From Streptomyces endocoffeicus (lineage in GTDB: Bacteria > Actinomycetota > Actinomycetes > Streptomycetales > Streptomycetaceae): a stretch of 64,000 nucleotides of DNA. The notes below the pieces were generated by a model. The model was not told the origin of the DNA and did not search any database. It saw only the letters and a list, made by a program, of their open reading frames with translations. This document shows positions 1 through 64,000 of the stretch, piece by piece. A program made the translations under genes and the position numbers. Location of the stretch: NCBI RefSeq assembly GCF_016741935.1, contig NZ_JAERRG010000008.1, positions 248,001-312,000 on the forward strand, read 5' to 3'. Position 1 is the first letter of the stretch, and each line of letters starts with the position of its first letter.

Positions 1-17
1 GGCGGGTACCGGCCCGG

Positions 18-896
18 ATGCTCGACCTGACCGGCACTCCGGACACCCTGGCCGCCGGGCGCCCCGGCAAGGTCGGCCTGCTCGAACTGCGCTACGCGCG
101 GGTCGGCGACCGCAGCGAACTCGTCGACCGCTACCAGAAGTCCCCGTTGCAGATCATGCGGCCGTTGTACGTGGACCCGCAGCGGCCGGACATGCCGGTG
201 ACGTATCTGATGTCCACCGGCGGCGGCATCGTCCAGGCCGACCGCAACCGCGTCGACATCGAATGCGGCCCCGACACGGCCGTACATCTGACGACGCAGG
301 CCGCCACCAAGCTGCACCGGATGGAGTTCGACCACGCCACCCAGGTCGTCCATCTCACCGCCGCCGCGCACGCTTACGTCGAGTACCTGCCCGACCCGCT
401 GATCCCGTACCGGGACTCGCGCTTCTACCAGCAGACCCGCGTGACCGCCGACCCCACGGCCACCGTGGTGCTGGGCGAGACGATCGCGGCCGGCCGACTG
501 GCCCGGGGCGAACGGCACGCCTACCGCCTGCTGTTCAGCGACCTGGAGATCGCGCGCCCCGACGGCGAGTTGCTGGTGGTCGACACCGTCCGGCTGGATC
601 CGCGCGAGCCGGGCTCGGTGACCGGCCCGGCGGTGTTCGGCGGGTACGACCTGATGGCCACGCTCTACGCGGTCACCCCGCTCGCCCCCGCGGCGCGGGT
701 CGCCGACACGTTGCACGAGGCCCTGCTGACCACCGGCCAGGCCTTCGGCGTGAGCGTGCTGCCCGACGACTGCGGAGCATGGGCGCGGATCATGGGCAGC
801 GACCCGCCGGCGGTCACCCGCGCTCTGCGTGCGGCCTGGAATGCCGTGCGCGGCCTGCTCATCGGGGTTCCCGCCCCCGACCTGCGCAAGACCTGA
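18..896 (+). CDS. ureD: urease accessory protein UreD/UreH family
   Basis: UreD-type chaperones help load nickel into urease as part of the UreD-UreF-UreG complex in the cytoplasm. The 292-residue product has the family hallmarks: a central stretch with STGGGIVQAD near residue 67, then a TTQAATKLHRM-like segment near residue 92 and YLPDPLIPYRDSR near residue 124. Length matches the family. The gene lies at the window edge, so urease genes or ureG may lie just to the left, and a start upstream of base 18 cannot be excluded. The next gene is convergent, 8 bases away. Family assignment is firm; the role in nickel insertion is family knowledge. Confidence 0.85.
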   Translation: MLDLTGTPDTLAAGRPGKVGLLELRYARVGDRSELVDRYQKSPLQIMRPLYVDPQRPDMPVTYLMSTGGGIVQADRNRVDIECGPDTAVHLTTQAATKLHRMEFDHATQVVHLTAAAHAYVEYLPDPLIPYRDSRFYQQTRVTADPTATVVLGETIAAGRLARGERHAYRLLFSDLEIARPDGELLVVDTVRLDPREPGSVTGPAVFGGYDLMATLYAVTPLAPAARVADTLHEALLTTGQAFGVSVLPDDCGAWARIMGSDPPAVTRALRAAWNAVRGLLIGVPAPDLRKT

Positions 897-904
897 CGGC
901 CCGG

Positions 905-1489
905 TCACGTCCCGGGCGAGCCGGGGGCGGTGGTGACGGTGACGACCGCCGCCACCCCGTCGACGCGAAGGGTGGCGGCGTCGCGGTCCGAGAACAGGAC
1001 GGCGTCGAGCCCGCCGAGGGTGACGTCGGACTCCTCGACGCCCACCGTGCCCGTCAAGGCGATCACGAGGACCAGGACCCCGGTCCGCGGGACGACGGAG
1101 AACCCCGCACGCGCCATTCGGACGTGTGCCGTCGCGCGGGTGCGCCGTGTCATCACGTTGAGGTCGACAGTGGGACCCGAGAGCAGCCGGCAGTCGGTGA
1201 CCGCGTCGCCCCGGAAGGAAAAGGGCTCGTACGCGTCGGCCATGGTGTGCGGGACACCGTCGACGATCAGCTCCATCCCCGCCCCGTCCACGACGGTGAT
1301 GATCCTGTCCACGCCCGCGAAGGAGGAGAACGGACCGCTCCGGGCGATGTCGGCGAGACTCACCCGCCAGACGAAGTCCTCCATACCCGCGCCGGAGGCG
1401 TCGGCGGCGACCTCTCGGGTCAGACCACCACCGTTCTTCCAGCGCGACACCGACCGGTCGTGTGCCCGCAGCACCTGGCTGCCCGTCAT
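905..1489 (-). CDS. HutD family cupin-like protein
   Basis: The 194-residue product matches the HutD/Ves family, bicupin-like proteins often found near histidine-utilisation genes and of uncertain biochemical role. The opening segment RWKNGGGLTREVA (residues 12-24) is the family signature. It is followed by WRVSLADIARSGPFS and a second beta-rich half with a PTVDLNVMTRR-like motif near residue 134. I chose the ATG at 1489 because the protein then begins immediately before the conserved core; the same frame runs open far upstream over the MurA gene but that part is antisense-type shadow. It lies 14 bases downstream of the MurA-like gene on the same strand, so co-transcription is likely. Confidence 0.85.
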   Translation of the reverse strand: MTGSQVLRAHDRSVSRWKNGGGLTREVAADASGAGMEDFVWRVSLADIARSGPFSSFAGVDRIITVVDGAGMELIVDGVPHTMADAYEPFSFRGDAVTDCRLLSGPTVDLNVMTRRTRATAHVRMARAGFSVVPRTGVLVLVIALTGTVGVEESDVTLGGLDAVLFSDRDAATLRVDGVAAVVTVTTAPGSPGT

Positions 1490-1503
1490 GCCGTCAACTC
1501 CTC

Positions 1504-3033
1504 TCAGATGTCGCGGAAGGTCTCGATCTGGGCGCCGATCGAGTTCAGCCGCTCCGCGAGGTCCTCGTAGCCGCGGTTGATGACGTACACGTTGCGCAGC
1601 ACGGAGGTGCCCGGTGCGGCCATCATCGCCAGCAGGACGACCACGGCGGGGCGCAGGGCGGGCGGGCACATCATCTCGGCGGAGCGCCAGCGGGTGGGGC
1701 CCTCGACCAGGACGCGGTGCGGGTCGAGGAGTTTGACGTGGGCGCCGAGGCGGTTGAGCTCGGTGAGGTAGATCGCGCGGTTGTCGTAGACCCAGTCGTG
1801 GATCAGGGTCGAGCCCTGGGCGACGGCCGCGATCGCCGCGAAGAAGGGCACGTTGTCGATGTTGACGCCGGGGAACGGCATCGGGTGGATCTTGTCGATG
1901 GGGGCCTGCAGCTTGGACGGGCGCACGGTCAGATCGACCAGCCGGGTGCGGCCGTTGTCCGCCGCGTACTCCCCGCCGCGCTCGTGGTCCAGCCCCATCT
2001 CCTCCAGGACGGCCAGCTCGATCTCCAGGAACTCCACCGGCACCCGGCGGATCGTCAGCTCCGACTCGGTGATGACGGCGGCGGCCAGCAGGCTCATCGC
2101 CTCGACCGGGTCCTCGGAGGGCGAGTAGTCGACATCGCGGTCGATGCGCGCCACGCCGTGGACGGTCAGCGTCGTGGTGCCCACGCCCTCGACCTTGACG
2201 CCCAACTCCTCCAGGAAGAAGCAGAGATCCTGGACCATGTAGTTGGACGAGGCGTTGCGGATCACCGTGACACCGTCGTGCCGGGCGGCCGCCAGCAGCG
2301 CGTTCTCGGTGACGGTGTCGCCGCGTTCGGTCAGCACGATGGCGCGGGTGGGGGCGACCGAGCGGTCGACGTGGGAGTGGTACATCCCGTCGGTGGCGGT
2401 CACTTCGAGGCCGAAGTGGCGCAGGGCGGTCATATGCGGCTGCACGGTGCGGGTGCCCAGGTCGCAACCGCCCGCGTAGGGGATCCGGAAGCGATCCATC
2501 CGGTGCAGCAGCGGGCCGAGGAACATGATGACGCTGCGCGTCCGGCGCGCGGCCTCGGTGTCCATGGCCTCGAGGTCCAGCTCGGCGGGCGGCACGATCT
2601 CCAGATCGGCGCCGTCGTTGATCCAGCGGGTGCGGACGCCGATGCTGCCCAGAACCTCGAGGATGCGGTAGACCTCCTCGATCCTGGCGACCCTCCGCAG
2701 TGTCGTACGGCCCGCGTTGAGGAGCGTGGCGCACAGCAGCGCCACACACGCGTTCTTGCTCGTCTTGACGTCGATGGCCCCGGACAGCCGGCGGCCGCCG
2801 ACCACCCGGAGGTGCATCGGGCCCGCGTAGCCGAGGGAGACGATCTCGCTGTCCAGGGCCTCGCCGATCCTGGCGATCATCTCAAGACTGATGTTCTGGT
2901 TTCCCCGCTCAATGCGATTGACCGCACTCTGGCTTGTGCCGAGTGCCTCCGCGAGCTGGGACTGGGTCCAGCCCCGGTGTTGACGGGCGTCACGGATGAG
3001 CTTGCCGATACGTGAGAGGTAGTCGTCGGTCAT
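1504..3033 (-). CDS. HTH-fused UDP-N-acetylglucosamine 1-carboxyvinyltransferase (MurA-like)
   Basis: The 509-residue protein joins an XRE-type helix-turn-helix (about residues 5-62, with GWTQSQLAEALGTSQSAVNR) to a full EPSP-synthase-fold MurA domain (about 72-505). MurA transfers enolpyruvate from PEP to UDP-GlcNAc, the first committed step of peptidoglycan synthesis. The fosfomycin-target cysteine is kept in AGGCDLG near residue 168, as are the substrate-site KTSKNA motif near residue 91 and the late NRGYEDL motif. Such HTH-MurA fusions are known in actinomycetes and are usually not the main murA. A short inverted repeat lies just upstream of its start. No clear Shine-Dalgarno sequence precedes the ATG. 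Enzymatic identity is likely, the regulatory role inferred. Confidence 0.9.
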   Translation of the reverse strand: MTDDYLSRIGKLIRDARQHRGWTQSQLAEALGTSQSAVNRIERGNQNISLEMIARIGEALDSEIVSLGYAGPMHLRVVGGRRLSGAIDVKTSKNACVALLCATLLNAGRTTLRRVARIEEVYRILEVLGSIGVRTRWINDGADLEIVPPAELDLEAMDTEAARRTRSVIMFLGPLLHRMDRFRIPYAGGCDLGTRTVQPHMTALRHFGLEVTATDGMYHSHVDRSVAPTRAIVLTERGDTVTENALLAAARHDGVTVIRNASSNYMVQDLCFFLEELGVKVEGVGTTTLTVHGVARIDRDVDYSPSEDPVEAMSLLAAAVITESELTIRRVPVEFLEIELAVLEEMGLDHERGGEYAADNGRTRLVDLTVRPSKLQAPIDKIHPMPFPGVNIDNVPFFAAIAAVAQGSTLIHDWVYDNRAIYLTELNRLGAHVKLLDPHRVLVEGPTRWRSAEMMCPPALRPAVVVLLAMMAAPGTSVLRNVYVINRGYEDLAERLNSIGAQIETFRDI

Positions 3034-3045
3034 GGAGGAGAGGCT

Positions 3046-3061
3046 ATCTCACATATGAGAT
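3046..3061. promoter_or_regulatory. inverted repeat upstream of the HTH-MurA gene
   Basis: ATCTCA-CATA-TGAGAT has perfect 6-base arms around a 4-base centre. It sits 13 bases upstream of the MurA-like start codon, in the 133-base gap shared with the divergent DUF1648 gene. Its position and symmetry suit an operator for a dimeric HTH protein, possibly the MurA fusion itself. No binding data are visible. Confidence 0.4.
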
Positions 3062-3166
3062 GCGCACGCGACGGGGGAGGTGGAAGGAGTGACGGTTCTC
3101 CACTCGGCATTGTTCTCTTAGTATGCAAACAAGTGGGGAAACATATGGTGAAGCGAGGGGGTCGAT

Positions 3167-4135
3167 ATGCGTCCTGTCCGACGGCGCGCGCTGGTCGTCG
3201 CTCTGCCCTTTGTGCTGGCATGGGCCGTGGTCGTGGCGACTTTCGCCGGGCTGCGCGACCGGCTGCCGGATCCGCTCGCCACGCATTTCGGCGCGGACGG
3301 GAAGGCCGACGGATTCACCGGAACGGGTGCGTTCCTCTCGGTGGTCACCGCCGTCCTCCTCGGCTCCGGCCTCCTCACCCTCGTACCCACCCTCCGCCTG
3401 ACCAAGGGCCTCGGCGTCCAGCGGTTCGCGGTCGCCCTCGGCTACGGCATGTCCGGCCTGCTGGGTTACGCCTTCGCCGCCCTGCTCTTCGCCAACGCCG
3501 ACGCCACCCGCGCCTCCCGGGTCTCCCAGCCCCTGTGGCAACTGGGCATCGCCCTCGCCGTCGCGGCCGCCATGGGCGCGCTGGGCTGGCTGCTCGCGAG
3601 CCGGGACGCGGCGTCCGGGACCGACCCCGGGAAGGGGGCCGCCGTGCCCCGGCTCCCGCTGGCCAAGGGCGAGGCGGCCACCTGGACGCGCTCTGTCGGA
3701 TCGCCCGTGCTGCTCGCCGTGGGGGCGGGGACCACGCTGCTGGGCGCCGTGCTGGTCGCCGTGGGCCCGGGGACGGGGGCGTGGCTGATCGTCATCGGGC
3801 TGATCTGCACGCCACTGGCCCGCTGCCGGGTGACCGTCGACCGCCGTGGCCTCGCCGTGGCCTCATGGTTCGCCCCACGGCCCCGGATGCGGATACCGCT
3901 GGACCGGATCGAACGGGCCACCAGCCGCGAGGCCGCCGCGCTGAGCCTCGGCGGCTGGGGCTACCGGATCCGCGGCGGCGGCAGCGCCCTGGTGTTCCGC
4001 TCCGGCGACGCGCTGTTCCTGACGCTCGCCACGGGCCGGGAGTTCGCGGTGACGGTGGACGACGCCGCCACCGCCGCCGCCCTGCTCAACACCCTGATCG
4101 AGCGGGACCGCCCCGCGGCGGGGGAGCGCGGCTGA
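3167..4135 (+). CDS. DUF1648 domain membrane protein
   Basis: The 322-residue product begins with a transmembrane helix and then carries the DUF1648 signature LPDPLATHFGADGKADG (residues 34-50), known from Bacillus YhdP/SdpI-like immunity and membrane proteins. Several more hydrophobic helices follow (about 58-80, 95-115, 125-145, 180-225) and the C-terminal third is a soluble, PH-like beta-rich domain. The start has a GAGGGGG ribosome site 5 bases upstream. The gene ends one base before a GntR regulator gene, a pairing typical of YtrA-type operons that control membrane proteins. Function is unknown; a role in envelope stress or immunity is only a family-based guess. Confidence 0.75.
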   Translation: MRPVRRRALVVALPFVLAWAVVVATFAGLRDRLPDPLATHFGADGKADGFTGTGAFLSVVTAVLLGSGLLTLVPTLRLTKGLGVQRFAVALGYGMSGLLGYAFAALLFANADATRASRVSQPLWQLGIALAVAAAMGALGWLLASRDAASGTDPGKGAAVPRLPLAKGEAATWTRSVGSPVLLAVGAGTTLLGAVLVAVGPGTGAWLIVIGLICTPLARCRVTVDRRGLAVASWFAPRPRMRIPLDRIERATSREAAALSLGGWGYRIRGGGSALVFRSGDALFLTLATGREFAVTVDDAATAAALLNTLIERDRPAAGERG

Positions 4136-4136
4136 G

Positions 4137-4496
4137 ATGCTCTTCCGCGTCGACCCCGGCTCCGCGGTCCCGCTGGCCGACCAGATCGCCGCCTCCGTAC
4201 GCGGCGCGATCGCCGACGGCACCGTACGCCCCGGCGAACGCCTCCCCGCGGCCCGCGCGCTCGGCGAATCCCTCGGCGTCAACGTCCACACGGTCCTGCG
4301 CGGCTACCAACGGCTCCGCGAGGAGGGCCTGATCGAACTCCGCCGCGGCCGCGGCGCGGTCGTCACCGGCGACCAGCCCACGGCCCGCGCCCGGCTCCTG
4401 GAGGGCGTCCAGGGCCTGGTGGACCAGGCCCGCGCCCTGGGCCTCTCCGACGAGGAGGTCCTGACCCTGGTCAGAACCCGCCTCGCGGGCGGCTGA
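4137..4496 (+). CDS. GntR family regulator, YtrA subfamily
   Basis: The 119-residue protein is a short GntR regulator: an N-terminal winged helix (about residues 8-75; VPLADQIAASVRGAIADG, then LGVNVHTVLRGYQRLREEGL) followed by only about 40 residues of helical dimerisation region (LSDEEVLTLVRTRL). This short form is characteristic of the YtrA subfamily, which represses adjacent membrane-protein or ABC-transporter genes. It starts one base after the DUF1648 gene stops, so the two are almost surely one transcript, with this protein the likely autoregulator. The effector is unknown. Confidence 0.9.
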   Translation: MLFRVDPGSAVPLADQIAASVRGAIADGTVRPGERLPAARALGESLGVNVHTVLRGYQRLREEGLIELRRGRGAVVTGDQPTARARLLEGVQGLVDQARALGLSDEEVLTLVRTRLAGG

Positions 4497-4509
4497 CGCC
4501 CATCGGAAT

Positions 4510-5067
4510 TCAGAATTTGGAGGTGTCCAGTTCCAGGCCGAACGGCTCGGGGAGCGGAAGCGGGGTGCCGAAGGGGTGGGGGCCGTCCACCTTGGTGTAG
4601 CCGAGGTTCCCGGGTACCGAATAGAGCGTGCAGGTGCGCTGCTGCCGGTCGATCAGGAGGTACAGCGGGGCGCCGTACTCGGCATAGCGGCGCCGCTTGA
4701 CGATCCGGTCGGTGTCCCCGTTCGAGTCGGAGGTCACCTCGACGATCAGGAGGGTCTGGTCGGGGAGCAGGGCCCCGGCGTCCTCGGCGAGTTCCCGGGG
4801 GACGACGGCGAGGTCCGGCACAAACCAGTTGGGGGTGCCGGGAAGGTCCAGATCGCCTGATCCCGCCATGCAGCCCAGGGCGTTCACCTTGGGCGCGATG
4901 CGCTCCCGGACCTCCGCGATCGTGCTCTCGTGGTCCCAGGCCGGCGACAGCGGTTCGATGAACCCCTCGATGACCTGTACGCGGTCGAAGCCCCGGATGC
5001 GCTGGACCGCGTACTTGAGGGCGGTCTCGGGATCGTCGGCCTGGTACGCGGGTGGTCGTGTGCTCAT
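4510..5067 (-). CDS. Uma2 family (DUF820) PD-(D/E)XK nuclease-fold protein
   Basis: The 185-residue product has the Uma2/DUF820 layout seen in large paralogous sets in cyanobacteria and actinomycetes. Core residues are visible in PDLAVVP (about residue 95), the acidic strand LLIVEVTSDSNG (about 118-129) with the catalytic-type Glu, and KRRRYAEYGAPLYLLID (about 135-151). The family has a restriction-endonuclease fold, but its biological task is unsettled. I chose the ATG at 5067 because GGAGG lies 5 bases upstream; a start four codons earlier has no such site. It is convergent with the GntR gene. Confidence 0.85.
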   Translation of the reverse strand: MSTRPPAYQADDPETALKYAVQRIRGFDRVQVIEGFIEPLSPAWDHESTIAEVRERIAPKVNALGCMAGSGDLDLPGTPNWFVPDLAVVPRELAEDAGALLPDQTLLIVEVTSDSNGDTDRIVKRRRYAEYGAPLYLLIDRQQRTCTLYSVPGNLGYTKVDGPHPFGTPLPLPEPFGLELDTSKF

Positions 5068-5142
5068 CAAATCCTCCACCGGGTGTCGGGACGCGAGGTC
5101 TATCGCGGCCGATACGCGGCGTGCGCGGATCCGGCCCCGGGA

Positions 5143-6042
5143 TCACCCATACCGGTGACGATCCCCCGTCACCACCGCCGCCAGCGTCCGCGCCGGGCCG
5201 TCGACCGCGGGGCCGTGGAGGAGTTCGGTGCGGTGGAGGAGGCGGGGGGCGATCAAGGGGGCGGTGACGATGCCGGGGGTGCCCTTGGCGGCGGGGTGGG
5301 GGAGGAGGGCCAGGCCGTGGCCGGCGGCGGTGAGGGCGAGGAGGCCGCGGACATCGGTGCCCTCGTACGTCAGCGAGGCGCGGAAGCCGTCGGTCCGGCT
5401 GACCGCGCGCAGCTGCTCGAGCGGCATGGCGGCGTCCGGGGCGTCCAGCCACTGGGCGTCGGCGAGGTCGGCCAGCCGCAGGCCGAGGCGGCGGGCCAGC
5501 GGGTGGCCGGTGGGCAGGGTCACCACCAGCGGGGCCTCCGCGACCGTGACCGCGGTGAGCGGGCCCACCTCGGGCAGCGGCAGGGCGTCGGCGGGGGTGG
5601 CCGGGCCGTCGATCAGCCCCAGGTCGAGGGTGCCGGACGCCACCGCGGCCGGGATCTCCCGGCGGCCGAGGATCCGCAGCGAGGCTTTGGCGGCCGGATG
5701 CGCCTGGCGCACCCGGTCCAGGGCGGCGGCGATTCTCGGGGTCATCGCCAGCGGCGAGGCCCCCACGACCAGCCGGGCGGCGCCGGACCCCGACAGCCGC
5801 TCGACGTCGGCCCGCGCCGCGTCCAGACGGAGCAGCAGCGGACCGGCGTGTTCCAGCAGCCGGGCGCCCGCGCTGGTGAGCATGACCGGCCGACGGGTCA
5901 GCAGCGACGTCCGCAGATCCGCTTCGAGGGACGCGATGTGCTCGGAGACCGCCGCCGGGGTGAAGCCCAGCTCATGGGCGGCGTCGGAGAAGGATCCGCA
6001 GCGGGCCACGGAGATGAACGTGCGGAGCAGATGCGGGTCCAT
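5143..6042 (-). CDS. LysR family transcriptional regulator
   Basis: The 299-residue protein has the LysR architecture: an N-terminal winged helix (residues 1-60, LLRTFISVARCGSFSDAAHELG then VSEHIASLEADL) and a two-lobed periplasmic-binding-like effector domain (about 88-290). The chosen ATG at 6042 places the HTH directly at the N-terminus as is usual for the family; the frame extends further upstream without homology. The neighbours on either side are unrelated, and no divergently transcribed partner gene is obvious, so the target is unknown. Confidence 0.9.
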   Translation of the reverse strand: MDPHLLRTFISVARCGSFSDAAHELGFTPAAVSEHIASLEADLRTSLLTRRPVMLTSAGARLLEHAGPLLLRLDAARADVERLSGSGAARLVVGASPLAMTPRIAAALDRVRQAHPAAKASLRILGRREIPAAVASGTLDLGLIDGPATPADALPLPEVGPLTAVTVAEAPLVVTLPTGHPLARRLGLRLADLADAQWLDAPDAAMPLEQLRAVSRTDGFRASLTYEGTDVRGLLALTAAGHGLALLPHPAAKGTPGIVTAPLIAPRLLHRTELLHGPAVDGPARTLAAVVTGDRHRYG

Positions 6043-6233
6043 GGCAGCAGTATCGCGGTGGCGGCGGCGGCTCAGTCGGCGATCACCCTTACCGGTGAAC
6101 ACGAGTGAATGCGGGTGAACACCGATGCCCGCCCGCACCGCGCCCGCACCCGTGTCCTGTCTCATCGGAGGTTGAGCGGTCTCATCGAAGCGCGGAGCGC
6201 GGGGCACGAGGCGATGGGAGATGTCCGGCGTTC

Positions 6234-7130
6234 TCACCGGGCCAACCCGAGCAGTTCATCGATCACCGGCTCCTCACCACCGTTACCGAGGTGGGCGATG
6301 GCCGCGAACGGGGCGATCACCTGGCTCCAGGCGTGGAGCCGGTCGCCATCGAGCCCGCACGCCGCCGCCACCCGCGCGCAGCGGGTCTCGACGCCCTCCA
6401 GCCCGGCGCCGGCCACGACGTAGTCCACGGCGTCGAAGCACGGATCGCCCACACACGCCTTCGGATCGATGGCCATCAGACCGCGCTCCGCGCCACCGTC
6501 GAGCACATTGCCCAGGTGCAGATCACCGTGGAGCAACACGGTTGTCGCCGCCGTGTCCAGCAGCCGCTCACACCGCTGGATGGCCCTGTCCCACGCGGTG
6601 CCATCGATACGCGCGCCGATCGCGGGCTCGGACAGCCGCCTGCCGACACGAGCGAAGGCCTCCTCGCACCGGCCGCGCAGCACCCGCGGCGGCCGCGGAG
6701 GCGGAGCGACCCCGTGCAGCGCGGCGAGCAGATCCGACCACTGCCCGGGAAGCGAAGCGGCGGGCATGTCCTCCGCCGGCGTTCCGGGCACGACCTCTTC
6801 CAGCACCATCGCACCCGCGTCCTCGTCGGCGGCCAGCACGGCGGGCACCCGGCCCGAGGCGGCGAACCACCCCAGCATTCCGGCCTGCTCGGCCAAAAGG
6901 GCCCGATCCGGACTGAGCTTCAGCACCGCGGGCGTGCCGTCGGGCCAACGGCACCGCAACGTGACCGACGAAGCACCGTCCGGGAGGGGCTCACCGAGCG
7001 AAAGTCCCCACTGGGACGTCAGCCGCGCGATGAGATCCGGCGTGTCAGCGCACCATTCGGCGACCTGTGGACCGAATCGGCGAACCAGCCGCGTAGTGAC
7101 GCTCTCCACATCCACCCATAGTCGTTTCAC
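6234..7130 (-). CDS. aminoglycoside/hydroxyurea phosphotransferase family kinase (APH(6)-like)
   Basis: The 298-residue product fits the APH(6)/hydroxyurea kinase family, cytoplasmic enzymes that inactivate streptomycin-type drugs or hydroxyurea by ATP-dependent phosphorylation. The catalytic loop LLHGDLHLGNVL (about residues 198-209) and the metal-binding AIDPKACVGDPCFD (about 219-232) are intact, as is the ATP-site lysine in AVLKLSP (about 68-74). Such genes are common in Streptomyces genomes with no aminoglycoside cluster, so drug specificity should not be assumed. It is followed at its 5' side by a tandem repeat. Confidence 0.85.
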   Translation of the reverse strand: MKRLWVDVESVTTRLVRRFGPQVAEWCADTPDLIARLTSQWGLSLGEPLPDGASSVTLRCRWPDGTPAVLKLSPDRALLAEQAGMLGWFAASGRVPAVLAADEDAGAMVLEEVVPGTPAEDMPAASLPGQWSDLLAALHGVAPPPRPPRVLRGRCEEAFARVGRRLSEPAIGARIDGTAWDRAIQRCERLLDTAATTVLLHGDLHLGNVLDGGAERGLMAIDPKACVGDPCFDAVDYVVAGAGLEGVETRCARVAAACGLDGDRLHAWSQVIAPFAAIAHLGNGGEEPVIDELLGLAR

Positions 7131-7154
7131 CCGGGCCAGTCTGCCGCTCCCGGT

Positions 7155-7218
7155 CCTGGCCGGTCATGACCCTGGCCGGTCATGACCCTGGCTGGTCACG
7201 ACCCTGGCCGGTCACGAC
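7155..7218. repeat. four tandem copies of a 16-base unit
   Basis: Units of CCTGGCCGGTCATGAC repeat four times head to tail. Copies 1 and 2 are identical, copy 3 has two changes and copy 4 one. The array lies 25 bases upstream of the APH(6)-like start and in the leader region of the opposite-strand aconitase gene. Being 16 bases long it would not shift a reading frame evenly. A role as a multi-site operator or a replication-slippage product is possible. Confidence 0.9.
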
Positions 7219-7318
7219 GCACTCGACCTTCGACGGGACGAACCCAGCGGTCACCCACCTTCGAGACCGCGCTCGCACCCGGGCAGGGCATGACCGCGCG
7301 GGGGCGATGTATTAGGGT

Positions 7319-7336
7319 TATCTCGACATCGAGATA
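7319..7336. promoter_or_regulatory. palindrome in the aconitase leader
   Basis: TATCTCGA-CA-TCGAGATA has perfect 8-base arms. It lies about 135 bases upstream of the aconitase GTG start and resembles operators of TetR- or GntR-type dimers. No regulator gene sits next to it in this window, so the protein is unknown. The site may overlap the promoter. Confidence 0.45.
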
Positions 7337-7367
7337 TCTGCTGGAAGGCGCACTGCCGCCCCGTGCC

Positions 7368-10187
<2,820 letters not shown>

Positions 10188-10260
10188 GCTGATCGGCTCG
10201 GATACCAGAGGATCTGGTCGCTGACTCGCTGCTACCGGCGGTCACACTAGAGTCTCGCAC

Positions 10261-10296
10261 AAGCGCCCCGTCAGGCTTCGGCCTGGCGGGGCGCTT
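10261..10296 (+). terminator. strong hairpin after aconitase
   Basis: Sixteen-base arms around a TTCG tetraloop pair throughout, with a single G-T wobble. The hairpin sits 73 bases after the aconitase stop codon. A UUCG-type loop on a GC-rich stem is typical of streptomycete intrinsic terminators. Confidence 0.85.
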
Positions 10297-10340
10297 GAGC
10301 TGCCTGGGGCAGGGCTCACCGTCACACGAGGGGCTAGAAG

Positions 10341-10746
10341 TTGACTGACTCCATGGAACGGCGGATCGACTTCTCGCGCGCCCGGCGGATGCTCGCCGCA
10401 GCCCTGGAGGCCGAAGTCAACCAGTACGTAGTCGAGTTGGCTGGTGAGTGGGACGAGGTCGGCCGCCGTCTGGTGGTCCGCAACGGCCATCATCGCGAAC
10501 GGACGGTGACCACCGCCGCCGGCCCGTCGGAGAACGCCCTGGGAATCCGCCTCCTCGACCAGGCGAAGGAGACGTACCCGACCATCTCCAAGAGCTAGGT
10601 CGACACCGGCTTCAAGAATGCCGTCGTCGCTACGGAGTATCGGCTGGATCATGATGCACCGCCGCCTCGCCCGCGACTACGAGACCCTCACCGCCAGCTC
10701 CGAGGCCATGGTCCACATCGCCTCGATCAACTACCTTGCGTGTTGA
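10341..10746 (+). pseudogene. transposase remnants (IS256-like and IS5-like pieces)
   Basis: The first part (10341 to about 10525) reads as the N-terminus of a mutator/IS256-type transposase, with EAEVNQYVVELAGEW and VVRNGHHRERTVTTAAGP. It runs straight into ENALGIRLLDQAKETYPTIS and, after a stop codon at 10596, VDTGFKNAVV, which look like IS5-type transposase sequence. A different frame at 10645-10746 reads WIMMHRRLARDYETL and SSEAMVHIASINYLAC, the usual C-terminus of IS5-type enzymes. The composite of two families, an internal stop and a frameshift show that none of it is functional. It marks the left edge of the biosynthetic cluster. Confidence 0.65.
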
Positions 10747-11086
10747 GCTCTGCCGGGAGTGCGTGAGGCGTGCCTTCGTGGCAATGATTCGCAGCGATGG
10801 GGTAAACATGGTTCTCGAGCGCGGTTGGGAGCTGATGATTACGTTGTCATACCCATTGACGTGTGGGTCTGTGATTCGTTTACTGGTGCAGCCCTGTCCC
10901 GCGGAGTCGGTGGCGCGCCGAAGACCGGGTCTGGGGCGCGGTGTGTGCACGCTCGTGTGCCTCGCCGTCGATGGGTGAACGGGGAAACGGTTTTTCGGCG
11001 TCAAACGGGGGGGTACAGGCGGTCTCCGGCCCGTGGGGTGGCGACTGGGAGTAGCAGTGCCACTGGGCCGTAGGTAAGGACATAAC
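10747..11086 (+). other. non-coding region upstream of the first SARP gene
   Basis: These 340 bases hold no convincing gene. They are less GC-rich than the surroundings and contain A/T-rich patches (for example around 10840-10885 and 10979-11005) where promoters for the SARP gene could lie. A ribosome site AAGGA lies 6 bases before the GTG at 11087. I see no confident operator or RNA element. Confidence 0.4.
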
Positions 11087-14000
11087 GTGCCACAATTCCA
11101 TGTTTCTCTCCTGGGCCAGCTGGAGCTACGCCGCGACGGGGCGAAAGTGAGTTTGGGGAGTCCGCAACAGCAGGCTCTCTTTGTCGCGCTGCTCCTGAGG
11201 CAAGGCAGAACGGCGGGCGCGGAAGTCCTCATCGACGCGCTGTGGGGTACCGACGCACCGGCATCGGCGATGAGAACGTTGCGGACCTACGCCTGGCGAC
11301 TTCGGAAAGTGCTGGAGGACGACAGCAAGTTCCCCAGCACGCTGGTGTCGGTGGGCGACGGTTACCGACTCGCTTGGGACACCTGTTACGTCGATCTGGA
11401 CGACGCGGTGAGTCTGGCACGCCAGGCACAGCAGTCGGATGACCTCGAAGGCGCCTACGGTTTTCTGGAGGCGGCTCTCGGCCTGTGGCACGGCGAGCCC
11501 CTCACCGCGATACCCGGCCCCTTCGCGGCCCGTGAGAGGGACCGGCTGAACGAGGTCCATCTGTACATCCAGGAGGAGCACATCGCGGCGGGCCTCGCCC
11601 TCGGCTACGGCCCGCGGTACATCGCCGAGCTGATCGGGCTGATCGACCGGTACTCGTTGCGGGAGCGGCTGTATGTGCTCTTGATACAGGCCCAGTCCCA
11701 GGCTGGGCGCAGGGGTGACGCCCTGGCCACGTACCGCCGAGCGCGCCGTACGCTGATCGACGAGCTGGGTGTCGAGCCGGGGCAGGAACTGAAGGCACTG
11801 CACGACCGCGTTCTGGCGGGGACGGAGAGCGAACTCCATGCACGGCCGACCGGGAGACCGGAGGAAGCGGTCGTCACGAGCGCAGCGGTCCCCGTAGTCG
11901 TCGAGGAGACGGCGCCCCCGCCTCGAGCGCGCGAGACGGACATCGACCGAGAAGACATGCCCTACCTCGCTCCGGCTCAGCTTCCCCCGGACTTGGCCGA
12001 TTTCACCGGCCGTAACCATCTCACTCTGGCGATCAGCTCTCTGATGAACACCCCTGACCGATCGGCTCTGCCCGTCGGAGTGCTGGTGGGGATGGCCGGC
12101 GTCGGGAAGTCCGCGCTCGCTCTCCATGTGGCGCACACCATCCGGGACTCATACCCGGAGGGGCAGATGTACGCCAAACTCCGGGCCGGCGACGGAGGGC
12201 CGGTGCCACCGGACGAAGTGCTGGCCGGTTTCCTCGTTTCCCTCGGTCTCCGCCTCGACGATCTCCCGGAAACCCTCGAGGCGCGGACCGCGCTCCTACG
12301 GACCCTGCTGGCCCGGCGCCGTGTCCTGCTCGTCCTCGACGACGCGGTCACCGCCGAACAGGTCCGCCCCCTGCTCCCCGGCTCAGCGGGATGCGGGGTT
12401 CTCGTCACCACCCGCACCCGACTGGCAGGGCTGCCCGCGTTACAGGCGGAGGTGCCCGCGTTCGCCCCGTCCGAGGCTCTCGACTTCCTGCGGCGTGCCA
12501 TCGGCTCCGAGCGGGTCGACACCGAACTTGCCGCCGCACAGCAGATCGTCGAGTCGTGCGCCATGCTGCCGCTCGCACTCCGGATCATCGCGGCGCGGCT
12601 CGCCGCACGCCCTAGCTGGTCGCTTCAGTCGATCAGCACACGTCTGGCTGACGAGTTCCAGCGCATCCAGGAGCTCAGGTCGGGGGACGTCACGATCTCG
12701 GCCGTGTTCGACCTCACCTACCGTCACCTGCCCGAGGATCAGGCGAGTGCCCTGCGCAAAGCGGCGGTCGTCGACAGCCGCTCGCTCTCCCTGTCCTGCG
12801 CGGCAGCACAGCTGGCCATGACGGATGAGCAGGCGGAGACACTGCTCGACGCGTTGGTGGACCAGGCGATGCTGGAGTCCCCCTCACCCGGTCTGTACCG
12901 CTTTCACAGTCTGCTGCGCGACTTCGCCCGGCGGAAGGCACGTCCGCACGAGCAGATGGCCGCGCTGGAAGGGGTGCTGAACCATCTGCTCGCCTCGGCG
13001 AAGAGCGCCTTCCGCCAGGTGGTGCCCGGGGACCCCGTCGAGGACGCGCTCAGCTCGACGCGGGCGCCTGGGGCGCGGGTGACGAGCCCCGAGGAGGCCC
13101 GCCAGTGGGCGGAGCGGGACGGCGAGTGCGCACTCAAGCTCGTGCAGCAGCTGGCCCGGGACGTGGCCGGCGCGACCCCGGAGCACGGGCAGGACGGCGC
13201 CCACACGCGGCTGCAACGATGCGTCGATCTGCTCATCGCGCTCAGTGCCTTCCGGGGGAGCCTCCATCACGGCGACTACCAGAGGGCGGTGGACCGCTTG
13301 GAGAGCGCCGTCGCGACATCGCGGGATGTGAAAGTGCTGGGACGGGTGCGGTTCCTCCGCGGCCACATGGAACTGTCGGTGAACCAGTTCGCCCGTGCGG
13401 AATGGCAGGCGTCCGCTGCGGTCCGGCTCTGCACCACCTCGCACGACCTCGTGATTCTCCGCCAGGCGCTGAACGACCTGGGCCTCGCCTGTCAGATGCA
13501 GGGAAAGTTCCAGGAAGCCATCGAGTGTTACGACAAGGCCATCGACCTCGCACGTCGGCTCGGCCACACGTCGGGCGAGACGGCCACCACCGTGAACATG
13601 GCCTTGTCCAAAGTGCACGTGAACGAGCCGCTCGAAGCCGAGCGGATCTGCCGGAAGGTCCTTGACGAGGTCGCCTCACCGGACGACGTCGAGGGGGTCG
13701 CCTACGCCTACTACGTGCTGGGGCTGGCACATCACCGGCAGGCTCAACACGACACGGCCCTCCACTGGTTCGAGATGTGCCTGGCGCTGTGTACGGCGAA
13801 CGGCCTGCGCGCACGTGAATCTCACGCGCGGCTCCGGATCGCGGAGCTCTCCAGGGAGATGGGTCTTCTCGACCGCGCCGTGCGAGAGGGTGGTCTGTCG
13901 GTGAAACTGTGCGAGGAGACGACCGATCTCAAGAACCTCGCGCAGGCGCTCACCGTCGTGGGCAACGCGCTGCGGGAGCTCGGAGAGGACGCGGCCGCGC

Positions 14001-14113
14001 AGGAGTACCTCGCGCGAGCGGGAGAGGTGATGGATTCCATGGCCGTCCCCCGCGAGCAAGTCCCCCCGGCGCAGCTCGCGTCCCGCAGCCGTACCGCTCT
14101 GACCGGACCTTGA
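11087..14113 (+). CDS. AfsR-type SARP regulator with NB-ARC and TPR domains
   Basis: The 1008-residue protein is a large SARP, a class that activates antibiotic pathways. Domains in order: OmpR-like winged helix (about 1-95, with LRTYAWRLRKVL), bacterial transcriptional activation domain (about 96-245, ending in LGVEPGQELKALH), NB-ARC ATPase (about 305-560; Walker A GMAGVGKS at 335-342 and Walker B LLVLDDA near 410), and C-terminal TPR repeats (about 740-990). Codon 452 is TTA (12440-12442), the rare leucine codon read by the bldA tRNA, so translation should be developmentally gated. The start is GTG with AAGGA upstream. It is the probable pathway-level activator; its targets are inferred. 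Confidence 0.93.
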   Translation: MPQFHVSLLGQLELRRDGAKVSLGSPQQQALFVALLLRQGRTAGAEVLIDALWGTDAPASAMRTLRTYAWRLRKVLEDDSKFPSTLVSVGDGYRLAWDTCYVDLDDAVSLARQAQQSDDLEGAYGFLEAALGLWHGEPLTAIPGPFAARERDRLNEVHLYIQEEHIAAGLALGYGPRYIAELIGLIDRYSLRERLYVLLIQAQSQAGRRGDALATYRRARRTLIDELGVEPGQELKALHDRVLAGTESELHARPTGRPEEAVVTSAAVPVVVEETAPPPRARETDIDREDMPYLAPAQLPPDLADFTGRNHLTLAISSLMNTPDRSALPVGVLVGMAGVGKSALALHVAHTIRDSYPEGQMYAKLRAGDGGPVPPDEVLAGFLVSLGLRLDDLPETLEARTALLRTLLARRRVLLVLDDAVTAEQVRPLLPGSAGCGVLVTTRTRLAGLPALQAEVPAFAPSEALDFLRRAIGSERVDTELAAAQQIVESCAMLPLALRIIAARLAARPSWSLQSISTRLADEFQRIQELRSGDVTISAVFDLTYRHLPEDQASALRKAAVVDSRSLSLSCAAAQLAMTDEQAETLLDALVDQAMLESPSPGLYRFHSLLRDFARRKARPHEQMAALEGVLNHLLASAKSAFRQVVPGDPVEDALSSTRAPGARVTSPEEARQWAERDGECALKLVQQLARDVAGATPEHGQDGAHTRLQRCVDLLIALSAFRGSLHHGDYQRAVDRLESAVATSRDVKVLGRVRFLRGHMELSVNQFARAEWQASAAVRLCTTSHDLVILRQALNDLGLACQMQGKFQEAIECYDKAIDLARRLGHTSGETATTVNMALSKVHVNEPLEAERICRKVLDEVASPDDVEGVAYAYYVLGLAHHRQAQHDTALHWFEMCLALCTANGLRARESHARLRIAELSREMGLLDRAVREGGLSVKLCEETTDLKNLAQALTVVGNALRELGEDAAAQEYLARAGEVMDSMAVPREQVPPAQLASRSRTALTGP

Positions 14114-14152
14114 ACGCACCCGTTCGATCGTGGTGTTGGCGCAGGACGCGCG

Positions 14153-15007
14153 TCACGGAATACGGGGTGTCGCGCGGGAAGCCACCACGAAGAGGTTCGC
14201 CCCCCGGCCCCGGGAGTCGGGGTCGATAAACAACTCCTTCTCCATCGCCAGAACACGCTGGAAGACGCCCTCGTCCTGTAGCACCTGCTCGGCTCTGTCC
14301 CGCGCCGTCTCGTGGACACCCGGATGCATGAGACTGGGAAATCCGCTCAGCAGGTCGACACTGAGATGCGCGGCGGTATGCATCACCCGGATCTCTCCCG
14401 GAGTGAACAGATGCCGGTAGGGGGCGGGGTTGGCAGCCCACTGCATGCCCGCGAGGCTGCGTTCCGTCTGCTCGGCGTCCTCCAGCCCCAGGCCCTCGAA
14501 CGCGGCGTGCCAGCGGCTGGGCAGGAAGGAGACCATCAGCCCGTCCACCGACAGCAGCCGGGTGAGGGAGGAGAGGACCGCCTTGGGGTCGTCGACGAAT
14601 CCGAGCAGGTGATGACTGTTCAGGATGAGGTCGAAGGATGCTCCGGACAGGAGTTCCGCCGCGTCCCGCACGTCACCCAGTCGAAACCGGACTCGGTCCG
14701 CGTACGCGCTGCGTCGTGCCCGTTGCGCGGCCTGGTCCACCAGCCCGGGCGTCAGGTCGTAGAGCATGCCGGTGCTCCCCAGAAAGCTCGTGGCGATCCG
14801 ATGAGTCCACCGGCCGGCCCCGCCCCCGAGGTCGAGGAAGGTGAAGCCCTCAGGCAGCCGGGAGAACACCGAGAACTCGAACGCCTCCCACAGCAAGGCG
14901 TCGACCAGCCTGCCGTAGGCACCACGCCAGTTCTCGTCGTAACCGACGGCTTTGCGCTCGAAGAATCTGCGTACGTCGACCGACGCGTCGTCGGGCTCCT
15001 TCGGCAC
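14153..15007 (-). CDS. class I SAM-dependent methyltransferase
   Basis: The 284-residue product has a Rossmann methyltransferase core: motif I FLDLGGGAGRWTHR (about residues 56-69), the acidic strand ending YDLTPG (about 83-88), RFRLGDVRDA (about 106-115) and FDLILNSHHLL (about 124-134). The start is GTG at 15007. It is 6 bases downstream of the SAM adenosyltransferase-fold gene on the same strand, so both SAM-using enzymes are probably made together. The methyl acceptor (O, N or C) cannot be told. It is convergent with the first SARP gene. Confidence 0.85.
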   Translation of the reverse strand: MPKEPDDASVDVRRFFERKAVGYDENWRGAYGRLVDALLWEAFEFSVFSRLPEGFTFLDLGGGAGRWTHRIATSFLGSTGMLYDLTPGLVDQAAQRARRSAYADRVRFRLGDVRDAAELLSGASFDLILNSHHLLGFVDDPKAVLSSLTRLLSVDGLMVSFLPSRWHAAFEGLGLEDAEQTERSLAGMQWAANPAPYRHLFTPGEIRVMHTAAHLSVDLLSGFPSLMHPGVHETARDRAEQVLQDEGVFQRVLAMEKELFIDPDSRGRGANLFVVASRATPRIP

Positions 15008-15013
15008 GATGGG

Positions 15014-15823
15014 TCACCCTCCTCTTCTCTCCCGCTTGCTCTGATCGCCCGCGCAGACCGACTCGGGCACCGCACGGCGGATGCGCAGCCTGTGACCGAC
15101 CCCGCAGGACAAGTCGAGCAACCCCCGGGCACGGACCTGGCCGAGCTCATGAAGGCCGAGCGAACTCCCGGGGTACACCACCCAGGTGCCGTCCTCCTCG
15201 TCCATCATGCGTGTCCCGTAGACAGCCTCCAGTCTCCGGCCACCCACATCCACCCTCAACCGGTCACCGTGGCACAGGTCGTGGGCCCGGAAGGGGAACT
15301 TGGCGTTACCGAAGTTGTCGATATGCACGATGTCACCCTCGGCCACGGGCGTTCGGCGTACGGAATCGGGTGGGAAGGGGCTGCCTGCGGAGGCCAACGG
15401 CTTGCCGGCGGCGACGGCGCCCACGACGGGAGCGTGCACGGCCTTCCCCCCGAACGGCACGAACCCCGGATCCTCGATCTGGAAGCATTCCTCCACTCCG
15501 AAATCCTGGGTCAGCCAGCCCATGGTACCCGTGTTCGCACCGACGAACACCAAGTCCCCACGTACCGTGCGGCCCACCAGACGTTCGGTCCTCTCCTGGA
15601 GGCTGTTGGCCACGCACATGATGAGGGTGCCAGGAGGGGCGAGTTCCGCGACCAGTCTCATGAGGAAGGCCGCGTTGATCTCCGAGAACTTCTGCGCCGG
15701 TACAAGCGGACCGATCCTGATGTCGACGCCGGGGGAAATGGCGGACGCACTTTTCTCGATGGCAAGACAGAGTTCCAAGAACGCGACATCGGTACAATCT
15801 GACACAATGATTACGCGCCTCAT
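15014..15823 (-). CDS. divergent SAM hydroxide/halide adenosyltransferase family protein (DUF62, fluorinase fold)
   Basis: The 269-residue protein matches the family that cleaves SAM at C5' with water, chloride or fluoride as nucleophile. Retained landmarks are IIVSDCTD near the N-terminus, FVGANTGTMGWL (about residues 93-104, where the family has PNNG or PDNG), HAPVVGAVAAG (about 130-140), IDNFGN (about 168-173) and the C-terminal adenine-binding barrel. By eye, the Asp-Arg-His hydrolase triad is not intact: the Asp position reads Asn, and the His of FHGRD reads Gly in FGGKA. The fluorinase serine position is Gly, as in chlorinase SalL. Chemistry is therefore open: altered nucleophile, or a SAM-sink hydrolase. 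The adjacent methyltransferase suggests pathway SAM use. Confidence 0.75.
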   Translation of the reverse strand: MRRVIIVSDCTDVAFLELCLAIEKSASAISPGVDIRIGPLVPAQKFSEINAAFLMRLVAELAPPGTLIMCVANSLQERTERLVGRTVRGDLVFVGANTGTMGWLTQDFGVEECFQIEDPGFVPFGGKAVHAPVVGAVAAGKPLASAGSPFPPDSVRRTPVAEGDIVHIDNFGNAKFPFRAHDLCHGDRLRVDVGGRRLEAVYGTRMMDEEDGTWVVYPGSSLGLHELGQVRARGLLDLSCGVGHRLRIRRAVPESVCAGDQSKRERRGG

Positions 15824-16054
15824 GTCGTTATGCGTCCATTCTCTAGTCTGCGAATCATTCGCTCGTCGAGATGCTATGCCAAAGCGCGCGGCCGCACGAC
15901 GGTTCGGCGGCATCGGATGCCACAGTCTGCCCGGAGAAGACCCGGTGTAGATCTCGCGTTGAGCCCACGTATATCGGCTCCCGTGAGGAATATATTTCGC
16001 GTGGAGCACGGGCTGGGACGCTTATGCCGTCACCCCCCAGAGGAAGGCCAGTCG

Positions 16055-16279
16055 ATGTCCAACAACGAAGCGGCCCAGTCACTTCCGAGCCGTTCGGCTC
16101 TCGTCAACGTCGTGCGCCTCGCCGCCCCGCTCGCGGCGAGCGCGCTCCTGATGGCGCTGCCCGCGGGCCCCGTGGGAACCGGCGACGCCAGGACCGGCCA
16201 GACGGGAATCGCGCTCCTCGCCGACGGGCGACACGACGACACCGTGCACACGGACGACTGGAACAGCACCGGCTCCTGA
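16055..16279 (+). CDS. small protein with a hydrophobic segment
   Basis: This 74-residue frame begins at an ATG with GGAAGG about 6-7 bases upstream. It has a polar N-terminus (MSNNEAAQSLPSRSALVNVV), a signal-like hydrophobic stretch (about residues 22-42, LAAPLAASALLMALPAGPVG) and an acidic, polar tail ending HTDDWNSTGS. It could be a small exported or membrane-anchored peptide, or part of the leader of the following SARP gene. I do not recognise a family. Whether it is translated is uncertain. Confidence 0.4.
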   Translation: MSNNEAAQSLPSRSALVNVVRLAAPLAASALLMALPAGPVGTGDARTGQTGIALLADGRHDDTVHTDDWNSTGS

Positions 16280-16418
16280 TCATCGTCGACATCACCGCGT
16301 GGGGCGGCCGCGCCGTCGCGGTCAACGACCTCGGCGTGAACGGCGCCCGCGGTGGCAGCGGTCCCGGTTCACGATCCGGGCAAGGGCGACGCTCATAAAC
16401 ACAGAAGGCGGGACTGCT

Positions 16419-17894
16419 TTGAAATTCCAGGTCCTGGGAGAACTGAATGTGACGCAAGACGGCGAACAGGTGCCCCTGGGCGGATTCATCAAGCGCGGGT
16501 TGATGAGTCTGCTCCTGCTGTACTCCAACCGCGTGGTCTCGACCAGCCACCTGCTGGATGCCCTGTGGCCGTCGGGCACCCCCGCCACGGCGCGCAAGAT
16601 GCTCCAGAACGCCGTATCCGATGTTCGCCGGCTGATGAACAATGGTCGGACCGGGGCGGACGAGCCGATCGTGTTGACCCATCCGCCGGGCTACCTTCTG
16701 CGTGTCCCGGCCAAGGACGTCGACCTCTCCTGCTTCCAGCAACTCGCCGCGGCCGGCCGGACCGCCCTCGCCAAAGGGGCACACGAACCGGCGCAGAAGG
16801 CACTACGCGCCGCCCTTCGCCTGGCGAAGGGCCCCATCCTGTCGGAACTGGTCGAGGAGGGCGTCAACTGGCCGGAGATCGAAGCTCTCGAGAACTTTGT
16901 GCTGAACGTTCGGGAAGACTGCTTCGAAGCCGAACTGGCCCTGGGGCGCCACCGGGCGGTCCTGGAGGAGATGGAGAACCTGCATCTGGGCCACCCGTCC
17001 AGGGAAAGGCTGTCGGCACAGCTGATGGTCGGTCTCTACCGGTGCGGCCGGCAACTCGACGCCCTGACGCTGTACCAACGCATCCGTGCCCTGCTCAACG
17101 ACGACTTCGGCCTGGAGCCGGGCGAGGAACTCAAGTCACTCCAGACCGCCATCATCACGCAGGATCCCAAGCTGTCGCTGCTGCCCGTCATGTCCCAGGC
17201 CGCTCAACAGACCTCACCGCGCGACCTGCTCCTCCCCCCGTCCACAAACGGGACGGCCATCGGCGCAGAGGGACGTCGCCCCTCAGCTCCCCAGCGGGTG
17301 CTCACAGCGGCCCGCAAGCCCGAGCCGGTCAGCGTCGTCATGGTCAGAACCGAGGTGCGCTGCCTGGACGGCGAGCCGACACCCGAGGAGTCCGCCGACG
17401 TGGCGCAGGCGGCGTCGGCGACCATTCACCGAGAGTTCGAGAAGGGCAACGGCGAGATCTGCCTCAGTGTGGGAGAGGTGTCCTTCAGCTTCTTCCGGAA
17501 CAGCGACCGTTCGGGAAGCCATGTCCAGCGTGCCATGGACGTGGCGACATCGATCCACGAGCACTTCAGCCCCGCTTCCCTGGTCGACGACACCGGACGG
17601 CGCTACACCGTCCGGTCCTGCATCGTCGTGACGACCGGCGAGGCCGTGCTGGACTACCGGGCAGCCAACGAGAAGGAACTCCGGATGACGGTGAGCGGGG
17701 CAGTGATGGACCGCTGTCGGCAACTGCTGCGCTTCGCATCGGCCGGTGAGATCCGGGTCTGCCGGGCGACGCACCAGGCCACGGCCTCCGACTACGCCGT
17801 GGCGCACGAACCCGACAACGGCTGGAGGGTACTCGTACCAAGGCTGGCCGACGACGGCGCACGTGCGGGCCGAGAGCTAGACGAGGCCGGTTGA
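16419..17894 (+). CDS. SARP regulator with cyclase-like C-terminal domain
   Basis: The 491-residue protein starts with a SARP winged helix (about 1-95; FQVLGELNVTQDGEQVPLGG) and a bacterial transcriptional activation domain (about 96-245; FGLEPGEELKSLQ). After a linker the region about 305-475 resembles a class III nucleotide-cyclase domain. It shows VSVVMVRTEVRCLDG, a VGEVSFSFF strand, HVQRAMDVATSIHEHF, RSCIVVTTGEAVLD and ASAGEIRVCRATHQAT. The metal- and substrate-binding residues are not evident, so it is probably a sensory, inactive version. I chose the TTG at 16419, preceded by AGAAGGCGG, because the domain begins there. Its 3' end overlaps the convergent SIS gene by 18 bases. Confidence 0.85.
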   Translation: MKFQVLGELNVTQDGEQVPLGGFIKRGLMSLLLLYSNRVVSTSHLLDALWPSGTPATARKMLQNAVSDVRRLMNNGRTGADEPIVLTHPPGYLLRVPAKDVDLSCFQQLAAAGRTALAKGAHEPAQKALRAALRLAKGPILSELVEEGVNWPEIEALENFVLNVREDCFEAELALGRHRAVLEEMENLHLGHPSRERLSAQLMVGLYRCGRQLDALTLYQRIRALLNDDFGLEPGEELKSLQTAIITQDPKLSLLPVMSQAAQQTSPRDLLLPPSTNGTAIGAEGRRPSAPQRVLTAARKPEPVSVVMVRTEVRCLDGEPTPEESADVAQAASATIHREFEKGNGEICLSVGEVSFSFFRNSDRSGSHVQRAMDVATSIHEHFSPASLVDDTGRRYTVRSCIVVTTGEAVLDYRAANEKELRMTVSGAVMDRCRQLLRFASAGEIRVCRATHQATASDYAVAHEPDNGWRVLVPRLADDGARAGRELDEAG

Positions 17895-19019
17895 GACAGG
17901 ACTCGACCGTTGCGCCACGGCCAACGAGGCGGTTGCCGGGGCGGCAGGGCCGGTGCAGAACGGTACGCGGCCCAGACGCTGCGCGGTACGGCAGGCGAGC
18001 ACCCCGGAGAAGAGGTGGTAGAGCAAAGGCGAGAACTCCTCCCTGGGACGGGCCGCGACGGGCAGAACGGCGGTGGAATGACTGACGACGGCTGTGTCCT
18101 CCCGGTGCGCCACGGCGATCACTCGCCTCCCGAGTTCCGCCGCCCTGGCGGCGACCTCCACCGCCCGGCGGTGGGAGCGGCCCGGGGGCGCGAGGACGAA
18201 CACGGGCATGTCGTAGGGCCCGGCGAAGCGGTCCACATGGTGCCACTCCTCCAGGTCCTGGCCACGGGCGGAGACTCCCGCGCCCTCGATGAGCTTGGCC
18301 GCGCCGTACAGGGCGGCGCCGAGTCCGGGCCCACTGCCCACCATGACCACGACGGGGCCGTCACCGACCAGGCGGGCTGCCCGCGAACACGCTTCGCCCA
18401 GTTCGGCGACCGTGCTCGCCACGCCTTCGTGCATCGTGGCGATTTCCCGTTCCAGAGCCTCCCTGCCGCCGCTGGTGTGATGCCTCCGTGCCTCTCCGAG
18501 CCGTACGGCCAGCAGCAGCAGTCCCAGCAGGCTGGCCTGGTAGGTGCGGATCCCGGGGGAGGGCTCACTCCCCGACAGCTGCACGGGGAGCGTGTGGTCG
18601 GCCGTCCGCGCCAGAGGGCTGTCGGGCACGCCGGTGAGGGCGAGGGTCAGAGCCCCGTGCCGACCCGCTCGGGCCAGCGCCTGCACGACGCGTGGGGTGA
18701 AACCCGACGCGGATATGCCGACGACAAGGTGCCTTCCGGTGTTCCGGGGACGCAGCCAGGGTGCCTGGTACTCCAGGAACCCCAGGGCCGGCGCGGCGAC
18801 GCAGTCGACCCCCGCGAGCGAGCGGAACGCGAGCTCGGCCGAGAGGGCGGCGTAGTACGAATCGCCGTCACCGACCAGGTGGACGGATCCGACCGATCCC
18901 CAGTCCGCCGAGGCGAACAGGGCCTCCACCACCCGGCCCACCGGCCCAGTCATGTCCTTGAGGTCACCGGCGAGGCAGCTCACCTGCCGGATCATCACCT
19001 CGGGGTCAAGTGCCCCCAT
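17877..19019 (-). CDS. SIS domain protein (sugar isomerase/aminotransferase-like)
   Basis: The 380-residue product carries two SIS domains, the fold that binds phosphosugars in GlmS and related isomerases or deglycases. The first (about 35-185) shows VHLVGDGDSYYAALSAEL and VGISASGFTPRVV. The second (about 205-345) shows VVMVGSGPGLGAALYGAAKL and EEWHHVDRF, the last resembling the GlmS-type EWHHG segment. No glutaminase domain is present, so it may act as an isomerase, deaminase or deglycase. GGAGAG lies 4 bases before the ATG at 19019. It is the last gene of a leftward four-gene operon with the BtpA/SgcQ, aminotransferase and oxygenase genes. The substrate is unknown. Confidence 0.82.
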   Translation of the reverse strand: MGALDPEVMIRQVSCLAGDLKDMTGPVGRVVEALFASADWGSVGSVHLVGDGDSYYAALSAELAFRSLAGVDCVAAPALGFLEYQAPWLRPRNTGRHLVVGISASGFTPRVVQALARAGRHGALTLALTGVPDSPLARTADHTLPVQLSGSEPSPGIRTYQASLLGLLLLAVRLGEARRHHTSGGREALEREIATMHEGVASTVAELGEACSRAARLVGDGPVVVMVGSGPGLGAALYGAAKLIEGAGVSARGQDLEEWHHVDRFAGPYDMPVFVLAPPGRSHRRAVEVAARAAELGRRVIAVAHREDTAVVSHSTAVLPVAARPREEFSPLLYHLFSGVLACRTAQRLGRVPFCTGPAAPATASLAVAQRSSPVSTGLV

Positions 19020-19066
19020 CTGTCTCTCCTCTCTCACGTCGTCTCACGTCGGCGGCCACGGAGCCG

Positions 19067-19876
19067 TCACCGCTCCAGGCCACGCACGATCTCCACGTAC
19101 GACTTCACCCGGTCGACGTCGACGGGCCCGCCCCAGCCGCCCCGTTCCAGACAGGTGCCGACGAAGGCACCGTCCGCGGCGGCCAGCAAGCGCGCCGCGT
19201 TGTCGTGCGTCGTGTTGCCGGCGAGGAGGACGGGTATGCGCGGAGCCCACTCGCGCGCCGAGGCGACCATGTCGAGCACGTGTCGCTCCTCCGGATGGGA
19301 GACACAGATCGCGTCGGCACCGGCCTGCTGTGCGTCCTTGGCCACGTGGCCGGTGGGCCGGTCCCCGCCCAGCCAGTTGAAGTGCATCGAGTCCGCGTCG
19401 GAGACGATGCACACATCCCGGGCGCTGATCTTCTGGCGGTACTCCATGACGTCGAGCGGGTTCGCCTGTACCAGACCCTGCGCGGTCAGCGTGGCTCCCA
19501 CCAGGGTGCTGGCACGGACGAAGCCGGCTTCGGTGACCTTGGCCACCGCCAGGGAAGCCCGCACCGCGTTGCGCATCAGCTGGACACCGACCTGGAAGCC
19601 GTCACCGCCGGTGCCCTCGACGACGGCCCGCACGATACGGGTCATGGCGGCCACGCGGGCCGGGTCGGCATCGTCCTCGACGCTGTACACCCGGTCCACC
19701 GTCTGGACCAGGCAGCCGTCCGCGCCGCCGTCCCTCAGTGCGGTCGCCGAACGGACGGCACGGTCGAGGATCCTGCTCAGACTGCCGTCGGCGGCGAACG
19801 GAGTGCCGGGCAACGGCTCAAGATGGATCATGCCCAGGATGGTCTTGCGTCCGCCTACCTGGAACAACTGCGTCAT
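19067..19876 (-). CDS. BtpA/SgcQ family TIM-barrel protein
   Basis: The 269-residue protein belongs to the BtpA family, predicted TIM barrels named for a cyanobacterial photosystem I biogenesis factor and for SgcQ next to sugar genes. Diagnostic parts are TILGMIHLEPLPGTP (about residues 12-26), the GADGCLVQ strand (about 51-58), FVRASTLVGATLTAQGL (about 119-135) and the final VPVLLAGNTTHDNAARLL-like phosphate-binding end. No enzymatic activity is established for the family. Finding it in a biosynthetic operon between a SIS protein and an aminotransferase suggests a phosphosugar-type or imine-type conversion. Confidence 0.85.
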   Translation of the reverse strand: MTQLFQVGGRKTILGMIHLEPLPGTPFAADGSLSRILDRAVRSATALRDGGADGCLVQTVDRVYSVEDDADPARVAAMTRIVRAVVEGTGGDGFQVGVQLMRNAVRASLAVAKVTEAGFVRASTLVGATLTAQGLVQANPLDVMEYRQKISARDVCIVSDADSMHFNWLGGDRPTGHVAKDAQQAGADAICVSHPEERHVLDMVASAREWAPRIPVLLAGNTTHDNAARLLAAADGAFVGTCLERGGWGGPVDVDRVKSYVEIVRGLER

Positions 19877-19894
19877 GTCTGCTTCCTTCCTCGG

Positions 19895-21463
19895 TCATCC
19901 CACGGGTACCGCGAGATAGGATCCGATGCGCGTGATCGCTTCGGACAGCTGCTCCCAGGGGCGAGCGGTGGTGACCCGGACGGCGCCACCGGACAGGCCG
20001 AACGTCAGAATGCCGGGGAACACCGAGACACCCGTCTCGCGCAGGATGTCGCGGAAGCACAGGTAGGAATCCGTCCAGTCGGCAAACTCCACCGTGGTGT
20101 TGATGGAGCAGTGCGGCACGACCACTCGCCCCGAGGCTTGGACGAGGCGTGTGGTGGTCGCCTCGCGCAACGTGGTGAGGGACTCCTGCCTGAACAAGCG
20201 GTCGGCGCGGTAGGACCGATAGGCGGCGCGCAGCCCGTCCGGGGCCACCTGGTAGTCCTTCTCGAACTCGTCGGCCTGCTCTGCTCCCGGTTCCTCCACC
20301 CCCTCGATGAGCCAGCGTTCCATCCGGGCCACGGTCTCGACGAGTGTGTAGAAGAATGACGGCGGGCCGCCGAACGTCGTCGAGGCGTATTCGTAGTACT
20401 CGGAGACGAAGCTCTGATCCGCCAGGAACCAGCCGATCTTCAGGCCCGGAGCGGACCAGGTCTTGGAGAGACTCGAAACGCGAATCACGTTCGGATTGGC
20501 CCGCGTCGGCGACCGGGTACCGGGCCGGCCCAGCCACTCGTGACACTCATCGAGAATGATCATGGTCGTGGGTGCCGCGGCTTCCAGCAGCTGCGCCAGT
20601 TCCTGCTCCGGGATGACGGCGCCGGTGGGATTGGCCGCCGTCTGGAGCATGACCATCGGAGTGTTCGGGGTGAGGGCCGCGATGAGCGGCCCCAGCGACA
20701 TCCGGCCGTCCCGGCAGGGCAGCGGTACGAGCCGCACGCCGCGACGCCGCGCGATCGACTCGACGAGAGGCGGGTAGTTGGGCGTGGCGCAGAGCACGGG
20801 CTCTCCGCCCTCGGGAGCGTTGTGCAGAATGAAGTCCGCCAGCGAGTTGATGGCGAACGTTCCGCCCATGGTCAGCGCCACGTTGTCGGAGGTATAACGG
20901 GCTCCCGTGATGCGGGCGGTCTCGTAGGCCGCTATGGCCTCGCGTGCCGGAACGCGTCCCCGAGAGTCCGAGTAGCCGTACCAGTCCCGGTTCAGGGCGA
21001 ACTCGATGGTGTGCTTCAACGCGGCGGGCAGGCCCCAGCGTTCCTCGTCGACGGACCCACTGGACAGGATGAGATGGTCGTCCGAGTGGAGGTCACCGTA
21101 GAGGTCATCGCGGAAGTACCAGTTGAACATCTCCTTGACGAAGCGCACGGTGGCACGGGACGAGAGCACCTCGGCCGGGTCCACCACCCGCCGGTGCCGT
21201 GCGGCCCGCCATCCCTCCGCCAGCCAGGGCCGGTGGGAGCGGTGCCCCAGCTCGTGCTCGATCCGGCCCAGCCACAGGTCCCGCAACTCGTAGGGATCAT
21301 GGGGGTCGCGGGCCCGCGAGAACACCTCCAGCGTCCGCTCGTCCACACCGGGATGGAACGTTGAGGGGGCGCCGGCCGCCGTGGGGGAGAGGGCGGCGGC
21401 CTGGCGTGCCTCCTCGGGAACGACGCTCAGCCGGGATCGCGGGACAGCGGCGAAGAGCTGCAT
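19895..21463 (-). CDS. PLP-dependent aminotransferase-fold enzyme, class I/II, long form
   Basis: The 522-residue product is a fold-type I PLP enzyme. It shows ILSSGSVDEERWGLP (about 147-161), YGYSDSRGRVPAREAIA (about 175-191), the aromatic-rich ATPNYPP (about 246-252), the aspartate region MIILDECHEWLG (about 321-332) and the PLP lysine in SSLSKTWSAPGLKIGW (about 350-365). At 522 residues it is about 100 longer than a usual class I aminotransferase, with a charged N-terminal 90-residue extension. The ATG at 21463 has AGGAG at 10 bases. Fold-type I enzymes also catalyse gamma-replacement and annulation, so transamination should not be assumed. The start lies 23 bases after the oxygenase gene. 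Confidence 0.85.
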   Translation of the reverse strand: MQLFAAVPRSRLSVVPEEARQAAALSPTAAGAPSTFHPGVDERTLEVFSRARDPHDPYELRDLWLGRIEHELGHRSHRPWLAEGWRAARHRRVVDPAEVLSSRATVRFVKEMFNWYFRDDLYGDLHSDDHLILSSGSVDEERWGLPAALKHTIEFALNRDWYGYSDSRGRVPAREAIAAYETARITGARYTSDNVALTMGGTFAINSLADFILHNAPEGGEPVLCATPNYPPLVESIARRRGVRLVPLPCRDGRMSLGPLIAALTPNTPMVMLQTAANPTGAVIPEQELAQLLEAAAPTTMIILDECHEWLGRPGTRSPTRANPNVIRVSSLSKTWSAPGLKIGWFLADQSFVSEYYEYASTTFGGPPSFFYTLVETVARMERWLIEGVEEPGAEQADEFEKDYQVAPDGLRAAYRSYRADRLFRQESLTTLREATTTRLVQASGRVVVPHCSINTTVEFADWTDSYLCFRDILRETGVSVFPGILTFGLSGGAVRVTTARPWEQLSEAITRIGSYLAVPVG

Positions 21464-21486
21464 GGCTTCTCCTATGGACACGCGCC

Positions 21487-22344
21487 CTACCTGATTCGGA
21501 GGCGCTTGAGGTGCCGACGACGGGCACGGGGGGCGAACGTGCCGGCTCTGCGGCCGTGGAAGTAGAAGGTGTTGTCGATGGCCAGGAGCAGACCGCGCTC
21601 CCAACGCACGCCGGTGTGGACACCAGGGGTGTACATGCTCGTGAGCAGCGCTCGCAGGGCGCGGTCGACACTGTCGTGCGAGGCGTCCGTGCCGGTGTGC
21701 GTCCATTCCAGCGGCTCCGACACGAAGTCCCGGAAGGAGAAGACACGCCGCCCGTCGACGCCCCTGAGGATCGGTGGTCCCTCGGCACTGCGGCGGTACC
21801 GCGTTCGGGACAGGATGGCCGACTCCGAGGACGTCAGACGGCTCGCGACCACATCCATGGGGGCCAGCACGGTCTGGGCCGCTCCCGTGGCGTCCCCCGG
21901 CTCGCAGCACATCAGGACGATGTAGCGGGGCTGTTCCGTCAGCGGGCGGCCGCTGCCCTCGGTGTGCAGGGAAAGCGAGTTGGCGGCGAACGGTTGCAGA
22001 GAGACGTCGTCGGTCCGTGACCCTTCGCCGACGAGGTTGAGCACCACGTCGAGCGAGACCCTCGGAAGTACGGCCGGGTCACTCTCGGGGAGCGGAGTGC
22101 CCAGCACGTGACCGAGCGCACGGAAGTGCTCGTCCGCGAGCGGCCGGTCGAGCAGACACGCGGCGAGTCCGGTCTCTCCCAGCCGGCCGAGGAAATCGTC
22201 CAGAGCAGGGCCCGGCACATCCTCCGCACGGGCCCTGGGGACCGGCACCGGTGGCGACGCCAGTTCGACTTCCCGCTCCAGAAGGTTCGCTCTCGATTCG
22301 ATGTGCGCGTCCGTGGCCCGGCTCACGAAAATTCCCTGCATCAT
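21487..22344 (-). CDS. Fe(II)/2-oxoglutarate oxygenase, clavaminate-synthase-like
   Basis: The 285-residue protein fits the TauD/clavaminate synthase-like oxygenases that hydroxylate amino acids and other small molecules. The iron triad appears as LHTEGSG (HxE, about residues 125-131) and the distal His in DNTFYFHGRRAG (about 256-267), whose arginine would bind 2-oxoglutarate. HxE instead of HxD is typical of VioC/AsnO/clavaminate-synthase relatives that act on amino-acid side chains. It is the first gene of the leftward operon. Two adjacent ATG codons are possible starts (22341 and 22344). The substrate is unknown. Confidence 0.85.
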   Translation of the reverse strand: MMQGIFVSRATDAHIESRANLLEREVELASPPVPVPRARAEDVPGPALDDFLGRLGETGLAACLLDRPLADEHFRALGHVLGTPLPESDPAVLPRVSLDVVLNLVGEGSRTDDVSLQPFAANSLSLHTEGSGRPLTEQPRYIVLMCCEPGDATGAAQTVLAPMDVVASRLTSSESAILSRTRYRRSAEGPPILRGVDGRRVFSFRDFVSEPLEWTHTGTDASHDSVDRALRALLTSMYTPGVHTGVRWERGLLLAIDNTFYFHGRRAGTFAPRARRRHLKRLRIR

Positions 22345-22642
22345 CTGCTGCGCTCCGAATTCCTTGACCGGCGAACGGGTTTTCAGCTCCTTTTGACGGC
22401 TCGCGAGACCGGCCTGTTGAGGCTCGTAAACGCCGTCGACACAATCAAGATATTCGGTGCGGTCGCTCGGACAATCCCCTTTCTCACTGAACGGTAATCG
22501 GTGGGTAACGGAAGGGGTGGAGCCGTGGGCGGCCGAAGACCGGCCAGTGGAAGAAGCAATTCGGGCAGGGCTTGCCCTGGCACTGGAGGGCCGCCCTAGC
22601 ATGGCGGACCTCAGAAGTCCCGGTTTGCTGGAAAGGGCTGAC
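22345..22642. promoter_or_regulatory. divergent promoter region of the two main operons
   Basis: About 300 bases separate the leftward oxygenase operon from the rightward ligase operon. Near-repeats TTGACCG (22364), TTGACGG (22393) and TTGAGGC (22417) lie in the left half. Direct heptamer repeats are how SARPs bind, but the spacing (29 and 24 bases) is not the classic 11-base multiple, so this is only suggestive. The rightward reading frame can be extended back to about 22457, but I see no homology there. Confidence 0.4.
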
Positions 22643-24295
22643 GTGAGAAACGGCGGAGCGATGAAGATGGTCATGGCACCCCACGGTGTTCCGCAAAAGG
22701 ACTTCGAGCGCGTCCACACGTACGGCGGCATCCCCTTCGGCAACGCCGCATCGGACGCGGGAACCATGCCCGCCCGGCTCTCGGCGCGTGCCCGCACCCA
22801 CGGCAGCCGGCCCTTCCTCACCACGTTCTCCGAGCAGGGCGAGGAACAGACCCTCTCCTACCGTGAGTTCGAGACCCTGAGCCGTCGGACGGGCAGTTGG
22901 CTCGCGCGTCACACAGGGGTCGCCGCCGGTGGAGTGGCCGCACTGCTGCCCGTCAACGACGCCGTGTCGCTGGCGGCACTCTTCGCCCTGCAACGCGTCG
23001 GCTGCGCGGTGTTGCTGCTGAACCCCGCGGACCCGCCCGCCCGGCTGCGTGAGCAGATGGGCCGCCTCCAGGTGTCAGCTGTCGTCCGCTCTCCCTCCGT
23101 TCCGGACACGGTGCTCCCGGAGGCAGTCGAACTGCCGGAACTCTTGTCAGGCATCGATCCGGCTGCGGAGTCCGACGCCGCCCCCGCGGCGGATCCGTGG
23201 GCCGATGCGCTGTACTTCGGCACCTCGGGCTCGACCGCCGCGGCCAAACTGGTGGCCCAGTCGCATCGCAACGCGACAGCGAACGCCGATGCCCTGGTGC
23301 GACACCACGCCTTGCTGCCCGGCGACCGCATCCTGGGCTGCCTGCCGGTCCACCACGTCAACGGATTGCACTTCACCGTGTTCGGAACGGTGACGGCCGG
23401 CGCGCACCTCGTGCTCGCCAGGAAGTTTGACCCCTTCAGTTACCCGGACCTCTTCGAGAGGTTCCGACCCCGTGTGGCGAGCGTGGTCCCCAGCATCCTC
23501 GAAACCATGCTGGCCGTGCGAATGCCGGACCTGTCGTCCCGGTTCGACTACTTCGTCACGGCGGCCGCTCCCTTGGCGACGGCGACGGCGCGGGCGATGG
23601 CGTCCCGGGCCGGAACACGCGTCATACAGGGATACGGCCTCACCGAGACCACCAACTTCTCCACCACCATGCCGACGGACCTGCACGAGGACGCCTACCG
23701 CCGCCTGATGCTGGACACCGACACCCCGTCCGTCGGCACCGCCTTCCCCGGCAACGACGTGGCCGTACTGAACGACCGCGGAGAACGTGCCCGGCCCGGC
23801 GAGAGGGGTGAGATCTGCATGCGTGGCCACAACGTGATGACACGCTACGTCGGCAATCCGCAGGCCACCTCGCGGGCCTTCGCCGACGGATGGTTCCACT
23901 CCGGAGACCTCGGCTATCACCAGGTGGACGCGCGGAGCGGCCGCACCTTCTTCGTCATCACCGGCAGGTGCAAGCACGTCGCCAAGGTGCGCGGAGAATC
24001 GGTCTCCCTCGACGAGATGGAGCGAGTCCTGCGGGCGGTGCCGCAGGTGGTGGACGCGGCGGTGGCCGCGCTGCCGCACCGTTTCCTCGGCGAGGAGGTG
24101 GTTGCCGCCCTCGTCCTGGCCCCGGGAGTCACTCGGGCCGACTGCCGGCCGGCGCTGTCCGCGGCGTTCTCTCCCGCCGTCCACCCCAGCCGGATCGTGC
24201 GACTCGACGCGATCCCGCGCACCCCGACCGGCAAGATCCTGCGGCCCGAACTCATCCGACAGCTGTCCACCTCCGTACCTGGCGCACCAGCGTGA
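22643..24295 (+). CDS. AMP-forming acyl-CoA/acyl-ACP ligase
   Basis: The 550-residue product is an ANL-superfamily ligase that adenylates a carboxylic acid and passes it to CoA or a carrier protein. The P-loop reads YFGTSGSTAAAKLVAQ, weaker than the usual SSGTTGxPKG but with the invariant lysine. It is followed by GYGLTETTNFSTT, the hinge HSGDLGYHQVD and the C-terminal RTPTGKILRPEL with the catalytic lysine. The GTG at 22643 is 5 bases after GGAAAGGG; an ATG at 22661 is an alternative. It heads the long operon with an aldehyde dehydrogenase and an ACP downstream, so it may activate the acid made by that dehydrogenase. Confidence 0.85.
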   Translation: MRNGGAMKMVMAPHGVPQKDFERVHTYGGIPFGNAASDAGTMPARLSARARTHGSRPFLTTFSEQGEEQTLSYREFETLSRRTGSWLARHTGVAAGGVAALLPVNDAVSLAALFALQRVGCAVLLLNPADPPARLREQMGRLQVSAVVRSPSVPDTVLPEAVELPELLSGIDPAAESDAAPAADPWADALYFGTSGSTAAAKLVAQSHRNATANADALVRHHALLPGDRILGCLPVHHVNGLHFTVFGTVTAGAHLVLARKFDPFSYPDLFERFRPRVASVVPSILETMLAVRMPDLSSRFDYFVTAAAPLATATARAMASRAGTRVIQGYGLTETTNFSTTMPTDLHEDAYRRLMLDTDTPSVGTAFPGNDVAVLNDRGERARPGERGEICMRGHNVMTRYVGNPQATSRAFADGWFHSGDLGYHQVDARSGRTFFVITGRCKHVAKVRGESVSLDEMERVLRAVPQVVDAAVAALPHRFLGEEVVAALVLAPGVTRADCRPALSAAFSPAVHPSRIVRLDAIPRTPTGKILRPELIRQLSTSVPGAPA

Positions 24296-24323
24296 GGGCT
24301 GTCGATCCCGGACAGGAGGCCCC

Positions 24324-25694
24324 ATGGCCGTGCAGCACGACACCACCAGCCTGACCGACCCGCGCACCGGGCTCGTGCGGCGTGAGATACCCGTCAGCGG
24401 CGCACGTGCCGTGGTCGGCGCCGTCGCCGGCGCCAGGCGAGCACAGCCCGCATGGGCCGCGCTGACCCCGGCACGCAGATCGAGGCTGCTGCTCAGGCTG
24501 GCGGACTCGATCGAGGACCGGGCCGACGAGTACGTGGACGCGGAACGGGCCGGTACCGGCAAACCCGAGGCCGAGGCCCGTAACGAGGTAGAGCAGAGTG
24601 CCGACGTGCTCCGCTTCTTCGCGGGAGCCCTGCGGACCGGCAACAGTCCGGCTGCCGGGCACCTGCTCCCCGGGCACGAGAGCTGGGTCCGGTGGGAACC
24701 GCTCGGCGTGGTCGCCGCGATCACTCCGTGGAACTATCCCCTGCTGATGACCGTGTGGCGTGCCGCGCCGGCTCTCGCGGCCGGGAACACCGTGGTCGTC
24801 AAGCCGGCCGAGACCACCCCCGACTCCGCACTGACGCTCGGCCGGTACTGCGACGAAATCCTCGGCCCGGGCATTCTGACCGTCGTACCGGGAGACCGGG
24901 AGACCGGGCGTCTGCTCGTCGGCTCTTCGGTGGACGCGGTGGCCTTCACCGGCAGCACCGCAGGAGGGCTCGACGTGGTGCGCAGGGCGGGCCTGCGCCG
25001 GGTCTCCCTGGAGCTGGGCGGAAACGCGCCCGCCGTGGTACTGCCCGACGCGGGCGAGGAAACCTACGGAACACTGGTCCGCGCCTGCACGTACAACGCA
25101 GGCCAGAGCTGTGCTTCCCCGGCCAGGGTCATCACCCTGCGCGAGAACTACCTGGAGGTCGTGGAGCGCCTGGCCAAGGAGATGGCCGCCCGGTGCGCCG
25201 GAACGGAATTCGGCCCGCTCAACAACCCGGCCCAGGCGGCCCGCTACGACCGTGTCCTGGAGAGCAGCCGCGCCGGCGTTCGGCACGTCGGCAACATCGT
25301 CACGGAGCCCGGCGAGACAGGAGGGTACTGGCGCCCGGGCCAGGTGCTGGCGGACCTCCCGTCCTGGGATCCGGCCGTAAAGGAGGAGGTCTTCGCACCG
25401 GTGCTGACGGTCCAGGCCGCAGCCGGACTCGACGCGGCGGTCGCCATGGCCAACAGCGTTCCCCAGGCCCTCGGCGCCAGCGTCTGGAGCACGTCCGTGG
25501 ACGTCGCACTGAGCGTGGCGGGCTCGCTCGACGCCGGAGAGACGTGGATCAACTGCCATCTGGAGCAGACCCCCGAACTTCCACACGGCGGGCGCAGGGG
25601 CTCCGGGCACGGCACCGACCTGAGCGTGCTCGCACTGTCCGAGTACCAGCGCCCCAAGACCGTCACGGTCCGTCGCCTGGGGCAGCAGCGGTGA
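24324..25694 (+). CDS. NAD(P)-dependent aldehyde dehydrogenase
   Basis: The 456-residue protein is a typical ALDH that oxidises an aldehyde to an acid. It shows AAITPWNYPLLM (about residues 133-144), KPAETTPDSA (about 158-167), FTGSTAGGLDVV (about 207-218), the general-base motif LELGGNAPAVV (about 230-240) and the nucleophile in NAGQSCASPA (about 263-272). GGAGG precedes the ATG at 24324. The stop overlaps the next gene as GTGA. In the published SB-203208 pathway an ALDH (SbzJ) oxidises 2-sulfamoylacetaldehyde, and this gene is a candidate for that role. Specificity cannot be read from the sequence. Confidence 0.9.
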   Translation: MAVQHDTTSLTDPRTGLVRREIPVSGARAVVGAVAGARRAQPAWAALTPARRSRLLLRLADSIEDRADEYVDAERAGTGKPEAEARNEVEQSADVLRFFAGALRTGNSPAAGHLLPGHESWVRWEPLGVVAAITPWNYPLLMTVWRAAPALAAGNTVVVKPAETTPDSALTLGRYCDEILGPGILTVVPGDRETGRLLVGSSVDAVAFTGSTAGGLDVVRRAGLRRVSLELGGNAPAVVLPDAGEETYGTLVRACTYNAGQSCASPARVITLRENYLEVVERLAKEMAARCAGTEFGPLNNPAQAARYDRVLESSRAGVRHVGNIVTEPGETGGYWRPGQVLADLPSWDPAVKEEVFAPVLTVQAAAGLDAAVAMANSVPQALGASVWSTSVDVALSVAGSLDAGETWINCHLEQTPELPHGGRRGSGHGTDLSVLALSEYQRPKTVTVRRLGQQR

Positions 25695-26242
25695 GGCCGG
25701 CTACGGCCAGTGGCTGGACCTGGGAGACCGCGCGGGACCCGGACGAGGTGCACGCCCTGCTCTGTGCCTGCGACGCCCACCAGGCCCGGAACTACGGGTC
25801 ACCGACGCCCGTACGCAACGCCGGGACGACCGCCCGCCGGGTCCGGGCCGGTGAGGTCCACCTGCTGCGCCACGAGGGCGAGCCCGCCGGCATGTTCACC
25901 CTGTCCTGGGAACCGCCCTTCGCCCTGGACCCGGACGCCTTCCCGCCCGCCCTCAGGCCGGCCTACCTCGGACGCCTCGCCGTCGCCCCGGCCCGGCTCG
26001 CCGACGGGGCACCTGTGGGCGCGAGCTGCGTGCGACGCGCCCTGGAACTGGCCGCGGACAACGGCGCGGACGCTCTGCGCGCCGAGGCGAATCCGGACCT
26101 GACCGACACGGTGAAGCTGCTGGAACTGCTCGGTCTGCGCCGGCACGCGAGGGTGCTGACGGACGCCGAGGGCCGGCGCACCGTGCGCCTCCACAAGAAC
26201 CTCACCCCCTGCCCGATCACCGCGTCGAAGGAACGGCGATGA
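25691..26242 (+). CDS. GNAT family N-acetyltransferase-like protein
   Basis: The 183-residue product has a GNAT-like order: an N-terminal helix region (DPDEVHALLCACDAHQ), central strands GEVHLLRHEGEPAGMFTLS, the acyl-CoA-binding strand and helix YLGRLAVAPARLADGAPVGASC (shown in two parts: YLGRLAVAPA and GAPVGASCVRRALELA), then DALRAEANPDLTDTVKLLE. It starts at a GTG overlapping the ALDH stop and ends in an ATGA overlap with the next gene, so it is translationally coupled on both sides. In aminoacyl-type pathways GNAT proteins may transfer from carrier proteins rather than acetyl-CoA. Substrate unknown. Confidence 0.75.
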   Translation: MRPATASGWTWETARDPDEVHALLCACDAHQARNYGSPTPVRNAGTTARRVRAGEVHLLRHEGEPAGMFTLSWEPPFALDPDAFPPALRPAYLGRLAVAPARLADGAPVGASCVRRALELAADNGADALRAEANPDLTDTVKLLELLGLRRHARVLTDAEGRRTVRLHKNLTPCPITASKERR

Positions 26243-27237
26243 ACATTCGCAAGGAGACCGTGGGCCGCACACGCGGGCATCGTGGCCAGTGCCCGACCCG
26301 GGTCGACTCCTACACGCTCGATACCGGAGCCGGTCTCACCGCCGTGATCTGGACCTACGGCGCCTCGACGGTGGAGGTGCTGACACCGGACCGTGCCGGC
26401 CGCATGGACAACACCGTGCTGCGGCTGCCCGATCTGAACGACTACGAGGACCGGCGGCGCAACCCTTACGTCGGAGCGACGCTCGGCCGCTACTGCCGGG
26501 TCGTCGGGGATGGGCGGATCCTGCTCGACGGCGTCGAGCATCAGCTCGACCGGAACGATGGCAAACACCACGTCCACGGTGGCGCCATAGGCTTCGACCG
26601 ATACGTGTGGGAGGCCGACGCCGAGTGCCTCGACGACGAACTCGTCCTCTACCTCAGCCTGGTCACTCCGGACGGTGACCAGGGCTATCCAGGGGCGCTG
26701 TCGGCCGAGGTGGTCTACCGGGTGGACCGCCACCGGCGGCTCACGTTCGAGTACCGGGCCACGTCGACGGCACCCACGGTCTGTGCCCTCACCAACCACG
26801 CGTTCTGGAATCTGGCCGGCACGGGCACCGTGGACCGTCAGCACCTGGCCGTCAACGCGAACCGTGCCGTGGTGTTCGACAGTGAGCTGGTACCGCTCCT
26901 CAGCCCTCCGGAAAGCGTCGTGGGCACACCGCTCGACTACCGGAGGCCGCGGCCCATCGCCGACGCCCGCATCGACAACTGCTTCGTGCTGGACGACCCT
27001 TCCTGGGCAGCGGAGTTGTACGACCCGGTCGGCGGCCGCGCGATGAGAGTGACCACGGACCAGAGGGGTCTGGGTGTGTACTCCGCGGACGGTTTCACCG
27101 ATCACCCGCGCGGAGGACTGTGCCTTGAGGCGGGAGCCGTCCCGGACCCGCCCGGCCAGGAGGTGTCCGCCTCCGTCCGCCTCGATCCGGGCCAGGTCTA
27201 CCGCCATCGGACGACACACCAGTTCCTGACCCGCTGA
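26239..27237 (+). CDS. aldose 1-epimerase (GalM-like) fold protein
   Basis: The 332-residue protein matches galactose mutarotases, which interconvert alpha and beta anomers of aldoses. Family landmarks are NPYVGATLGRYCRVV (about residues 75-89; the usual motif is ...GRxANRI), the histidine in NDGKHHVHGG (about 107-116), the catalytic-type histidine in CALTNHAFWNLAG (about 181-193) and the acidic end LCLEAGAVPDPPG. Cys replaces the usual Ala-Asn in the GRYCR motif. No sugar-transfer gene is near, so it may act on a pathway intermediate with a hemiacetal. Translation is coupled to the GNAT gene by ATGA. Confidence 0.82.
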   Translation: MNIRKETVGRTRGHRGQCPTRVDSYTLDTGAGLTAVIWTYGASTVEVLTPDRAGRMDNTVLRLPDLNDYEDRRRNPYVGATLGRYCRVVGDGRILLDGVEHQLDRNDGKHHVHGGAIGFDRYVWEADAECLDDELVLYLSLVTPDGDQGYPGALSAEVVYRVDRHRRLTFEYRATSTAPTVCALTNHAFWNLAGTGTVDRQHLAVNANRAVVFDSELVPLLSPPESVVGTPLDYRRPRPIADARIDNCFVLDDPSWAAELYDPVGGRAMRVTTDQRGLGVYSADGFTDHPRGGLCLEAGAVPDPPGQEVSASVRLDPGQVYRHRTTHQFLTR

Positions 27238-27247
27238 GGAGGCCGAC

Positions 27248-27520
27248 ATGGACCCGACCCTCATGTCCGTGACCGACGTCGTCCGGCGTGTCCTGCCCGA
27301 GGACCGGGTACGGGCGATGTCCGGGCCCGACCACGAACTCCGCGACCTCGGACTCGGATCGCTGGAGCTGGTGAGCCTGCTGGTCGCCCTCGAAGACGCC
27401 TTCTCGGTGCGCTTGCCGGCAGACGTCATGCACCACGCCACCTTCCGCAGCGTTCGCACGCTCACAGCGGCACTTCAGACGACACCAGGTATCGAGGATC
27501 CCCATGCCCGTCCACGGTGA
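27248..27520 (+). CDS. acyl carrier protein
   Basis: The 90-residue product is a stand-alone carrier protein. The phosphopantetheine serine lies in LRDLGLGSLELVSLL (about residues 31-45), followed by ALEDAFSVRLPAD. The rest is a four-helix bundle of normal length with a short basic tail. GAGGAGG precedes the ATG. It overlaps the following oxidoreductase gene by 17 bases. With the AMP ligase and GNAT genes upstream it probably carries the activated acid during transfer. A second carrier protein is encoded at 48907. Confidence 0.9.
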   Translation: MDPTLMSVTDVVRRVLPEDRVRAMSGPDHELRDLGLGSLELVSLLVALEDAFSVRLPADVMHHATFRSVRTLTAALQTTPGIEDPHARPR

Positions 27521-28460
27521 CACCATCAGGTTCGGCGTCCACTCGGGCCAGCAGAACCGTACGTTCGACGAGTCCCTTCTGCTCTGGCAGCGCGCCGAAG
27601 CGCTCGGATACCAATGGGCGTCCGTCTTCGACCACTTCAGGCCCCCGCTGGGCGGCCCCGACGGCCCCTGCTTCGACGGGATGACGCTGCTGGCCGCGCT
27701 GGCGGCGCGCACCAGTCGGATCCGCTGCGCCCTCATGGTCTCTGCTCCCACGTGGCGCCACCCGGCGGTAGCCGCCGTCATGGCCGCGACCATCGACCAC
27801 ATCTCCGGCGGACGCCTGGAGTTCGGCCTGGGCGCGGGCGGCGACGACCTCGGCTACGCACAGTACGGCATCCCCTTTCCCGCGGCCGGGACACGTATGG
27901 ACCTGCTGGAAGAGGCATGCAGGGTGGCACGGGCGCTGTGGACGCAAGAGGTTTCGGACTTCTCGGGGCAACACGTGAAGCTGAATGCCGCGCACCTGGC
28001 GCCCAAGCCGTTGCAGTCCAGGATTCCACTGGTGATCGGCGGGGATGGCGAAAAGCGCATGCTGAGGATCGTGGCCGAGCACGCCGACATCTGGAACACA
28101 CTCGCCGGCACCCCCGAGTCATACCGCCGGAAGCGCGACGCACTGTCCGGTCACTGTGCCGAGATCGGACGGTCCCCGGACGAGATCCGTAGGTCGGTCA
28201 CGTTCCGAGCCGTACTCGCGGAGAACGAACGAGAAGCAGCAACTCGAAAGGAAGAACTGCTGCGACGTCTTCCCGCGAACTCTCCGCTGCTCGACGAGTA
28301 TGTGACTTTCGGTACGCCCGAACAATGCGTGACCGACCTCCTTCGCTTTCGTGCGCTGGGGGTTACCGACTTCATACTCGGGGTCCGTCCGCCGATCGAC
28401 TGGCCCACCGTCGAACTGGTAGCTCGTCAAGTAATGCCGGCCGTGATTACCGCGCGGTGA
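27504..28460 (+). CDS. luciferase-like (LLM class) flavin or F420-dependent oxidoreductase
   Basis: The 318-residue protein has the LLM TIM-barrel pattern: FGVHSGQQNRTFDE, WASVFDHFRPPLGGP (about residues 33-47), the CALMVSAPTWRHPAVAA strand (about 75-91), LEFGLGAGGDDLGYAQYG (about 107-124) and IPLVIGGDGEKRMLRIVAEHAD (given in part: PLVIGGDGEKRML). This family oxidises or hydroxylates with reduced FMN, or reduces with F420H2. The early AxxFDHF motif is frequent in F420 users. Substrate unknown. Confidence 0.85.
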   Translation: MPVHGDTIRFGVHSGQQNRTFDESLLLWQRAEALGYQWASVFDHFRPPLGGPDGPCFDGMTLLAALAARTSRIRCALMVSAPTWRHPAVAAVMAATIDHISGGRLEFGLGAGGDDLGYAQYGIPFPAAGTRMDLLEEACRVARALWTQEVSDFSGQHVKLNAAHLAPKPLQSRIPLVIGGDGEKRMLRIVAEHADIWNTLAGTPESYRRKRDALSGHCAEIGRSPDEIRRSVTFRAVLAENEREAATRKEELLRRLPANSPLLDEYVTFGTPEQCVTDLLRFRALGVTDFILGVRPPIDWPTVELVARQVMPAVITAR

Positions 28461-28547
28461 GTTTGCCGTGGAATCTGGCCATTCACAGGCCGGCGGCTGA
28501 AGCGTATGGTCTGCTTGCAGGAAATGACGCAGGGAGGTGCTGGAAAA

Positions 28548-28877
28548 ATGGTGACAGTGATCGAGACGTGGCGACTCAAGGAACAGTTCGCCGGACAGTC
28601 GCTGGAACTCATGCAGAAGATGGACGATATCGTCGGGCCGGCCGCCCACGTGGACCCGGGCTGGTGCGAGCACGGCCGGTTCTTCCAACGTCGGAGCAGG
28701 CCCGGCGAGATATGGATGATGTACACCTGGCGCAGCCGGGCCGAGCACGAAGTGTTCATCAAGAACGAGGAATTGCTTCTCACCGACTTCTACGACCGGT
28801 ACTGTGCCGGGCGGCGTGAAATCACCTACTTCGACGAGCTCCCGGTGGACGTCGATGCTGTCGGCACCACTTCCTGA
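28548..28877 (+). CDS. small ABM-like protein of unknown function
   Basis: The 109-residue product looks like a dimeric alpha-beta barrel protein related to antibiotic-biosynthesis monooxygenase (ABM) or EthD-type proteins: VTVIETWRLKEQFAGQSLELM, WCEHGRFFQRR, GEIWMMYTWRSRAEHEVF. Such proteins may be cofactor-free oxygenases, cyclases or chaperones. GGAGG lies about 10 bases before the ATG. It follows an 87-base gap, the largest in this operon, and overlaps the decarboxylase gene by 23 bases, so the two are probably made together. Family assignment is tentative. Confidence 0.6.
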   Translation: MVTVIETWRLKEQFAGQSLELMQKMDDIVGPAAHVDPGWCEHGRFFQRRSRPGEIWMMYTWRSRAEHEVFIKNEELLLTDFYDRYCAGRREITYFDELPVDVDAVGTTS

Positions 28878-30405
28878 CAACCGGGACGGGGAGATTCCCG
28901 AGCAGGTCGGAGACTGGGAACTCGATCTCTTCGAGAAGCACGGCCGTGAAGTCATCTCCTTGATCCGCGGCCATTTCGAGAAGATCCGGGATGTTCCGGT
29001 GGCCGTACCCCGGGATCCGCGGGAACAAAAATCCGCGTTGGAGGCGGAACTGCCCGAAGCCGGTGAAAGCTTTGAGCGTGTCCTTGCCGATACGCGGGAA
29101 AAGGTCGTCCCCGGGCTCGTGCAGTGGAACCATCCCTCCTTCCACGCCTATTTCCCCACGTCCGCCAGCCTGCCCGGTGTTCTGGCCGAGACACTGACTG
29201 CGGCGCTCAACGTCAATTCCATGCTGTGGCAGACGAGTCCGGCCGCCTCCGCGCTCGAACTGGTGGTGCTGCGCTGGCTCGCGACCATGACCGGCTACCC
29301 GGAGGACGCCGACGGCCTGCTGGTCACCGGCGCTTCACTGGCCAACCTCTACGCCCTGGCGGCCGCACGGGACCACGCCCTCGACTTCGATGTCAGGGAA
29401 CGGGGAACGGGCGGTCCCGGCGCACCCACGCTGCGGATCTACGCCTCGGACCAGGCGCACAGCTCCGTCGACAAGGCGGCGATCACCCTCGGGACGGGAC
29501 TCGCCAACGTGGTGAAGGTGCCGTCCGACGAGGAGTACCGCATGCGGCCGGACCTCCTCGACGAGGCGATCCGGCATGACCTCGCCGCAGGGTTCCGACC
29601 GCTCGCCGTGGTGGCCACGGTGGGAACCACGGCCGTGGGCGCCGCGGACCCCCTCGAACGCATCGCGGAGGTGTGCGGCAGGCACGGTGTCTGGCTCCAT
29701 GTCGACGCCGCGTACGGGGGCCTCTTCCGCATCGCGCCTTCGCTGGCCGGCGCCCTGGAGGACTTGGCGGTCGGCGACTCGATGGTGGTCAATCCGCAAA
29801 AGACCCTGTTCGTGCCGCTGGACTCGACCGCGCTCTACTGCCGTCGCCGGGGGGCACTGGCGCGCACCTTCCGGCTGGTGCCCGAATACCTCAACTCCGG
29901 TCACGACGGTGAAACGTCGGACTTCATGGATCTGTCACCGCAACTCGGTCGCGGATTCAGAGCGCTGAAGGTGTGGTGGGTCATCAGGACATTCGGGCGC
30001 GCGGGCCTCGCCTCCCGGCTCGACCGTTCCGTCGAAATGGCGGACTGGCTCAGGCAATGCGCCTCCCGTCACTTCGACTGGACGTGCCCGGCACCGTCGG
30101 CGTACCCCTTGGTGTGCCTGCGTTACGAACCAGAGGTCGTACACGCGGATCCCCGCCTTTCCGAAGCCCGGAAACGCGAGATCATCGATGCGCTGAACGC
30201 GCGAATCCTCAGGAAGGTCAACGCCTCCGGCACGGCGTTCCTGTCGCATGCCGTCATCCGTGACGGCTACGTGCTGAGGCTGTCCATCGGCAACATCCGA
30301 ACGGTCAGGGACGACGTCGAGCGGGTCTGGCACGAGCTCAACCGCATTGCCGAAGCAGAACTGGCCGATTTGACCGGCACAACAGCGTGGACGGGCCCAG
30401 CATGA
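28855..30405 (+). CDS. group II pyridoxal-5'-phosphate amino acid decarboxylase
   Basis: The 516-residue protein resembles aromatic-L-amino-acid/glutamate-type decarboxylases. It shows WNHPSFHAYFPTSASLPGVL (residues about 94-113), the PLP-stacking histidine in ASDQAHSSVDKAA (about 199-211), the Asp of WLHVDAAYGG (about 280-289) and the PLP lysine in VNPQKTLFVPLD (about 312-323). Usual bacterial members are 470-520 residues long. Family members also act as aldehyde synthases when active-site residues change. It is coupled to the PhyH gene by ATGA. Likely substrates are an aromatic or branched amino acid made by the neighbouring cassettes. Confidence 0.88.
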   Translation: MLSAPLPDNRDGEIPEQVGDWELDLFEKHGREVISLIRGHFEKIRDVPVAVPRDPREQKSALEAELPEAGESFERVLADTREKVVPGLVQWNHPSFHAYFPTSASLPGVLAETLTAALNVNSMLWQTSPAASALELVVLRWLATMTGYPEDADGLLVTGASLANLYALAAARDHALDFDVRERGTGGPGAPTLRIYASDQAHSSVDKAAITLGTGLANVVKVPSDEEYRMRPDLLDEAIRHDLAAGFRPLAVVATVGTTAVGAADPLERIAEVCGRHGVWLHVDAAYGGLFRIAPSLAGALEDLAVGDSMVVNPQKTLFVPLDSTALYCRRRGALARTFRLVPEYLNSGHDGETSDFMDLSPQLGRGFRALKVWWVIRTFGRAGLASRLDRSVEMADWLRQCASRHFDWTCPAPSAYPLVCLRYEPEVVHADPRLSEARKREIIDALNARILRKVNASGTAFLSHAVIRDGYVLRLSIGNIRTVRDDVERVWHELNRIAEAELADLTGTTAWTGPA

Positions 30406-31313
30406 CGACAAGCATCAGGAAATTCGAACTGACCGAGGCCGAGGCCGAACTTCTCCCTTCCGAGCAGGACGTCGAGTTCTACGCGGAGCACGGGTGGTAC
30501 CTGTCGAAGAAGCTCTTCAGCGATGAAGAGGTGGAACGGCTGGAGACGGTGAGCGAACGCTTCTACGCCGGCCATGTCGACAACCCGCTGCCCCACCGGC
30601 CCCCGCGCCTCGCCTACTGGCAGCGACACGACGGGCCGATCCAGCGGCACAACGACTACATCCACTACGAAAGCGCCGCCATCGGCGCGATCCTGCGCAA
30701 GCCCCTGATAGGCGCGGTGGCAGCACGGCTCAGCGGAGCGGGTGAGATCCGGATCTTCCAGTCCACGCTCATCTACAAGCCGCCGCGGCCGGACGAGGAC
30801 AGCAATGTCGTCCCATGGCACTTCGACCGGGACTACTGGGCGACGTCGACGTCCGAGCGGATGCTCACCGCCTTCATCCCCTTCCACGACTGCGATGAGC
30901 GCATGGGCACCATCACCATGATCGACGGCAGCAACCGGTGGCAGGAGGAGAGCGAAGCGAACGTCACGTCGCTGCACTTCGCCGACCGCGGCCGGAACGA
31001 CCTCGAAGCGATCCTGGAGAGGAACGCGAAGTTCAACGGAGCTGCGGTACGAAAGGTGCCCATGACCATTCCGAAGGGTCATGTCAGCTTCCACCACAAC
31101 CACACGTATCACGGGAGTGGCCCCAATCGGTCGACGATGCCGAGGCGTGCCATTTCCCTGCATTTCCAGGACGGCGAGAACGCCTACCGGCGTTACATCC
31201 TGCCCAACGGCGAAGCGGCCTCGTACAACCACGACTTCCTGGTCCGCCGGACCCCGCAGGGAGCACCTGACTACGGTGACCCGGCGTACTGCCCGGTGAC
31301 GTGGAGCAGCTGA
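30402..31313 (+). CDS. phytanoyl-CoA dioxygenase (PhyH) family oxygenase
   Basis: The 303-residue product is a PhyH-type Fe(II)/2-oxoglutarate oxygenase. The iron-binding HxD is in PWHFDRDYW (about residues 139-147). The distal histidine is in YHGSGPNRSTMPRRAISLHF (about 239-258), which also supplies the 2-oxoglutarate arginine. The N-terminus FYAEHGWYLSKKLFSDEEV is typical of the family. PhyH enzymes in gene clusters hydroxylate, desaturate or halogenate; halogenase members lack the Asp, which is present here, so hydroxylation or a related oxidation is expected. Confidence 0.87.
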   Translation: MTTSIRKFELTEAEAELLPSEQDVEFYAEHGWYLSKKLFSDEEVERLETVSERFYAGHVDNPLPHRPPRLAYWQRHDGPIQRHNDYIHYESAAIGAILRKPLIGAVAARLSGAGEIRIFQSTLIYKPPRPDEDSNVVPWHFDRDYWATSTSERMLTAFIPFHDCDERMGTITMIDGSNRWQEESEANVTSLHFADRGRNDLEAILERNAKFNGAAVRKVPMTIPKGHVSFHHNHTYHGSGPNRSTMPRRAISLHFQDGENAYRRYILPNGEAASYNHDFLVRRTPQGAPDYGDPAYCPVTWSS

Positions 31314-31329
31314 TTCTAAGGAGTTCCCC

Positions 31330-32427
31330 ATGGCTCGAAATTCCCGTACCTCCAGGCTGCCCGAACTCAACCTCAGCCACGTGGAGTTCTACGTCGCCGA
31401 CGCTCAGGAGCAGGCCGACCGGCTCGCTGACACGTACGGATTCACCGCCGTCGCGACCTCGGGTGCGCCGGACGGGCCGAGTGACCACTTCTCCATCGCA
31501 CTTCGCCAGGGCGACATCGCCCTCGTCGTCACCGAGCCGCGGTCAAAGCTGCACCCCGCCCACGCCTATGTCACGGCGCACGGCGACGGTGTCGCCGACA
31601 TCGCCGTGCGCACCGCCGACGTACGGGCCGCGTTCGACAGGGCGGTGGAGGCCGGAGCCAGGCCGCTGGCCCAGCCGCGCCGGCTGGAAGGCTCCCGCGG
31701 CGGTCTGACGGCCGTGATACACGGGATCGGCGACGTCCGGCACACCTTCGTGCAGGCTCCCGACGACGACACCTTCTTCCTCCCCGGGTTCCCGGACACC
31801 GCAGTACCCTCCGAGCACGTCGGTGCGGCACTGCTCGACATCGACCACTTCGCGGTCTGCCTGGAGGCCGGCAACCTGGACGCCGCGAGGGCGTTCTACG
31901 AGGCGGCCCTCGGGCTCGGCCTGGTCTTCGAGGAGAAGATCAGCGTAGGCACCCAGTCGATGCGCTCCCAGGTGGTGCAGAACTCCTCGTGCACGGTCAC
32001 GCTGACGCTGTTGGAACCCGATCCCACCGCCGACCGTGGACAGATCGACGCGTTCCTGGACAGTCACCTCGGTGCGGGCGTACAGCACATCGCGTTCCGG
32101 ACCGAGGACATCGTGGACACGGTCGCGACGCTGGCCGACCGGGGCGTGGAGTTCCTGACCACCCCGGGCTCCTACTACGACCTGCTCGGCGACCGGCTGA
32201 CTCCGGCCGGGCACTCGATCGAGGAACTGCGGCGTCTGAACGTGCTGGCGGACGAGGATCACGGAGGGCAGCTGTTCCAGATCTTCACGCAGTCCGCCCA
32301 CCCACGCCGCACGTTCTTCCTGGAGATCATCGAACGGCTGGGAGCGAACACCTTCGGCAGCAGCAACATCAAGGCCCTGTACGAGGCGGTCGAAGCCGAG
32401 CGGGCCAAGTCGGGGGCGCTCTCGTGA
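31330..32427 (+). CDS. hmaS: 4-hydroxymandelate synthase (HmaS-like)
   Basis: The 365-residue protein is of the HPPD/HmaS family of Fe(II) 2-oxo acid oxygenases, with two vicinal-oxygen-chelate domains. Iron ligands are in DIDHFAV (about 174-180), GVQHIAF (about 252-258) and FFLEIIERLG (about 330-340). The residue that separates the two activities is Ile347, in SSNIKALYEA: HPPD has GNFKALF with a Phe, and changing that Phe to Ile is known to favour hydroxymandelate. The following two genes complete the hydroxyphenylglycine set. Expected reaction: 4-hydroxyphenylpyruvate (or phenylpyruvate) plus O2 to (hydroxy)mandelate plus CO2. GGAG lies 6 bases before the start. Confidence 0.85.
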   Translation: MARNSRTSRLPELNLSHVEFYVADAQEQADRLADTYGFTAVATSGAPDGPSDHFSIALRQGDIALVVTEPRSKLHPAHAYVTAHGDGVADIAVRTADVRAAFDRAVEAGARPLAQPRRLEGSRGGLTAVIHGIGDVRHTFVQAPDDDTFFLPGFPDTAVPSEHVGAALLDIDHFAVCLEAGNLDAARAFYEAALGLGLVFEEKISVGTQSMRSQVVQNSSCTVTLTLLEPDPTADRGQIDAFLDSHLGAGVQHIAFRTEDIVDTVATLADRGVEFLTTPGSYYDLLGDRLTPAGHSIEELRRLNVLADEDHGGQLFQIFTQSAHPRRTFFLEIIERLGANTFGSSNIKALYEAVEAERAKSGALS

Positions 32428-33572
32428 GCGCACCGGCGTATGACACCGAGAGGCTGTTCGACATCGATGACGTCGCGCACGCCGCTTCCCGGGCGCTTCC
32501 CGGCCACGTGTGGGACTTCATCGACGGCGGCAGCGGCGGCGAGTCGACGCTGGCGGCCAACCGCACCGCCCTGAGCGGGATATGCCTGGTGCCCCGCGCC
32601 CTGACCGGCGTCACCCGCGGCGACTGCGCGGGCGAGATGCTCGGTAGCCCGGTGAGCGCGCCGCTCGCGGTCGCTCCCATGGCCTACCAGCGACTCGTCC
32701 ACCCGGACGGCGAACTCGCCCTGGCCCGCGCGGCCCGTTCCGCCGGGGTGGTCTACGTCGCGAGCATGCTCAGCAGCCACACGGTGGAGGAGATCGCCGG
32801 CGTCGGTGCCGAAACCTGGTTCCAGCTCTACTGGTTGCGCGACCGGGCCCGCACCGGGGAACTGATCGAGCGCGCCGAGGCAGCGGGTTGTCGTGCCCTC
32901 GTCCTCACGGTGGACGTTCCGCGCATGGGCCGCCGGCTGCGCGACATGCGCAACGCCTTCGCGCTGCCCGGCACCGTGACCGCCGCGAACTTGGAGACAT
33001 CCGCTGCCGACGGCCGAGGTTCTACCGCTCACGCCGCCCGGCCCGGCGCCTCGGCCGTGACGGCGCACACCGCCGAAACCCTGGATCCGACACTGAGCTG
33101 GGCAGACCTGGCATGGATCCGCGCCCGGACCGGTCTCCCGCTGATCATCAAGGGGATCATGGACCCCGGCGACGGGACCAGGGCGGTCGACGCCGGGGCC
33201 GACGCGATCGTGGTCTCGAATCACGGCGGGCGCCAGCTCGACGGCGCCCTGCCCAGCATCAGCGCCCTGCCCGGCGTCGTCCGGGCCGTGGACGACCGCT
33301 GCCCCGTGCTGATGGACGGCGGGATCCGCAGCGGTGCGGATGTGCTCAAGGCGCTCGCTCTGGGCGCCACGGGCGTGCTGGTGGGCCGGCCCGCCCTGTG
33401 GGGATTGGCCGCGGGCGGGCAGGACGGCGCCTCGGCCGCGCTGCGCCTGCTGCACACCGAGCTGGAGGAGGCGATGGCACTCGCCGGATGCGGCGACCTC
33501 ACGGCGGCCCGGCAGCTTCCCGTCAGGACGACGGCCGGCGCGCGCGTGACGGACGAGGGAACCGCGCGATGA
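32424..33572 (+). CDS. hmo: FMN-dependent hydroxymandelate oxidase (Hmo-like)
   Basis: The 382-residue product is an alpha-hydroxy-acid oxidase. It shows VWDFIDGGSGGESTL (about residues 28-42), SAPLAVAPMAYQRLVHPDGE (about 76-95), LTVDVPRMGRRLRDMRN, PLIIKGIMDPGD (about 239-250), the catalytic histidine in VVSNHGGRQLDG (about 262-273) and the phosphate-binding LMDGGIRSGADV (about 294-305). In glycopeptide pathways Hmo converts 4-hydroxymandelate to 4-hydroxybenzoylformate. The GTG start overlaps the HmaS stop (GTGA), and the stop overlaps the next start (ATGA), so the three genes are coupled. Confidence 0.88.
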   Translation: MSAPAYDTERLFDIDDVAHAASRALPGHVWDFIDGGSGGESTLAANRTALSGICLVPRALTGVTRGDCAGEMLGSPVSAPLAVAPMAYQRLVHPDGELALARAARSAGVVYVASMLSSHTVEEIAGVGAETWFQLYWLRDRARTGELIERAEAAGCRALVLTVDVPRMGRRLRDMRNAFALPGTVTAANLETSAADGRGSTAHAARPGASAVTAHTAETLDPTLSWADLAWIRARTGLPLIIKGIMDPGDGTRAVDAGADAIVVSNHGGRQLDGALPSISALPGVVRAVDDRCPVLMDGGIRSGADVLKALALGATGVLVGRPALWGLAAGGQDGASAALRLLHTELEEAMALAGCGDLTAARQLPVRTTAGARVTDEGTAR

Positions 33573-34948
33573 CCACCACGGCGGAGTCCGGACCGTACAT
33601 CGGCACCGGCGGACCGGCGGGCCTCTGCCTGGAGGACCTCCACGGCTCGCTCACCGACCCTATGTCGGACTCGATGAACCTGCTCAACGAGGTGGCGCAG
33701 CGGTACCCCGAGGCGCTCTCCTTCGCCGCCGGCCGCCCGTACGAGAACTTCTTCGAAGCCGAGCAGGTCCATCGCCACCTGCGGGTCTTCTGTGAGCACT
33801 TGAGCGCCGTACGCGGCTGGTCGGACGAGGAGGTACGGCGGCTGCTCTTCCAGTACGGCCGTACCAAAGGCGTCATCCACGACGTGGTCACCAGGAACCT
33901 GGCGGTCGACGAAGGCTTCGAGCCGGACCCGGAAGCCGTCGTGATCACCGTGGGCTGCCAGGAAGCCATGTTCCTGGTGCTGCGCGCACTGCGGACGAGT
34001 TCCCGGGACGCGGTCCTCGCCGTCTCACCCACCTACCTTGGTTTCAACGGAGCCGCGCGACTGGCCGACATGCCGGTGCTGCCGGTGCGTTCCGGGGACG
34101 ACGGAGTGGACCTCGACGACCTCGTCCGCACCGTGCTGCGGGCGAGGGACGACGGGCTGCGTCCCCGGGCCTGCTACGTGATCCCCGACTTCTCCAATCC
34201 CCTGGGGGTCAGTCTCCGCACGGACACCAGACGCCGGCTCCTCGACCTCGCCAAGGAGCACGATCTGCTGCTGCTGGAGGACAACCCCTACGGTCTCTTC
34301 CCCGCAGGCACGTCCCGCCCGCCTACCCTCAAGTCCCTCGACACCGACCGACGCGTGGTCTACCTCGGCTCGTTCGCGAAGACGGTCATGCCCGGCGCCC
34401 GGGTCGGGTTCGTTGTGGCCGACCAGGAAGTCACCGACGGCGGCGGACGGCGAGTCGGGCTGTTCGCCGACCAGCTCGCGAAGATCAAGAGCATGCTGAC
34501 GGTGAACACCTCACCCGTGGCACAGGCGGTTGTCGCAGGCAGACTGCTGGAGAACGAGCACACGCTGGTCCGGGCCACCGCGCGCGAGGCGGAGCTGTAC
34601 CGCGGTAACCGCAAGGTGCTGCTTCAGGGTCTGGAACAACGGTTCCCGCCGGGCTCCGGGGTTTCCTGGAACACACCCGACGGCGGCTTCTTCCTGGTCC
34701 TGACCGTGCCGTTCCGCACCGACGACGCCCTGCTGGAGCATTCGGCACGGCGGCACCGGGTGATCTGGACCCCCATGCACCACTTCTACGCCGGCCGTCC
34801 CTACTCCCACCAGATCCGCCTGTCGTTCAGCACCCTGCGGCACGAGCAGATCCGGACCGGCCTGGACCGGCTTGCCGGCCTCGTCCAGGAGCAACGGGCC
34901 CAGGCAGGTCAGCACACGACCGACGTACCTCCGTACTCGAACAGGTAA
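33569..34948 (+). CDS. hpgT: PLP aminotransferase, probable (hydroxy)phenylglycine-forming (HpgT-like)
   Basis: The 459-residue protein is a class I/II aminotransferase of the MocR/HpgT-like type. It shows SFAAGRPYENFFE (about residues 50-62), VTVGCQEAMFLVLRALRTSS, YVIPDFSNPLGVSL (about 199-212), LLLEDNPYGLFP and the PLP lysine in YLGSFAKTVMPGARVGFV (about 265-282). It directly follows the HmaS- and Hmo-like genes with an ATGA overlap. In such cassettes HpgT makes L-4-hydroxyphenylglycine from the glyoxylate, often with tyrosine as amino donor to regenerate the precursor. Phenylglycine is an equal option if phenylpyruvate is used. Confidence 0.83.
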   Translation: MTTTAESGPYIGTGGPAGLCLEDLHGSLTDPMSDSMNLLNEVAQRYPEALSFAAGRPYENFFEAEQVHRHLRVFCEHLSAVRGWSDEEVRRLLFQYGRTKGVIHDVVTRNLAVDEGFEPDPEAVVITVGCQEAMFLVLRALRTSSRDAVLAVSPTYLGFNGAARLADMPVLPVRSGDDGVDLDDLVRTVLRARDDGLRPRACYVIPDFSNPLGVSLRTDTRRRLLDLAKEHDLLLLEDNPYGLFPAGTSRPPTLKSLDTDRRVVYLGSFAKTVMPGARVGFVVADQEVTDGGGRRVGLFADQLAKIKSMLTVNTSPVAQAVVAGRLLENEHTLVRATAREAELYRGNRKVLLQGLEQRFPPGSGVSWNTPDGGFFLVLTVPFRTDDALLEHSARRHRVIWTPMHHFYAGRPYSHQIRLSFSTLRHEQIRTGLDRLAGLVQEQRAQAGQHTTDVPPYSNR

Positions 34949-34971
34949 CCGACCCGAACGGCGGTAGGACA

Positions 34972-36144
34972 ATGCGCCGAATACGCGTTTTCGATGCGAC
35001 ACTCCGTGACGGGGAACAGGCCCCGGGTAACGCGATGTCCCCCGAGCAGAAGCTTTCTCTCGCGCTGAAGCTGGAGGAGATCGGAGTCGACACGGTCGAG
35101 ACCGGCTACCCCGGTTCGTCACCGTCCGACTTCAAAGCCACCCAGCTGATCTCGAAGTCCCTCACCAAAGCCGGTTTCGCGACATTCAACCGCTGCTCGC
35201 GCGAGGACATCCAACTGTCGATGGAGGCTGCCGGGGACAACCCGCGTCACCAGGTGCAGGTCTGCTGCACCGGCAGCGACATCCACCTGCGCCACAAGCG
35301 TGGCATCACCCGGGCCGAGGGCCTCCGTGAGATCGATGACTCCGTCCGGTTCGCCCGGTCACTGGGTGCCGTCGACATCAACCTCGCCGTCGAGGACGCG
35401 AGCCGCGGAGAGCACGAGTGGATCCGCGCACTGGTCGGCACCGCGGTCGAGGCCGGGGCGACCGCCGTGACCCTCGCCGACACCACCGGCTTCGCGGTTC
35501 CGCAGGAGTTCGGTGAACTGATGGCGGCGGTGCGTGCCTGCGTCCCCGACGACATCGTGCTCGCGACGCACTGCCACGACGATCTCGGGCTCTCGCTGGC
35601 CAACGCGCTGGCCGGCCTCGCGGCCGGGGCCGACGAGGTCCAGGCCACGCTCGCGGGCATCGGTGAGCGTTCCGGCAACACCGCGCTGGAGGAGCTGGCG
35701 GCGGTGCTGTCGTACAAGGGCACCGAACTCGGCATGGACACCGGTGTCCGCACCGAACTCCTCGACGAGGCATTCGAGCTCCTCGCCGACGCGATCTCGC
35801 TGGACCGCCCACGCAACAAGGCCATCTTCGGAACGAACTCGTTCGCCACACAAGCGGGCATCCACCAGGCCGCCATGTTGCAGAACCCCGTCACATACGA
35901 GTTCATCAGGCCCGAGAGCTTCGGGCGCCGAAGGTCCCTGCTCGTCGGCAGGCACTCCGGGCGGTCGATCCTGCGGCATCTCCTGTCGCAGTTGGCGGTG
36001 CCGGCCGACGACGACCTGGTGGCCGAGCTGTACCAGGAGTACATCGCCGACCGGCCGAACGGGGAGTGCGACGAGCTGGACGTACTGCGCGACCGGCTGG
36101 CGAGCCGGCTCGGCGTGACGCGCGGTACCGGAGTCGGGGTATGA
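34972..36144 (+). CDS. 2-isopropylmalate/homocitrate synthase-like condensing enzyme (LeuA-like)
   Basis: The 390-residue product is a DRE-TIM acetyltransferase that condenses acetyl-CoA with a 2-oxo acid. Signature parts are [17 protein letters not shown] (residues 6-22), [16 protein letters not shown] (about 165-180), the metal-binding [14 protein letters not shown] (about 197-210) and [14 protein letters not shown] (about 226-239). Housekeeping LeuA carries a C-terminal leucine-sensing domain, taking it well over 500 residues; here the protein stops before it, so it should be free of that feedback. The three following genes provide the isomerase and dehydrogenase for one-carbon elongation. 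The accepted 2-oxo acid is unknown. Confidence 0.87.
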
Positions 36145-37544
36145 GCGGGGCTCCGGCGACGATCATCGACAAGCTCTGGCGCGACGCCGTCGTGTGCACG
36201 GAGCCGGACGGGCCCGATCTGCTCTACGTCGACCTGCACCTCGTCCACGAGGCGACCTCGCCGCAGGCGTTCGAAGGTCTGCGGCTGAGCGGCCGTACGG
36301 TCCGCCGGCCGGACCTGACGCTGGCGGTCGAGGACCACAACGTACCGACCGACTCGCTGACCGTCTCCGACGCCCTCAGCCGGGAGCAGCTGGAGGCCCT
36401 GCGCCGCAACTGCGCCGACCACGGCATCGCCCTGTTCCCGCACGGCCACCGCCGGCAGGGTGTCGTACACGTCGTCGGCCCGGAACTCGGCCTGGTCCAG
36501 CCCGGGATGACCGTGGTGTGCGGAGACAGCCACACGTCCACGCACGGCGCGTTCGGTGCTCTCGCCTTCGGTGTGGGGACGAGCGACGTCGAACACGTCC
36601 TCGCCACCCAGACCGTGGCCGTGCAGAAGCCTCGGACGATGCTGGTGGAGTTCAGCGGGTCCCCGACCGACGGCGTCACCGCCAAGGACCTGATGCTGGC
36701 CCTCATCACGCAGATCGGCGCCAACGGTGCGCACGGCCACATCGTGGAGTACCGGGGCGACGCGGTGCGCTCGCTCTCCATGGAGAGCCGCATGACGATG
36801 TGCAACCTCAGCGTGGAGGCAGGGGCCAGGGCCGGGCTGATCGCCCCTGACGAGACGACCTTCGCCTACCTATCGGATCGGCCCGGCAGTCCCGCGGGGC
36901 CGGCCAGGGAGGAAGCGGTCGCCCACTGGCGCGCCCTGACCAGCGACCCCGGTGCCGTCTTCGACCGCACGGTGACCGTCGACGTCTCGGGCCTGACCCC
37001 GTGGGTGACCTGGGGCACCAACCCCGGCCAGGCCGTGCCCCTCGCGGGCACAGTGCCCGATCCCGCGGCCTTCACCGACCCCGATGAGCGGGCAGCGGCA
37101 CGACGCGCCCTCGACTACATGGACCTCGCCCCCGGCACACCGATGCGGGAGATCGGTATCGACACGGTCTTCATCGGTTCCTGCACCAACGGCCGGCTCG
37201 ACGACCTGAGGGCGGCGGCGGAGGTACTGCGCGGCCGCCGGGTCCTCGACGGCGTACGCGTACTGGTGGTGCCCGGCTCCATGGACGTCCGCGTCCGTGC
37301 CGAACGAGAGGGGCTGCACGAGGTCTTCGCCGACGCGGGGGCCGAGTGGCGCCTGCCGGGCTGTTCCATGTGCCTCGGTATGAACACCGACCGGCTCCCC
37401 GGCAGGCAGCGCTGCGCCTCGACCAGCAACCGCAATTACGAGGGCAGGCAGGGACCGCGGGCGAGGACCCATCTGGTGTCTCCTGCCATCGCCGCCGCCA
37501 CAGCGGTCACCGGCCGGCTGGCACTGCCCGCAGACCTTCCTTGA
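36141..37544 (+). CDS. aconitase-superfamily isomerase large subunit (LeuC-like)
   Basis: The 467-residue protein is a 3-isopropylmalate dehydratase-type large subunit. Iron-sulfur ligands are in [13 protein letters not shown] (about residues 346-358) and [12 protein letters not shown] (about 407-418). Substrate-site parts [19 protein letters not shown] (about 127-145) and [14 protein letters not shown] (about 428-441) are intact. Length equals normal LeuC. The start overlaps the LeuA-like stop (ATGA), and LeuD follows after 8 bases, so the two subunits are expected to pair. It moves the hydroxyl on the elongated malate intermediate. Confidence 0.9.
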
Positions 37545-37552
37545 GGAGAACC

Positions 37553-38173
37553 GTGGAACCGCTGAGAAGCCACACCGGAAGGTGTCTTCCGCTGCGCCGC
37601 AGCAACGTGGACACCGACCAGATCATCCCCAGCGAGTACTGCCGGAGCGTGCGCCGGACCGGCTATGCGGACGCGCTGTTCGCCAGATGGCGAACGGACC
37701 CCGACTTCGTACTCGAACAGCCCGAACGGGCCGGTGCGACCGTGCTGTTGGCGGGCGCCCACTTCGCCACCGGCAGTTCGCGCGAACACGCCGTATGGGC
37801 GCTGCGGGACTGGGGCGTCGCGGCCGTCATCGCCCCGAGCTTCGGCGACATCTTCTGCCGCAACGCTCTCAAGAACGGCCTGCTCGCCGTCGCACTGCCG
37901 GATCGGGCCGTCGCGTCGCTGCTCGAACGCGCCGAGCGTGACGCCGCGTTCGAGACCACGCTGGATCTGGTGGAGTGCCGGGTGTCGGCCGGCGAACAGA
38001 GCTGGGCCTTCGACATCGACGCCCGGGCACGACGGTTGCTGCTCGCCGGACACGACGACATCACGGCCACCCTCACGAGGCAGGACGCCATCGCCCGTCA
38101 CGAGAGGACCCGCCCGCACTGGCTGCCCGCGCTCACGCCCGGGTCGGCGCTGTTCCCCACGGAACAGTCCTGA
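37553..38173 (+). CDS. isopropylmalate isomerase small subunit (LeuD-like)
   Basis: The 206-residue product is the swivel-domain partner of the LeuC-like protein. It shows RSNVDTDQIIPSEYCRSV (about residues 16-33), GAHFATGSSREHAVWALRDW (about 65-84), SFGDIFCRNALKNGLL (about 91-106). I chose the GTG at 37553 because GAGGAG lies 4 bases upstream; the frame extends upstream over leuC without homology. Length is normal for LeuD. Confidence 0.9.
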   Translation: MEPLRSHTGRCLPLRRSNVDTDQIIPSEYCRSVRRTGYADALFARWRTDPDFVLEQPERAGATVLLAGAHFATGSSREHAVWALRDWGVAAVIAPSFGDIFCRNALKNGLLAVALPDRAVASLLERAERDAAFETTLDLVECRVSAGEQSWAFDIDARARRLLLAGHDDITATLTRQDAIARHERTRPHWLPALTPGSALFPTEQS

Positions 38174-38183
38174 GGAGCCGGAC

Positions 38184-39209
38184 ATGACAAGGATCGCCGT
38201 CATTCCCGGGGACGGGATCGGCCCCGAGGTGGTGGAGCAGGCCGTACTGACGCTGGACGAGTTCCGGCTGGGCCTGGACTTCGACTTCCTCGACCACGTC
38301 AACGCCGACACCTATCTCCGCACGGACGTGGCGCTCTCCGACGAGGACGTCGCACGGGTGGCCTCCAGCCGCTCGGCGTTGCTGGGGGCGATCGGCGACC
38401 CCCGGGTCGGGTCGCCGGCGTATGGCAGAGGCGTCCTGCTCCGTCTCCGCTTCGACCTGGACCTCTACGTGAACTACCGCCCGGCGAAGCTCCTCAGTGA
38501 CCGCCTCAGTCCCCTTCGGCGTGATCGCGCCCGGGCAGTGGACTGCGTCGTCATCAGGGAGAACACCGAAGGTCTCTACACGGGCCTGGGGGGCTCGCTC
38601 CGTCCCGGAGGGGGACACGAGATCGCGCTCGACATCGATCTCAGCACCCACCGGGGCACGGCTCGGGTCGTCGACCACGCGTTCTCCGTCGCCCGCCGAG
38701 AGGTCTGCATGGTCGACAAGGCGAACGCGGTGGAGCACGGCGGCGGCCTGTGGCAGCGCTGCTGGAGAACGGCCGCGGCGCGCCATCCGGATATGGCGAC
38801 CCGGCACATGTACGTCGACGCCGCCGCGATGCGGATGGTCACCGATCCCACCACCTTCGACGTGATCGTGACCAACAACTCCTACGGCGACATTCTCAGT
38901 GACGTCGCGTCAGCTGTCGCCGGCGGAATCGGCACGGCGGCCTCGGCCAACCTCAACCCGGAACGCGGCTTCGGCCTCTACGAACCGGTCCACGGCAGTG
39001 CGCCCGACATCGCGGGCAAGCAGGTCGCCAACCCGATCGGCGCCATCCTCAGCGCCGGGCTCCTCCTCGCCGACCTCGGACACACCGCCGAGGCCGCTGC
39101 TCTGCGGCATGCGGTCGCCCGGGCCGTCACGGAGGGGGAGACCACGCCCGACCTCGGCGGACCGCTCGACACCCGCAAGGCGGGACAGGCCGTGCGCGCG
39201 CGGCTGTGA
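38184..39209 (+). CDS. isopropylmalate/homoisocitrate dehydrogenase-like enzyme (LeuB-like)
   Basis: The 341-residue protein is a beta-decarboxylating dehydrogenase that would complete the elongation by oxidising and decarboxylating the malate to a 2-oxo acid one carbon longer. It shows IAVIPGDGIGPEVVEQA (residues 3-19), IRENTEGLYTGLGGSLRP (about 122-139), the catalytic lysine in VDKANAVEHGG (about 174-184), TNNSYGDILSDVASA (about 230-244) and YEPVHGSAPDIAGKQ (about 264-278). The overall sequence is close to actinobacterial LeuB, but the RENTEGLY stretch also occurs in homoisocitrate dehydrogenases. GAGGAGCC precedes the ATG. Confidence 0.88.
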   Translation: MTRIAVIPGDGIGPEVVEQAVLTLDEFRLGLDFDFLDHVNADTYLRTDVALSDEDVARVASSRSALLGAIGDPRVGSPAYGRGVLLRLRFDLDLYVNYRPAKLLSDRLSPLRRDRARAVDCVVIRENTEGLYTGLGGSLRPGGGHEIALDIDLSTHRGTARVVDHAFSVARREVCMVDKANAVEHGGGLWQRCWRTAAARHPDMATRHMYVDAAAMRMVTDPTTFDVIVTNNSYGDILSDVASAVAGGIGTAASANLNPERGFGLYEPVHGSAPDIAGKQVANPIGAILSAGLLLADLGHTAEAAALRHAVARAVTEGETTPDLGGPLDTRKAGQAVRARL

Positions 39210-39266
39210 GACCACGGGCGCCGCCCGTGACACACATTCATCAGCACGCTCAACGACAGGAGTGAC

Positions 39267-40331
39267 ATGTCCAACAAGGTCGAGTCGGTCGAGTCGGTCG
39301 AGGTGGTCGACGCGTCGGTGCAGGAGGAGTGGAAGTCGGTGGCCGCGACCGGCGCCAGGGAACTGGCCTCGTCGTACGTGCTGTGCAACACCGTGCTGGG
39401 ACTGGCGCGGTCGGGGGTGGCCGAGCGGCTGTCGGCCGAATGGACGCCTCTCAAGGAGCTGGTACCGCCGGGCGGGTACACCGAGCTCGTGCGCAACCTC
39501 CTGCACTTCGCGGAGGTCCGTGGCCTGGCCGAGTCGCAGGAGGACTCCTGGCGGCTGACGGCGCACGGCGGCTCGCTGCTCGGCGAGGTCCCCGAGGCGG
39601 TGATCGGCTACTACGCGGAAGCCTACGGCCCGGTGCTGAGCAACATCGAGGGACTTGCCACCGGCCGACTGCACTACGGATCCGACGTGGCACGTGACAC
39701 CGAGGCGCTCGGCCGCCGCTGCGAGGTGCTGTTCCGCAGCGTCGGTATGAACGTGGTCCGCGAGCTGATCGGAAGGTACCGCGCCGAGCGGGTCCTGGAC
39801 CTCGGCTGCGGGACCGGCGGGATGGTGCTCGACCTGTGCCGCGAGGATCCGCGACTGCGGGCGGTGGGTCTGGACATCGCCGAGGACGCCGTCGCGCTCG
39901 CCTCGAAGCGGGCAGCGGAGGAAGGGCTCCAGGACCGGGTGTCCTTCGTCGTCGGTGACGCCTTCGTGCCCCAGGAGTGGCCCGCGGCGGCCCGGGAATG
40001 CGACCTCTTCATCGCCGTCGGCGCGGTGCACGAGCACTTCCGGGACGGCGAGGCGGCCGTGGTCGAACTGCTGCGCGCGTACTCGGAGCTGCTCAGCAGC
40101 AAGCCGGGAAGCGTACTGGTGCTCGCCGAGCCCGAACTGTTCCGGGACGCCGAGGACGCGGACTTCTTCCTGGTGCACGCCCTCACCGAACAGGGTTTCC
40201 CACAGCGCCGGGAACCCTGGCTGAAGGTGATCGAAGCGGCGGGGCTGACGTGCCGGCGGGTCCAGTCGGTGCCCAACACCATGTTCCGCTTCGCGTACTA
40301 CGAGATCACCTCCGCAGCGGCACCGCGGTGA
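39267..40331 (+). CDS. SAM-dependent methyltransferase with N-terminal dimerisation domain
   Basis: The 354-residue product has an N-terminal helical winged-helix-like part (about residues 30-110; ELASSYVLCNTVLGLARSGVAERL) and a Rossmann core with VLDLGCGTGGMVLDLCRED (about 174-192), AVGLDIAEDAVALA (about 197-210) and VSFVVGDAF (about 223-231). This two-domain form is shared by small-molecule O- and C-methyltransferases, including 2-oxoacid C-methyltransferases such as MppJ. Its place between the elongation cassette and an aminotransferase suggests methylation of the elongated 2-oxo acid or a derived amino acid. The N-terminal VESVESVEVV is a short repeat of no clear meaning. AGGAG lies 4 bases before the ATG. 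Confidence 0.82.
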   Translation: MSNKVESVESVEVVDASVQEEWKSVAATGARELASSYVLCNTVLGLARSGVAERLSAEWTPLKELVPPGGYTELVRNLLHFAEVRGLAESQEDSWRLTAHGGSLLGEVPEAVIGYYAEAYGPVLSNIEGLATGRLHYGSDVARDTEALGRRCEVLFRSVGMNVVRELIGRYRAERVLDLGCGTGGMVLDLCREDPRLRAVGLDIAEDAVALASKRAAEEGLQDRVSFVVGDAFVPQEWPAAARECDLFIAVGAVHEHFRDGEAAVVELLRAYSELLSSKPGSVLVLAEPELFRDAEDADFFLVHALTEQGFPQRREPWLKVIEAAGLTCRRVQSVPNTMFRFAYYEITSAAAPR

Positions 40332-41467
40332 AGCCGTCCCTGCGAGCGCAGGCGGTCTCTCCCATGGAGCTGGCCGGCCTTCAGCGCCTGTCCGGAACGG
40401 GAGCGCTGGACATCGCGCTCGGCATCCCCCCGGGAGACCCGCCTGCCGCCGTCGTGGAAGCGGCCGTGTCGGCACTGCGCCGCGGCTTGCACCAGTACGC
40501 CGACCCGGCAGGGCTGCCCGAACTGCGCGCTCTCATCGCGGCAGACGCCTTCCGGACACACGGTGTGGTCGTGGACCCGGACACCGAGGTGACGGTGACG
40601 GTAGGCGCCACGGAAGGTCTGCTGACGGCGCTCCTCGCCGTCACCGACCCCGGTGACGAGGTCCTCCTGCTCGAGCCCTACTTCGAGCTCTACCCGGGCG
40701 TCGTCGAGCTGGCCGGAGCGGTGCCGCGCGCCGTCCGGCTGGAGGCCCCGGACTGGCGGTTGACCGAGGCCGCGGTGGTGCGCGTACTGTCGCCGCGCAC
40801 CCGTGCCGTCGTGCTGAACACACCGCACAACCCGACCGGCCGGGTCTTCGACTCCCATGAACTCCGTCTTCTCATGGACATCTGCGCTGAACAGGGCATC
40901 GTCTGCATCACCGACGAGGTCTACGACTGCACGGTCTTCGACGGGCGCCGCCACCTGTCCCCGCTGGCCATGCCGAGGGCCCGCCCGGACAGCATCGTGG
41001 TCGGAAGCCTGTCCAAGAAGCTTCAGATGACGGGGTGGCGCATCGGATACTGCATCGCCGATCCGGAGACCACGACGGTACTGCGCACGATTCACGAACA
41101 CACCACGGTTGGCACCAACCACCCCTTGCAGGCCGGCGCCCAGGCGCTGACGGCATCCGACGTCCTGGACGGTCGCCTGCTGTTCCAGCAGCAGAGGGAC
41201 GAACTCGTGGCCGGCCTCTCCTCGCTCGGATTCACCGTGAGCCCGCCGGAAGGGGGCTGGTTCGTCTTCGCCGGCACCGAGGCCCTCGGCTGGTCCGCGC
41301 GGGAGCTCTCACGCGCGCTGGCCGTCTCGGCAGGCGTGCTCGTCGCGCCGGGAACACCCTTCTTCGGGCGGCCGGAGGACGGTGACCGCTGGATACGGAC
41401 GACCTTCGTCCGCGGCGCGGAAACGACCCGAGCGGCGCTCGACCGGATGGCCGCCTACCTGTCGTGA
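40328..41467 (+). CDS. class I/II PLP aminotransferase
   Basis: The 379-residue protein is a standard fold-type I aminotransferase. It shows ALGIPPGDPPAAVVEAA (about residues 31-47), HQYADPAGLPELRALIA (about 56-72), VTVGATEGLLTALLA, LNTPHNPTGRVF (about 160-171), ITDEVYDCTVFDG (about 195-207) and the PLP lysine in VGSLSKKLQMTGWRIGY (about 226-242). The GTG start overlaps the methyltransferase stop (GTGA). Being last in the operon after the elongation and methylation genes, it probably converts the finished 2-oxo acid to an amino acid. A perfect hairpin terminator follows. Confidence 0.88.
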   Translation: MKPSLRAQAVSPMELAGLQRLSGTGALDIALGIPPGDPPAAVVEAAVSALRRGLHQYADPAGLPELRALIAADAFRTHGVVVDPDTEVTVTVGATEGLLTALLAVTDPGDEVLLLEPYFELYPGVVELAGAVPRAVRLEAPDWRLTEAAVVRVLSPRTRAVVLNTPHNPTGRVFDSHELRLLMDICAEQGIVCITDEVYDCTVFDGRRHLSPLAMPRARPDSIVVGSLSKKLQMTGWRIGYCIADPETTTVLRTIHEHTTVGTNHPLQAGAQALTASDVLDGRLLFQQQRDELVAGLSSLGFTVSPPEGGWFVFAGTEALGWSARELSRALAVSAGVLVAPGTPFFGRPEDGDRWIRTTFVRGAETTRAALDRMAAYLS

Positions 41468-41511
41468 CAGGCTGACGCAGAGGGCTGAGCAGCGGCCCTC
41501 CGGCAAAAGGG

Positions 41512-41550
41512 GTGCGGGCCCGACCTTCGAAAGGAAGGTCGGGCCCGCAC
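41512..41550. terminator. bidirectional hairpin terminator between convergent operons
   Basis: Perfect 17-base arms (41512-41528 and 41534-41550) flank a 5-base GAAAG loop. It sits between the aminotransferase stop at 41467 and the P450 stop at 41582, and can serve both directions. Confidence 0.92.
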
Positions 41551-41581
41551 TCATGACCGATCAACCCCGGATCATTTACGC

Positions 41582-42790
41582 TCACCACAGGACGGGGAGT
41601 TCGACCGGCCCGAACGTGCCCATGTGAGCGAAGTCGATCTCGTCGGCAGGCACGGCGAGCCGGAGCTTCGGCAGCCGGCGCAGCACAGTGGTCAACGCCG
41701 TCTGGAGTTCCGCGCGAACCAGGCTCTGCCCCAGACACTGGTGGCTGCCGTAGCCGAACGCCAGGTGGTGGCGAGCGGTGCGGCCGAGGTCCAGCGTCTC
41801 CGCGGCGTCGAACACCGTGCCGTCACGGTTGGCCGCGGAGAGAGCGACGAACACCCCGTCGCCCGCGCGCAGCAACTGGCCGCCGATCTCGACGTCCTCG
41901 GTCACCACGCGCGCGAATCCGGCGTCGGCCGCCGAAAGGAACCGCAGCAACTCCTCGACGGCGGCGGCCTCGACCGCAGGGTCGTCCGTGTCCCGCAGCA
42001 TGCCCGACTGGACGGGATCGTCGAGCAGCGCCAGGACACTGAGTCCGATCATGTTCGTCGTCGCCTCGTGCCCCGAGATCAGCAACAGCAGGGCGAGATC
42101 GGCCAGCTCGTCCCGGCTGATGTGACCGGCAGCCAGCTGCTCGCCGACCAGCCGGCTGATGATGTCGTCCTCGGGCCGGCGCTCCTTGACCTTCGTCAAC
42201 TCGCGCAGGAAGCCGCGCATCTCCTCACCCGTCCGTGCGACCTGTTCGGCCGAGGAGTGGGTGTCCAGCAGCGCGATGCTGCGCGACTGGAAGAAGTCAT
42301 GCTCCTCGTAGGGGATCCCGAGCATCAGCGATATGACCAGAGAGGGGAAGGGGAGGGCGAACTCGGCCATCAGATCGGCGGGCGAGCCGTTGCGTGTCAT
42401 CGTGTCGATGAGGTCGTCGGCCAGCTGCTGGATGCGGGGACGCAGCGCCGCCGTCCGCCTGGCCGAGAAGTCACGGGCGACCATGCTCCGCAGCCGCGTG
42501 TGACCGGGATCGTCCATCCGGTTGAAGGAGGCTCGCAGCGGTGTCGCGACCTGCGAGGCCGGCGAGACCGTGGGCATGTCGTCCCGGGCTCCGTCGCTGC
42601 TGATGCGTGGGTCGCTCAGGACGGCACGGACGTCCTCGTAGCGAGTCGCCACCCATGCCTCGCGTCCGTTCCACAGGCGGATCTTGCGCAGGCCGCCGGC
42701 CCTGCTCCACGCGACATAGGCATCCGGCGGGTCGAATGGGCAACCGACGCGGGTGATCGGGTAGTTCGGAAGGTCGGCGTCTGTGTTCAC
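41582..42790 (-). CDS. cytochrome P450
   Basis: The 402-residue product is a bacterial P450 monooxygenase. It shows the I-helix LALLLLISGHEATTNMIGL with the acid-threonine pair, the K-helix EELLRF, and the heme-binding FGYGSHQCLGQSLVR with the cysteine ligand. The N-terminus lacks a membrane anchor, so it is soluble and needs ferredoxin partners, none of which is encoded nearby. The GTG start at 42790 overlaps the MFS stop; the frame extends upstream only as shadow. It probably hydroxylates the cluster product or a carrier-bound amino acid. Substrate unknown. Confidence 0.95.
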   Translation of the reverse strand: MNTDADLPNYPITRVGCPFDPPDAYVAWSRAGGLRKIRLWNGREAWVATRYEDVRAVLSDPRISSDGARDDMPTVSPASQVATPLRASFNRMDDPGHTRLRSMVARDFSARRTAALRPRIQQLADDLIDTMTRNGSPADLMAEFALPFPSLVISLMLGIPYEEHDFFQSRSIALLDTHSSAEQVARTGEEMRGFLRELTKVKERRPEDDIISRLVGEQLAAGHISRDELADLALLLLISGHEATTNMIGLSVLALLDDPVQSGMLRDTDDPAVEAAAVEELLRFLSAADAGFARVVTEDVEIGGQLLRAGDGVFVALSAANRDGTVFDAAETLDLGRTARHHLAFGYGSHQCLGQSLVRAELQTALTTVLRRLPKLRLAVPADEIDFAHMGTFGPVELPVLW

Positions 42791-44040
42791 GAGACACCCT
42801 TCAGGGGGGTCGACGGCAGGGGGGAGGAACCGAAGTACTGCGCGCGGGTCCGCGCTGCCCAGCGGACAGCGGGGCCCATGACCAGTGAGGCCAGGAAGAA
42901 GGCTGCGCCGAGGATCAGCCAGCCGGGCGTTCCGTACTCGATGAGCAGAGACGTGAGAAGCACCGGCGCGATCATCATGGAAGCGGCGTAGCCGGTGAAG
43001 AAGAAGCCCTGATACTGACCTTGCTTGTCCGGTGGGGCGAGTTCGTAGCTCACCACCCAGGCCGCGGCGGACAGCACCATCTCGCCGTAGACGTGGACGA
43101 CGCCGCCGCCGACCAGCAGCAGGCCGGACACGAGTGACGAGCCCGTCGACGACACCGCGAACAGCAGGCAGCACAGCAGGAGCACCGTTCCGGAGCGGCG
43201 GAACGCCACAACGGCCGAGGTCAGGTTGTCGACCCCCTTCGTGATGCGCACTTGGAACGACACCACGCACACGGTGTTGATCAGGAACAACAGGGTCACG
43301 ATCCACGGGGGAGCGGTCGTGTGCCGGACGATCCACAAGGGGAGCACGATCTCGAGCAGTACCGCGTACAGGGACAGCACCACGCTGATGAGTGTGATCA
43401 GTGCGAAGGGGCGGTCGCGTAGCACGGCCAGTCGTGGCTCTCCCGCAGCGGGTGCGGGTGCGGCAGCCGTCGCGGGCAGGGTCATGAGCAGGAGCGCGGA
43501 GACGAGGAAGCTCAGCGCGTCGAGGATCAGGACGACGCGGAAGGCGCTGTCGCTGCCTATGTGTATCGCGAACCCCGCGAACAGCGCGCCGAGCGAGATG
43601 CCCGCGTTGTTGACCGAACGCAGGTAGGCGCGGGTGCGAACCAGTTCGGGCCCTCGCAGGACGGCGGCGAGCGTGGCCTGGAGGGCCGCCCGGCCGCCCC
43701 GTTCGAGGACGACGAACGCGCAGGCCACGAGGAGGAACTGGGCGAAGGAGCGGACGAAGAGGTAACCGCTGGCCGCGACACCGTTGAGGGCCACCAGCGC
43801 AGCCGCCGTCCCACGCGGGCCCCTGCGGTCCGCCAGGTGGCCGAGCGGCACCCCGGCCAGTAGTCCCACCAGGCCCGCGATGCTCAGGCCGGTCCCCAGC
43901 CGAGCCGGAGACAATCCGACGACCTGGGTGAAGTAGAGGGCCGAGCAGGTCATGAAGGCGCCGTTGCCCATCGTCATGAACAACGTTGCGGAGGTGAGAC
44001 TCCGGGCGGGCCCGTGCGCGGGAAAGAATCGACTGTCCAC
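42787..44040 (-). CDS. MFS transporter
   Basis: The 417-residue protein has about twelve hydrophobic helices and the MFS loop motif GHLADRRGPRGTAAALVALNG (given in part: LADRRGPRG, near residue 70). It is a plausible export pump for the final product and thus a second self-protection element besides the IleRS-like protein. It starts with GTG, is divergent from the IleRS-like gene and is followed by the P450 gene with a GTGA overlap. Substrate unknown. Confidence 0.9.
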   Translation of the reverse strand: MDSRFFPAHGPARSLTSATLFMTMGNGAFMTCSALYFTQVVGLSPARLGTGLSIAGLVGLLAGVPLGHLADRRGPRGTAAALVALNGVAASGYLFVRSFAQFLLVACAFVVLERGGRAALQATLAAVLRGPELVRTRAYLRSVNNAGISLGALFAGFAIHIGSDSAFRVVLILDALSFLVSALLLMTLPATAAAPAPAAGEPRLAVLRDRPFALITLISVVLSLYAVLLEIVLPLWIVRHTTAPPWIVTLLFLINTVCVVSFQVRITKGVDNLTSAVVAFRRSGTVLLLCCLLFAVSSTGSSLVSGLLLVGGGVVHVYGEMVLSAAAWVVSYELAPPDKQGQYQGFFFTGYAASMMIAPVLLTSLLIEYGTPGWLILGAAFFLASLVMGPAVRWAARTRAQYFGSSPLPSTPLKGVS

Positions 44041-44197
44041 GACGCCAGATCCTAGGCAGGGGCGGGTAATTCGGGAGTCATCGATTTAGGCAAGTGGGAA
44101 TGACCGCAGAATTACTCGCGAATCCTAGAGTGAGGGCCATCCGGCCGATGTGGCCGCAATGGGTCCGCGATGCGGGGAAAACCGCGAGGAGTGTCTG
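44041..44197. promoter_or_regulatory. divergent promoter region of the MFS and IleRS-like operons
   Basis: These 157 bases are richer in A and T than their surroundings around 44065-44125 (ATTCGGGAGTCATCGATTTA), fitting back-to-back promoters. I see no T-box-like stem array, and the space is short for one. GAGGAG at 44185-44190 is the ribosome site for the GTG start. Confidence 0.45.
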
Positions 44198-47100
44198 GTG
44201 GGGTACTCGAAAACGAAGCCGAGCGAAGGCGTGCCCGCACGTCCGTTCCTTCCCGGCGTCGAACGAGCAGTCCTCGAATACTGGGAGAGCGATCAGACTT
44301 TCCGGGCGAGCGTGGAGGCACGCGGGACCGATGCCGACGGCGGAAGCGAGTTTGTGCTCCTCGACGGACCCCCCTTCGCTGACGGTCTCCCGCACTACGG
44401 TCATCTGCTGGCCGGTTACGCCAAGGACGCCGTCTCGCGTTACCGGACGATGCGGGGTGACCGCGTCGAACGCCGCTTCGGCTGGACGTGCCACGGGCTG
44501 CCTTCCGAGATGGAAGTGGAAAAGCAACTCGGTATCTCCTCCAAGCGGGACATCGAGTCGTTGGGCGTCGACGCATTCAATCGGGCCTGCCGTTCTTTCG
44601 TCATGCGCCATACGCAGGAGTGGCGGGACTACGTCAGTCGCCAGGCGCGCTGGGTGGATTTCGACAACGACTGCAAGACGATGGACCTGACCTACATGGA
44701 AAGTGTCATGTGGGCCTTCAAAACGGTGTGGGACAAGGGATTGATCTACCAGGGACACTCGATCTCCTGGTACTGCGGATCCTGTGAGACACCGCTCTCC
44801 GATTCCGAGAGCGAGGGCACGATGGACCACAGGGACACCGGACGCGAGCAACGGGACCCGGAACTGACCGTGCGACTGCGGCTGGAAAGCGGCGAGCTGG
44901 CTCTCCTGTGGACCCGCGCGCCGTGGGTGCTGCCGTCCACCCTCGCAGTGGCGGTGCACCCCGAGGCCGAGTACGTCACGGTCGAGCACGGCGGCGAACG
45001 CTACCTGCTGGCCGCGAGCCGGCTGTCGGACTACGCCCGCGAACTGGGCGAGGACGTCGCCGACCGCGTCGTGGCCACGACCCTCGGCGCCGATCTCGCG
45101 GACCGGCGCTACACCCCGCCCTTCGACTTCTTCGCCGACCACGACAACGCGCACCGCCTGGTCACGGCGAGCGATGTCAGTACCGATGAGGGAACCGGAC
45201 TCGTACCCGTCGCCCCCGCCTACGGCGAGACCGACCAGGCCGTCGCCGAGGCCGCCGGTATCGCCCTGGTGCTTCCCGTCGACGCGGGATGCCGGTTCAC
45301 CGACGAGGTCGCACCGTACGCCGGCCGGCCGGTCCTCGATGCGAGCCCCGCCATCGTGCGGGATCTGGAGGCGTCCGGTGCCGTGCTGCGCCACGCGACG
45401 CACCGTCACAGGTGCCCGCACTGCTGGCGATGTGGGACGCGGCTGCTCGAGCGCGCCGTGCCGTCCTGGTTCCTGGCCGTGGACGGGATTCGCCGCAGAA
45501 TGCTCGAACTCAACCAGCAGATCTCCTGGACGCCGGAGCGTGTCCGCGACGGCCTGTTCGGCAAGTGGCTGGAGAACGCGCACGACTGGAACATCTCCCG
45601 GAACCGGTACTGGGGTGCTCCGATGCCGGTCTGGATCTCGGACGACCCCGCCTTTCCGAGGACCGACGTGTACGGCTCGCTGGAGGAGCTGCGACGGGAT
45701 TTCGGAGTGCAGCTGTCCGACCTGCACCGCCCCGCCATCGACGAGCTGACCAGGCCCAATCCCGACGACCCGACCGGACGGTCGACAATGCGCAGGATCC
45801 CGGAAGTCCTCGACTGCTGGTTCGAGACGGGGTCGATGCCCTTCGCCCACGTCCACTACCCGTTCGAGAACACGGGATGGTTCGAACGCCACAACCCGTG
45901 CGACCTCGTGGTCGAATACCACGCCCAGACGCGCGGCTGGTTCTACTACATGCACGTCCTGGCCACCGCGCTCTTCGACCGCCCGGCCTTCGACAGCTGC
46001 TCCGTTCTCGGAGTCGTGACGGGCACCGACGGTCATGCGATGTCCAAGTCACGCAACAACTACCTGGACATCCCCGCGGTGTTCGACCGCGACGGATCCG
46101 ATGCGATGCGCTGGTCGTTGCTCAGTTCACCGCTCGTGCGCGGCAGCGACCTCGTGGTCACCGAGCGAAACAGCCAGGAGGCGCTGCGCCAGGCGGTCAT
46201 GCCGCTGTGGAACGCCTGGGCGTTCCACGCCCTGCACGCCGGAACCGCCGGAAGAGAGGGACGCCGCCACAGCGGGAGCACACAGCTGCTGGACCGGTAC
46301 CTTCTCGCCAGAACCCGCCTGCTCGTGGGCGAGACCACACGGGCCATGGAAAGCCACGACCTGGCGGCCGCGTGCGCGCTTATGCGCGACTTCCTGGACG
46401 CGCTCACCAACTGGTACATCCGCTGTTCACGGGCCCGGTTCGCCGGCGGTGACACCGACGCGATCGACACGCTGCACACGGTGCTGGAAATCCTGTGCCG
46501 ACTGATGGCACCGCTGCTGCCGATGATCAGCGAGCACGTCTGGCGGGGCCTGACCGGCGAACGCTCGGTCCACCTCACCGACTGGCCGGCCGAATCGGAA
46601 CTGCCGGCGGACGATCCACTCGTAGCCGCCGTGGAACGGACTCGGCAGATCGTCTCGACCACACTGGCCCTGCGCCGGGCGGACGGCCTGCGGATCAGGC
46701 TGCCCCTGGCCAGACTCACCGTCGCGTGTGACGACCACGGCGTCCTCGAACCCTTGACCGGTCTGATCCGTGAACAGGCCAACGTCAAAGAGGTCGTTCT
46801 CGCCGCCGACCCCACCACCTACGGGACGATCCAACTCTCGGTCAACGCCCGGGCCTGCGGCCGCCGACTGGGCAGCCGTACCCAGGAGGTCATCGACGCG
46901 GTCGCGGCCGGGGCCTGGGTCAGGGAGCCGGACGGCGGCATCCGTGTGGCGGGGATACCCATGCGGCCCGAGGAGATCGACGAGCGCCTGGTCGCCGACA
47001 CCCCCGGATCGGCCGTACTGCCGAACGGCGCCGGTCTCGTCGTACTCGACACCCGGGTCACAGAGGAATTGGCCGCCGAGGGCATGGCCCGTGACCTGGT

Positions 47101-47350
47101 GAGAGTCGCCCAGCAAGCCCGGCGTGCCGCGGGGCTGCGGCTGCTCGACCGGATCGAGCTGAACTTCGAAGTACCGGACGACGTGGCCGCCGCCGTCAGG
47201 CCGTACGAGGCGTTCATCGCGCGAGAGACCGTGGCCGACACGGTGTACTTCAAGGCCGTCGGCCGAGATGCCTTCACGGGCTCCGTCGGAAACGGAGCGC
47301 GGGCGAGAGCGTCGGTGAGCACGGTGCACACCGCGAGCGGGCCGCGATGA
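44198..47350 (+). CDS. isoleucyl-tRNA synthetase paralogue, probable resistance or aminoacyl-transfer enzyme
   Basis: The 1050-residue protein is a full-length class I IleRS of the long, type 2-like form. ATP-site motifs are HYGH (residues 66-69) and AMSKS (614-618). The anticodon-binding region includes FLDALTNWYIRCSRARF, and a zinc-type CPHCWRCGT lies near 407. The editing domain is altered: the usual WTTTPW reads WTRAPW (238-243) and the usual GTGxVHxAP reads GTGLVPVAP (332-340), losing threonines and a histidine. In the SB-203208 pathway an IleRS-like protein (SbzA) transfers L-isoleucine to a sulfonamide; alternatively this is a drug-resistant target copy. The GTG at 44198 is preceded by GAGGAG. 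The ATGA overlap couples it to the adenylation gene. Confidence 0.9.
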   Translation: MGYSKTKPSEGVPARPFLPGVERAVLEYWESDQTFRASVEARGTDADGGSEFVLLDGPPFADGLPHYGHLLAGYAKDAVSRYRTMRGDRVERRFGWTCHGLPSEMEVEKQLGISSKRDIESLGVDAFNRACRSFVMRHTQEWRDYVSRQARWVDFDNDCKTMDLTYMESVMWAFKTVWDKGLIYQGHSISWYCGSCETPLSDSESEGTMDHRDTGREQRDPELTVRLRLESGELALLWTRAPWVLPSTLAVAVHPEAEYVTVEHGGERYLLAASRLSDYARELGEDVADRVVATTLGADLADRRYTPPFDFFADHDNAHRLVTASDVSTDEGTGLVPVAPAYGETDQAVAEAAGIALVLPVDAGCRFTDEVAPYAGRPVLDASPAIVRDLEASGAVLRHATHRHRCPHCWRCGTRLLERAVPSWFLAVDGIRRRMLELNQQISWTPERVRDGLFGKWLENAHDWNISRNRYWGAPMPVWISDDPAFPRTDVYGSLEELRRDFGVQLSDLHRPAIDELTRPNPDDPTGRSTMRRIPEVLDCWFETGSMPFAHVHYPFENTGWFERHNPCDLVVEYHAQTRGWFYYMHVLATALFDRPAFDSCSVLGVVTGTDGHAMSKSRNNYLDIPAVFDRDGSDAMRWSLLSSPLVRGSDLVVTERNSQEALRQAVMPLWNAWAFHALHAGTAGREGRRHSGSTQLLDRYLLARTRLLVGETTRAMESHDLAAACALMRDFLDALTNWYIRCSRARFAGGDTDAIDTLHTVLEILCRLMAPLLPMISEHVWRGLTGERSVHLTDWPAESELPADDPLVAAVERTRQIVSTTLALRRADGLRIRLPLARLTVACDDHGVLEPLTGLIREQANVKEVVLAADPTTYGTIQLSVNARACGRRLGSRTQEVIDAVAAGAWVREPDGGIRVAGIPMRPEEIDERLVADTPGSAVLPNGAGLVVLDTRVTEELAAEGMARDLVRVAQQARRAAGLRLLDRIELNFEVPDDVAAAVRPYEAFIARETVADTVYFKAVGRDAFTGSVGNGARARASVSTVHTASGPR

Positions 47351-48903
47351 CGGGCACCGGGCAACGCCTCGAACGCCTGGTCTCCGACCGGGCCGAACGC
47401 AGCCCGGACGACGTCGCCGTGGTGGACGCCACCGGGCACCTGACGTTCGGAGAGCTGGAGCGGCGCGCCAACCGCGTGGCCAACGCCCTCCTCGCGGACG
47501 GTCTGCTCCCCGGCGACCGGGTCTGTCTGCTGGTTCCGAAGTCGGCCCCGGCCATCGCCGCGATCCTCGGGATCCTGAAGGCCGGAGGAGTGTGTGTACC
47601 TCTGGACGAGACCGGCCCGGACTTGCGTCTGGCGGCGGTCGTGCGACAGTGCACGCCGTGTCGGCTGCTCGTGGCCCATGAGTGCTCGGCCGTGGCGCGG
47701 CGCGTGGCGGGCATGCTCGACCCGTCCGCCCTCACGGGCGTGTTCCGTCTCGGGGAAGAGGAGACCGCCGAGGATTCCGCCCCCGCACCGGTCCCGGCCG
47801 GTGACCAGGCTGCCTACATCCTGTTCACGTCCGGTTCCACAGGGCTGCCGAAGGGCGTGGTTCTCACCCACGGCAACGTGGCGCACTTCGTCACATGGGC
47901 GAACTCGCAGTTCGGTCTGCGTCCCGGTGACCGGATCTCGTGTCAGCTGCCACTGTGCTTCGACGGATCCCTCTGGGACGTCTTCGGGTCTCTGTCCGCC
48001 GGGACGGAACTGCACCTGATGTCCGGGCGCGACAACCTGCTTCCGAGCACGGTCGCCGACTTCATCAGAAGGGCACGTCTGAACCAGTGGCTCACCGTGC
48101 CGTCGGTCCTCACCTCGATGGCCGGCCTGGACGTGGTCTCTCAGGAGGACTTCCCCGAACTGCGGAGGATCTTCTGGGGAGGTGACGTCGTCCCGCTCCC
48201 CGTCCTGCGGTACTGGATGACACGCCTGCCCCACGTGCGGTTCACGAACATGTACGGCCCGACGGAAACGACGATCGTGGCGAGCTGCCACACGCTTCGG
48301 CAGATCCCGGGGGAGGACGCGGGACCGGTTCCGATCGGCACGCCGGTACCCGGGAAGCGTTTCCAGGTGCTGGACGCCGACATGCGTCCCGTCGACCGGG
48401 GGAGCGTCGGTGATCTGTACATCTCCGGCGCCGGACTCACACCAGCCTACTGGCGCGCTCCCGCCCTGACGGACAGCTCGTTCACCGAGTGGCCGGCGGG
48501 CTCCGGCAGGCGCTGGTACCGGACCGGAGACCTGGCTCGGCAGGACGGCCGGGGCGAGTTCCACTTCCACGGTCGGGGGGACCGACAGATCAAGTCGAGT
48601 GGTCACCGTGTCGAACTGGACGAGGTGGCGGCCGCACTGACCGCCCTGTCTGATGTGGGGGACGCTGCCGTGGTCAGCATCCCGGCCCCTGAGGCCGAGG
48701 GGAACCGGATCTGTGCGGCATACGTACCAGCGGCCGGTGCGCGGCCGGACGTGACCCGGCTGCGCACCGCGCTGGCCGCGAAACTGCCGCAGTACATGCT
48801 GCCTGCGCACTGGCGTGAGTGTGACTCACTGCCGACGAACGTCAACGGAAAGACCGACCTGCTGGCTCTCAGGCAAATATTCGTCGACGACAGGAGGAAA
48901 TGA
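47347..48903 (+). CDS. stand-alone amino acid adenylation domain protein
   Basis: The 518-residue product is a free-standing NRPS-type adenylation enzyme. It shows YILFTSGSTGLPKGVVLTHG (A3), CFDGSLWDVF (A4), MYGPTETTIVAS (A5), WYRTGDLARQDGRGEFHFHG (A7-A8, shown in part) and NVNGKTDLLAL (A10 with catalytic lysine). By eye the specificity code is D-G-W-L-F-G-M-I-V-K; the leading Asp favours an alpha-amino acid, and Trp at the third place recalls phenylalanine-type pockets. It loads the carrier protein encoded next. (Hydroxy)phenylglycine, phenylalanine or an isoleucine analogue are candidates. The code alignment is approximate. Confidence 0.9.
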   Translation: MTGTGQRLERLVSDRAERSPDDVAVVDATGHLTFGELERRANRVANALLADGLLPGDRVCLLVPKSAPAIAAILGILKAGGVCVPLDETGPDLRLAAVVRQCTPCRLLVAHECSAVARRVAGMLDPSALTGVFRLGEEETAEDSAPAPVPAGDQAAYILFTSGSTGLPKGVVLTHGNVAHFVTWANSQFGLRPGDRISCQLPLCFDGSLWDVFGSLSAGTELHLMSGRDNLLPSTVADFIRRARLNQWLTVPSVLTSMAGLDVVSQEDFPELRRIFWGGDVVPLPVLRYWMTRLPHVRFTNMYGPTETTIVASCHTLRQIPGEDAGPVPIGTPVPGKRFQVLDADMRPVDRGSVGDLYISGAGLTPAYWRAPALTDSSFTEWPAGSGRRWYRTGDLARQDGRGEFHFHGRGDRQIKSSGHRVELDEVAAALTALSDVGDAAVVSIPAPEAEGNRICAAYVPAAGARPDVTRLRTALAAKLPQYMLPAHWRECDSLPTNVNGKTDLLALRQIFVDDRRK

Positions 48904-48906
48904 AGA

Positions 48907-49203
48907 ATGAACGTGTCTCCCGATAGGCAAGACGTCGCGCAGACGGTTTTGGACTGTCTGCGGAACAAACTGTTCCTCGATGGAGTGACGGTCGACACCC
49001 ACCTGATCGAGTCCGGCCTGATCGACTCGGTCGGGTTTATCAGGATGTTCGTCGTACTGGAGGAGGAGTTCGGCATAGAGGTCACCGCCCGGGATCTGTC
49101 GCTGGAGCGGTTCCAGAACGTCGGCAGCATCAGCCGGTTCGTGATCGAAAAACTGGAAGAGGGCGGCGGCAGCGAAATGCCAGTGGATGTGGTGCGGGCA
49201 TGA
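48907..49203 (+). CDS. peptidyl/acyl carrier protein
   Basis: The 98-residue protein is a carrier protein with the phosphopantetheine serine in ESGLIDSVGFIRMFV (about residues 35-49) followed by LEEEFGIEV. A strong ribosome site (GGAGG) lies inside the gap with the adenylation gene, and the stop overlaps the next start (ATGA). It is the natural partner of the upstream adenylation enzyme and probably donates its amino acid to the following GNAT. Confidence 0.92.
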   Translation: MNVSPDRQDVAQTVLDCLRNKLFLDGVTVDTHLIESGLIDSVGFIRMFVVLEEEFGIEVTARDLSLERFQNVGSISRFVIEKLEEGGGSEMPVDVVRA

Positions 49204-50246
49204 GTGACTATCGGATCACGGCGTACGCGCCGCGGCATCGGAACGCGGTGGTCGAGTTCCAGCAGATGCTCTGGCAGGGCGGCGCCAGGGGCAACTCCGC
49301 TTACTTCGACTGGAAGTTCGGGGACAACCCCTACCTGGACGACCGTTACGTCACGTTGGCATGGCAGGGATCCGAGCTCGTCGGGATGCTCGGCGTCTTC
49401 GGATCGTACTGGGAGGTCGACGGCCACGGCAGGGTGATGCTGCCGTGCCTCGCTGACACCGTGGTGGCTCCGGCGCACCGGGGCGGACCACTGTTCGGGC
49501 GCATGCTGGGGTGGCTCGTGGACCGGCTGCGAGCCGACGAGGTGCCATGGCTGCTCGACTTCGGCGACCAGCCGGCCGGGCCCGCCATGCTGATGAGCGG
49601 CTGGACGGCGGTCGGCCCCTGGCCCGTCGCCAGCGCCGAGCGCGAGGTCTCCGGGAGGGAGCAGGGGGCGTGGGACGCGCAGGAAGCCGTTCGGGGCCCC
49701 CGCTCCGGAGCGACGATCACGCCCCTCGCGAACAGCGTCCCCGAGATGCCGGCGATGGCCGCCAAGCTCGACACGCGTGGCAGTGTCCGCGTGGTCCGTG
49801 ATGAGGAGTACTTCCGCTGGCGGAACGCGAATCCGCTGGCCCGGTACTTCCACCTGGTGGCGGAATCGCAGGGGACGGTCGGCTACCTGATAGCCCACCG
49901 GACGGCGGTCGACACGGACGACGGCCCCACTCCGACCACGATCGTGGAGTGCGAGGCACTCGACGACGACGTATGGCGCGACCTGATCGAGACGGCTGTC
50001 GCAACCGTTCCGGGCAAGGTGGTGACCATGTGGGTGCGTGACCTCGCCCCTGCCCGTGAACAGTCCCTCGGGTCGCTGGGGCTTTCCCTGACACGACCCA
50101 GCGGCCGGCTGAGCCAGGACATCCACCTGCCGAAGCTCGTGATGCGCTCCACCGGCGCGGTCGACGGCGACTCCGCCCCGCTCTCCACGCTCACCTCCCC
50201 GGAGGTATGGGATCTGCGGGGCGTCTCGGGCCGCGGATGGCGTTGA
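49200..50246 (+). CDS. GNAT-fold (two-domain) acyl/aminoacyltransferase
   Basis: The 348-residue product is larger than usual acetyltransferases and looks like a tandem GNAT-fold protein. The first half has YRITAYAPRHRNAVVEFQQML, FDWKFGDNPYL, the CoA/pantetheine-type strand and turn CLADTVVAPAHRGGPLFGRML (given in part: VVAPAHRGGPLFGRML, about residues 83-98), and LDFGDQPAGPAM. The second half is less conserved. It follows an adenylation enzyme and a carrier protein, mirroring SbzC in SB-203208 biosynthesis, a GNAT that transfers an amino acid. I infer the same type of reaction: transfer of the loaded amino acid to an amine or hydroxyl of the core. Confidence 0.83.
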   Translation: MSDYRITAYAPRHRNAVVEFQQMLWQGGARGNSAYFDWKFGDNPYLDDRYVTLAWQGSELVGMLGVFGSYWEVDGHGRVMLPCLADTVVAPAHRGGPLFGRMLGWLVDRLRADEVPWLLDFGDQPAGPAMLMSGWTAVGPWPVASAEREVSGREQGAWDAQEAVRGPRSGATITPLANSVPEMPAMAAKLDTRGSVRVVRDEEYFRWRNANPLARYFHLVAESQGTVGYLIAHRTAVDTDDGPTPTTIVECEALDDDVWRDLIETAVATVPGKVVTMWVRDLAPAREQSLGSLGLSLTRPSGRLSQDIHLPKLVMRSTGAVDGDSAPLSTLTSPEVWDLRGVSGRGWR

Positions 50247-50385
50247 GCCGCCGGCTATTGCTCGCCGGTGAGCCGTCAATGGAATGCGCCACTTCATATC
50301 TTATTCCGCCGCGAGTAAATTCAGGACCGTGGGCAGCCGTCCGAGCAGAAAGAGTCAGCACGTGAAAGGTGGGGCATTGTCTTCC

Positions 50386-51114
50386 ATGGACACAATGAAG
50401 CACCAGCCGGACGACGAGAACGAGGTGCACGACCTGGTCACTTTCGAGGACCCGGACCTCAATCGTGTCACGCCTCTCGCGCAATTTCCGGAAGGGGTCG
50501 CTCTCGCGATAGTCGAGAAACTGGCCAACATCGTGCGACAGGCGCACGGAACCGAGACCGCGACGCGCCCTGACGAGGACGGCATCGTGCGTGCCCAGAG
50601 TTTCGAAGAGGGCAATGTCTACATGACGGAAAGGCCCTTCGAGGGATACTTCGCCGACCGCTACCTCATGGACTTCTACGACGTCGAGGAGCGCGACATC
50701 TGTTCCCGGATGCATCTGCACACGGGACTTCGCTTCGTCCGCATGATGACCGGGCCGGCCACGCGGATCAGGGTGTCCAGCCTGTCGCCGTTCATCGTCT
50801 GCGACGTACCGGGAGTGACTCCCTTCGTCCCGCACGCCTTCGAGGACGACCTGCCCGGAACCCCGCCCGGAGTGCAACGGACCCGGTACAACCTGATCGT
50901 GCCCGAGAACTCGTGGCTCGACATGCAGGTCCCCCGAGGCGTCTCCCACCAGTTCAACGCGATCGGGCCGAACGCCGTAATCGACTCGGTACATCCCGAG
51001 GAATCCATCGAGACGTTCCGCGAGAGCATGAGCAGTTACCGCATGATGGCCCAGACCGTCTTCCTCGCCGAGGAGAAGGAAGGCGCCAGCACCTGCGCCG
51101 CGCTGCCCGGTTGA
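50386..51114 (+). CDS. cupin protein with cysteine-dioxygenase-like 3-His site
   Basis: The 242-residue protein has two cupin motifs. Motif 1 reads MHLHTGLRFVRMMTGP (about residues 105-120), with HxH but Arg where most cupins have Glu. It resembles the HxHTxS..FLKLLxG stretch of cysteine dioxygenase. Motif 2 reads VPRGVSHQFN (about 182-191), giving the third His. A 3-His iron site is the mark of thiol dioxygenases. In SB-203208 biosynthesis the cupin SbzM turns cysteine into a sulfonamide aldehyde. I infer a similar oxidation here. The ATG at 50386 is favoured by AAAGGTGGGG upstream; a GTG at 50362 is possible. A 139-base gap separates it from the GNAT gene, so it may have its own promoter. 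Confidence 0.75.
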   Translation: MDTMKHQPDDENEVHDLVTFEDPDLNRVTPLAQFPEGVALAIVEKLANIVRQAHGTETATRPDEDGIVRAQSFEEGNVYMTERPFEGYFADRYLMDFYDVEERDICSRMHLHTGLRFVRMMTGPATRIRVSSLSPFIVCDVPGVTPFVPHAFEDDLPGTPPGVQRTRYNLIVPENSWLDMQVPRGVSHQFNAIGPNAVIDSVHPEESIETFRESMSSYRMMAQTVFLAEEKEGASTCAALPG

Positions 51115-51591
51115 TACGCCGGCAGAACCCGTCGGCGACGCTCCCCCGGAATCCCCTGATTGCCGCTCGGCGCAAGCCGGTTGACCAGATCCGGTGCGCC
51201 AAGGGCTGCCGGGAGCGACGTGTTGGTGGTCATGGAGAAGAGCGGTCACCCGGTCGGCTTCTACGAGACGACCACGGGACGGCGTCCGCAGCGGGTGCAA
51301 CTGCTGCCGGCCGCCGCACTGCCGGTACTGCCGCGACGCAAGCAGTACTTCAAGGCCGCGACGCGAGTGCGGCCGCATACGGGTGTCGCGCGCCGCGGTG
51401 TGTGGAGGCGGGCCTGCTCGACGGCGACGTGCTGGGCGTCGAGACCGAACCGGCGGTGCTGCTGGTCGTAGCCGGGCTGGAGCGGTGGCCGGCCGGGGCC
51501 GAGAAGAAGGCCGCGGCCCTCACGAGGGGCTGATCCGCCCAGATCAGGACGGCCGCGTGTGCTGGACGTCGGGGATTGCCACGTCGGCGAC
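51115..51591. other. non-coding region with a possible gene remnant at the right cluster border
   Basis: I find no intact gene in these 477 bases. Two short frames look protein-like: about 51224-51415 (VVMEKSGHPVGFYETTTG, then LLPAAALPVLPRRKQYF) and, in another frame, about 51405-51533 (VEAGLLDGDVLGVE, then LLVVAGLERWPAGAEKK). Together they could be a decayed gene broken by a frameshift, but I do not recognise the family. The region ends at a strong hairpin. Confidence 0.4.
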
Positions 51592-51627
51592 GACGGGCCG
51601 CACCCCTCGGCGGGGGTGCGGCCCGTC
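51592..51627. terminator. hairpin terminator right of the cluster
   Basis: Perfect 15-base arms (51592-51606, 51613-51627) enclose a 6-base loop. It lies 49 bases downstream of the leftward GNAT gene and beyond the cupin gene, and can act on both strands. Confidence 0.85.
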
Positions 51628-51675
51628 CACGTATCAGGGCCCCCGCGGCCCGTTCGCGTACCCGATGCCCCGCGG

Positions 51676-52557
51676 TCAGAGAAACGTCCCCGAAGGGACG
51701 TACGGCATCGGGGGCGGCATCCCCCGCAGGCACACATAGCCGCTCGTGGACAGCTCGAGCCCGGCCTCGATCCCCACGTCCACCGCCCACTGCTGCTCGG
51801 CCGTCAGCCCCGGCACCCGCGCGTCGGCGCCCTCCGGGAGGCACAGCAGCGCGGCGGTCAGCAGCCGCTTCGCCAGCCGCCGCGAGGTCGCGGCCAGCAT
51901 CTCGACCTTGCCGTCCTCGGCGACGTAGCAGTAGCCGCTGCCCGCGAGGTCGTCCACCACCAGCAACCGCCGCTGGGTGAGCAGCAGTTCGTGGTCGGCG
52001 CCGTGCGCGCCGCCCCGGGTGCGGCGGTCCACCGAGTCCAGCAGGTCCCGGTGGCGGGCCACGCCCTCGTGCACCGCGCCGTCCGGCGGGGACAGCCGCT
52101 CCTTGGTCTCCGGTCCGACCGTGCCGCGCAGCCGCATCGCCGGATGCAGCGCGAACCCCGCGCGCCGGTAGGTGCTCGCCGCGCGCGGATCCTCCGATCC
52201 GCAGATGATGCCGCGCAGACACCCCCGTCCGTACAGCAGCGCCGCGGCCAGCAACTCCCGGCCCACGCCCTGCCGCTGGGCCCGTGGCAGCACCGCGAAC
52301 ATCGACAGCCCCCAGGTGCCCTCGCGCCGGGCCGACAGCGTCACGCCGAGCGGCATCCCGGCCTCGTCCAGGGCGAGCCAGCAGCCGCCCGGGTCGGTGC
52401 GGGCGAGATGGCGGTTCCGCTCATGGACCTCGGCCACGTACCCCGGCGGCCATCCGTCCTTGCCCGCGAGGGCGGCGGAGTCCCCGAAGGCGGCGGCCAC
52501 CACCTCCCATGCCGCCTCGGCGTCCTCGTCGGTGTCACGTAGCTGGCGGAGGATCAT
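51676..52557 (-). CDS. GNAT family N-acetyltransferase
   Basis: The 293-residue product carries a typical GNAT domain in its first half: AAWEVVAAAFGDSAAL, then the acetyl-CoA loop LSMFAVLPRAQRQGVGRELL (about residues 83-102) and a GSEDPRAASTYRRAGF motif (about 113-128). The second half contains a distant GNAT-like fold, with VDDLAGSGYCYVAEDGKVEML. I chose the ATG at 52557 as the first Met of the domain (MILRQLRDTDEDA). It lies outside the biosynthetic cluster, behind the terminator, and is probably a generic acetyltransferase of unknown substrate. Confidence 0.82.
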   Translation of the reverse strand: MILRQLRDTDEDAEAAWEVVAAAFGDSAALAGKDGWPPGYVAEVHERNRHLARTDPGGCWLALDEAGMPLGVTLSARREGTWGLSMFAVLPRAQRQGVGRELLAAALLYGRGCLRGIICGSEDPRAASTYRRAGFALHPAMRLRGTVGPETKERLSPPDGAVHEGVARHRDLLDSVDRRTRGGAHGADHELLLTQRRLLVVDDLAGSGYCYVAEDGKVEMLAATSRRLAKRLLTAALLCLPEGADARVPGLTAEQQWAVDVGIEAGLELSTSGYVCLRGMPPPMPYVPSGTFL

Positions 52558-52626
52558 GCGCCCATGATGGCGCGTCCGATGGGCGATTGCCGGTACGCGG
52601 AAGCGGCTTGCTCGACCGGCGAAAGC

Positions 52627-52638
52627 GACAACGTTGTC
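52627..52638. promoter_or_regulatory. palindrome typical of a LacI-family operator
   Basis: GACAACGTTGTC is a perfect 12-base palindrome with the CG centre typical of LacI/GalR operators. It lies 149 bases upstream of the first GH92 gene. LacI-family repressors commonly control glycosidase genes in Streptomyces. No such repressor is encoded in this window. Confidence 0.5.
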
Positions 52639-52787
52639 AGTCTGACTGCAACGATCAGTACGCCGCCAACCAGGCGTCCCTGTCAAGACCGTCACCGCAC
52701 CCTTACGGCCGACGGCCCCCGTGCGATACGGTCCCCACGGCTTGCTCGACCCGGCGATCGCGGCCCTTCCGACAAGGTGGGACCGCA

Positions 52788-55700
52788 ATGCCCTCAAGAC
52801 CCCTGGCCGCCCTGGCGGCCGCGGCCCTGACCGCGGGGCTCCTGGCCACCGCGGCCACCGCGCCCGCGTCGGCCGCCCCGCCGCCGACGCTGGTCGAGGA
52901 CCCGGCGGCGTACGTCGATCCGCTCATCGGCAGCTCGGCCGGCGGCAACACCTTCCCCGGTGCCGTCGCGCCCTCCGGCATGCTGTCGTGGAGCCCGGAG
53001 AACACCCGCGGCGACGCCACCCGGACCGCCGCGCCCGGCGGCTACCACTACGACGCCACCCGCGTCCGCGGCTTCAGCCTCACCCATATGTCCGGCACCG
53101 GCTGCGCGGGCGGCGCGGGCGACATCCCCTTCTTCCCCCACGTCGGCGAGGTCACCTCCGCACCCGCCGCCGACACCAAGGACCAGGTCTACGCCTCCGA
53201 CTTCAGCCACTCCGACGAGACCGCCGAACCCGGCCGCTATAAGGTCTCCCTCGCCTCCGGCGCCGGTGCGGACCTGACCGCCACCGCCCGCACCGGCTCG
53301 GCCCGCTTCACCTACCCCGCGGACAAGACCGCCTCCCTGCTGATCCGCACCTCCTCCTCCGAGGTCGGCAGCTCGGACGCCGACCTCACCATCGACCCGG
53401 CGCACCGCACCGTCTCCGGCTCGGTCACCAGCGGCAACTTCTGCGGCTATCTCGACCCCGAGGGGCGCCGCAGCTACTACACGCTGCACTTCACCGCCAC
53501 GTTCGACACCCCGTTCACCGCCCAGGGCACCTGGCGGGACGGCACCCTGCGGCCCGGCACCACCAGCGCCGAGGGCGGCTCCGGCTATGGCACCGACGGC
53601 CGCCCGGTGGCCGGGAAGGGCTCCGGCGGCTATCTCCAATTCGCCCCGGGCACCCGCCGGGTGGGCGTCAAGGTCGGCATCAGCTACGTCAGCGACCAGG
53701 GCGCGCGGGCCAACCTCGCCGCCGAGAACCCGCCGCGGCGCGGCTTCGACCAGGTGCGCACCGCCGCGTACGACGCCTGGCGGCGGCAGCTGTCCGCCAT
53801 CCGGATCGGCGGCGGCGCGGGCGCGGACCGCACCACCTTCTACACCGCGCTCTACCACTCGCTGCTGCACCCCAACGTCATCAGCGACACCGACGGCCGC
53901 TACCGGGGCAGCGACGGTGAGGTGCACCGGGTGAGCCGGGGCCACCGGGCCCAGTACGGCACCTTCTCCGGCTGGGACGTCTACCGTTCCCAACTCCAGC
54001 TGCTCACCCTGCTGGAGCCGGACAAGGGCTCCGACATCGCGCAGTCCCTGCTGAACCTCGCCCAGCAGAACGGCGGCGTCTGGGACCGCTGGCTCCAGGG
54101 CGCCTCGGGGACGCATGTGATGAACGGCGACCCGTCGGCCGCCGCCCTCGCCGGGATCCGGGCCTTCGGCGGCGACGACTACGACCTCGACGCCGCCCTC
54201 GACTCGCTCGTCAAGGCGGCCACCGAGCCGACCGCGAAGGACCTCAGCCCGGCGGGCAAGCCCATCATGTCGGTCGGCCAGCGGCCCTCCCTCGACAAGT
54301 ACCTGAAGCTGCACTACATGCCGTCCGTCTCCAACGCCTGGGGCGGCGCGGCCGAGACCCTGGAGATGTCCGGCGCGGACTTCGCCCTCTCCCAGCTGGC
54401 GCGGGCCGCCGGCCGTAAGGACACCGCCGACACCTTCGCGCGCCGCGCCCAGTGGTGGCAGAACAACTTCAACGCCGCCGCCGACCCGGAGACCGGCGGC
54501 TATGCCGCCAACCGTAAGGCCGACGGCAGCTGGGTCACCGGCTTCACCCCGGCCACCGGCAACGGCTTCGTCGAGGGCACCAGCGCCCAGTACACCTGGA
54601 TGGTCCCGCACAACCCCGCCGGTCTCTTCGCCGCGATGGGCGGTAAGGACGCCGCGATCAAGCGCCTGGACGCCTTCTTCCACGACGCCGACGGGGGCTG
54701 GGCGCTCACCGGGGCGGGCGGCGAGAAGTCCGAGCTGGACAACGAGCCGTCGATCAACGTCCCCTACCTCTACGCGTACGCCGGGCAGCCGTACAAGACC
54801 CAGGAGACCGTGCGCGCCGCGATGAGCCAACTGTGGACCACGAAGTCCGACGGCATCCCCGGCAACGACGACCTCGGCGAGATGTCGTCGTGGTACGTCT
54901 TCTCCGCCCTCGGCATGTACCCGCAGGTGCCCTCCCGCGCCGAACTCGTCCTGGCCTCGCCCCTCTTCCCGAGGATCGAGATCGACCGCGGCGCCCGGGA
55001 CATCTCCATCCGCGCCCCGCAGGCCGCGCCCGGCGCGCCCTACGTCCAGGCGCTGAAGGTGAACGGGCGGACGAGCGACCGCCCCTGGCTGCCGGAGTCC
55101 TTCGTACGGCAGGGCGGAACGCTGGACTACACCCTGTCCGACGCCCCCGACCGCGCCTGGGGCTCGGCCCCGTCCGACGCCCCGCCCTCCTTCCGCGAGG
55201 GCGAGCAGCCGTACCAGATCGGAGTCGGCCCGACCACGGGCACGCTCGCCCCGGGAGACAGTCTGACCGTGAAGGTGGCCGCCGTCCCGGTCAGCGAGGG
55301 CGACCGCCCCGAGGTGCGCTTCACCACCGACGCCCCCGACGGGATCACCGCCTCACCCGCCTCCGGGACGGTGGGCCCCGACGGCACGGCGGAGATCTCC
55401 CTGCGCGCGGGGAAGGACACGGCCGAGGGGTTCTACGACGCGAAGGTGACGGTGACCAGCGAGGGCACCGAGGTCGTCCAGCCGATCACCCTCACCGTGG
55501 CCGCCCCCGGCTCGCTGCTCGCCGCGTACAACAACGTCGGCGCGACCGAGGACGCCGGCGAGCACGACGAGGGCGACTACGACGGCGGCGGCTGGAGCTA
55601 CTCCCGCCAGGCCCTCGCCGCCGCCGGCCTCGAACCGGGCGCCAAGGGGACCACCCAGGGCCTGGACTACACCTGGCCCGCCTCCCCGTCCGGCCGCCCC

Positions 55701-56066
55701 GACAACGCCTCCGCCACCGCCCAGACCATCGCCCTGCCCCCGTCCACGGGCCTCTCCTTCATCGGCAGCGCCGTCAACGGCAACCAGAAGGCCACCGCCA
55801 AGGTCACCTACACCGACGGCAGCTCGGACGAGGCGGACCTGTCCTTCACCGACTGGACGGTGGGCGGCGGCGCCGGAACGGTCCAGTACGGAAACGTGAC
55901 CCTCGCCAAGACCGGCTACCGCAACATCAGCGGCGGCGACAAGGACGTGGTGGACGCCTACATCTTCGCCACGAAGGCGTTCCGGGCGCCGGAGGGCAAG
56001 ACGGTCAAGAGCGTCACCCTGCCCGACAACGCCGATCTCCACGTCTTCGCGATCGCCCGCGGCTGA
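52788..56066 (+). CDS. secreted GH92 family glycosidase (alpha-mannosidase type)
   Basis: The 1092-residue protein has a Sec signal peptide (residues 1-28, ending ASAA). A GH92 beta-sandwich plus (alpha/alpha)6 domain follows (about 35-760). Landmarks are VDPLIGSSAGGNTFPGAVAPSGM (given in part: YVDPLIGSS), FSGWDVYRSQLQLL, and the catalytic-acid region GNDDLGEMSSWYVFSALG. A NEW3-type domain (about 805-905) and a carbohydrate-binding-like C-terminus (about 905-1092) complete it. GH92 enzymes are calcium-dependent exo-alpha-mannosidases acting on mannans or N-glycans. I chose the ATG at 52788 because the signal peptide begins there. A terminator follows at 56112. Confidence 0.9.
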   Translation: MPSRPLAALAAAALTAGLLATAATAPASAAPPPTLVEDPAAYVDPLIGSSAGGNTFPGAVAPSGMLSWSPENTRGDATRTAAPGGYHYDATRVRGFSLTHMSGTGCAGGAGDIPFFPHVGEVTSAPAADTKDQVYASDFSHSDETAEPGRYKVSLASGAGADLTATARTGSARFTYPADKTASLLIRTSSSEVGSSDADLTIDPAHRTVSGSVTSGNFCGYLDPEGRRSYYTLHFTATFDTPFTAQGTWRDGTLRPGTTSAEGGSGYGTDGRPVAGKGSGGYLQFAPGTRRVGVKVGISYVSDQGARANLAAENPPRRGFDQVRTAAYDAWRRQLSAIRIGGGAGADRTTFYTALYHSLLHPNVISDTDGRYRGSDGEVHRVSRGHRAQYGTFSGWDVYRSQLQLLTLLEPDKGSDIAQSLLNLAQQNGGVWDRWLQGASGTHVMNGDPSAAALAGIRAFGGDDYDLDAALDSLVKAATEPTAKDLSPAGKPIMSVGQRPSLDKYLKLHYMPSVSNAWGGAAETLEMSGADFALSQLARAAGRKDTADTFARRAQWWQNNFNAAADPETGGYAANRKADGSWVTGFTPATGNGFVEGTSAQYTWMVPHNPAGLFAAMGGKDAAIKRLDAFFHDADGGWALTGAGGEKSELDNEPSINVPYLYAYAGQPYKTQETVRAAMSQLWTTKSDGIPGNDDLGEMSSWYVFSALGMYPQVPSRAELVLASPLFPRIEIDRGARDISIRAPQAAPGAPYVQALKVNGRTSDRPWLPESFVRQGGTLDYTLSDAPDRAWGSAPSDAPPSFREGEQPYQIGVGPTTGTLAPGDSLTVKVAAVPVSEGDRPEVRFTTDAPDGITASPASGTVGPDGTAEISLRAGKDTAEGFYDAKVTVTSEGTEVVQPITLTVAAPGSLLAAYNNVGATEDAGEHDEGDYDGGGWSYSRQALAAAGLEPGAKGTTQGLDYTWPASPSGRPDNASATAQTIALPPSTGLSFIGSAVNGNQKATAKVTYTDGSSDEADLSFTDWTVGGGAGTVQYGNVTLAKTGYRNISGGDKDVVDAYIFATKAFRAPEGKTVKSVTLPDNADLHVFAIARG

Positions 56067-56111
56067 GTGAGTCAACGCGAAGAGTCGCGACCTACGATCG
56101 AGTGAAGCGAG

Positions 56112-56134
56112 GGCAAGTGCCACCGGCACTTGCC
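56112..56134 (+). terminator. hairpin terminator after the first GH92 gene
   Basis: GGCAAGTGCC-ACC-GGCACTTGCC has perfect 10-base arms and is followed by a pyrimidine-rich TTCGTCTCTCT. It lies 45 bases after the stop codon. Confidence 0.8.
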
Positions 56135-56157
56135 TTCGTCTCTCTAGGTTTCGACGC

Positions 56158-57057
56158 ATGGTCAGTTCTTCACATGAGGCCCTCCACCGGATTTTCCAGG
56201 AGGACACCGGGGCCATCGTCCGAGCGCTCAGACAACTGCTCGGCGTCCCCTTCCCGGAGACGAGCAGCGCGTTTGTCGTCAGCCCCGACCTCACCGAGAT
56301 CGCACCCGTCGAGAGACGTGTGGACACACTGCTTCAGGTCGAGACTGAGGCTGACGGCACGTATCTGTTCGCCATCGAATCCCAGAGCAGAAGAGATCCG
56401 AAGAAGCCTGCGGCCTGGGCCTACTACCTCTCGTACATGCACGCGAAGTTCGGCCACCAGCCAGTGCTGATCGTGCTCTGCCCGGACGAGGCCACCGCCC
56501 GTTGGGCCGCCCGCCCGATCACGCTCGGCATCCCCGACTACCCGTCCCTGACAGTTCGCCCACTTGTTCTGGGTCCCGGTAACACTCCCGTCGTCACTGA
56601 CGCGAAGGACGTGGTCCGGGATGTTCCGATGGCCATGTTCTCGGCGATTACGCATAGTAAGACCGAAAACGTCGATGCCATACTGAAGGCATTGGCGACC
56701 ACGCTCAACACTCTCGACCCCAACCAGGCGACCATCTACGCCGAACTCGTTGAAGCCGGTCTCGGAGACACCCCGGCACGAGAAATCTGGAGAGATCTGA
56801 TGTCTGCGCTGCTGAACTTCTTCCGTTCCGAGCACGCCCAGCGCGCCTTCGCCGAGGTTCGGGCAGAGGGCCAGGCTCAGGGCCAGGCTGTAAAAGGTGC
56901 GAAAGATGTTCTGCGCGTGCTCAGCCTTCGGGGGCTTGAGGTTACGGCCGAGACCCGTGACCGTATTCAGTCGTGCACGGATCTGGACCTCCTCGACGCC
57001 TGGCTGGACCGTGCTGTGACCGCCTCCCGCGCCGAGGATCTGTTCGCCGACAGCTAG
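56158..57057 (+). CDS. Rpn-like PD-(D/E)XK nuclease-fold protein
   Basis: The 299-residue protein belongs to the transposase_31/Rpn-type group of nuclease-fold proteins common in Streptomyces. The core reads ERRVDTLLQVETEADG and LFAIESQSRRD, giving the Asp and Glu-x-Gln of the active site (about residues 44-77). AWAYYLSYMHAKFGHQPVL follows, and the C-terminus has AEVRAEGQAQGQAV, a low-complexity repeat typical of this group. Rpn proteins promote recombination-type DNA cleavage in E. coli; the role here is unknown. Base composition is slightly less GC-rich than neighbours. Its 3' end overlaps the convergent PIG-L gene by 4 bases. Confidence 0.75.
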   Translation: MVSSSHEALHRIFQEDTGAIVRALRQLLGVPFPETSSAFVVSPDLTEIAPVERRVDTLLQVETEADGTYLFAIESQSRRDPKKPAAWAYYLSYMHAKFGHQPVLIVLCPDEATARWAARPITLGIPDYPSLTVRPLVLGPGNTPVVTDAKDVVRDVPMAMFSAITHSKTENVDAILKALATTLNTLDPNQATIYAELVEAGLGDTPAREIWRDLMSALLNFFRSEHAQRAFAEVRAEGQAQGQAVKGAKDVLRVLSLRGLEVTAETRDRIQSCTDLDLLDAWLDRAVTASRAEDLFADS

Positions 57058-57410
57058 CGTCGCGCGGGCCGGGAGGGGGAGGCGTCGATGTACCACTCCC
57101 GGCCCAGCAGCAGGCCGAAGAGCGGGGCGGGCAGCCGGAGCATCCTCCGCATGACGGCGCTCATGCGGCCGCCGTGGCCGCTGTCCGCGTAGCCGAGGTG
57201 GACGACGCGGTCGACGCCGAGGATGGCCGCGCTCGCCCGCAGTTCGCGCATGCGGGGCGGTTCGCCGTTCTCCGGGGCCGCGTCCATGTGGCCGTCCGTG
57301 GCGACCACGAGCACCACCCGGTGGCCCTCATCGGCGAGCCGGGCGAGTGTGCCCCCGGTCAGCAGCGCCTCGTCGTCGGGGTGGGCGTGGAATGCCAGGA
57401 CGGTAGCCAT
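57054..57410 (-). CDS. PIG-L (LmbE-like) deacetylase family protein, shortened
   Basis: The product (118 residues from the ATG at 57410; an upstream start at 57419 is possible) begins with the zinc-binding motif VLAFHAHPDDEALLTGG, followed by VVLVVATDGHMD and DRVVHLGYADSGHGG. Family members are usually 220-290 residues and carry a further zinc histidine (HPDH-type) in the second half, which is missing here: after about residue 95 the sequence turns into an unrelated tail ending SPSRPARR. It is probably a truncated, inactive remnant, unless a short form is used. It is convergent with the Rpn-like gene. Confidence 0.6.
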   Translation of the reverse strand: MATVLAFHAHPDDEALLTGGTLARLADEGHRVVLVVATDGHMDAAPENGEPPRMRELRASAAILGVDRVVHLGYADSGHGGRMSAVMRRMLRLPAPLFGLLLGREWYIDASPSRPARR

Positions 57411-57434
57411 GCGCGCCATCCTGGCATTCCGGGA

Positions 57435-58280
57435 TCAGCGGAAGGCCGCGATGTTGCGCATTGCCCAATCGGCGAAGGCGCGCGGCGGACGGCCGAGGAC
57501 GCGCTCGACATCGGGGCTCACCCGCTGTTCGGCGGCCGTCGGCTCGCCCAGGATGTCGAGGGTGCCGTCCGCGACGGGCTCCGGCATGAACCGCAGCATC
57601 TCCGCCCGTGCCTGCTCCCGGCTCAGCTCGGTGAACCGTACGGGTTCGCCCAGCGCGTCGGCGATCGCATGCGCCTGTCCGCGCGGGGTGACCGGGGCGG
57701 GGCCGGTGAGCTCGTACATACGGCCCGCGTGGCCCGGCTCCCGCAGCGTGGCGGCCGCGACCTCCGCGATGTCCGCGGGGTCCACGACCGGCAGTCCGAC
57801 GTCGGCGAAGGGCGCCGCGATCACGCGCTCCTTACGGACGGATTCGGCCCAGGCGAAGGCGTTCGAGGCGAAGCCCCCGGGCCGCAGGATCGTCCAGTCG
57901 AGACCCGACTTCCGGACGGCGTCCTCGAACGCCCGCATGGGGGCGTGGGAGACCGCCTCCGGGCGGGTCCCGGCGGCCTGGGAGGAGAGCAGGACCACGC
58001 GCCGTACGCCGGCGGACCGCGCGACGTCCAGGAGTTCGCCGGTCCGTGCGGTTCCGGCCAGCAACTCGCCCGCGAAGAGCAGGAACAGCGCGTCGGCCCC
58101 CTCCAGCGCGGGCCGCAGACTCCCTGGGTCGGCCAGCTCGGCCCGATGGTGCCGTACCCCCTCCGGCAACTCCGTGCCGGTGGGCCGTCGCGAAACCGCC
58201 GTCACCCGCTCGCCGGATGCGACGAGTGTCTCCACCAGCGGCCGACCCACGTTCCCGGTCGCTCCAGTTACCACGATCAT
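57435..58280 (-). CDS. NmrA-like NAD(P)-binding oxidoreductase
   Basis: The 281-residue product is an atypical short-chain dehydrogenase of the NmrA/quinone-oxidoreductase-2 type. It has the dinucleotide motif VVTGATGNVGRPLV (residues 3-16), ADALFLLFAG, VVLLSSQAAG (about 98-107) and WTILRPGGFASNAF (about 131-144). It lacks the full Tyr-xxx-Lys catalytic pair. It is divergent from an HxlR regulator gene, a pairing often seen for reductases induced by quinones or aldehydes. Its substrate is unknown. Confidence 0.88.
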   Translation of the reverse strand: MIVVTGATGNVGRPLVETLVASGERVTAVSRRPTGTELPEGVRHHRAELADPGSLRPALEGADALFLLFAGELLAGTARTGELLDVARSAGVRRVVLLSSQAAGTRPEAVSHAPMRAFEDAVRKSGLDWTILRPGGFASNAFAWAESVRKERVIAAPFADVGLPVVDPADIAEVAAATLREPGHAGRMYELTGPAPVTPRGQAHAIADALGEPVRFTELSREQARAEMLRFMPEPVADGTLDILGEPTAAEQRVSPDVERVLGRPPRAFADWAMRNIAAFR

Positions 58281-58355
58281 GTGCAGCTCCCCATCTCACA
58301 GTGACGGACCTTGTCCTCGCCGCGCGGCACGGTGAAGCTAGCATCGTGGGGATAG

Positions 58356-58365
58356 TAGGTACCTA
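58356..58365. promoter_or_regulatory. palindrome upstream of the HxlR gene
   Basis: TAGGTACCTA is a perfect 10-base palindrome, 13 bases before the HxlR ATG in the 98-base divergent region. HxlR regulators bind sites containing GTAC, so an autoregulatory operator is plausible. Confidence 0.35.
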
Positions 58366-58378
58366 GAGGAAAGTGACT

Positions 58379-58756
58379 ATGTCCGAGGAACCAGAACAGG
58401 CCTGCCCGATCGCCCCGGTGGTCGACATCGTCTTCAGCCGCTGGACCACACCCATCCTCTGGACGCTCCATGAATACGGCCGTCAGCGCTTCGTGGAGCT
58501 GCAGCGCCATATCGGCACCATCACCCCGAAGGTGCTGACCCAGCGGCTGCGCCAACTGGAGCGCGACGGGCTGGTGCGGCGCACCTACCACCCGGAGGTC
58601 CCGCCCCGGGTGGAGTACGAGATCAGCGAGCTGGGCGGCAGCCTCGGCCCGCTCTTCGCCACGCTCGCGACCTGGTCGGCCGAGAACCTGCCCAAGGTCC
58701 AGCGAGCCCGGCTGGACTACGACGGTGAGGAGACGGCCCCTACCGGTCCCCGATGA
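58379..58756 (+). CDS. HxlR family transcriptional regulator
   Basis: The 125-residue protein is an HxlR-type winged helix regulator. The hallmark CPIAPVVDIVFSRWTTPILW (residues 9-28) begins with the redox-sensitive-type cysteine. It continues with FVELQRHIGTITPKVLTQRLRQLERDGLV (given in part: ITPKVLTQRLRQLERDGL) and the wing RVEYEISELGGSL. GAGGAAAG precedes the ATG at 58379. It probably represses the divergent NmrA-like gene in response to electrophiles or aldehydes. The 3' end overlaps the convergent DUF397 gene by 17 bases. Confidence 0.92.
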   Translation: MSEEPEQACPIAPVVDIVFSRWTTPILWTLHEYGRQRFVELQRHIGTITPKVLTQRLRQLERDGLVRRTYHPEVPPRVEYEISELGGSLGPLFATLATWSAENLPKVQRARLDYDGEETAPTGPR

Positions 58757-58943
58757 GGCCGTCGAACGCGCCCCCCTTCGCCGCGCGTATGAAGGTGCCG
58801 AGCGTGGCGGGCGTGGTGGTGAGGATGACATCCGGTTCGTCGCTCTCCCGGAGCGCGATGGTGTGGGCTGCCGGGGCGGCGATGTAGAGGCAGGCTGATC
58901 CCTCCTGGCTGTATGAGGACTTTTGCCAGTCGTGGGTGGCCAC
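58740..58943 (-). CDS. DUF397 domain protein
   Basis: The 67-residue product has the DUF397 layout: WQKSSYSQEGSACLYIA (about residues 6-22), VALRESDEP-like IALRESDEPDVIL and a final LGTFIRAAKGGAFDGL. DUF397 proteins are small partners of Scr1-type XRE regulators in Streptomyces (toxin-antitoxin-like or developmental roles, as with BldB/WhiJ systems). The XRE gene lies 12 bases upstream on the same strand. Confidence 0.92.
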   Translation of the reverse strand: MATHDWQKSSYSQEGSACLYIAAPAAHTIALRESDEPDVILTTTPATLGTFIRAAKGGAFDGLIGDR

Positions 58944-58955
58944 GTTGTTTTCTCC

Positions 58956-59810
58956 TCAGGTGTGCTGCTCGATGCGGTAGATGAGTTCCCGGGACGCTGC
59001 TGGCTTGAGCGCGTAGCTCTCAAGACGATCCAGCACGCTCCGATATTTCATGAGATGGGCTTCCGAGTCGAGTAGCACCGTGGCGTGATCCGTGTCGAGC
59101 TCCACGGTGTCGAGTTGGGGAACTGAGCCGCCGAAGTAGTCGATGGGGTGACCGGAGCCATGGAGCGGCCCCGCGCCGAACGGGACCACCACGATCGTGA
59201 CATTCTCGCGTTCGCTCATCTCGATGAGGTGTTGAAGCTGGGCGCGGGCCACGGCCGGGCCGCCGAGGCCCATCCGTAGGGCGGCTTCGTGGATGATCGC
59301 GGTCAGCGGGGTTGGCTTGCCCTCGTGCAGGATTCCCTGCCGCTTGATCCGGTGCGAGAGTCGATGTTCCACCGCGTGCGGTGGAAGAGGTGGGACCGTC
59401 GAGTCGAAGAGCGCTCGGGCGTGGTCCCTGGTCTGCAGAAGGCCCGGCATGTGGATCATCGTGGCGACGCGCACGAGGGTGGCGTGGTGCTCCAGCTCGG
59501 CCAGGTCGAGTAGTCCGGCGGGCAGGACCTCTCGCTGCTGCTCCCACCAGCCCCGGGTCTGTCTCCCGGTCATTTCCACGAGGGCGTCGATCAGCGCCTG
59601 ATCCGCGCAGTTGTAGAGGCTCGCCAGGTGGCGCACCCGGTCGGCACTCACCGCGTAGCGCCCTGCCTCGATGCTGCTGACGCGTGACTGGCTGGCCCCG
59701 AAGAGGCGACCCGCGTCGGTAGCGGAGAGGTCGGTTCGTTCGCGGAGCCGTCGCAACTCCGCGCCCAAGCGCCGCTGTCGCACGGTCGGCGGGTACTTGG
59801 TCGGGGCCAT
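58956..59810 (-). CDS. XRE family regulator, Scr1/WhiJ-like (DUF5753)
   Basis: The 284-residue protein has an N-terminal XRE HTH (about residues 8-70; LRRLRERTDLSATDAGRLFGASQSRVSSIEAG, given in part: ATDAGRLFGASQSRVSSIE) and a DUF5753 effector domain (about 100-275), with MIHMPGLLQTRDHARALF and IEMSERENVTIVVVPFG. Together with the DUF397 gene downstream it forms a standard streptomycete pair thought to act in developmental or antibiotic control. A third partner may be the short gene at 59976 in the opposite direction. Confidence 0.92.
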   Translation of the reverse strand: MAPTKYPPTVRQRRLGAELRRLRERTDLSATDAGRLFGASQSRVSSIEAGRYAVSADRVRHLASLYNCADQALIDALVEMTGRQTRGWWEQQREVLPAGLLDLAELEHHATLVRVATMIHMPGLLQTRDHARALFDSTVPPLPPHAVEHRLSHRIKRQGILHEGKPTPLTAIIHEAALRMGLGGPAVARAQLQHLIEMSERENVTIVVVPFGAGPLHGSGHPIDYFGGSVPQLDTVELDTDHATVLLDSEAHLMKYRSVLDRLESYALKPAASRELIYRIEQHT

Positions 59811-59975
59811 GAGCCATCTCTCCCTGCAAGGTTTGGGCGTGGTGGTGTCACCCTATCGGGCGGCATTGGGCTCCATGCGCTGAAAACCTGGGATGTAGCC
59901 CATGTTTCACGCTACGGTGTGAATCGCGTCACCGTACGTGCATGGCCCAATTCCCCCTCCTGACGGGAGACTTCC

Positions 59976-60272
59976 ATGGCTGCCTTCGACTTCGACCAAG
60001 AACTCTGCGATCTCGCACTCGACCAGGCGCCCCGCGTCTTCGCCGTCGCCGTGCAGTACGAGGTGGAGCCGGGCATGCAGGACGGCGAAATTGCCGCATG
60101 GGGCCTCGCGTACGACGACGGAAGTGCCCACGTCGTCACCGCCAACGGGCGGCACCGGCTCACTCTCGCTTCACCCGAACGAGCGATGTGGTGGTTCGGG
60201 CGGGAGAAGGGGATCACCACGCGGATCGTGTGGTTCGCCGCGCCCACGGCGCCCGCCTTCGAGCGGGCCTAG
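59976..60272 (+). CDS. small hypothetical protein next to the XRE/DUF397 pair
   Basis: The 98-residue product (MAAFDFDQELCDLALDQAP..., then VQYEVEPGMQDGEIAAWGLAY and RAMWWFGREKGITTRIVWF) shows no domain I recognise. It is acidic at the N-terminus, with alternating beta-like segments. GGGAG lies 6 bases before the ATG. It is divergent from the XRE regulator, and small proteins at this position are common in such loci, so a regulatory link is possible. Function unknown. Confidence 0.6.
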   Translation: MAAFDFDQELCDLALDQAPRVFAVAVQYEVEPGMQDGEIAAWGLAYDDGSAHVVTANGRHRLTLASPERAMWWFGREKGITTRIVWFAAPTAPAFERA

Positions 60273-60305
60273 GCGGCCTGAGACCGGTTGTCGGGCGCGG
60301 GTATC

Positions 60306-60750
60306 GTCTCGCGCCTTCGGCGCATTTGAGCATGGGCGGCGGGGGTGCCGGGCCAGGGCGCGTCGCCGGCCGAGGGGCCGGTGGGGCGCGGGGCCGGTGG
60401 GGCGCGGGGGCCGTGGCGGCATTTGTGCCCGGTGGCGGGCCCGGTGCCGGACTGCGGGGGTTGGGGATGCCTTCTGGAAATCCCTTGATGCATTAGTTGC
60501 GTAGCATCAAGTGTTTTCGGAGGGGGTACCCGGAGGGGTGGGGCCGAGCGCGACGCCAGACCGCCCTAAGGCCCCCACCCACCGTCCGGCGTCGCACCGC
60601 ACGGGATCATGCCCCCACTCCGGCACCGGGCCCAGCCTCAGAGCACCGTTGCCGCCACCGGTGCCCACTCCAACCGGCCCGGCGCCCGGCGGCGAGGCCC
60701 GCGCCCCCCACCCCCGCCGCCCATGCTCAAATGCGCCGAAGGCGCGAGAC
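60306..60750. repeat. large fold-back (inverted repeat) region
   Basis: A perfect 42-base inverted repeat lies at 60306-60347 and 60709-60750. Similarity between the arms continues inward, imperfectly, to about 60470 and 60600 (for example GGCGGCA and GGGCCCGGTGCCGGA occur in mirrored order). It also extends outward for several bases with single mismatches. The whole would fold into a long stem around a spacer of about 130 bases. No gene is evident inside. It may be a MITE-like element or a streptomycete intergenic repeat. Confidence 0.85.
60484..60511. repeat. small hairpin in the fold-back spacer
   Basis: CTTGATGC and GCATCAAG form perfect 8-base arms around a 12-base A/T-richer loop (ATTAGTTGCGTA). 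It lies near the centre of the larger inverted repeat and stands out from the GC-rich flanks. Its role is unknown. Confidence 0.5.
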
Positions 60751-60838
60751 GAAACCCGCACTCAACCGAGCCGCCCAACCCCAACCGGCCGCGCCCATCG
60801 GCGCGGGCCACCGGGCCGATGCGCACCGTGTCACGCAC

Positions 60839-60876
60839 GCGGGCCGTGGCCGCCCGAAGGCGTGGCCACGGCCCGC
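60839..60876 (-). terminator. hairpin downstream of the second GH92 gene
   Basis: Perfect 13-base arms (60839-60851, 60864-60876) enclose a 12-base loop. It lies 48 bases beyond the stop of the leftward GH92 gene and is its likely terminator. Confidence 0.75.
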
Positions 60877-60895
60877 ATGTCTCATCGCATCGCGC

Positions 60896-60935
60896 AGCTC
60901 AGCTCACTTCAGCTCAGCTCACTTCAGCTCAGCAG
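60896..60935. repeat. 15-base tandem repeat overlapping the GH92 stop codon
   Basis: AGCTCAGCTCACTTC is repeated twice and then begins a third time. The repeat runs through the last codons and the stop (60924-60926) of the GH92 gene, so slippage would alter its C-terminus or 3' end. Confidence 0.8.
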
Positions 60936-63900
60936 TTCCACCTCCGCCAGTGTCGACTTGTCGTCCGGCACCAGGCGGTAGTGCTCGTACGTACCGGGCG
61001 TGCGCACCGAGAAGACGCGGGTCTGCTTGTCCCAGCTGAAGGACTCGCCTGACCTGCGGTCCAGGTCCTTCCAGCGCTCGCCGTCCGGAGAGCCCTGGAG
61101 CACCCATCCCGTCGGGGCCTTGCCGCGGTCCGACGACGTCAGGGTGTACTGCACCGCGCGGCCCGGCTCCGTGACCGGCAGGTCCACCGACTCGAAGGTG
61201 GCCTCGGTGGTCGAGGTGTTGTCCAGGAGGGCCGTACCGCCGCTCGGCACCGTCAGGTCGTGGCGCGGGGTGGGCACCTTGTCGTCCTTGGTGATGGAGG
61301 ACGGCGCGGCGTTCTTCCCCGTGCCCCAGGCCGACGGCTTGGCGCCCATCGCGAACTCCAGCGTGCCGCCCTTGGCGAGCACCGAGTGCGGCAGCGCGGT
61401 GGAGTTCCATGCCTTGCCGTTGACCTTCAGACCCTGGACGTACACGTTCCGCGCGCTGTTGCGCGGGGCCTTGATGACCAGGTCGCGGCCGTTCTCCAGA
61501 TGCACCGTGGCCTTGGTGAACTGCGGCGATCCGACCGCGTACTCCGAGCCGCCCATCACCAGCGGGTAGAAGCCCAGCGAGCTGAAGAGGTACCAGGCGG
61601 ACTGCTCGCCGTTGTCCTCGTCGCCGTGGTAGCCCTGGCCGATCTCGCTGCCGGTGTAGAGGCGGGAGAGCACCTCGCGCACCTTCTCCTGGGTCTTCCA
61701 CGGCTGGCCCGCCGCGTCGTACATGTACGTCACATGGTGGGCGACCTGGTTGCTGTGGCCGTAATTGCCCATGCGGACGTCCCGTGCCTCGGTCATCTCG
61801 TGGATGACGCCGCCGTAGGAACCGGCGAACTCCGGCGAGGCGGTCTCCGGGGTGGAGAAGTAGGTGTCCAGCTTCTTCGCCAGGCCCGCGCGGCCGCCGT
61901 AGAGGTTGGCCAGGCCCCGGCTGTCCTGGGGCGCGGTGAAGGCGTAGCCCCAGCCGTTGGTCTCGGTGTAGTCGTAGCCCCAGATCCGGGGGTCGTACTT
62001 GTCGGAGGGCACGCGCCACTTTCCATTGGCGTCCTTGCCCTGGAAGAAGCCCGCCTTGTCGTCGAAGAGCGAGACATAGCCCTGCGCACGGTGCAGGAAG
62101 TACTCGGACTCGTCCTTGTAGCGGGCCTTCTTCGTCTTCGCGTAGAGCGCCTTGCCCATGTTCGCGAGGCCGTAGTCGTTGAGATAGCCCTCCAGCGCCC
62201 AGGACAGGCCCTCATGGGTCTCGGTGCTGGTGTAGCCGAGGAAGGGCGAGGAGGACATGCCCTTCCGGCCGACGCCCGACGTGGGCGGCACGGCGGTGGC
62301 GTTCTTCAGCGCGGCCTCGTACGCGGCCTCGGCGTCGAACCGCACGCCCTTCAGATACGCGTCGGCGAAGGCCACGTCCGAGCTGGTGCCGGTCATCAGA
62401 TCGGCGTAGCCCGGTGAGGACCAGCGGGATATCCAGCCGCCGTCCTTGTACTGCTGCACGAAGCCGTCGACCATCGTGCCCGCCCGCTTCGGGGTGAGCA
62501 GGGAGTAGGCGGGCCAGGTGGTGCGGTAGGTGTCCCAGAAGCCGTTGTTGACGTACACCTTGCCGTCGACGATCTTCGCGCCGGTGTGGGTCGGGGTGTT
62601 CTCCCCGGTGGCCGGCGAGAAGGCGCTCGCGTACTGGTAGCGGGGCTTGGCCGCCGTGCCCGTGTTCTCGAAGGAGGAATTGGGATAGAGGTACAGCCGG
62701 TAGAGGCTGGAGTAGAGCGAGGTGAGCTGGCCGCGGTCCGCGCCCTCGACCTCGATCCGGCCCAGGATGTCGTCCCACTCCGCCTGTGCGGCCCGCTCGA
62801 CCTGCCCGAACGACCGCGACGCGGGCAGCTCCCGGTCGAGGTTGGCCTTCGCCTGGTCGACGCCGATCAGCGAGGTGGCGAGCCGGAGGGTGACCGTCCG
62901 GTCCTTCCCCGGCTTGAAGCGGAAGTAGCCCGTGACGTCCTTGCCGCCGCCTCCGTCCAGCTTGCCGCTCGCGCTCACCGGGGTGTCGAAGACGCCGTAG
63001 ACGAACATCCGGGTGGCGCCGGCGGATCCCCCGCTCTTGACGTCGGAGTAGCCGGAGACCACCCCGTTCCCGGCGTCGAGGGTCAGCCCGCCGTTGTTGT
63101 TGACGTTGTCGAAGACGACGCTCGCGTTCTCGCCCGGATAGGTGAACCGCATGACCGCGGCGTGATCGGTGGGCGCGATCTCGGTCTTGAGGCCGTTCTC
63201 GAAGGTCACTCCGTAGGAGTAGGGCCGGGCGGTCTCCTTCTCATGGCGGAAGGGGAGCGCGCGGGCGGTCCGGGAGGCGTTGGGTACGTCGGCCGCGGTG
63301 GACGGCATCACCTGGAAGGTCTGCCGGTCGCCCATCCAGGGGCTGGGCTCATGGCTGGCGCTGAACGCCTGGATGGTGGGGAGGTTGTCGGCGTTGTTGG
63401 CGCGGGCGTACTGGTAGAGCCAGTCGGTGGAGCCCGCGTTGGTCACCGGCGTCCAGAAGTTGAAGCCATTGGGGACGGCGGTGGCCGGGAAGTTGTTGCC
63501 GCGCGAGAAGCTGCCGCTGGAGTTGGTGCCGCGGGTGGTCAGGGCGTAGTCCGACAGGTGCGTCAGCGGCTTCTCGGGCGCCTTGGGGGCGATGGAGATG
63601 TCGTCCACCCAGCCGCGGAACTGCGCGGGGCCCTTGGGGGAGTCGTAGGCCACGAGGATCCGGTCGACCGTCTTACCCGCGGCGACCGCGCCGATCCGCG
63701 ACTCCTTGTGGTTCCACTGGTTGACGTAGAGCGTCTTGGAGGCGGCCTGGCCCTGCGGGCTCATCCGGGCGCCGTGCTGGTCGACCGCGCCGGGCAGCTC
63801 GCTGAGGTAGCTGCCGTCGGTGAAGGCGAGGTCGACGGAGACATGGGTGGCCGGGTAGTCGAGGTCCGTCTCGGTCATCGACGGGAAGATCCGGTAGGAC

Positions 63901-64000
63901 AGCTGGGTGTCCCGGGTGACGGCCGTGTCGACGTCGAAGACCTTGTTGTACGAGTACGCCCGGCCGTCCGGCTTGTGGGTGCCCGCGTAGCGCAGGGCAC
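60924..64000 (-). CDS. GH92 family glycosidase, N-terminus outside the window
   Basis: The visible part (over 1020 residues) remains open to the window edge, so the start and any signal peptide lie beyond base 64000. An N-terminal beta-rich carbohydrate-binding-like region (roughly 63.5-64.0 kb) precedes a GH92 catalytic domain. Its landmarks are RGNNFPATAVPNGFNFW, NNGFWDTYRTTWPAYSLLTP, SWALEGYLNDYG and the catalytic-acid region GYHGDEDNGEQSAWYLFSSLG (given in part: GDEDNGEQSAWYLF). A C-terminal F5/8-type-like domain (about 60.93-61.25 kb; ATFESVDLPVTEPGRAVQYT) ends it. It differs clearly from the GH92 at 52788 and may attack a different mannoside. GH92 function is family knowledge. Confidence 0.88.
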   Translation of the reverse strand, partial: ALRYAGTHKPDGRAYSYNKVFDVDTAVTRDTQLSYRIFPSMTETDLDYPATHVSVDLAFTDGSYLSELPGAVDQHGARMSPQGQAASKTLYVNQWNHKESRIGAVAAGKTVDRILVAYDSPKGPAQFRGWVDDISIAPKAPEKPLTHLSDYALTTRGTNSSGSFSRGNNFPATAVPNGFNFWTPVTNAGSTDWLYQYARANNADNLPTIQAFSASHEPSPWMGDRQTFQVMPSTAADVPNASRTARALPFRHEKETARPYSYGVTFENGLKTEIAPTDHAAVMRFTYPGENASVVFDNVNNNGGLTLDAGNGVVSGYSDVKSGGSAGATRMFVYGVFDTPVSASGKLDGGGGKDVTGYFRFKPGKDRTVTLRLATSLIGVDQAKANLDRELPASRSFGQVERAAQAEWDDILGRIEVEGADRGQLTSLYSSLYRLYLYPNSSFENTGTAAKPRYQYASAFSPATGENTPTHTGAKIVDGKVYVNNGFWDTYRTTWPAYSLLTPKRAGTMVDGFVQQYKDGGWISRWSSPGYADLMTGTSSDVAFADAYLKGVRFDAEAAYEAALKNATAVPPTSGVGRKGMSSSPFLGYTSTETHEGLSWALEGYLNDYGLANMGKALYAKTKKARYKDESEYFLHRAQGYVSLFDDKAGFFQGKDANGKWRVPSDKYDPRIWGYDYTETNGWGYAFTAPQDSRGLANLYGGRAGLAKKLDTYFSTPETASPEFAGSYGGVIHEMTEARDVRMGNYGHSNQVAHHVTYMYDAAGQPWKTQEKVREVLSRLYTGSEIGQGYHGDEDNGEQSAWYLFSSLGFYPLVMGGSEYAVGSPQFTKATVHLENGRDLVIKAPRNSARNVYVQGLKVNGKAWNSTALPHSVLAKGGTLEFAMGAKPSAWGTGKNAAPSSITKDDKVPTPRHDLTVPSGGTALLDNTSTTEATFESVDLPVTEPGRAVQYTLTSSDRGKAPTGWVLQGSPDGERWKDLDRRSGESFSWDKQTRVFSVRTPGTYEHYRLVPDDKSTLAEVELLS

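Follow-up and report, generated by a model that had tools for sequence, protein, structure and literature searches.

Gene content of the locus

The window, that is, the whole 64,000-nucleotide stretch of Streptomyces endocoffeicus DNA analyzed here, shares a block of about 40 kb (10767-51123) with a locus of S. parvulus JCM 4068 (L001, L029, L039, L040), in three pieces at 85–88% DNA identity, and no material difference between the two was seen in this common block. The similarity stops nine bases past the stop codon of a gene for a cupin-like protein (P0001), which thus closes the conserved block. By its sequence, the block is a cluster of the SB-203208/altemicidin type. The sbz cluster was represented in our comparisons by the locus of genome G175, and the predicted genes are as follows.

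14153..15823, minus strand: methyltransferase and divergent SAM hydroxide adenosyltransferase, within the set of SbzP loci examined shared only by this locus and S. parvulus
16299..17894, plus strand: SARP-like regulator (family named by reading the sequence)
17877..19019, minus strand: SbzN-position SIS-domain protein (sbz locus comparison)
19067..19876, minus strand: SbzO-position BtpA family protein (sbz locus comparison)
19895..21481, minus strand: SbzP-like PLP enzyme, 65% to G175; best solved relative PDB 8k3h, PseP, E 2.5e-169
21487..22326, minus strand: SbzQ-position TauD-like oxygenase (sbz locus comparison)
22667..24295, plus strand: SbzL-like acid:AMP ligase, 59% to G175; pocket NGFVVAGNF
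24324..25694, plus strand: SbzJ-like aldehyde dehydrogenase, 70% to G175
25637..26227 (start not settled), plus strand: SbzI-like GNAT, 57% to the G384 copy; weak Pfam GNAT match, E 0.007, below the cut-off
26239..27237, plus strand: SbzH-position aldose-epimerase-like protein, 64% to G175
27248..27520, plus strand: SbzG-position carrier protein, 44% to G175 (assigned from similarity and sequence inspection)
27504..28460, plus strand: SbzF-position luciferase-like monooxygenase, 69% to G175
28548..31313, plus strand: small protein with no Pfam match (28548-28877), PLP decarboxylase, and PhyH oxygenase
31330..34948, plus strand: 4-hydroxymandelate-synthase/HPPD-like protein, alpha-hydroxyacid oxidase, and aminotransferase (arylglycine-type route)
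34972..39209, plus strand: LeuA/LeuC/LeuD/LeuB-like chain-extension genes
39267..40331, plus strand: methyltransferase, 30% to G175 SbzD over half its length
40328..41467, plus strand: class I/II aminotransferase
41582..42790, minus strand: cytochrome P450
42787..44040, minus strand: SbzR-like MFS exporter, 62% to G175 (assigned from similarity and sequence inspection)
44150..47350, plus strand: SbzA-like isoleucyl-tRNA-synthetase-like protein, 61% to G175 SbzA; HYGH at 82, AMSKS at 630
47347..48903, plus strand: SbzB-like adenylating enzyme, 52% to G175; pocket DGWVWGMIV
48907..49203, plus strand: carrier protein, matching the sbzK-position gene of G175 at 41%
49200..50246, plus strand: SbzC-like GNAT transferase, 53% to G175
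50386..51114, plus strand: P0001, unclassified cupin and proposed SbzM substitute, terminal gene of the conserved cluster; H110, H112, H188, and R116 invariant

Homologs of 15 of the 18 sbz genes of the G175 locus (A, B, C, F, G, H, I, J, K, L, N, O, P, Q, and R) were identified in the window, with the G384 copy rather than that of G175 used as the SbzI query, and the match to sbzD was weak. The combination that characterizes SB-203208/altemicidin-type clusters, an SbzP-type PLP enzyme with SbzI, SbzJ, SbzL, and a carrier, is present in the window cluster, whereas the SbzM gene is not: in comparison with 12 other SbzP loci, no homolog of sbzE or sbzM was found in it. The window cluster further differs from that of G175 in that sbzD is replaced or diverged and the SbzB pocket is changed, and it additionally carries a DUF62-like gene, the HmaS/Hmo/aminotransferase and LeuABCD genes, the PLP decarboxylase, PhyH, and the P450. 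It constitutes a new SB-203208-type cluster.

SbzP is reported to build a bicyclic core from NAD and SAM (PMC11610977; PMC10491745), and the DUF62-like divergent SAM hydroxide adenosyltransferase (15014-15823) lies within the cluster beside this SAM-using enzyme. The SARP-like regulator is 36–44% identical to comparable genes in six of the SbzP loci besides S. parvulus, in some cases over part of the length, and the next best match to SbzA in the window's genome is 39% identical. Two glycosyl hydrolase family 92 genes (52284-56066 and 60924-63878) lie to the right of the cluster, outside the block shared with S. parvulus.

An unclassified cupin family with invariant histidines and arginine

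The P0001 ORF encodes a cupin-like protein of 242 amino acids, and both stretches quoted in an earlier sequence-only reading of the gene, MHLHTGLRFVRMMTG and PRGVSHQFN, are present in its translation. The frame is open further upstream to 50284, which yields a long form of 276 amino acids with a GC content by codon position of 0.62/0.43/0.82, typical of a Streptomyces gene; because the alignment with most relatives begins at K5 of the shorter form, translation likely starts at 50386 or at the next ATG, 50395. No match to P0001 was obtained among Pfam, NCBIfam, or PDB sequences at E values up to 10. One scan of genome contigs revealed relatives at 66–95% identity in 13 loci from Streptomyces, Kutzneria, Gordonia, Nocardia, and Prauserella, and a family alignment of 28 rows was assembled from these loci and further genomes, G175 included. 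On this evidence, P0001 represents a so far unclassified cupin family without a Pfam or NCBIfam match.

Motif 1 of cupins has the form HxHx3-4E, in which the Glu is the acidic ligand. All 28 rows share H110, H112, R116, and H188, so that the motif is not due to chance, and Y93, C106, R108, and H203 are likewise invariant. R116, four residues past H112, occupies the slot of the acidic ligand, and the acidic residue expected of the cupin superfamily is accordingly replaced throughout the family; the replacement and the three histidines, the third included, had been noted in the earlier reading and hold in every row.

The AlphaFold2 model of P0001, built from 14 sequences, has a mean pLDDT of 68.4 and a pTM of 0.70, with pLDDT below 50 at residues 112-114, in the putative metal-site region. 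Its short strands (109-111, 117-122, 176-181, and 188-193) fit a cupin with the HxH on one hairpin and the third histidine on another. The three histidines may together bind a single Fe(II), the iron centre that the earlier reading held to be likely. The best VIA-align match was YxaG quercetin dioxygenase (Z 9.2, rmsd 3.3, 132 residues aligned), Foldseek rows were mostly cupins with probabilities near 1 (best E 9e-4), and by both methods the structural neighbors are cupins of many functions. A double-stranded beta-helix cupin fold is thus predicted with modest confidence from a low-confidence model.

Relationship to cysteine dioxygenase and SbzM

The cysteine dioxygenase motif combines HxHT and a distal histidine, with no acidic fourth ligand. 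P0001 resembles cysteine dioxygenase (CDO_I, PF05995) in this sequence pattern, its histidines being putative ligands, but the resemblance for which it had been likened to that enzyme is limited to HxHT...F and a hydrophobic stretch, and homology is not detectable. A CDO_I profile run over the window's own genome identified four genes, P0001 not among them, and hhalign of P0001 against a profile of 17 CDO rows gave a probability of 0.2%, within the 0.1–0.3% of unrelated controls, both profiles being shallow. With no CDO_I match in Pfam and no profile-profile signal, P0001 is not a recognizable member of the cysteine dioxygenase family; of the initial assignment, the cupin fold remains as a prediction, and the link to a recognizable cysteine dioxygenase family falls away. 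Comparisons with the low-confidence model provide no evidence either way: the best 50 VIA-align rows include no thiol dioxygenase by name, and the sole one among the Foldseek rows, a cysteine oxidase from plants (PCO4), ranks 43rd.

SbzM is described as a cupin of the SB-203208 pathway in Streptomyces sp. NCIMB 40513 that converts cysteine to 2-sulfamoylacetaldehyde, encoded in a 20-kb sbz cluster of 18 genes in two operons (PMC6331615). The G175 locus consists of 18 genes over 20,496 bases (~20.5 kb) in the order sbzA-R, with an A-C operon followed by D-R in reverse, and its genes agree with the published letters (A, IleRS-like; B and L, ligases; C and I, GNAT; D, methyltransferase; G and K, carriers; J, aldehyde dehydrogenase; P, PLP enzyme). 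Moreover, the residue numbers printed for SbzA (HYGH, T92, Y565, and AMSKA; PMC12945691) are those of the G175 protein (HYGH 61-64, T92, Y565, AMSKA 605-609). The 13th gene of this locus, in slot M, encodes a Cupin_2 protein, and G175 has its P0001-like gene about 6 kb past the last sbz gene. Genomes G357 and G384 match all 18 sbz genes of G175 and have no P0001-like gene genome-wide. Given the gene order and count, the letters, and the SbzA numbering of G175, SbzM very probably belongs to Cupin_2, and P0001 is therefore something else.

Profile comparison agrees with this distinction. Hhalign of P0001 against the slot-M Cupin_2 protein gave a probability of about 2% over 14-20 columns. Four unrelated controls scored 0.1–0.3%, and the positive control, SbzM against the short Cupin_2 proteins found in other clusters, reached 98%; as the profiles are shallow (Neff <2 where shown), only clear similarity would be revealed. 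A genome-wide search detected no SbzM-like gene in the genome that encodes P0001. An early idea that P0001 is SbzM was dropped on the gene order of G175, G357, and G384 and the lack of detected profile similarity. The two proteins are alike in being of cupin type, in being encoded together with SbzP-, SbzJ-, SbzL-, and SbzI-like proteins, and in their predicted place in the pathway; they differ in that SbzM, as identified by gene order, is a Cupin_2 protein with the motif HTHPGDH, to which no similarity of P0001 was detected.

Replacement pattern among SbzP clusters

With SbzP as the query, clusters were identified in 11 of 391 other Streptomyces genomes. A family-wide sample of 394 contributed 6 more genomes, whereas a class-wide sample of 394 genomes returned only the window's own cluster (1/394) and added none. 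A P0001-like cupin is present in 6/6 SbzP clusters without an SbzM-like Cupin_2 gene (G137, G200, G1007, G1055, G864, and G910), compared with 2/12 clusters with one (G002, G020, G100, G175, G191, G335, G357, G371, G384, G861, and two regions of G953, one of which has two SbzP copies; Fisher one-sided p = 0.0015). These counts cover clusters found through SbzP, with the window's genome excluded, G200, which holds the same cluster as the window, kept, and the Kutzneria cluster, found through the cupin, left out. As the cupins of G137 and G1007 are nearly identical, the count is also given with the two merged (5/5 vs 2/12, p = 0.0034); in the family sample alone, it is 4/4 vs 0/3 (p = 0.029). 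Both a P0001-like and an SbzP gene occur in 4 of the 391 Streptomyces genomes (10 and 11 with each, respectively; own genome excluded; p = 7e-5).

The SbzM-like Cupin_2 gene is full length in five clusters (G175, G191, G357, G384, and one G953 region, G953a) and short in seven; in 9 of 12 it occupies the SbzM position, next to the SIS gene, and it lies elsewhere in the G020, G100, and second G953 (G953b) clusters. None of the eight genomes with P0001-like cupins only, those of the window and Kutzneria included, yielded an SbzM-like gene in genome-wide searches, and among the sbz genes tested, sbzM alone is wholly absent from all 8 P0001-only clusters, sbzD having at best a weak match in two. 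Replacement is not the sole arrangement, as G175 and G371 hold both cupins, in G371 within one run of genes. In the stretches examined, an SbzJ-like aldehyde dehydrogenase was found in 3/8 P0001-only vs 9/10 Cupin_2-only clusters (two-sided p = 0.043), so the product of P0001 may differ from the SbzM aldehyde. The Kutzneria viridogrisea cluster (L002, L059, L060) contains two SbzA-like genes, 37% and 54% to that of the window, and an asparagine-synthase-like gene adjoining the cupin gene.

Adenylation pockets

Nine standard A-domain pocket positions were mapped through the SbzB alignment. The predicted acid pocket of the SbzL-type ligase, NGFVVAGNF, is found in 7/8 P0001-only and 7/8 Cupin_2-only clusters in which a ligase was found (none above 40% was present in G191 and G953a) and in one of the two clusters holding both cupins. 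Mean ligase identity is 96% in the pocket vs 56% overall. This near constancy of the pocket suggests that the ligase activates one and the same acid in P0001-only and Cupin_2-only clusters, an argument that leans on the A-domain positions so placed and on the ligases being homologous.

The SbzB pocket differs at 2/9 positions between the window (DGWVWGMIV) and G175, G357, and G384 (DGWVWGFIA). In view of this change and of the arylglycine-type and LeuABCD-type genes, the second amino acid of the window cluster product is probably not (2S,3R)-beta-methylphenylalanine. The run of hydroxymandelate-synthase, oxidase, aminotransferase, and LeuABCD-like genes at 31330-39209 suggests a chain-extended or arylglycine-type amino acid.

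Other genomic contexts of the family

Four P0001 relatives, of which the window's own genome encodes one, adjoin an acid ligase and NRPS sequence (L016 with L099 on G000 contig 194, L036, L037, and L038); the NRPS comprises about 3,800 amino acids in three of these loci and a 351-aa piece only in G294. In the NRPS-type loci, as in G864 and G910, the P0001-like cupin gene is directly beside that of an AMP ligase, and the G910 ligase is 52–53% identical to the ligases of two NRPS-type loci.

In 14 further loci from Nocardia, Gordonia, Prauserella, and Streptomyces (L003-L013 and L030-L032; for example, L003:5743-10711), the cupin belongs to a conserved AsnB-like block. All 14 encode an Asn-synthase-like protein and a zinc-ribbon/membrane-like protein, the zinc-ribbon matches being weak, and two proteins without a Pfam match were called in 9/14 and 8/14 loci. 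The two copies of the Asn-synthase-like protein that were inspected lack the glutaminase Cys at position 2. In the family tree, the NRPS and AsnB contexts each occupy one side of one branch, and the sbz context requires two changes. No close SbzJ-like gene or SbzP core was found in the examined stretches of NRPS- or AsnB-type loci, and because these contexts come without a close SbzJ-like gene, cysteine-to-sulfonamide conversion need not be the general role of the family.

Discussion

We propose, with a probability of roughly 0.55, that P0001 is a metal-dependent cupin that stands in for the non-orthologous SbzM in an SB-203208/altemicidin-type cluster. We infer the cysteine substrate, the metal and its identity, the product, and the pathway steps from the genes and residues described above. 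P0001 would oxidize and decarboxylate L-cysteine to a two-carbon sulfonamide unit, from which the SbzJ-like aldehyde dehydrogenase would yield 2-sulfamoylacetic acid; the SbzL-like ligase would load this acid onto a carrier protein, the SbzI-like GNAT would join it to the SbzP-made bicyclic core, and the SbzA-like and SbzB/C-like proteins would add isoleucine and the second amino acid. In the several relatives with no SbzJ-like gene in the stretch examined, the cupin may itself supply the acid or depend on a different oxidase.

The gene context makes 2-sulfamoylacetaldehyde or its acid the likely product line of P0001. The sequence-only reading had suggested this aldehyde, presumably by derivation from the SbzM family, and its chemistry is plausible in that the SbzA, B, C, I, J, L, and P homologs point to a cysteine-to-sulfonamide route, yet P0001 belongs to neither family to which it was likened, SbzM included.

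The residues themselves would also suit a 3-His thiol dioxygenase: three invariant histidines and a motif-1 position without an acidic residue are compatible with an enzyme that turns cysteine or a small thiol into a sulfinic or sulfonic acid, which the ligase would activate instead of 2-sulfamoylacetate. Such a product, being already an acid, would explain the lack of an SbzJ-like aldehyde dehydrogenase in the examined stretch of 5/8 P0001-only clusters and would fit the cupin-ligase adjacency in the NRPS-type loci, G864, and G910. However, SbzL reportedly did not accept cysteine sulfinic or cysteic acid (PMC6331615), the ligase pocket hardly varies between the cluster types, and the window cluster has kept its aldehyde dehydrogenase, so we consider this explanation unlikely. 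Equally doubtful in our view is a role apart from thiols, in which P0001 would act on the bicyclic core, the NAD nucleotide remnant, or an amino-acid side unit. The presence of an SbzM-like Cupin_2 gene alongside the P0001-like one in G175 and G371, the NRPS and AsnB-like contexts that show no SbzP core in the stretches examined, and the functional variety of the structural neighbors would accord with such a role, but it leaves the 6/6 vs 2/12 replacement pattern, and the complete absence of sbzM alone, among the sbz genes tested, from all 8 P0001-only clusters, unaccounted for.

That P0001 is SbzM itself, an ordinary ortholog of the published enzyme, is very improbable. The product proposed in the earlier reading would fit, and SbzM homologs, reported from many actinomycetes, are said also to lie beside NRPS and ATP-grasp genes, neighbors that P0001-like genes share, those in PKS, NRPS, and ATP-grasp clusters being described as without known products (PMC9113183). 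Against this stand the Cupin_2 protein in slot M of G175, the complete sbz sets of G357 and G384 in genomes devoid of P0001-like genes, and the lack of detected similarity between the two families when the positive control reached 98%.

Under the substitution of SbzM by P0001 that we favor, a broader possibility, which we offer only tentatively, is that a second, unrelated cupin lineage evolved N-S bond formation from cysteine to a sulfonamide, in several clusters without a cluster-encoded aldehyde dehydrogenase perhaps continuing to 2-sulfamoylacetic acid, and that NRPS clusters use the cupin and ligase pair for sulfonamide-bearing peptides. N-S bond-forming enzymes are rare, with only two earlier examples counted in PMC6331615, and we found no description of the P0001 cupin family or of an SbzM substitute in the open-licence PMC literature. 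If true, a second cupin solution would represent convergent evolution of an N-S bond-forming reaction and would offer a new way to search for sulfonamide natural products, as domain-based mining cannot see a family that lacks a Pfam match. It would also mark the window cluster as the source of a relative of SB-203208, an isoleucyl-tRNA synthetase inhibitor, with a second amino acid that is probably different.
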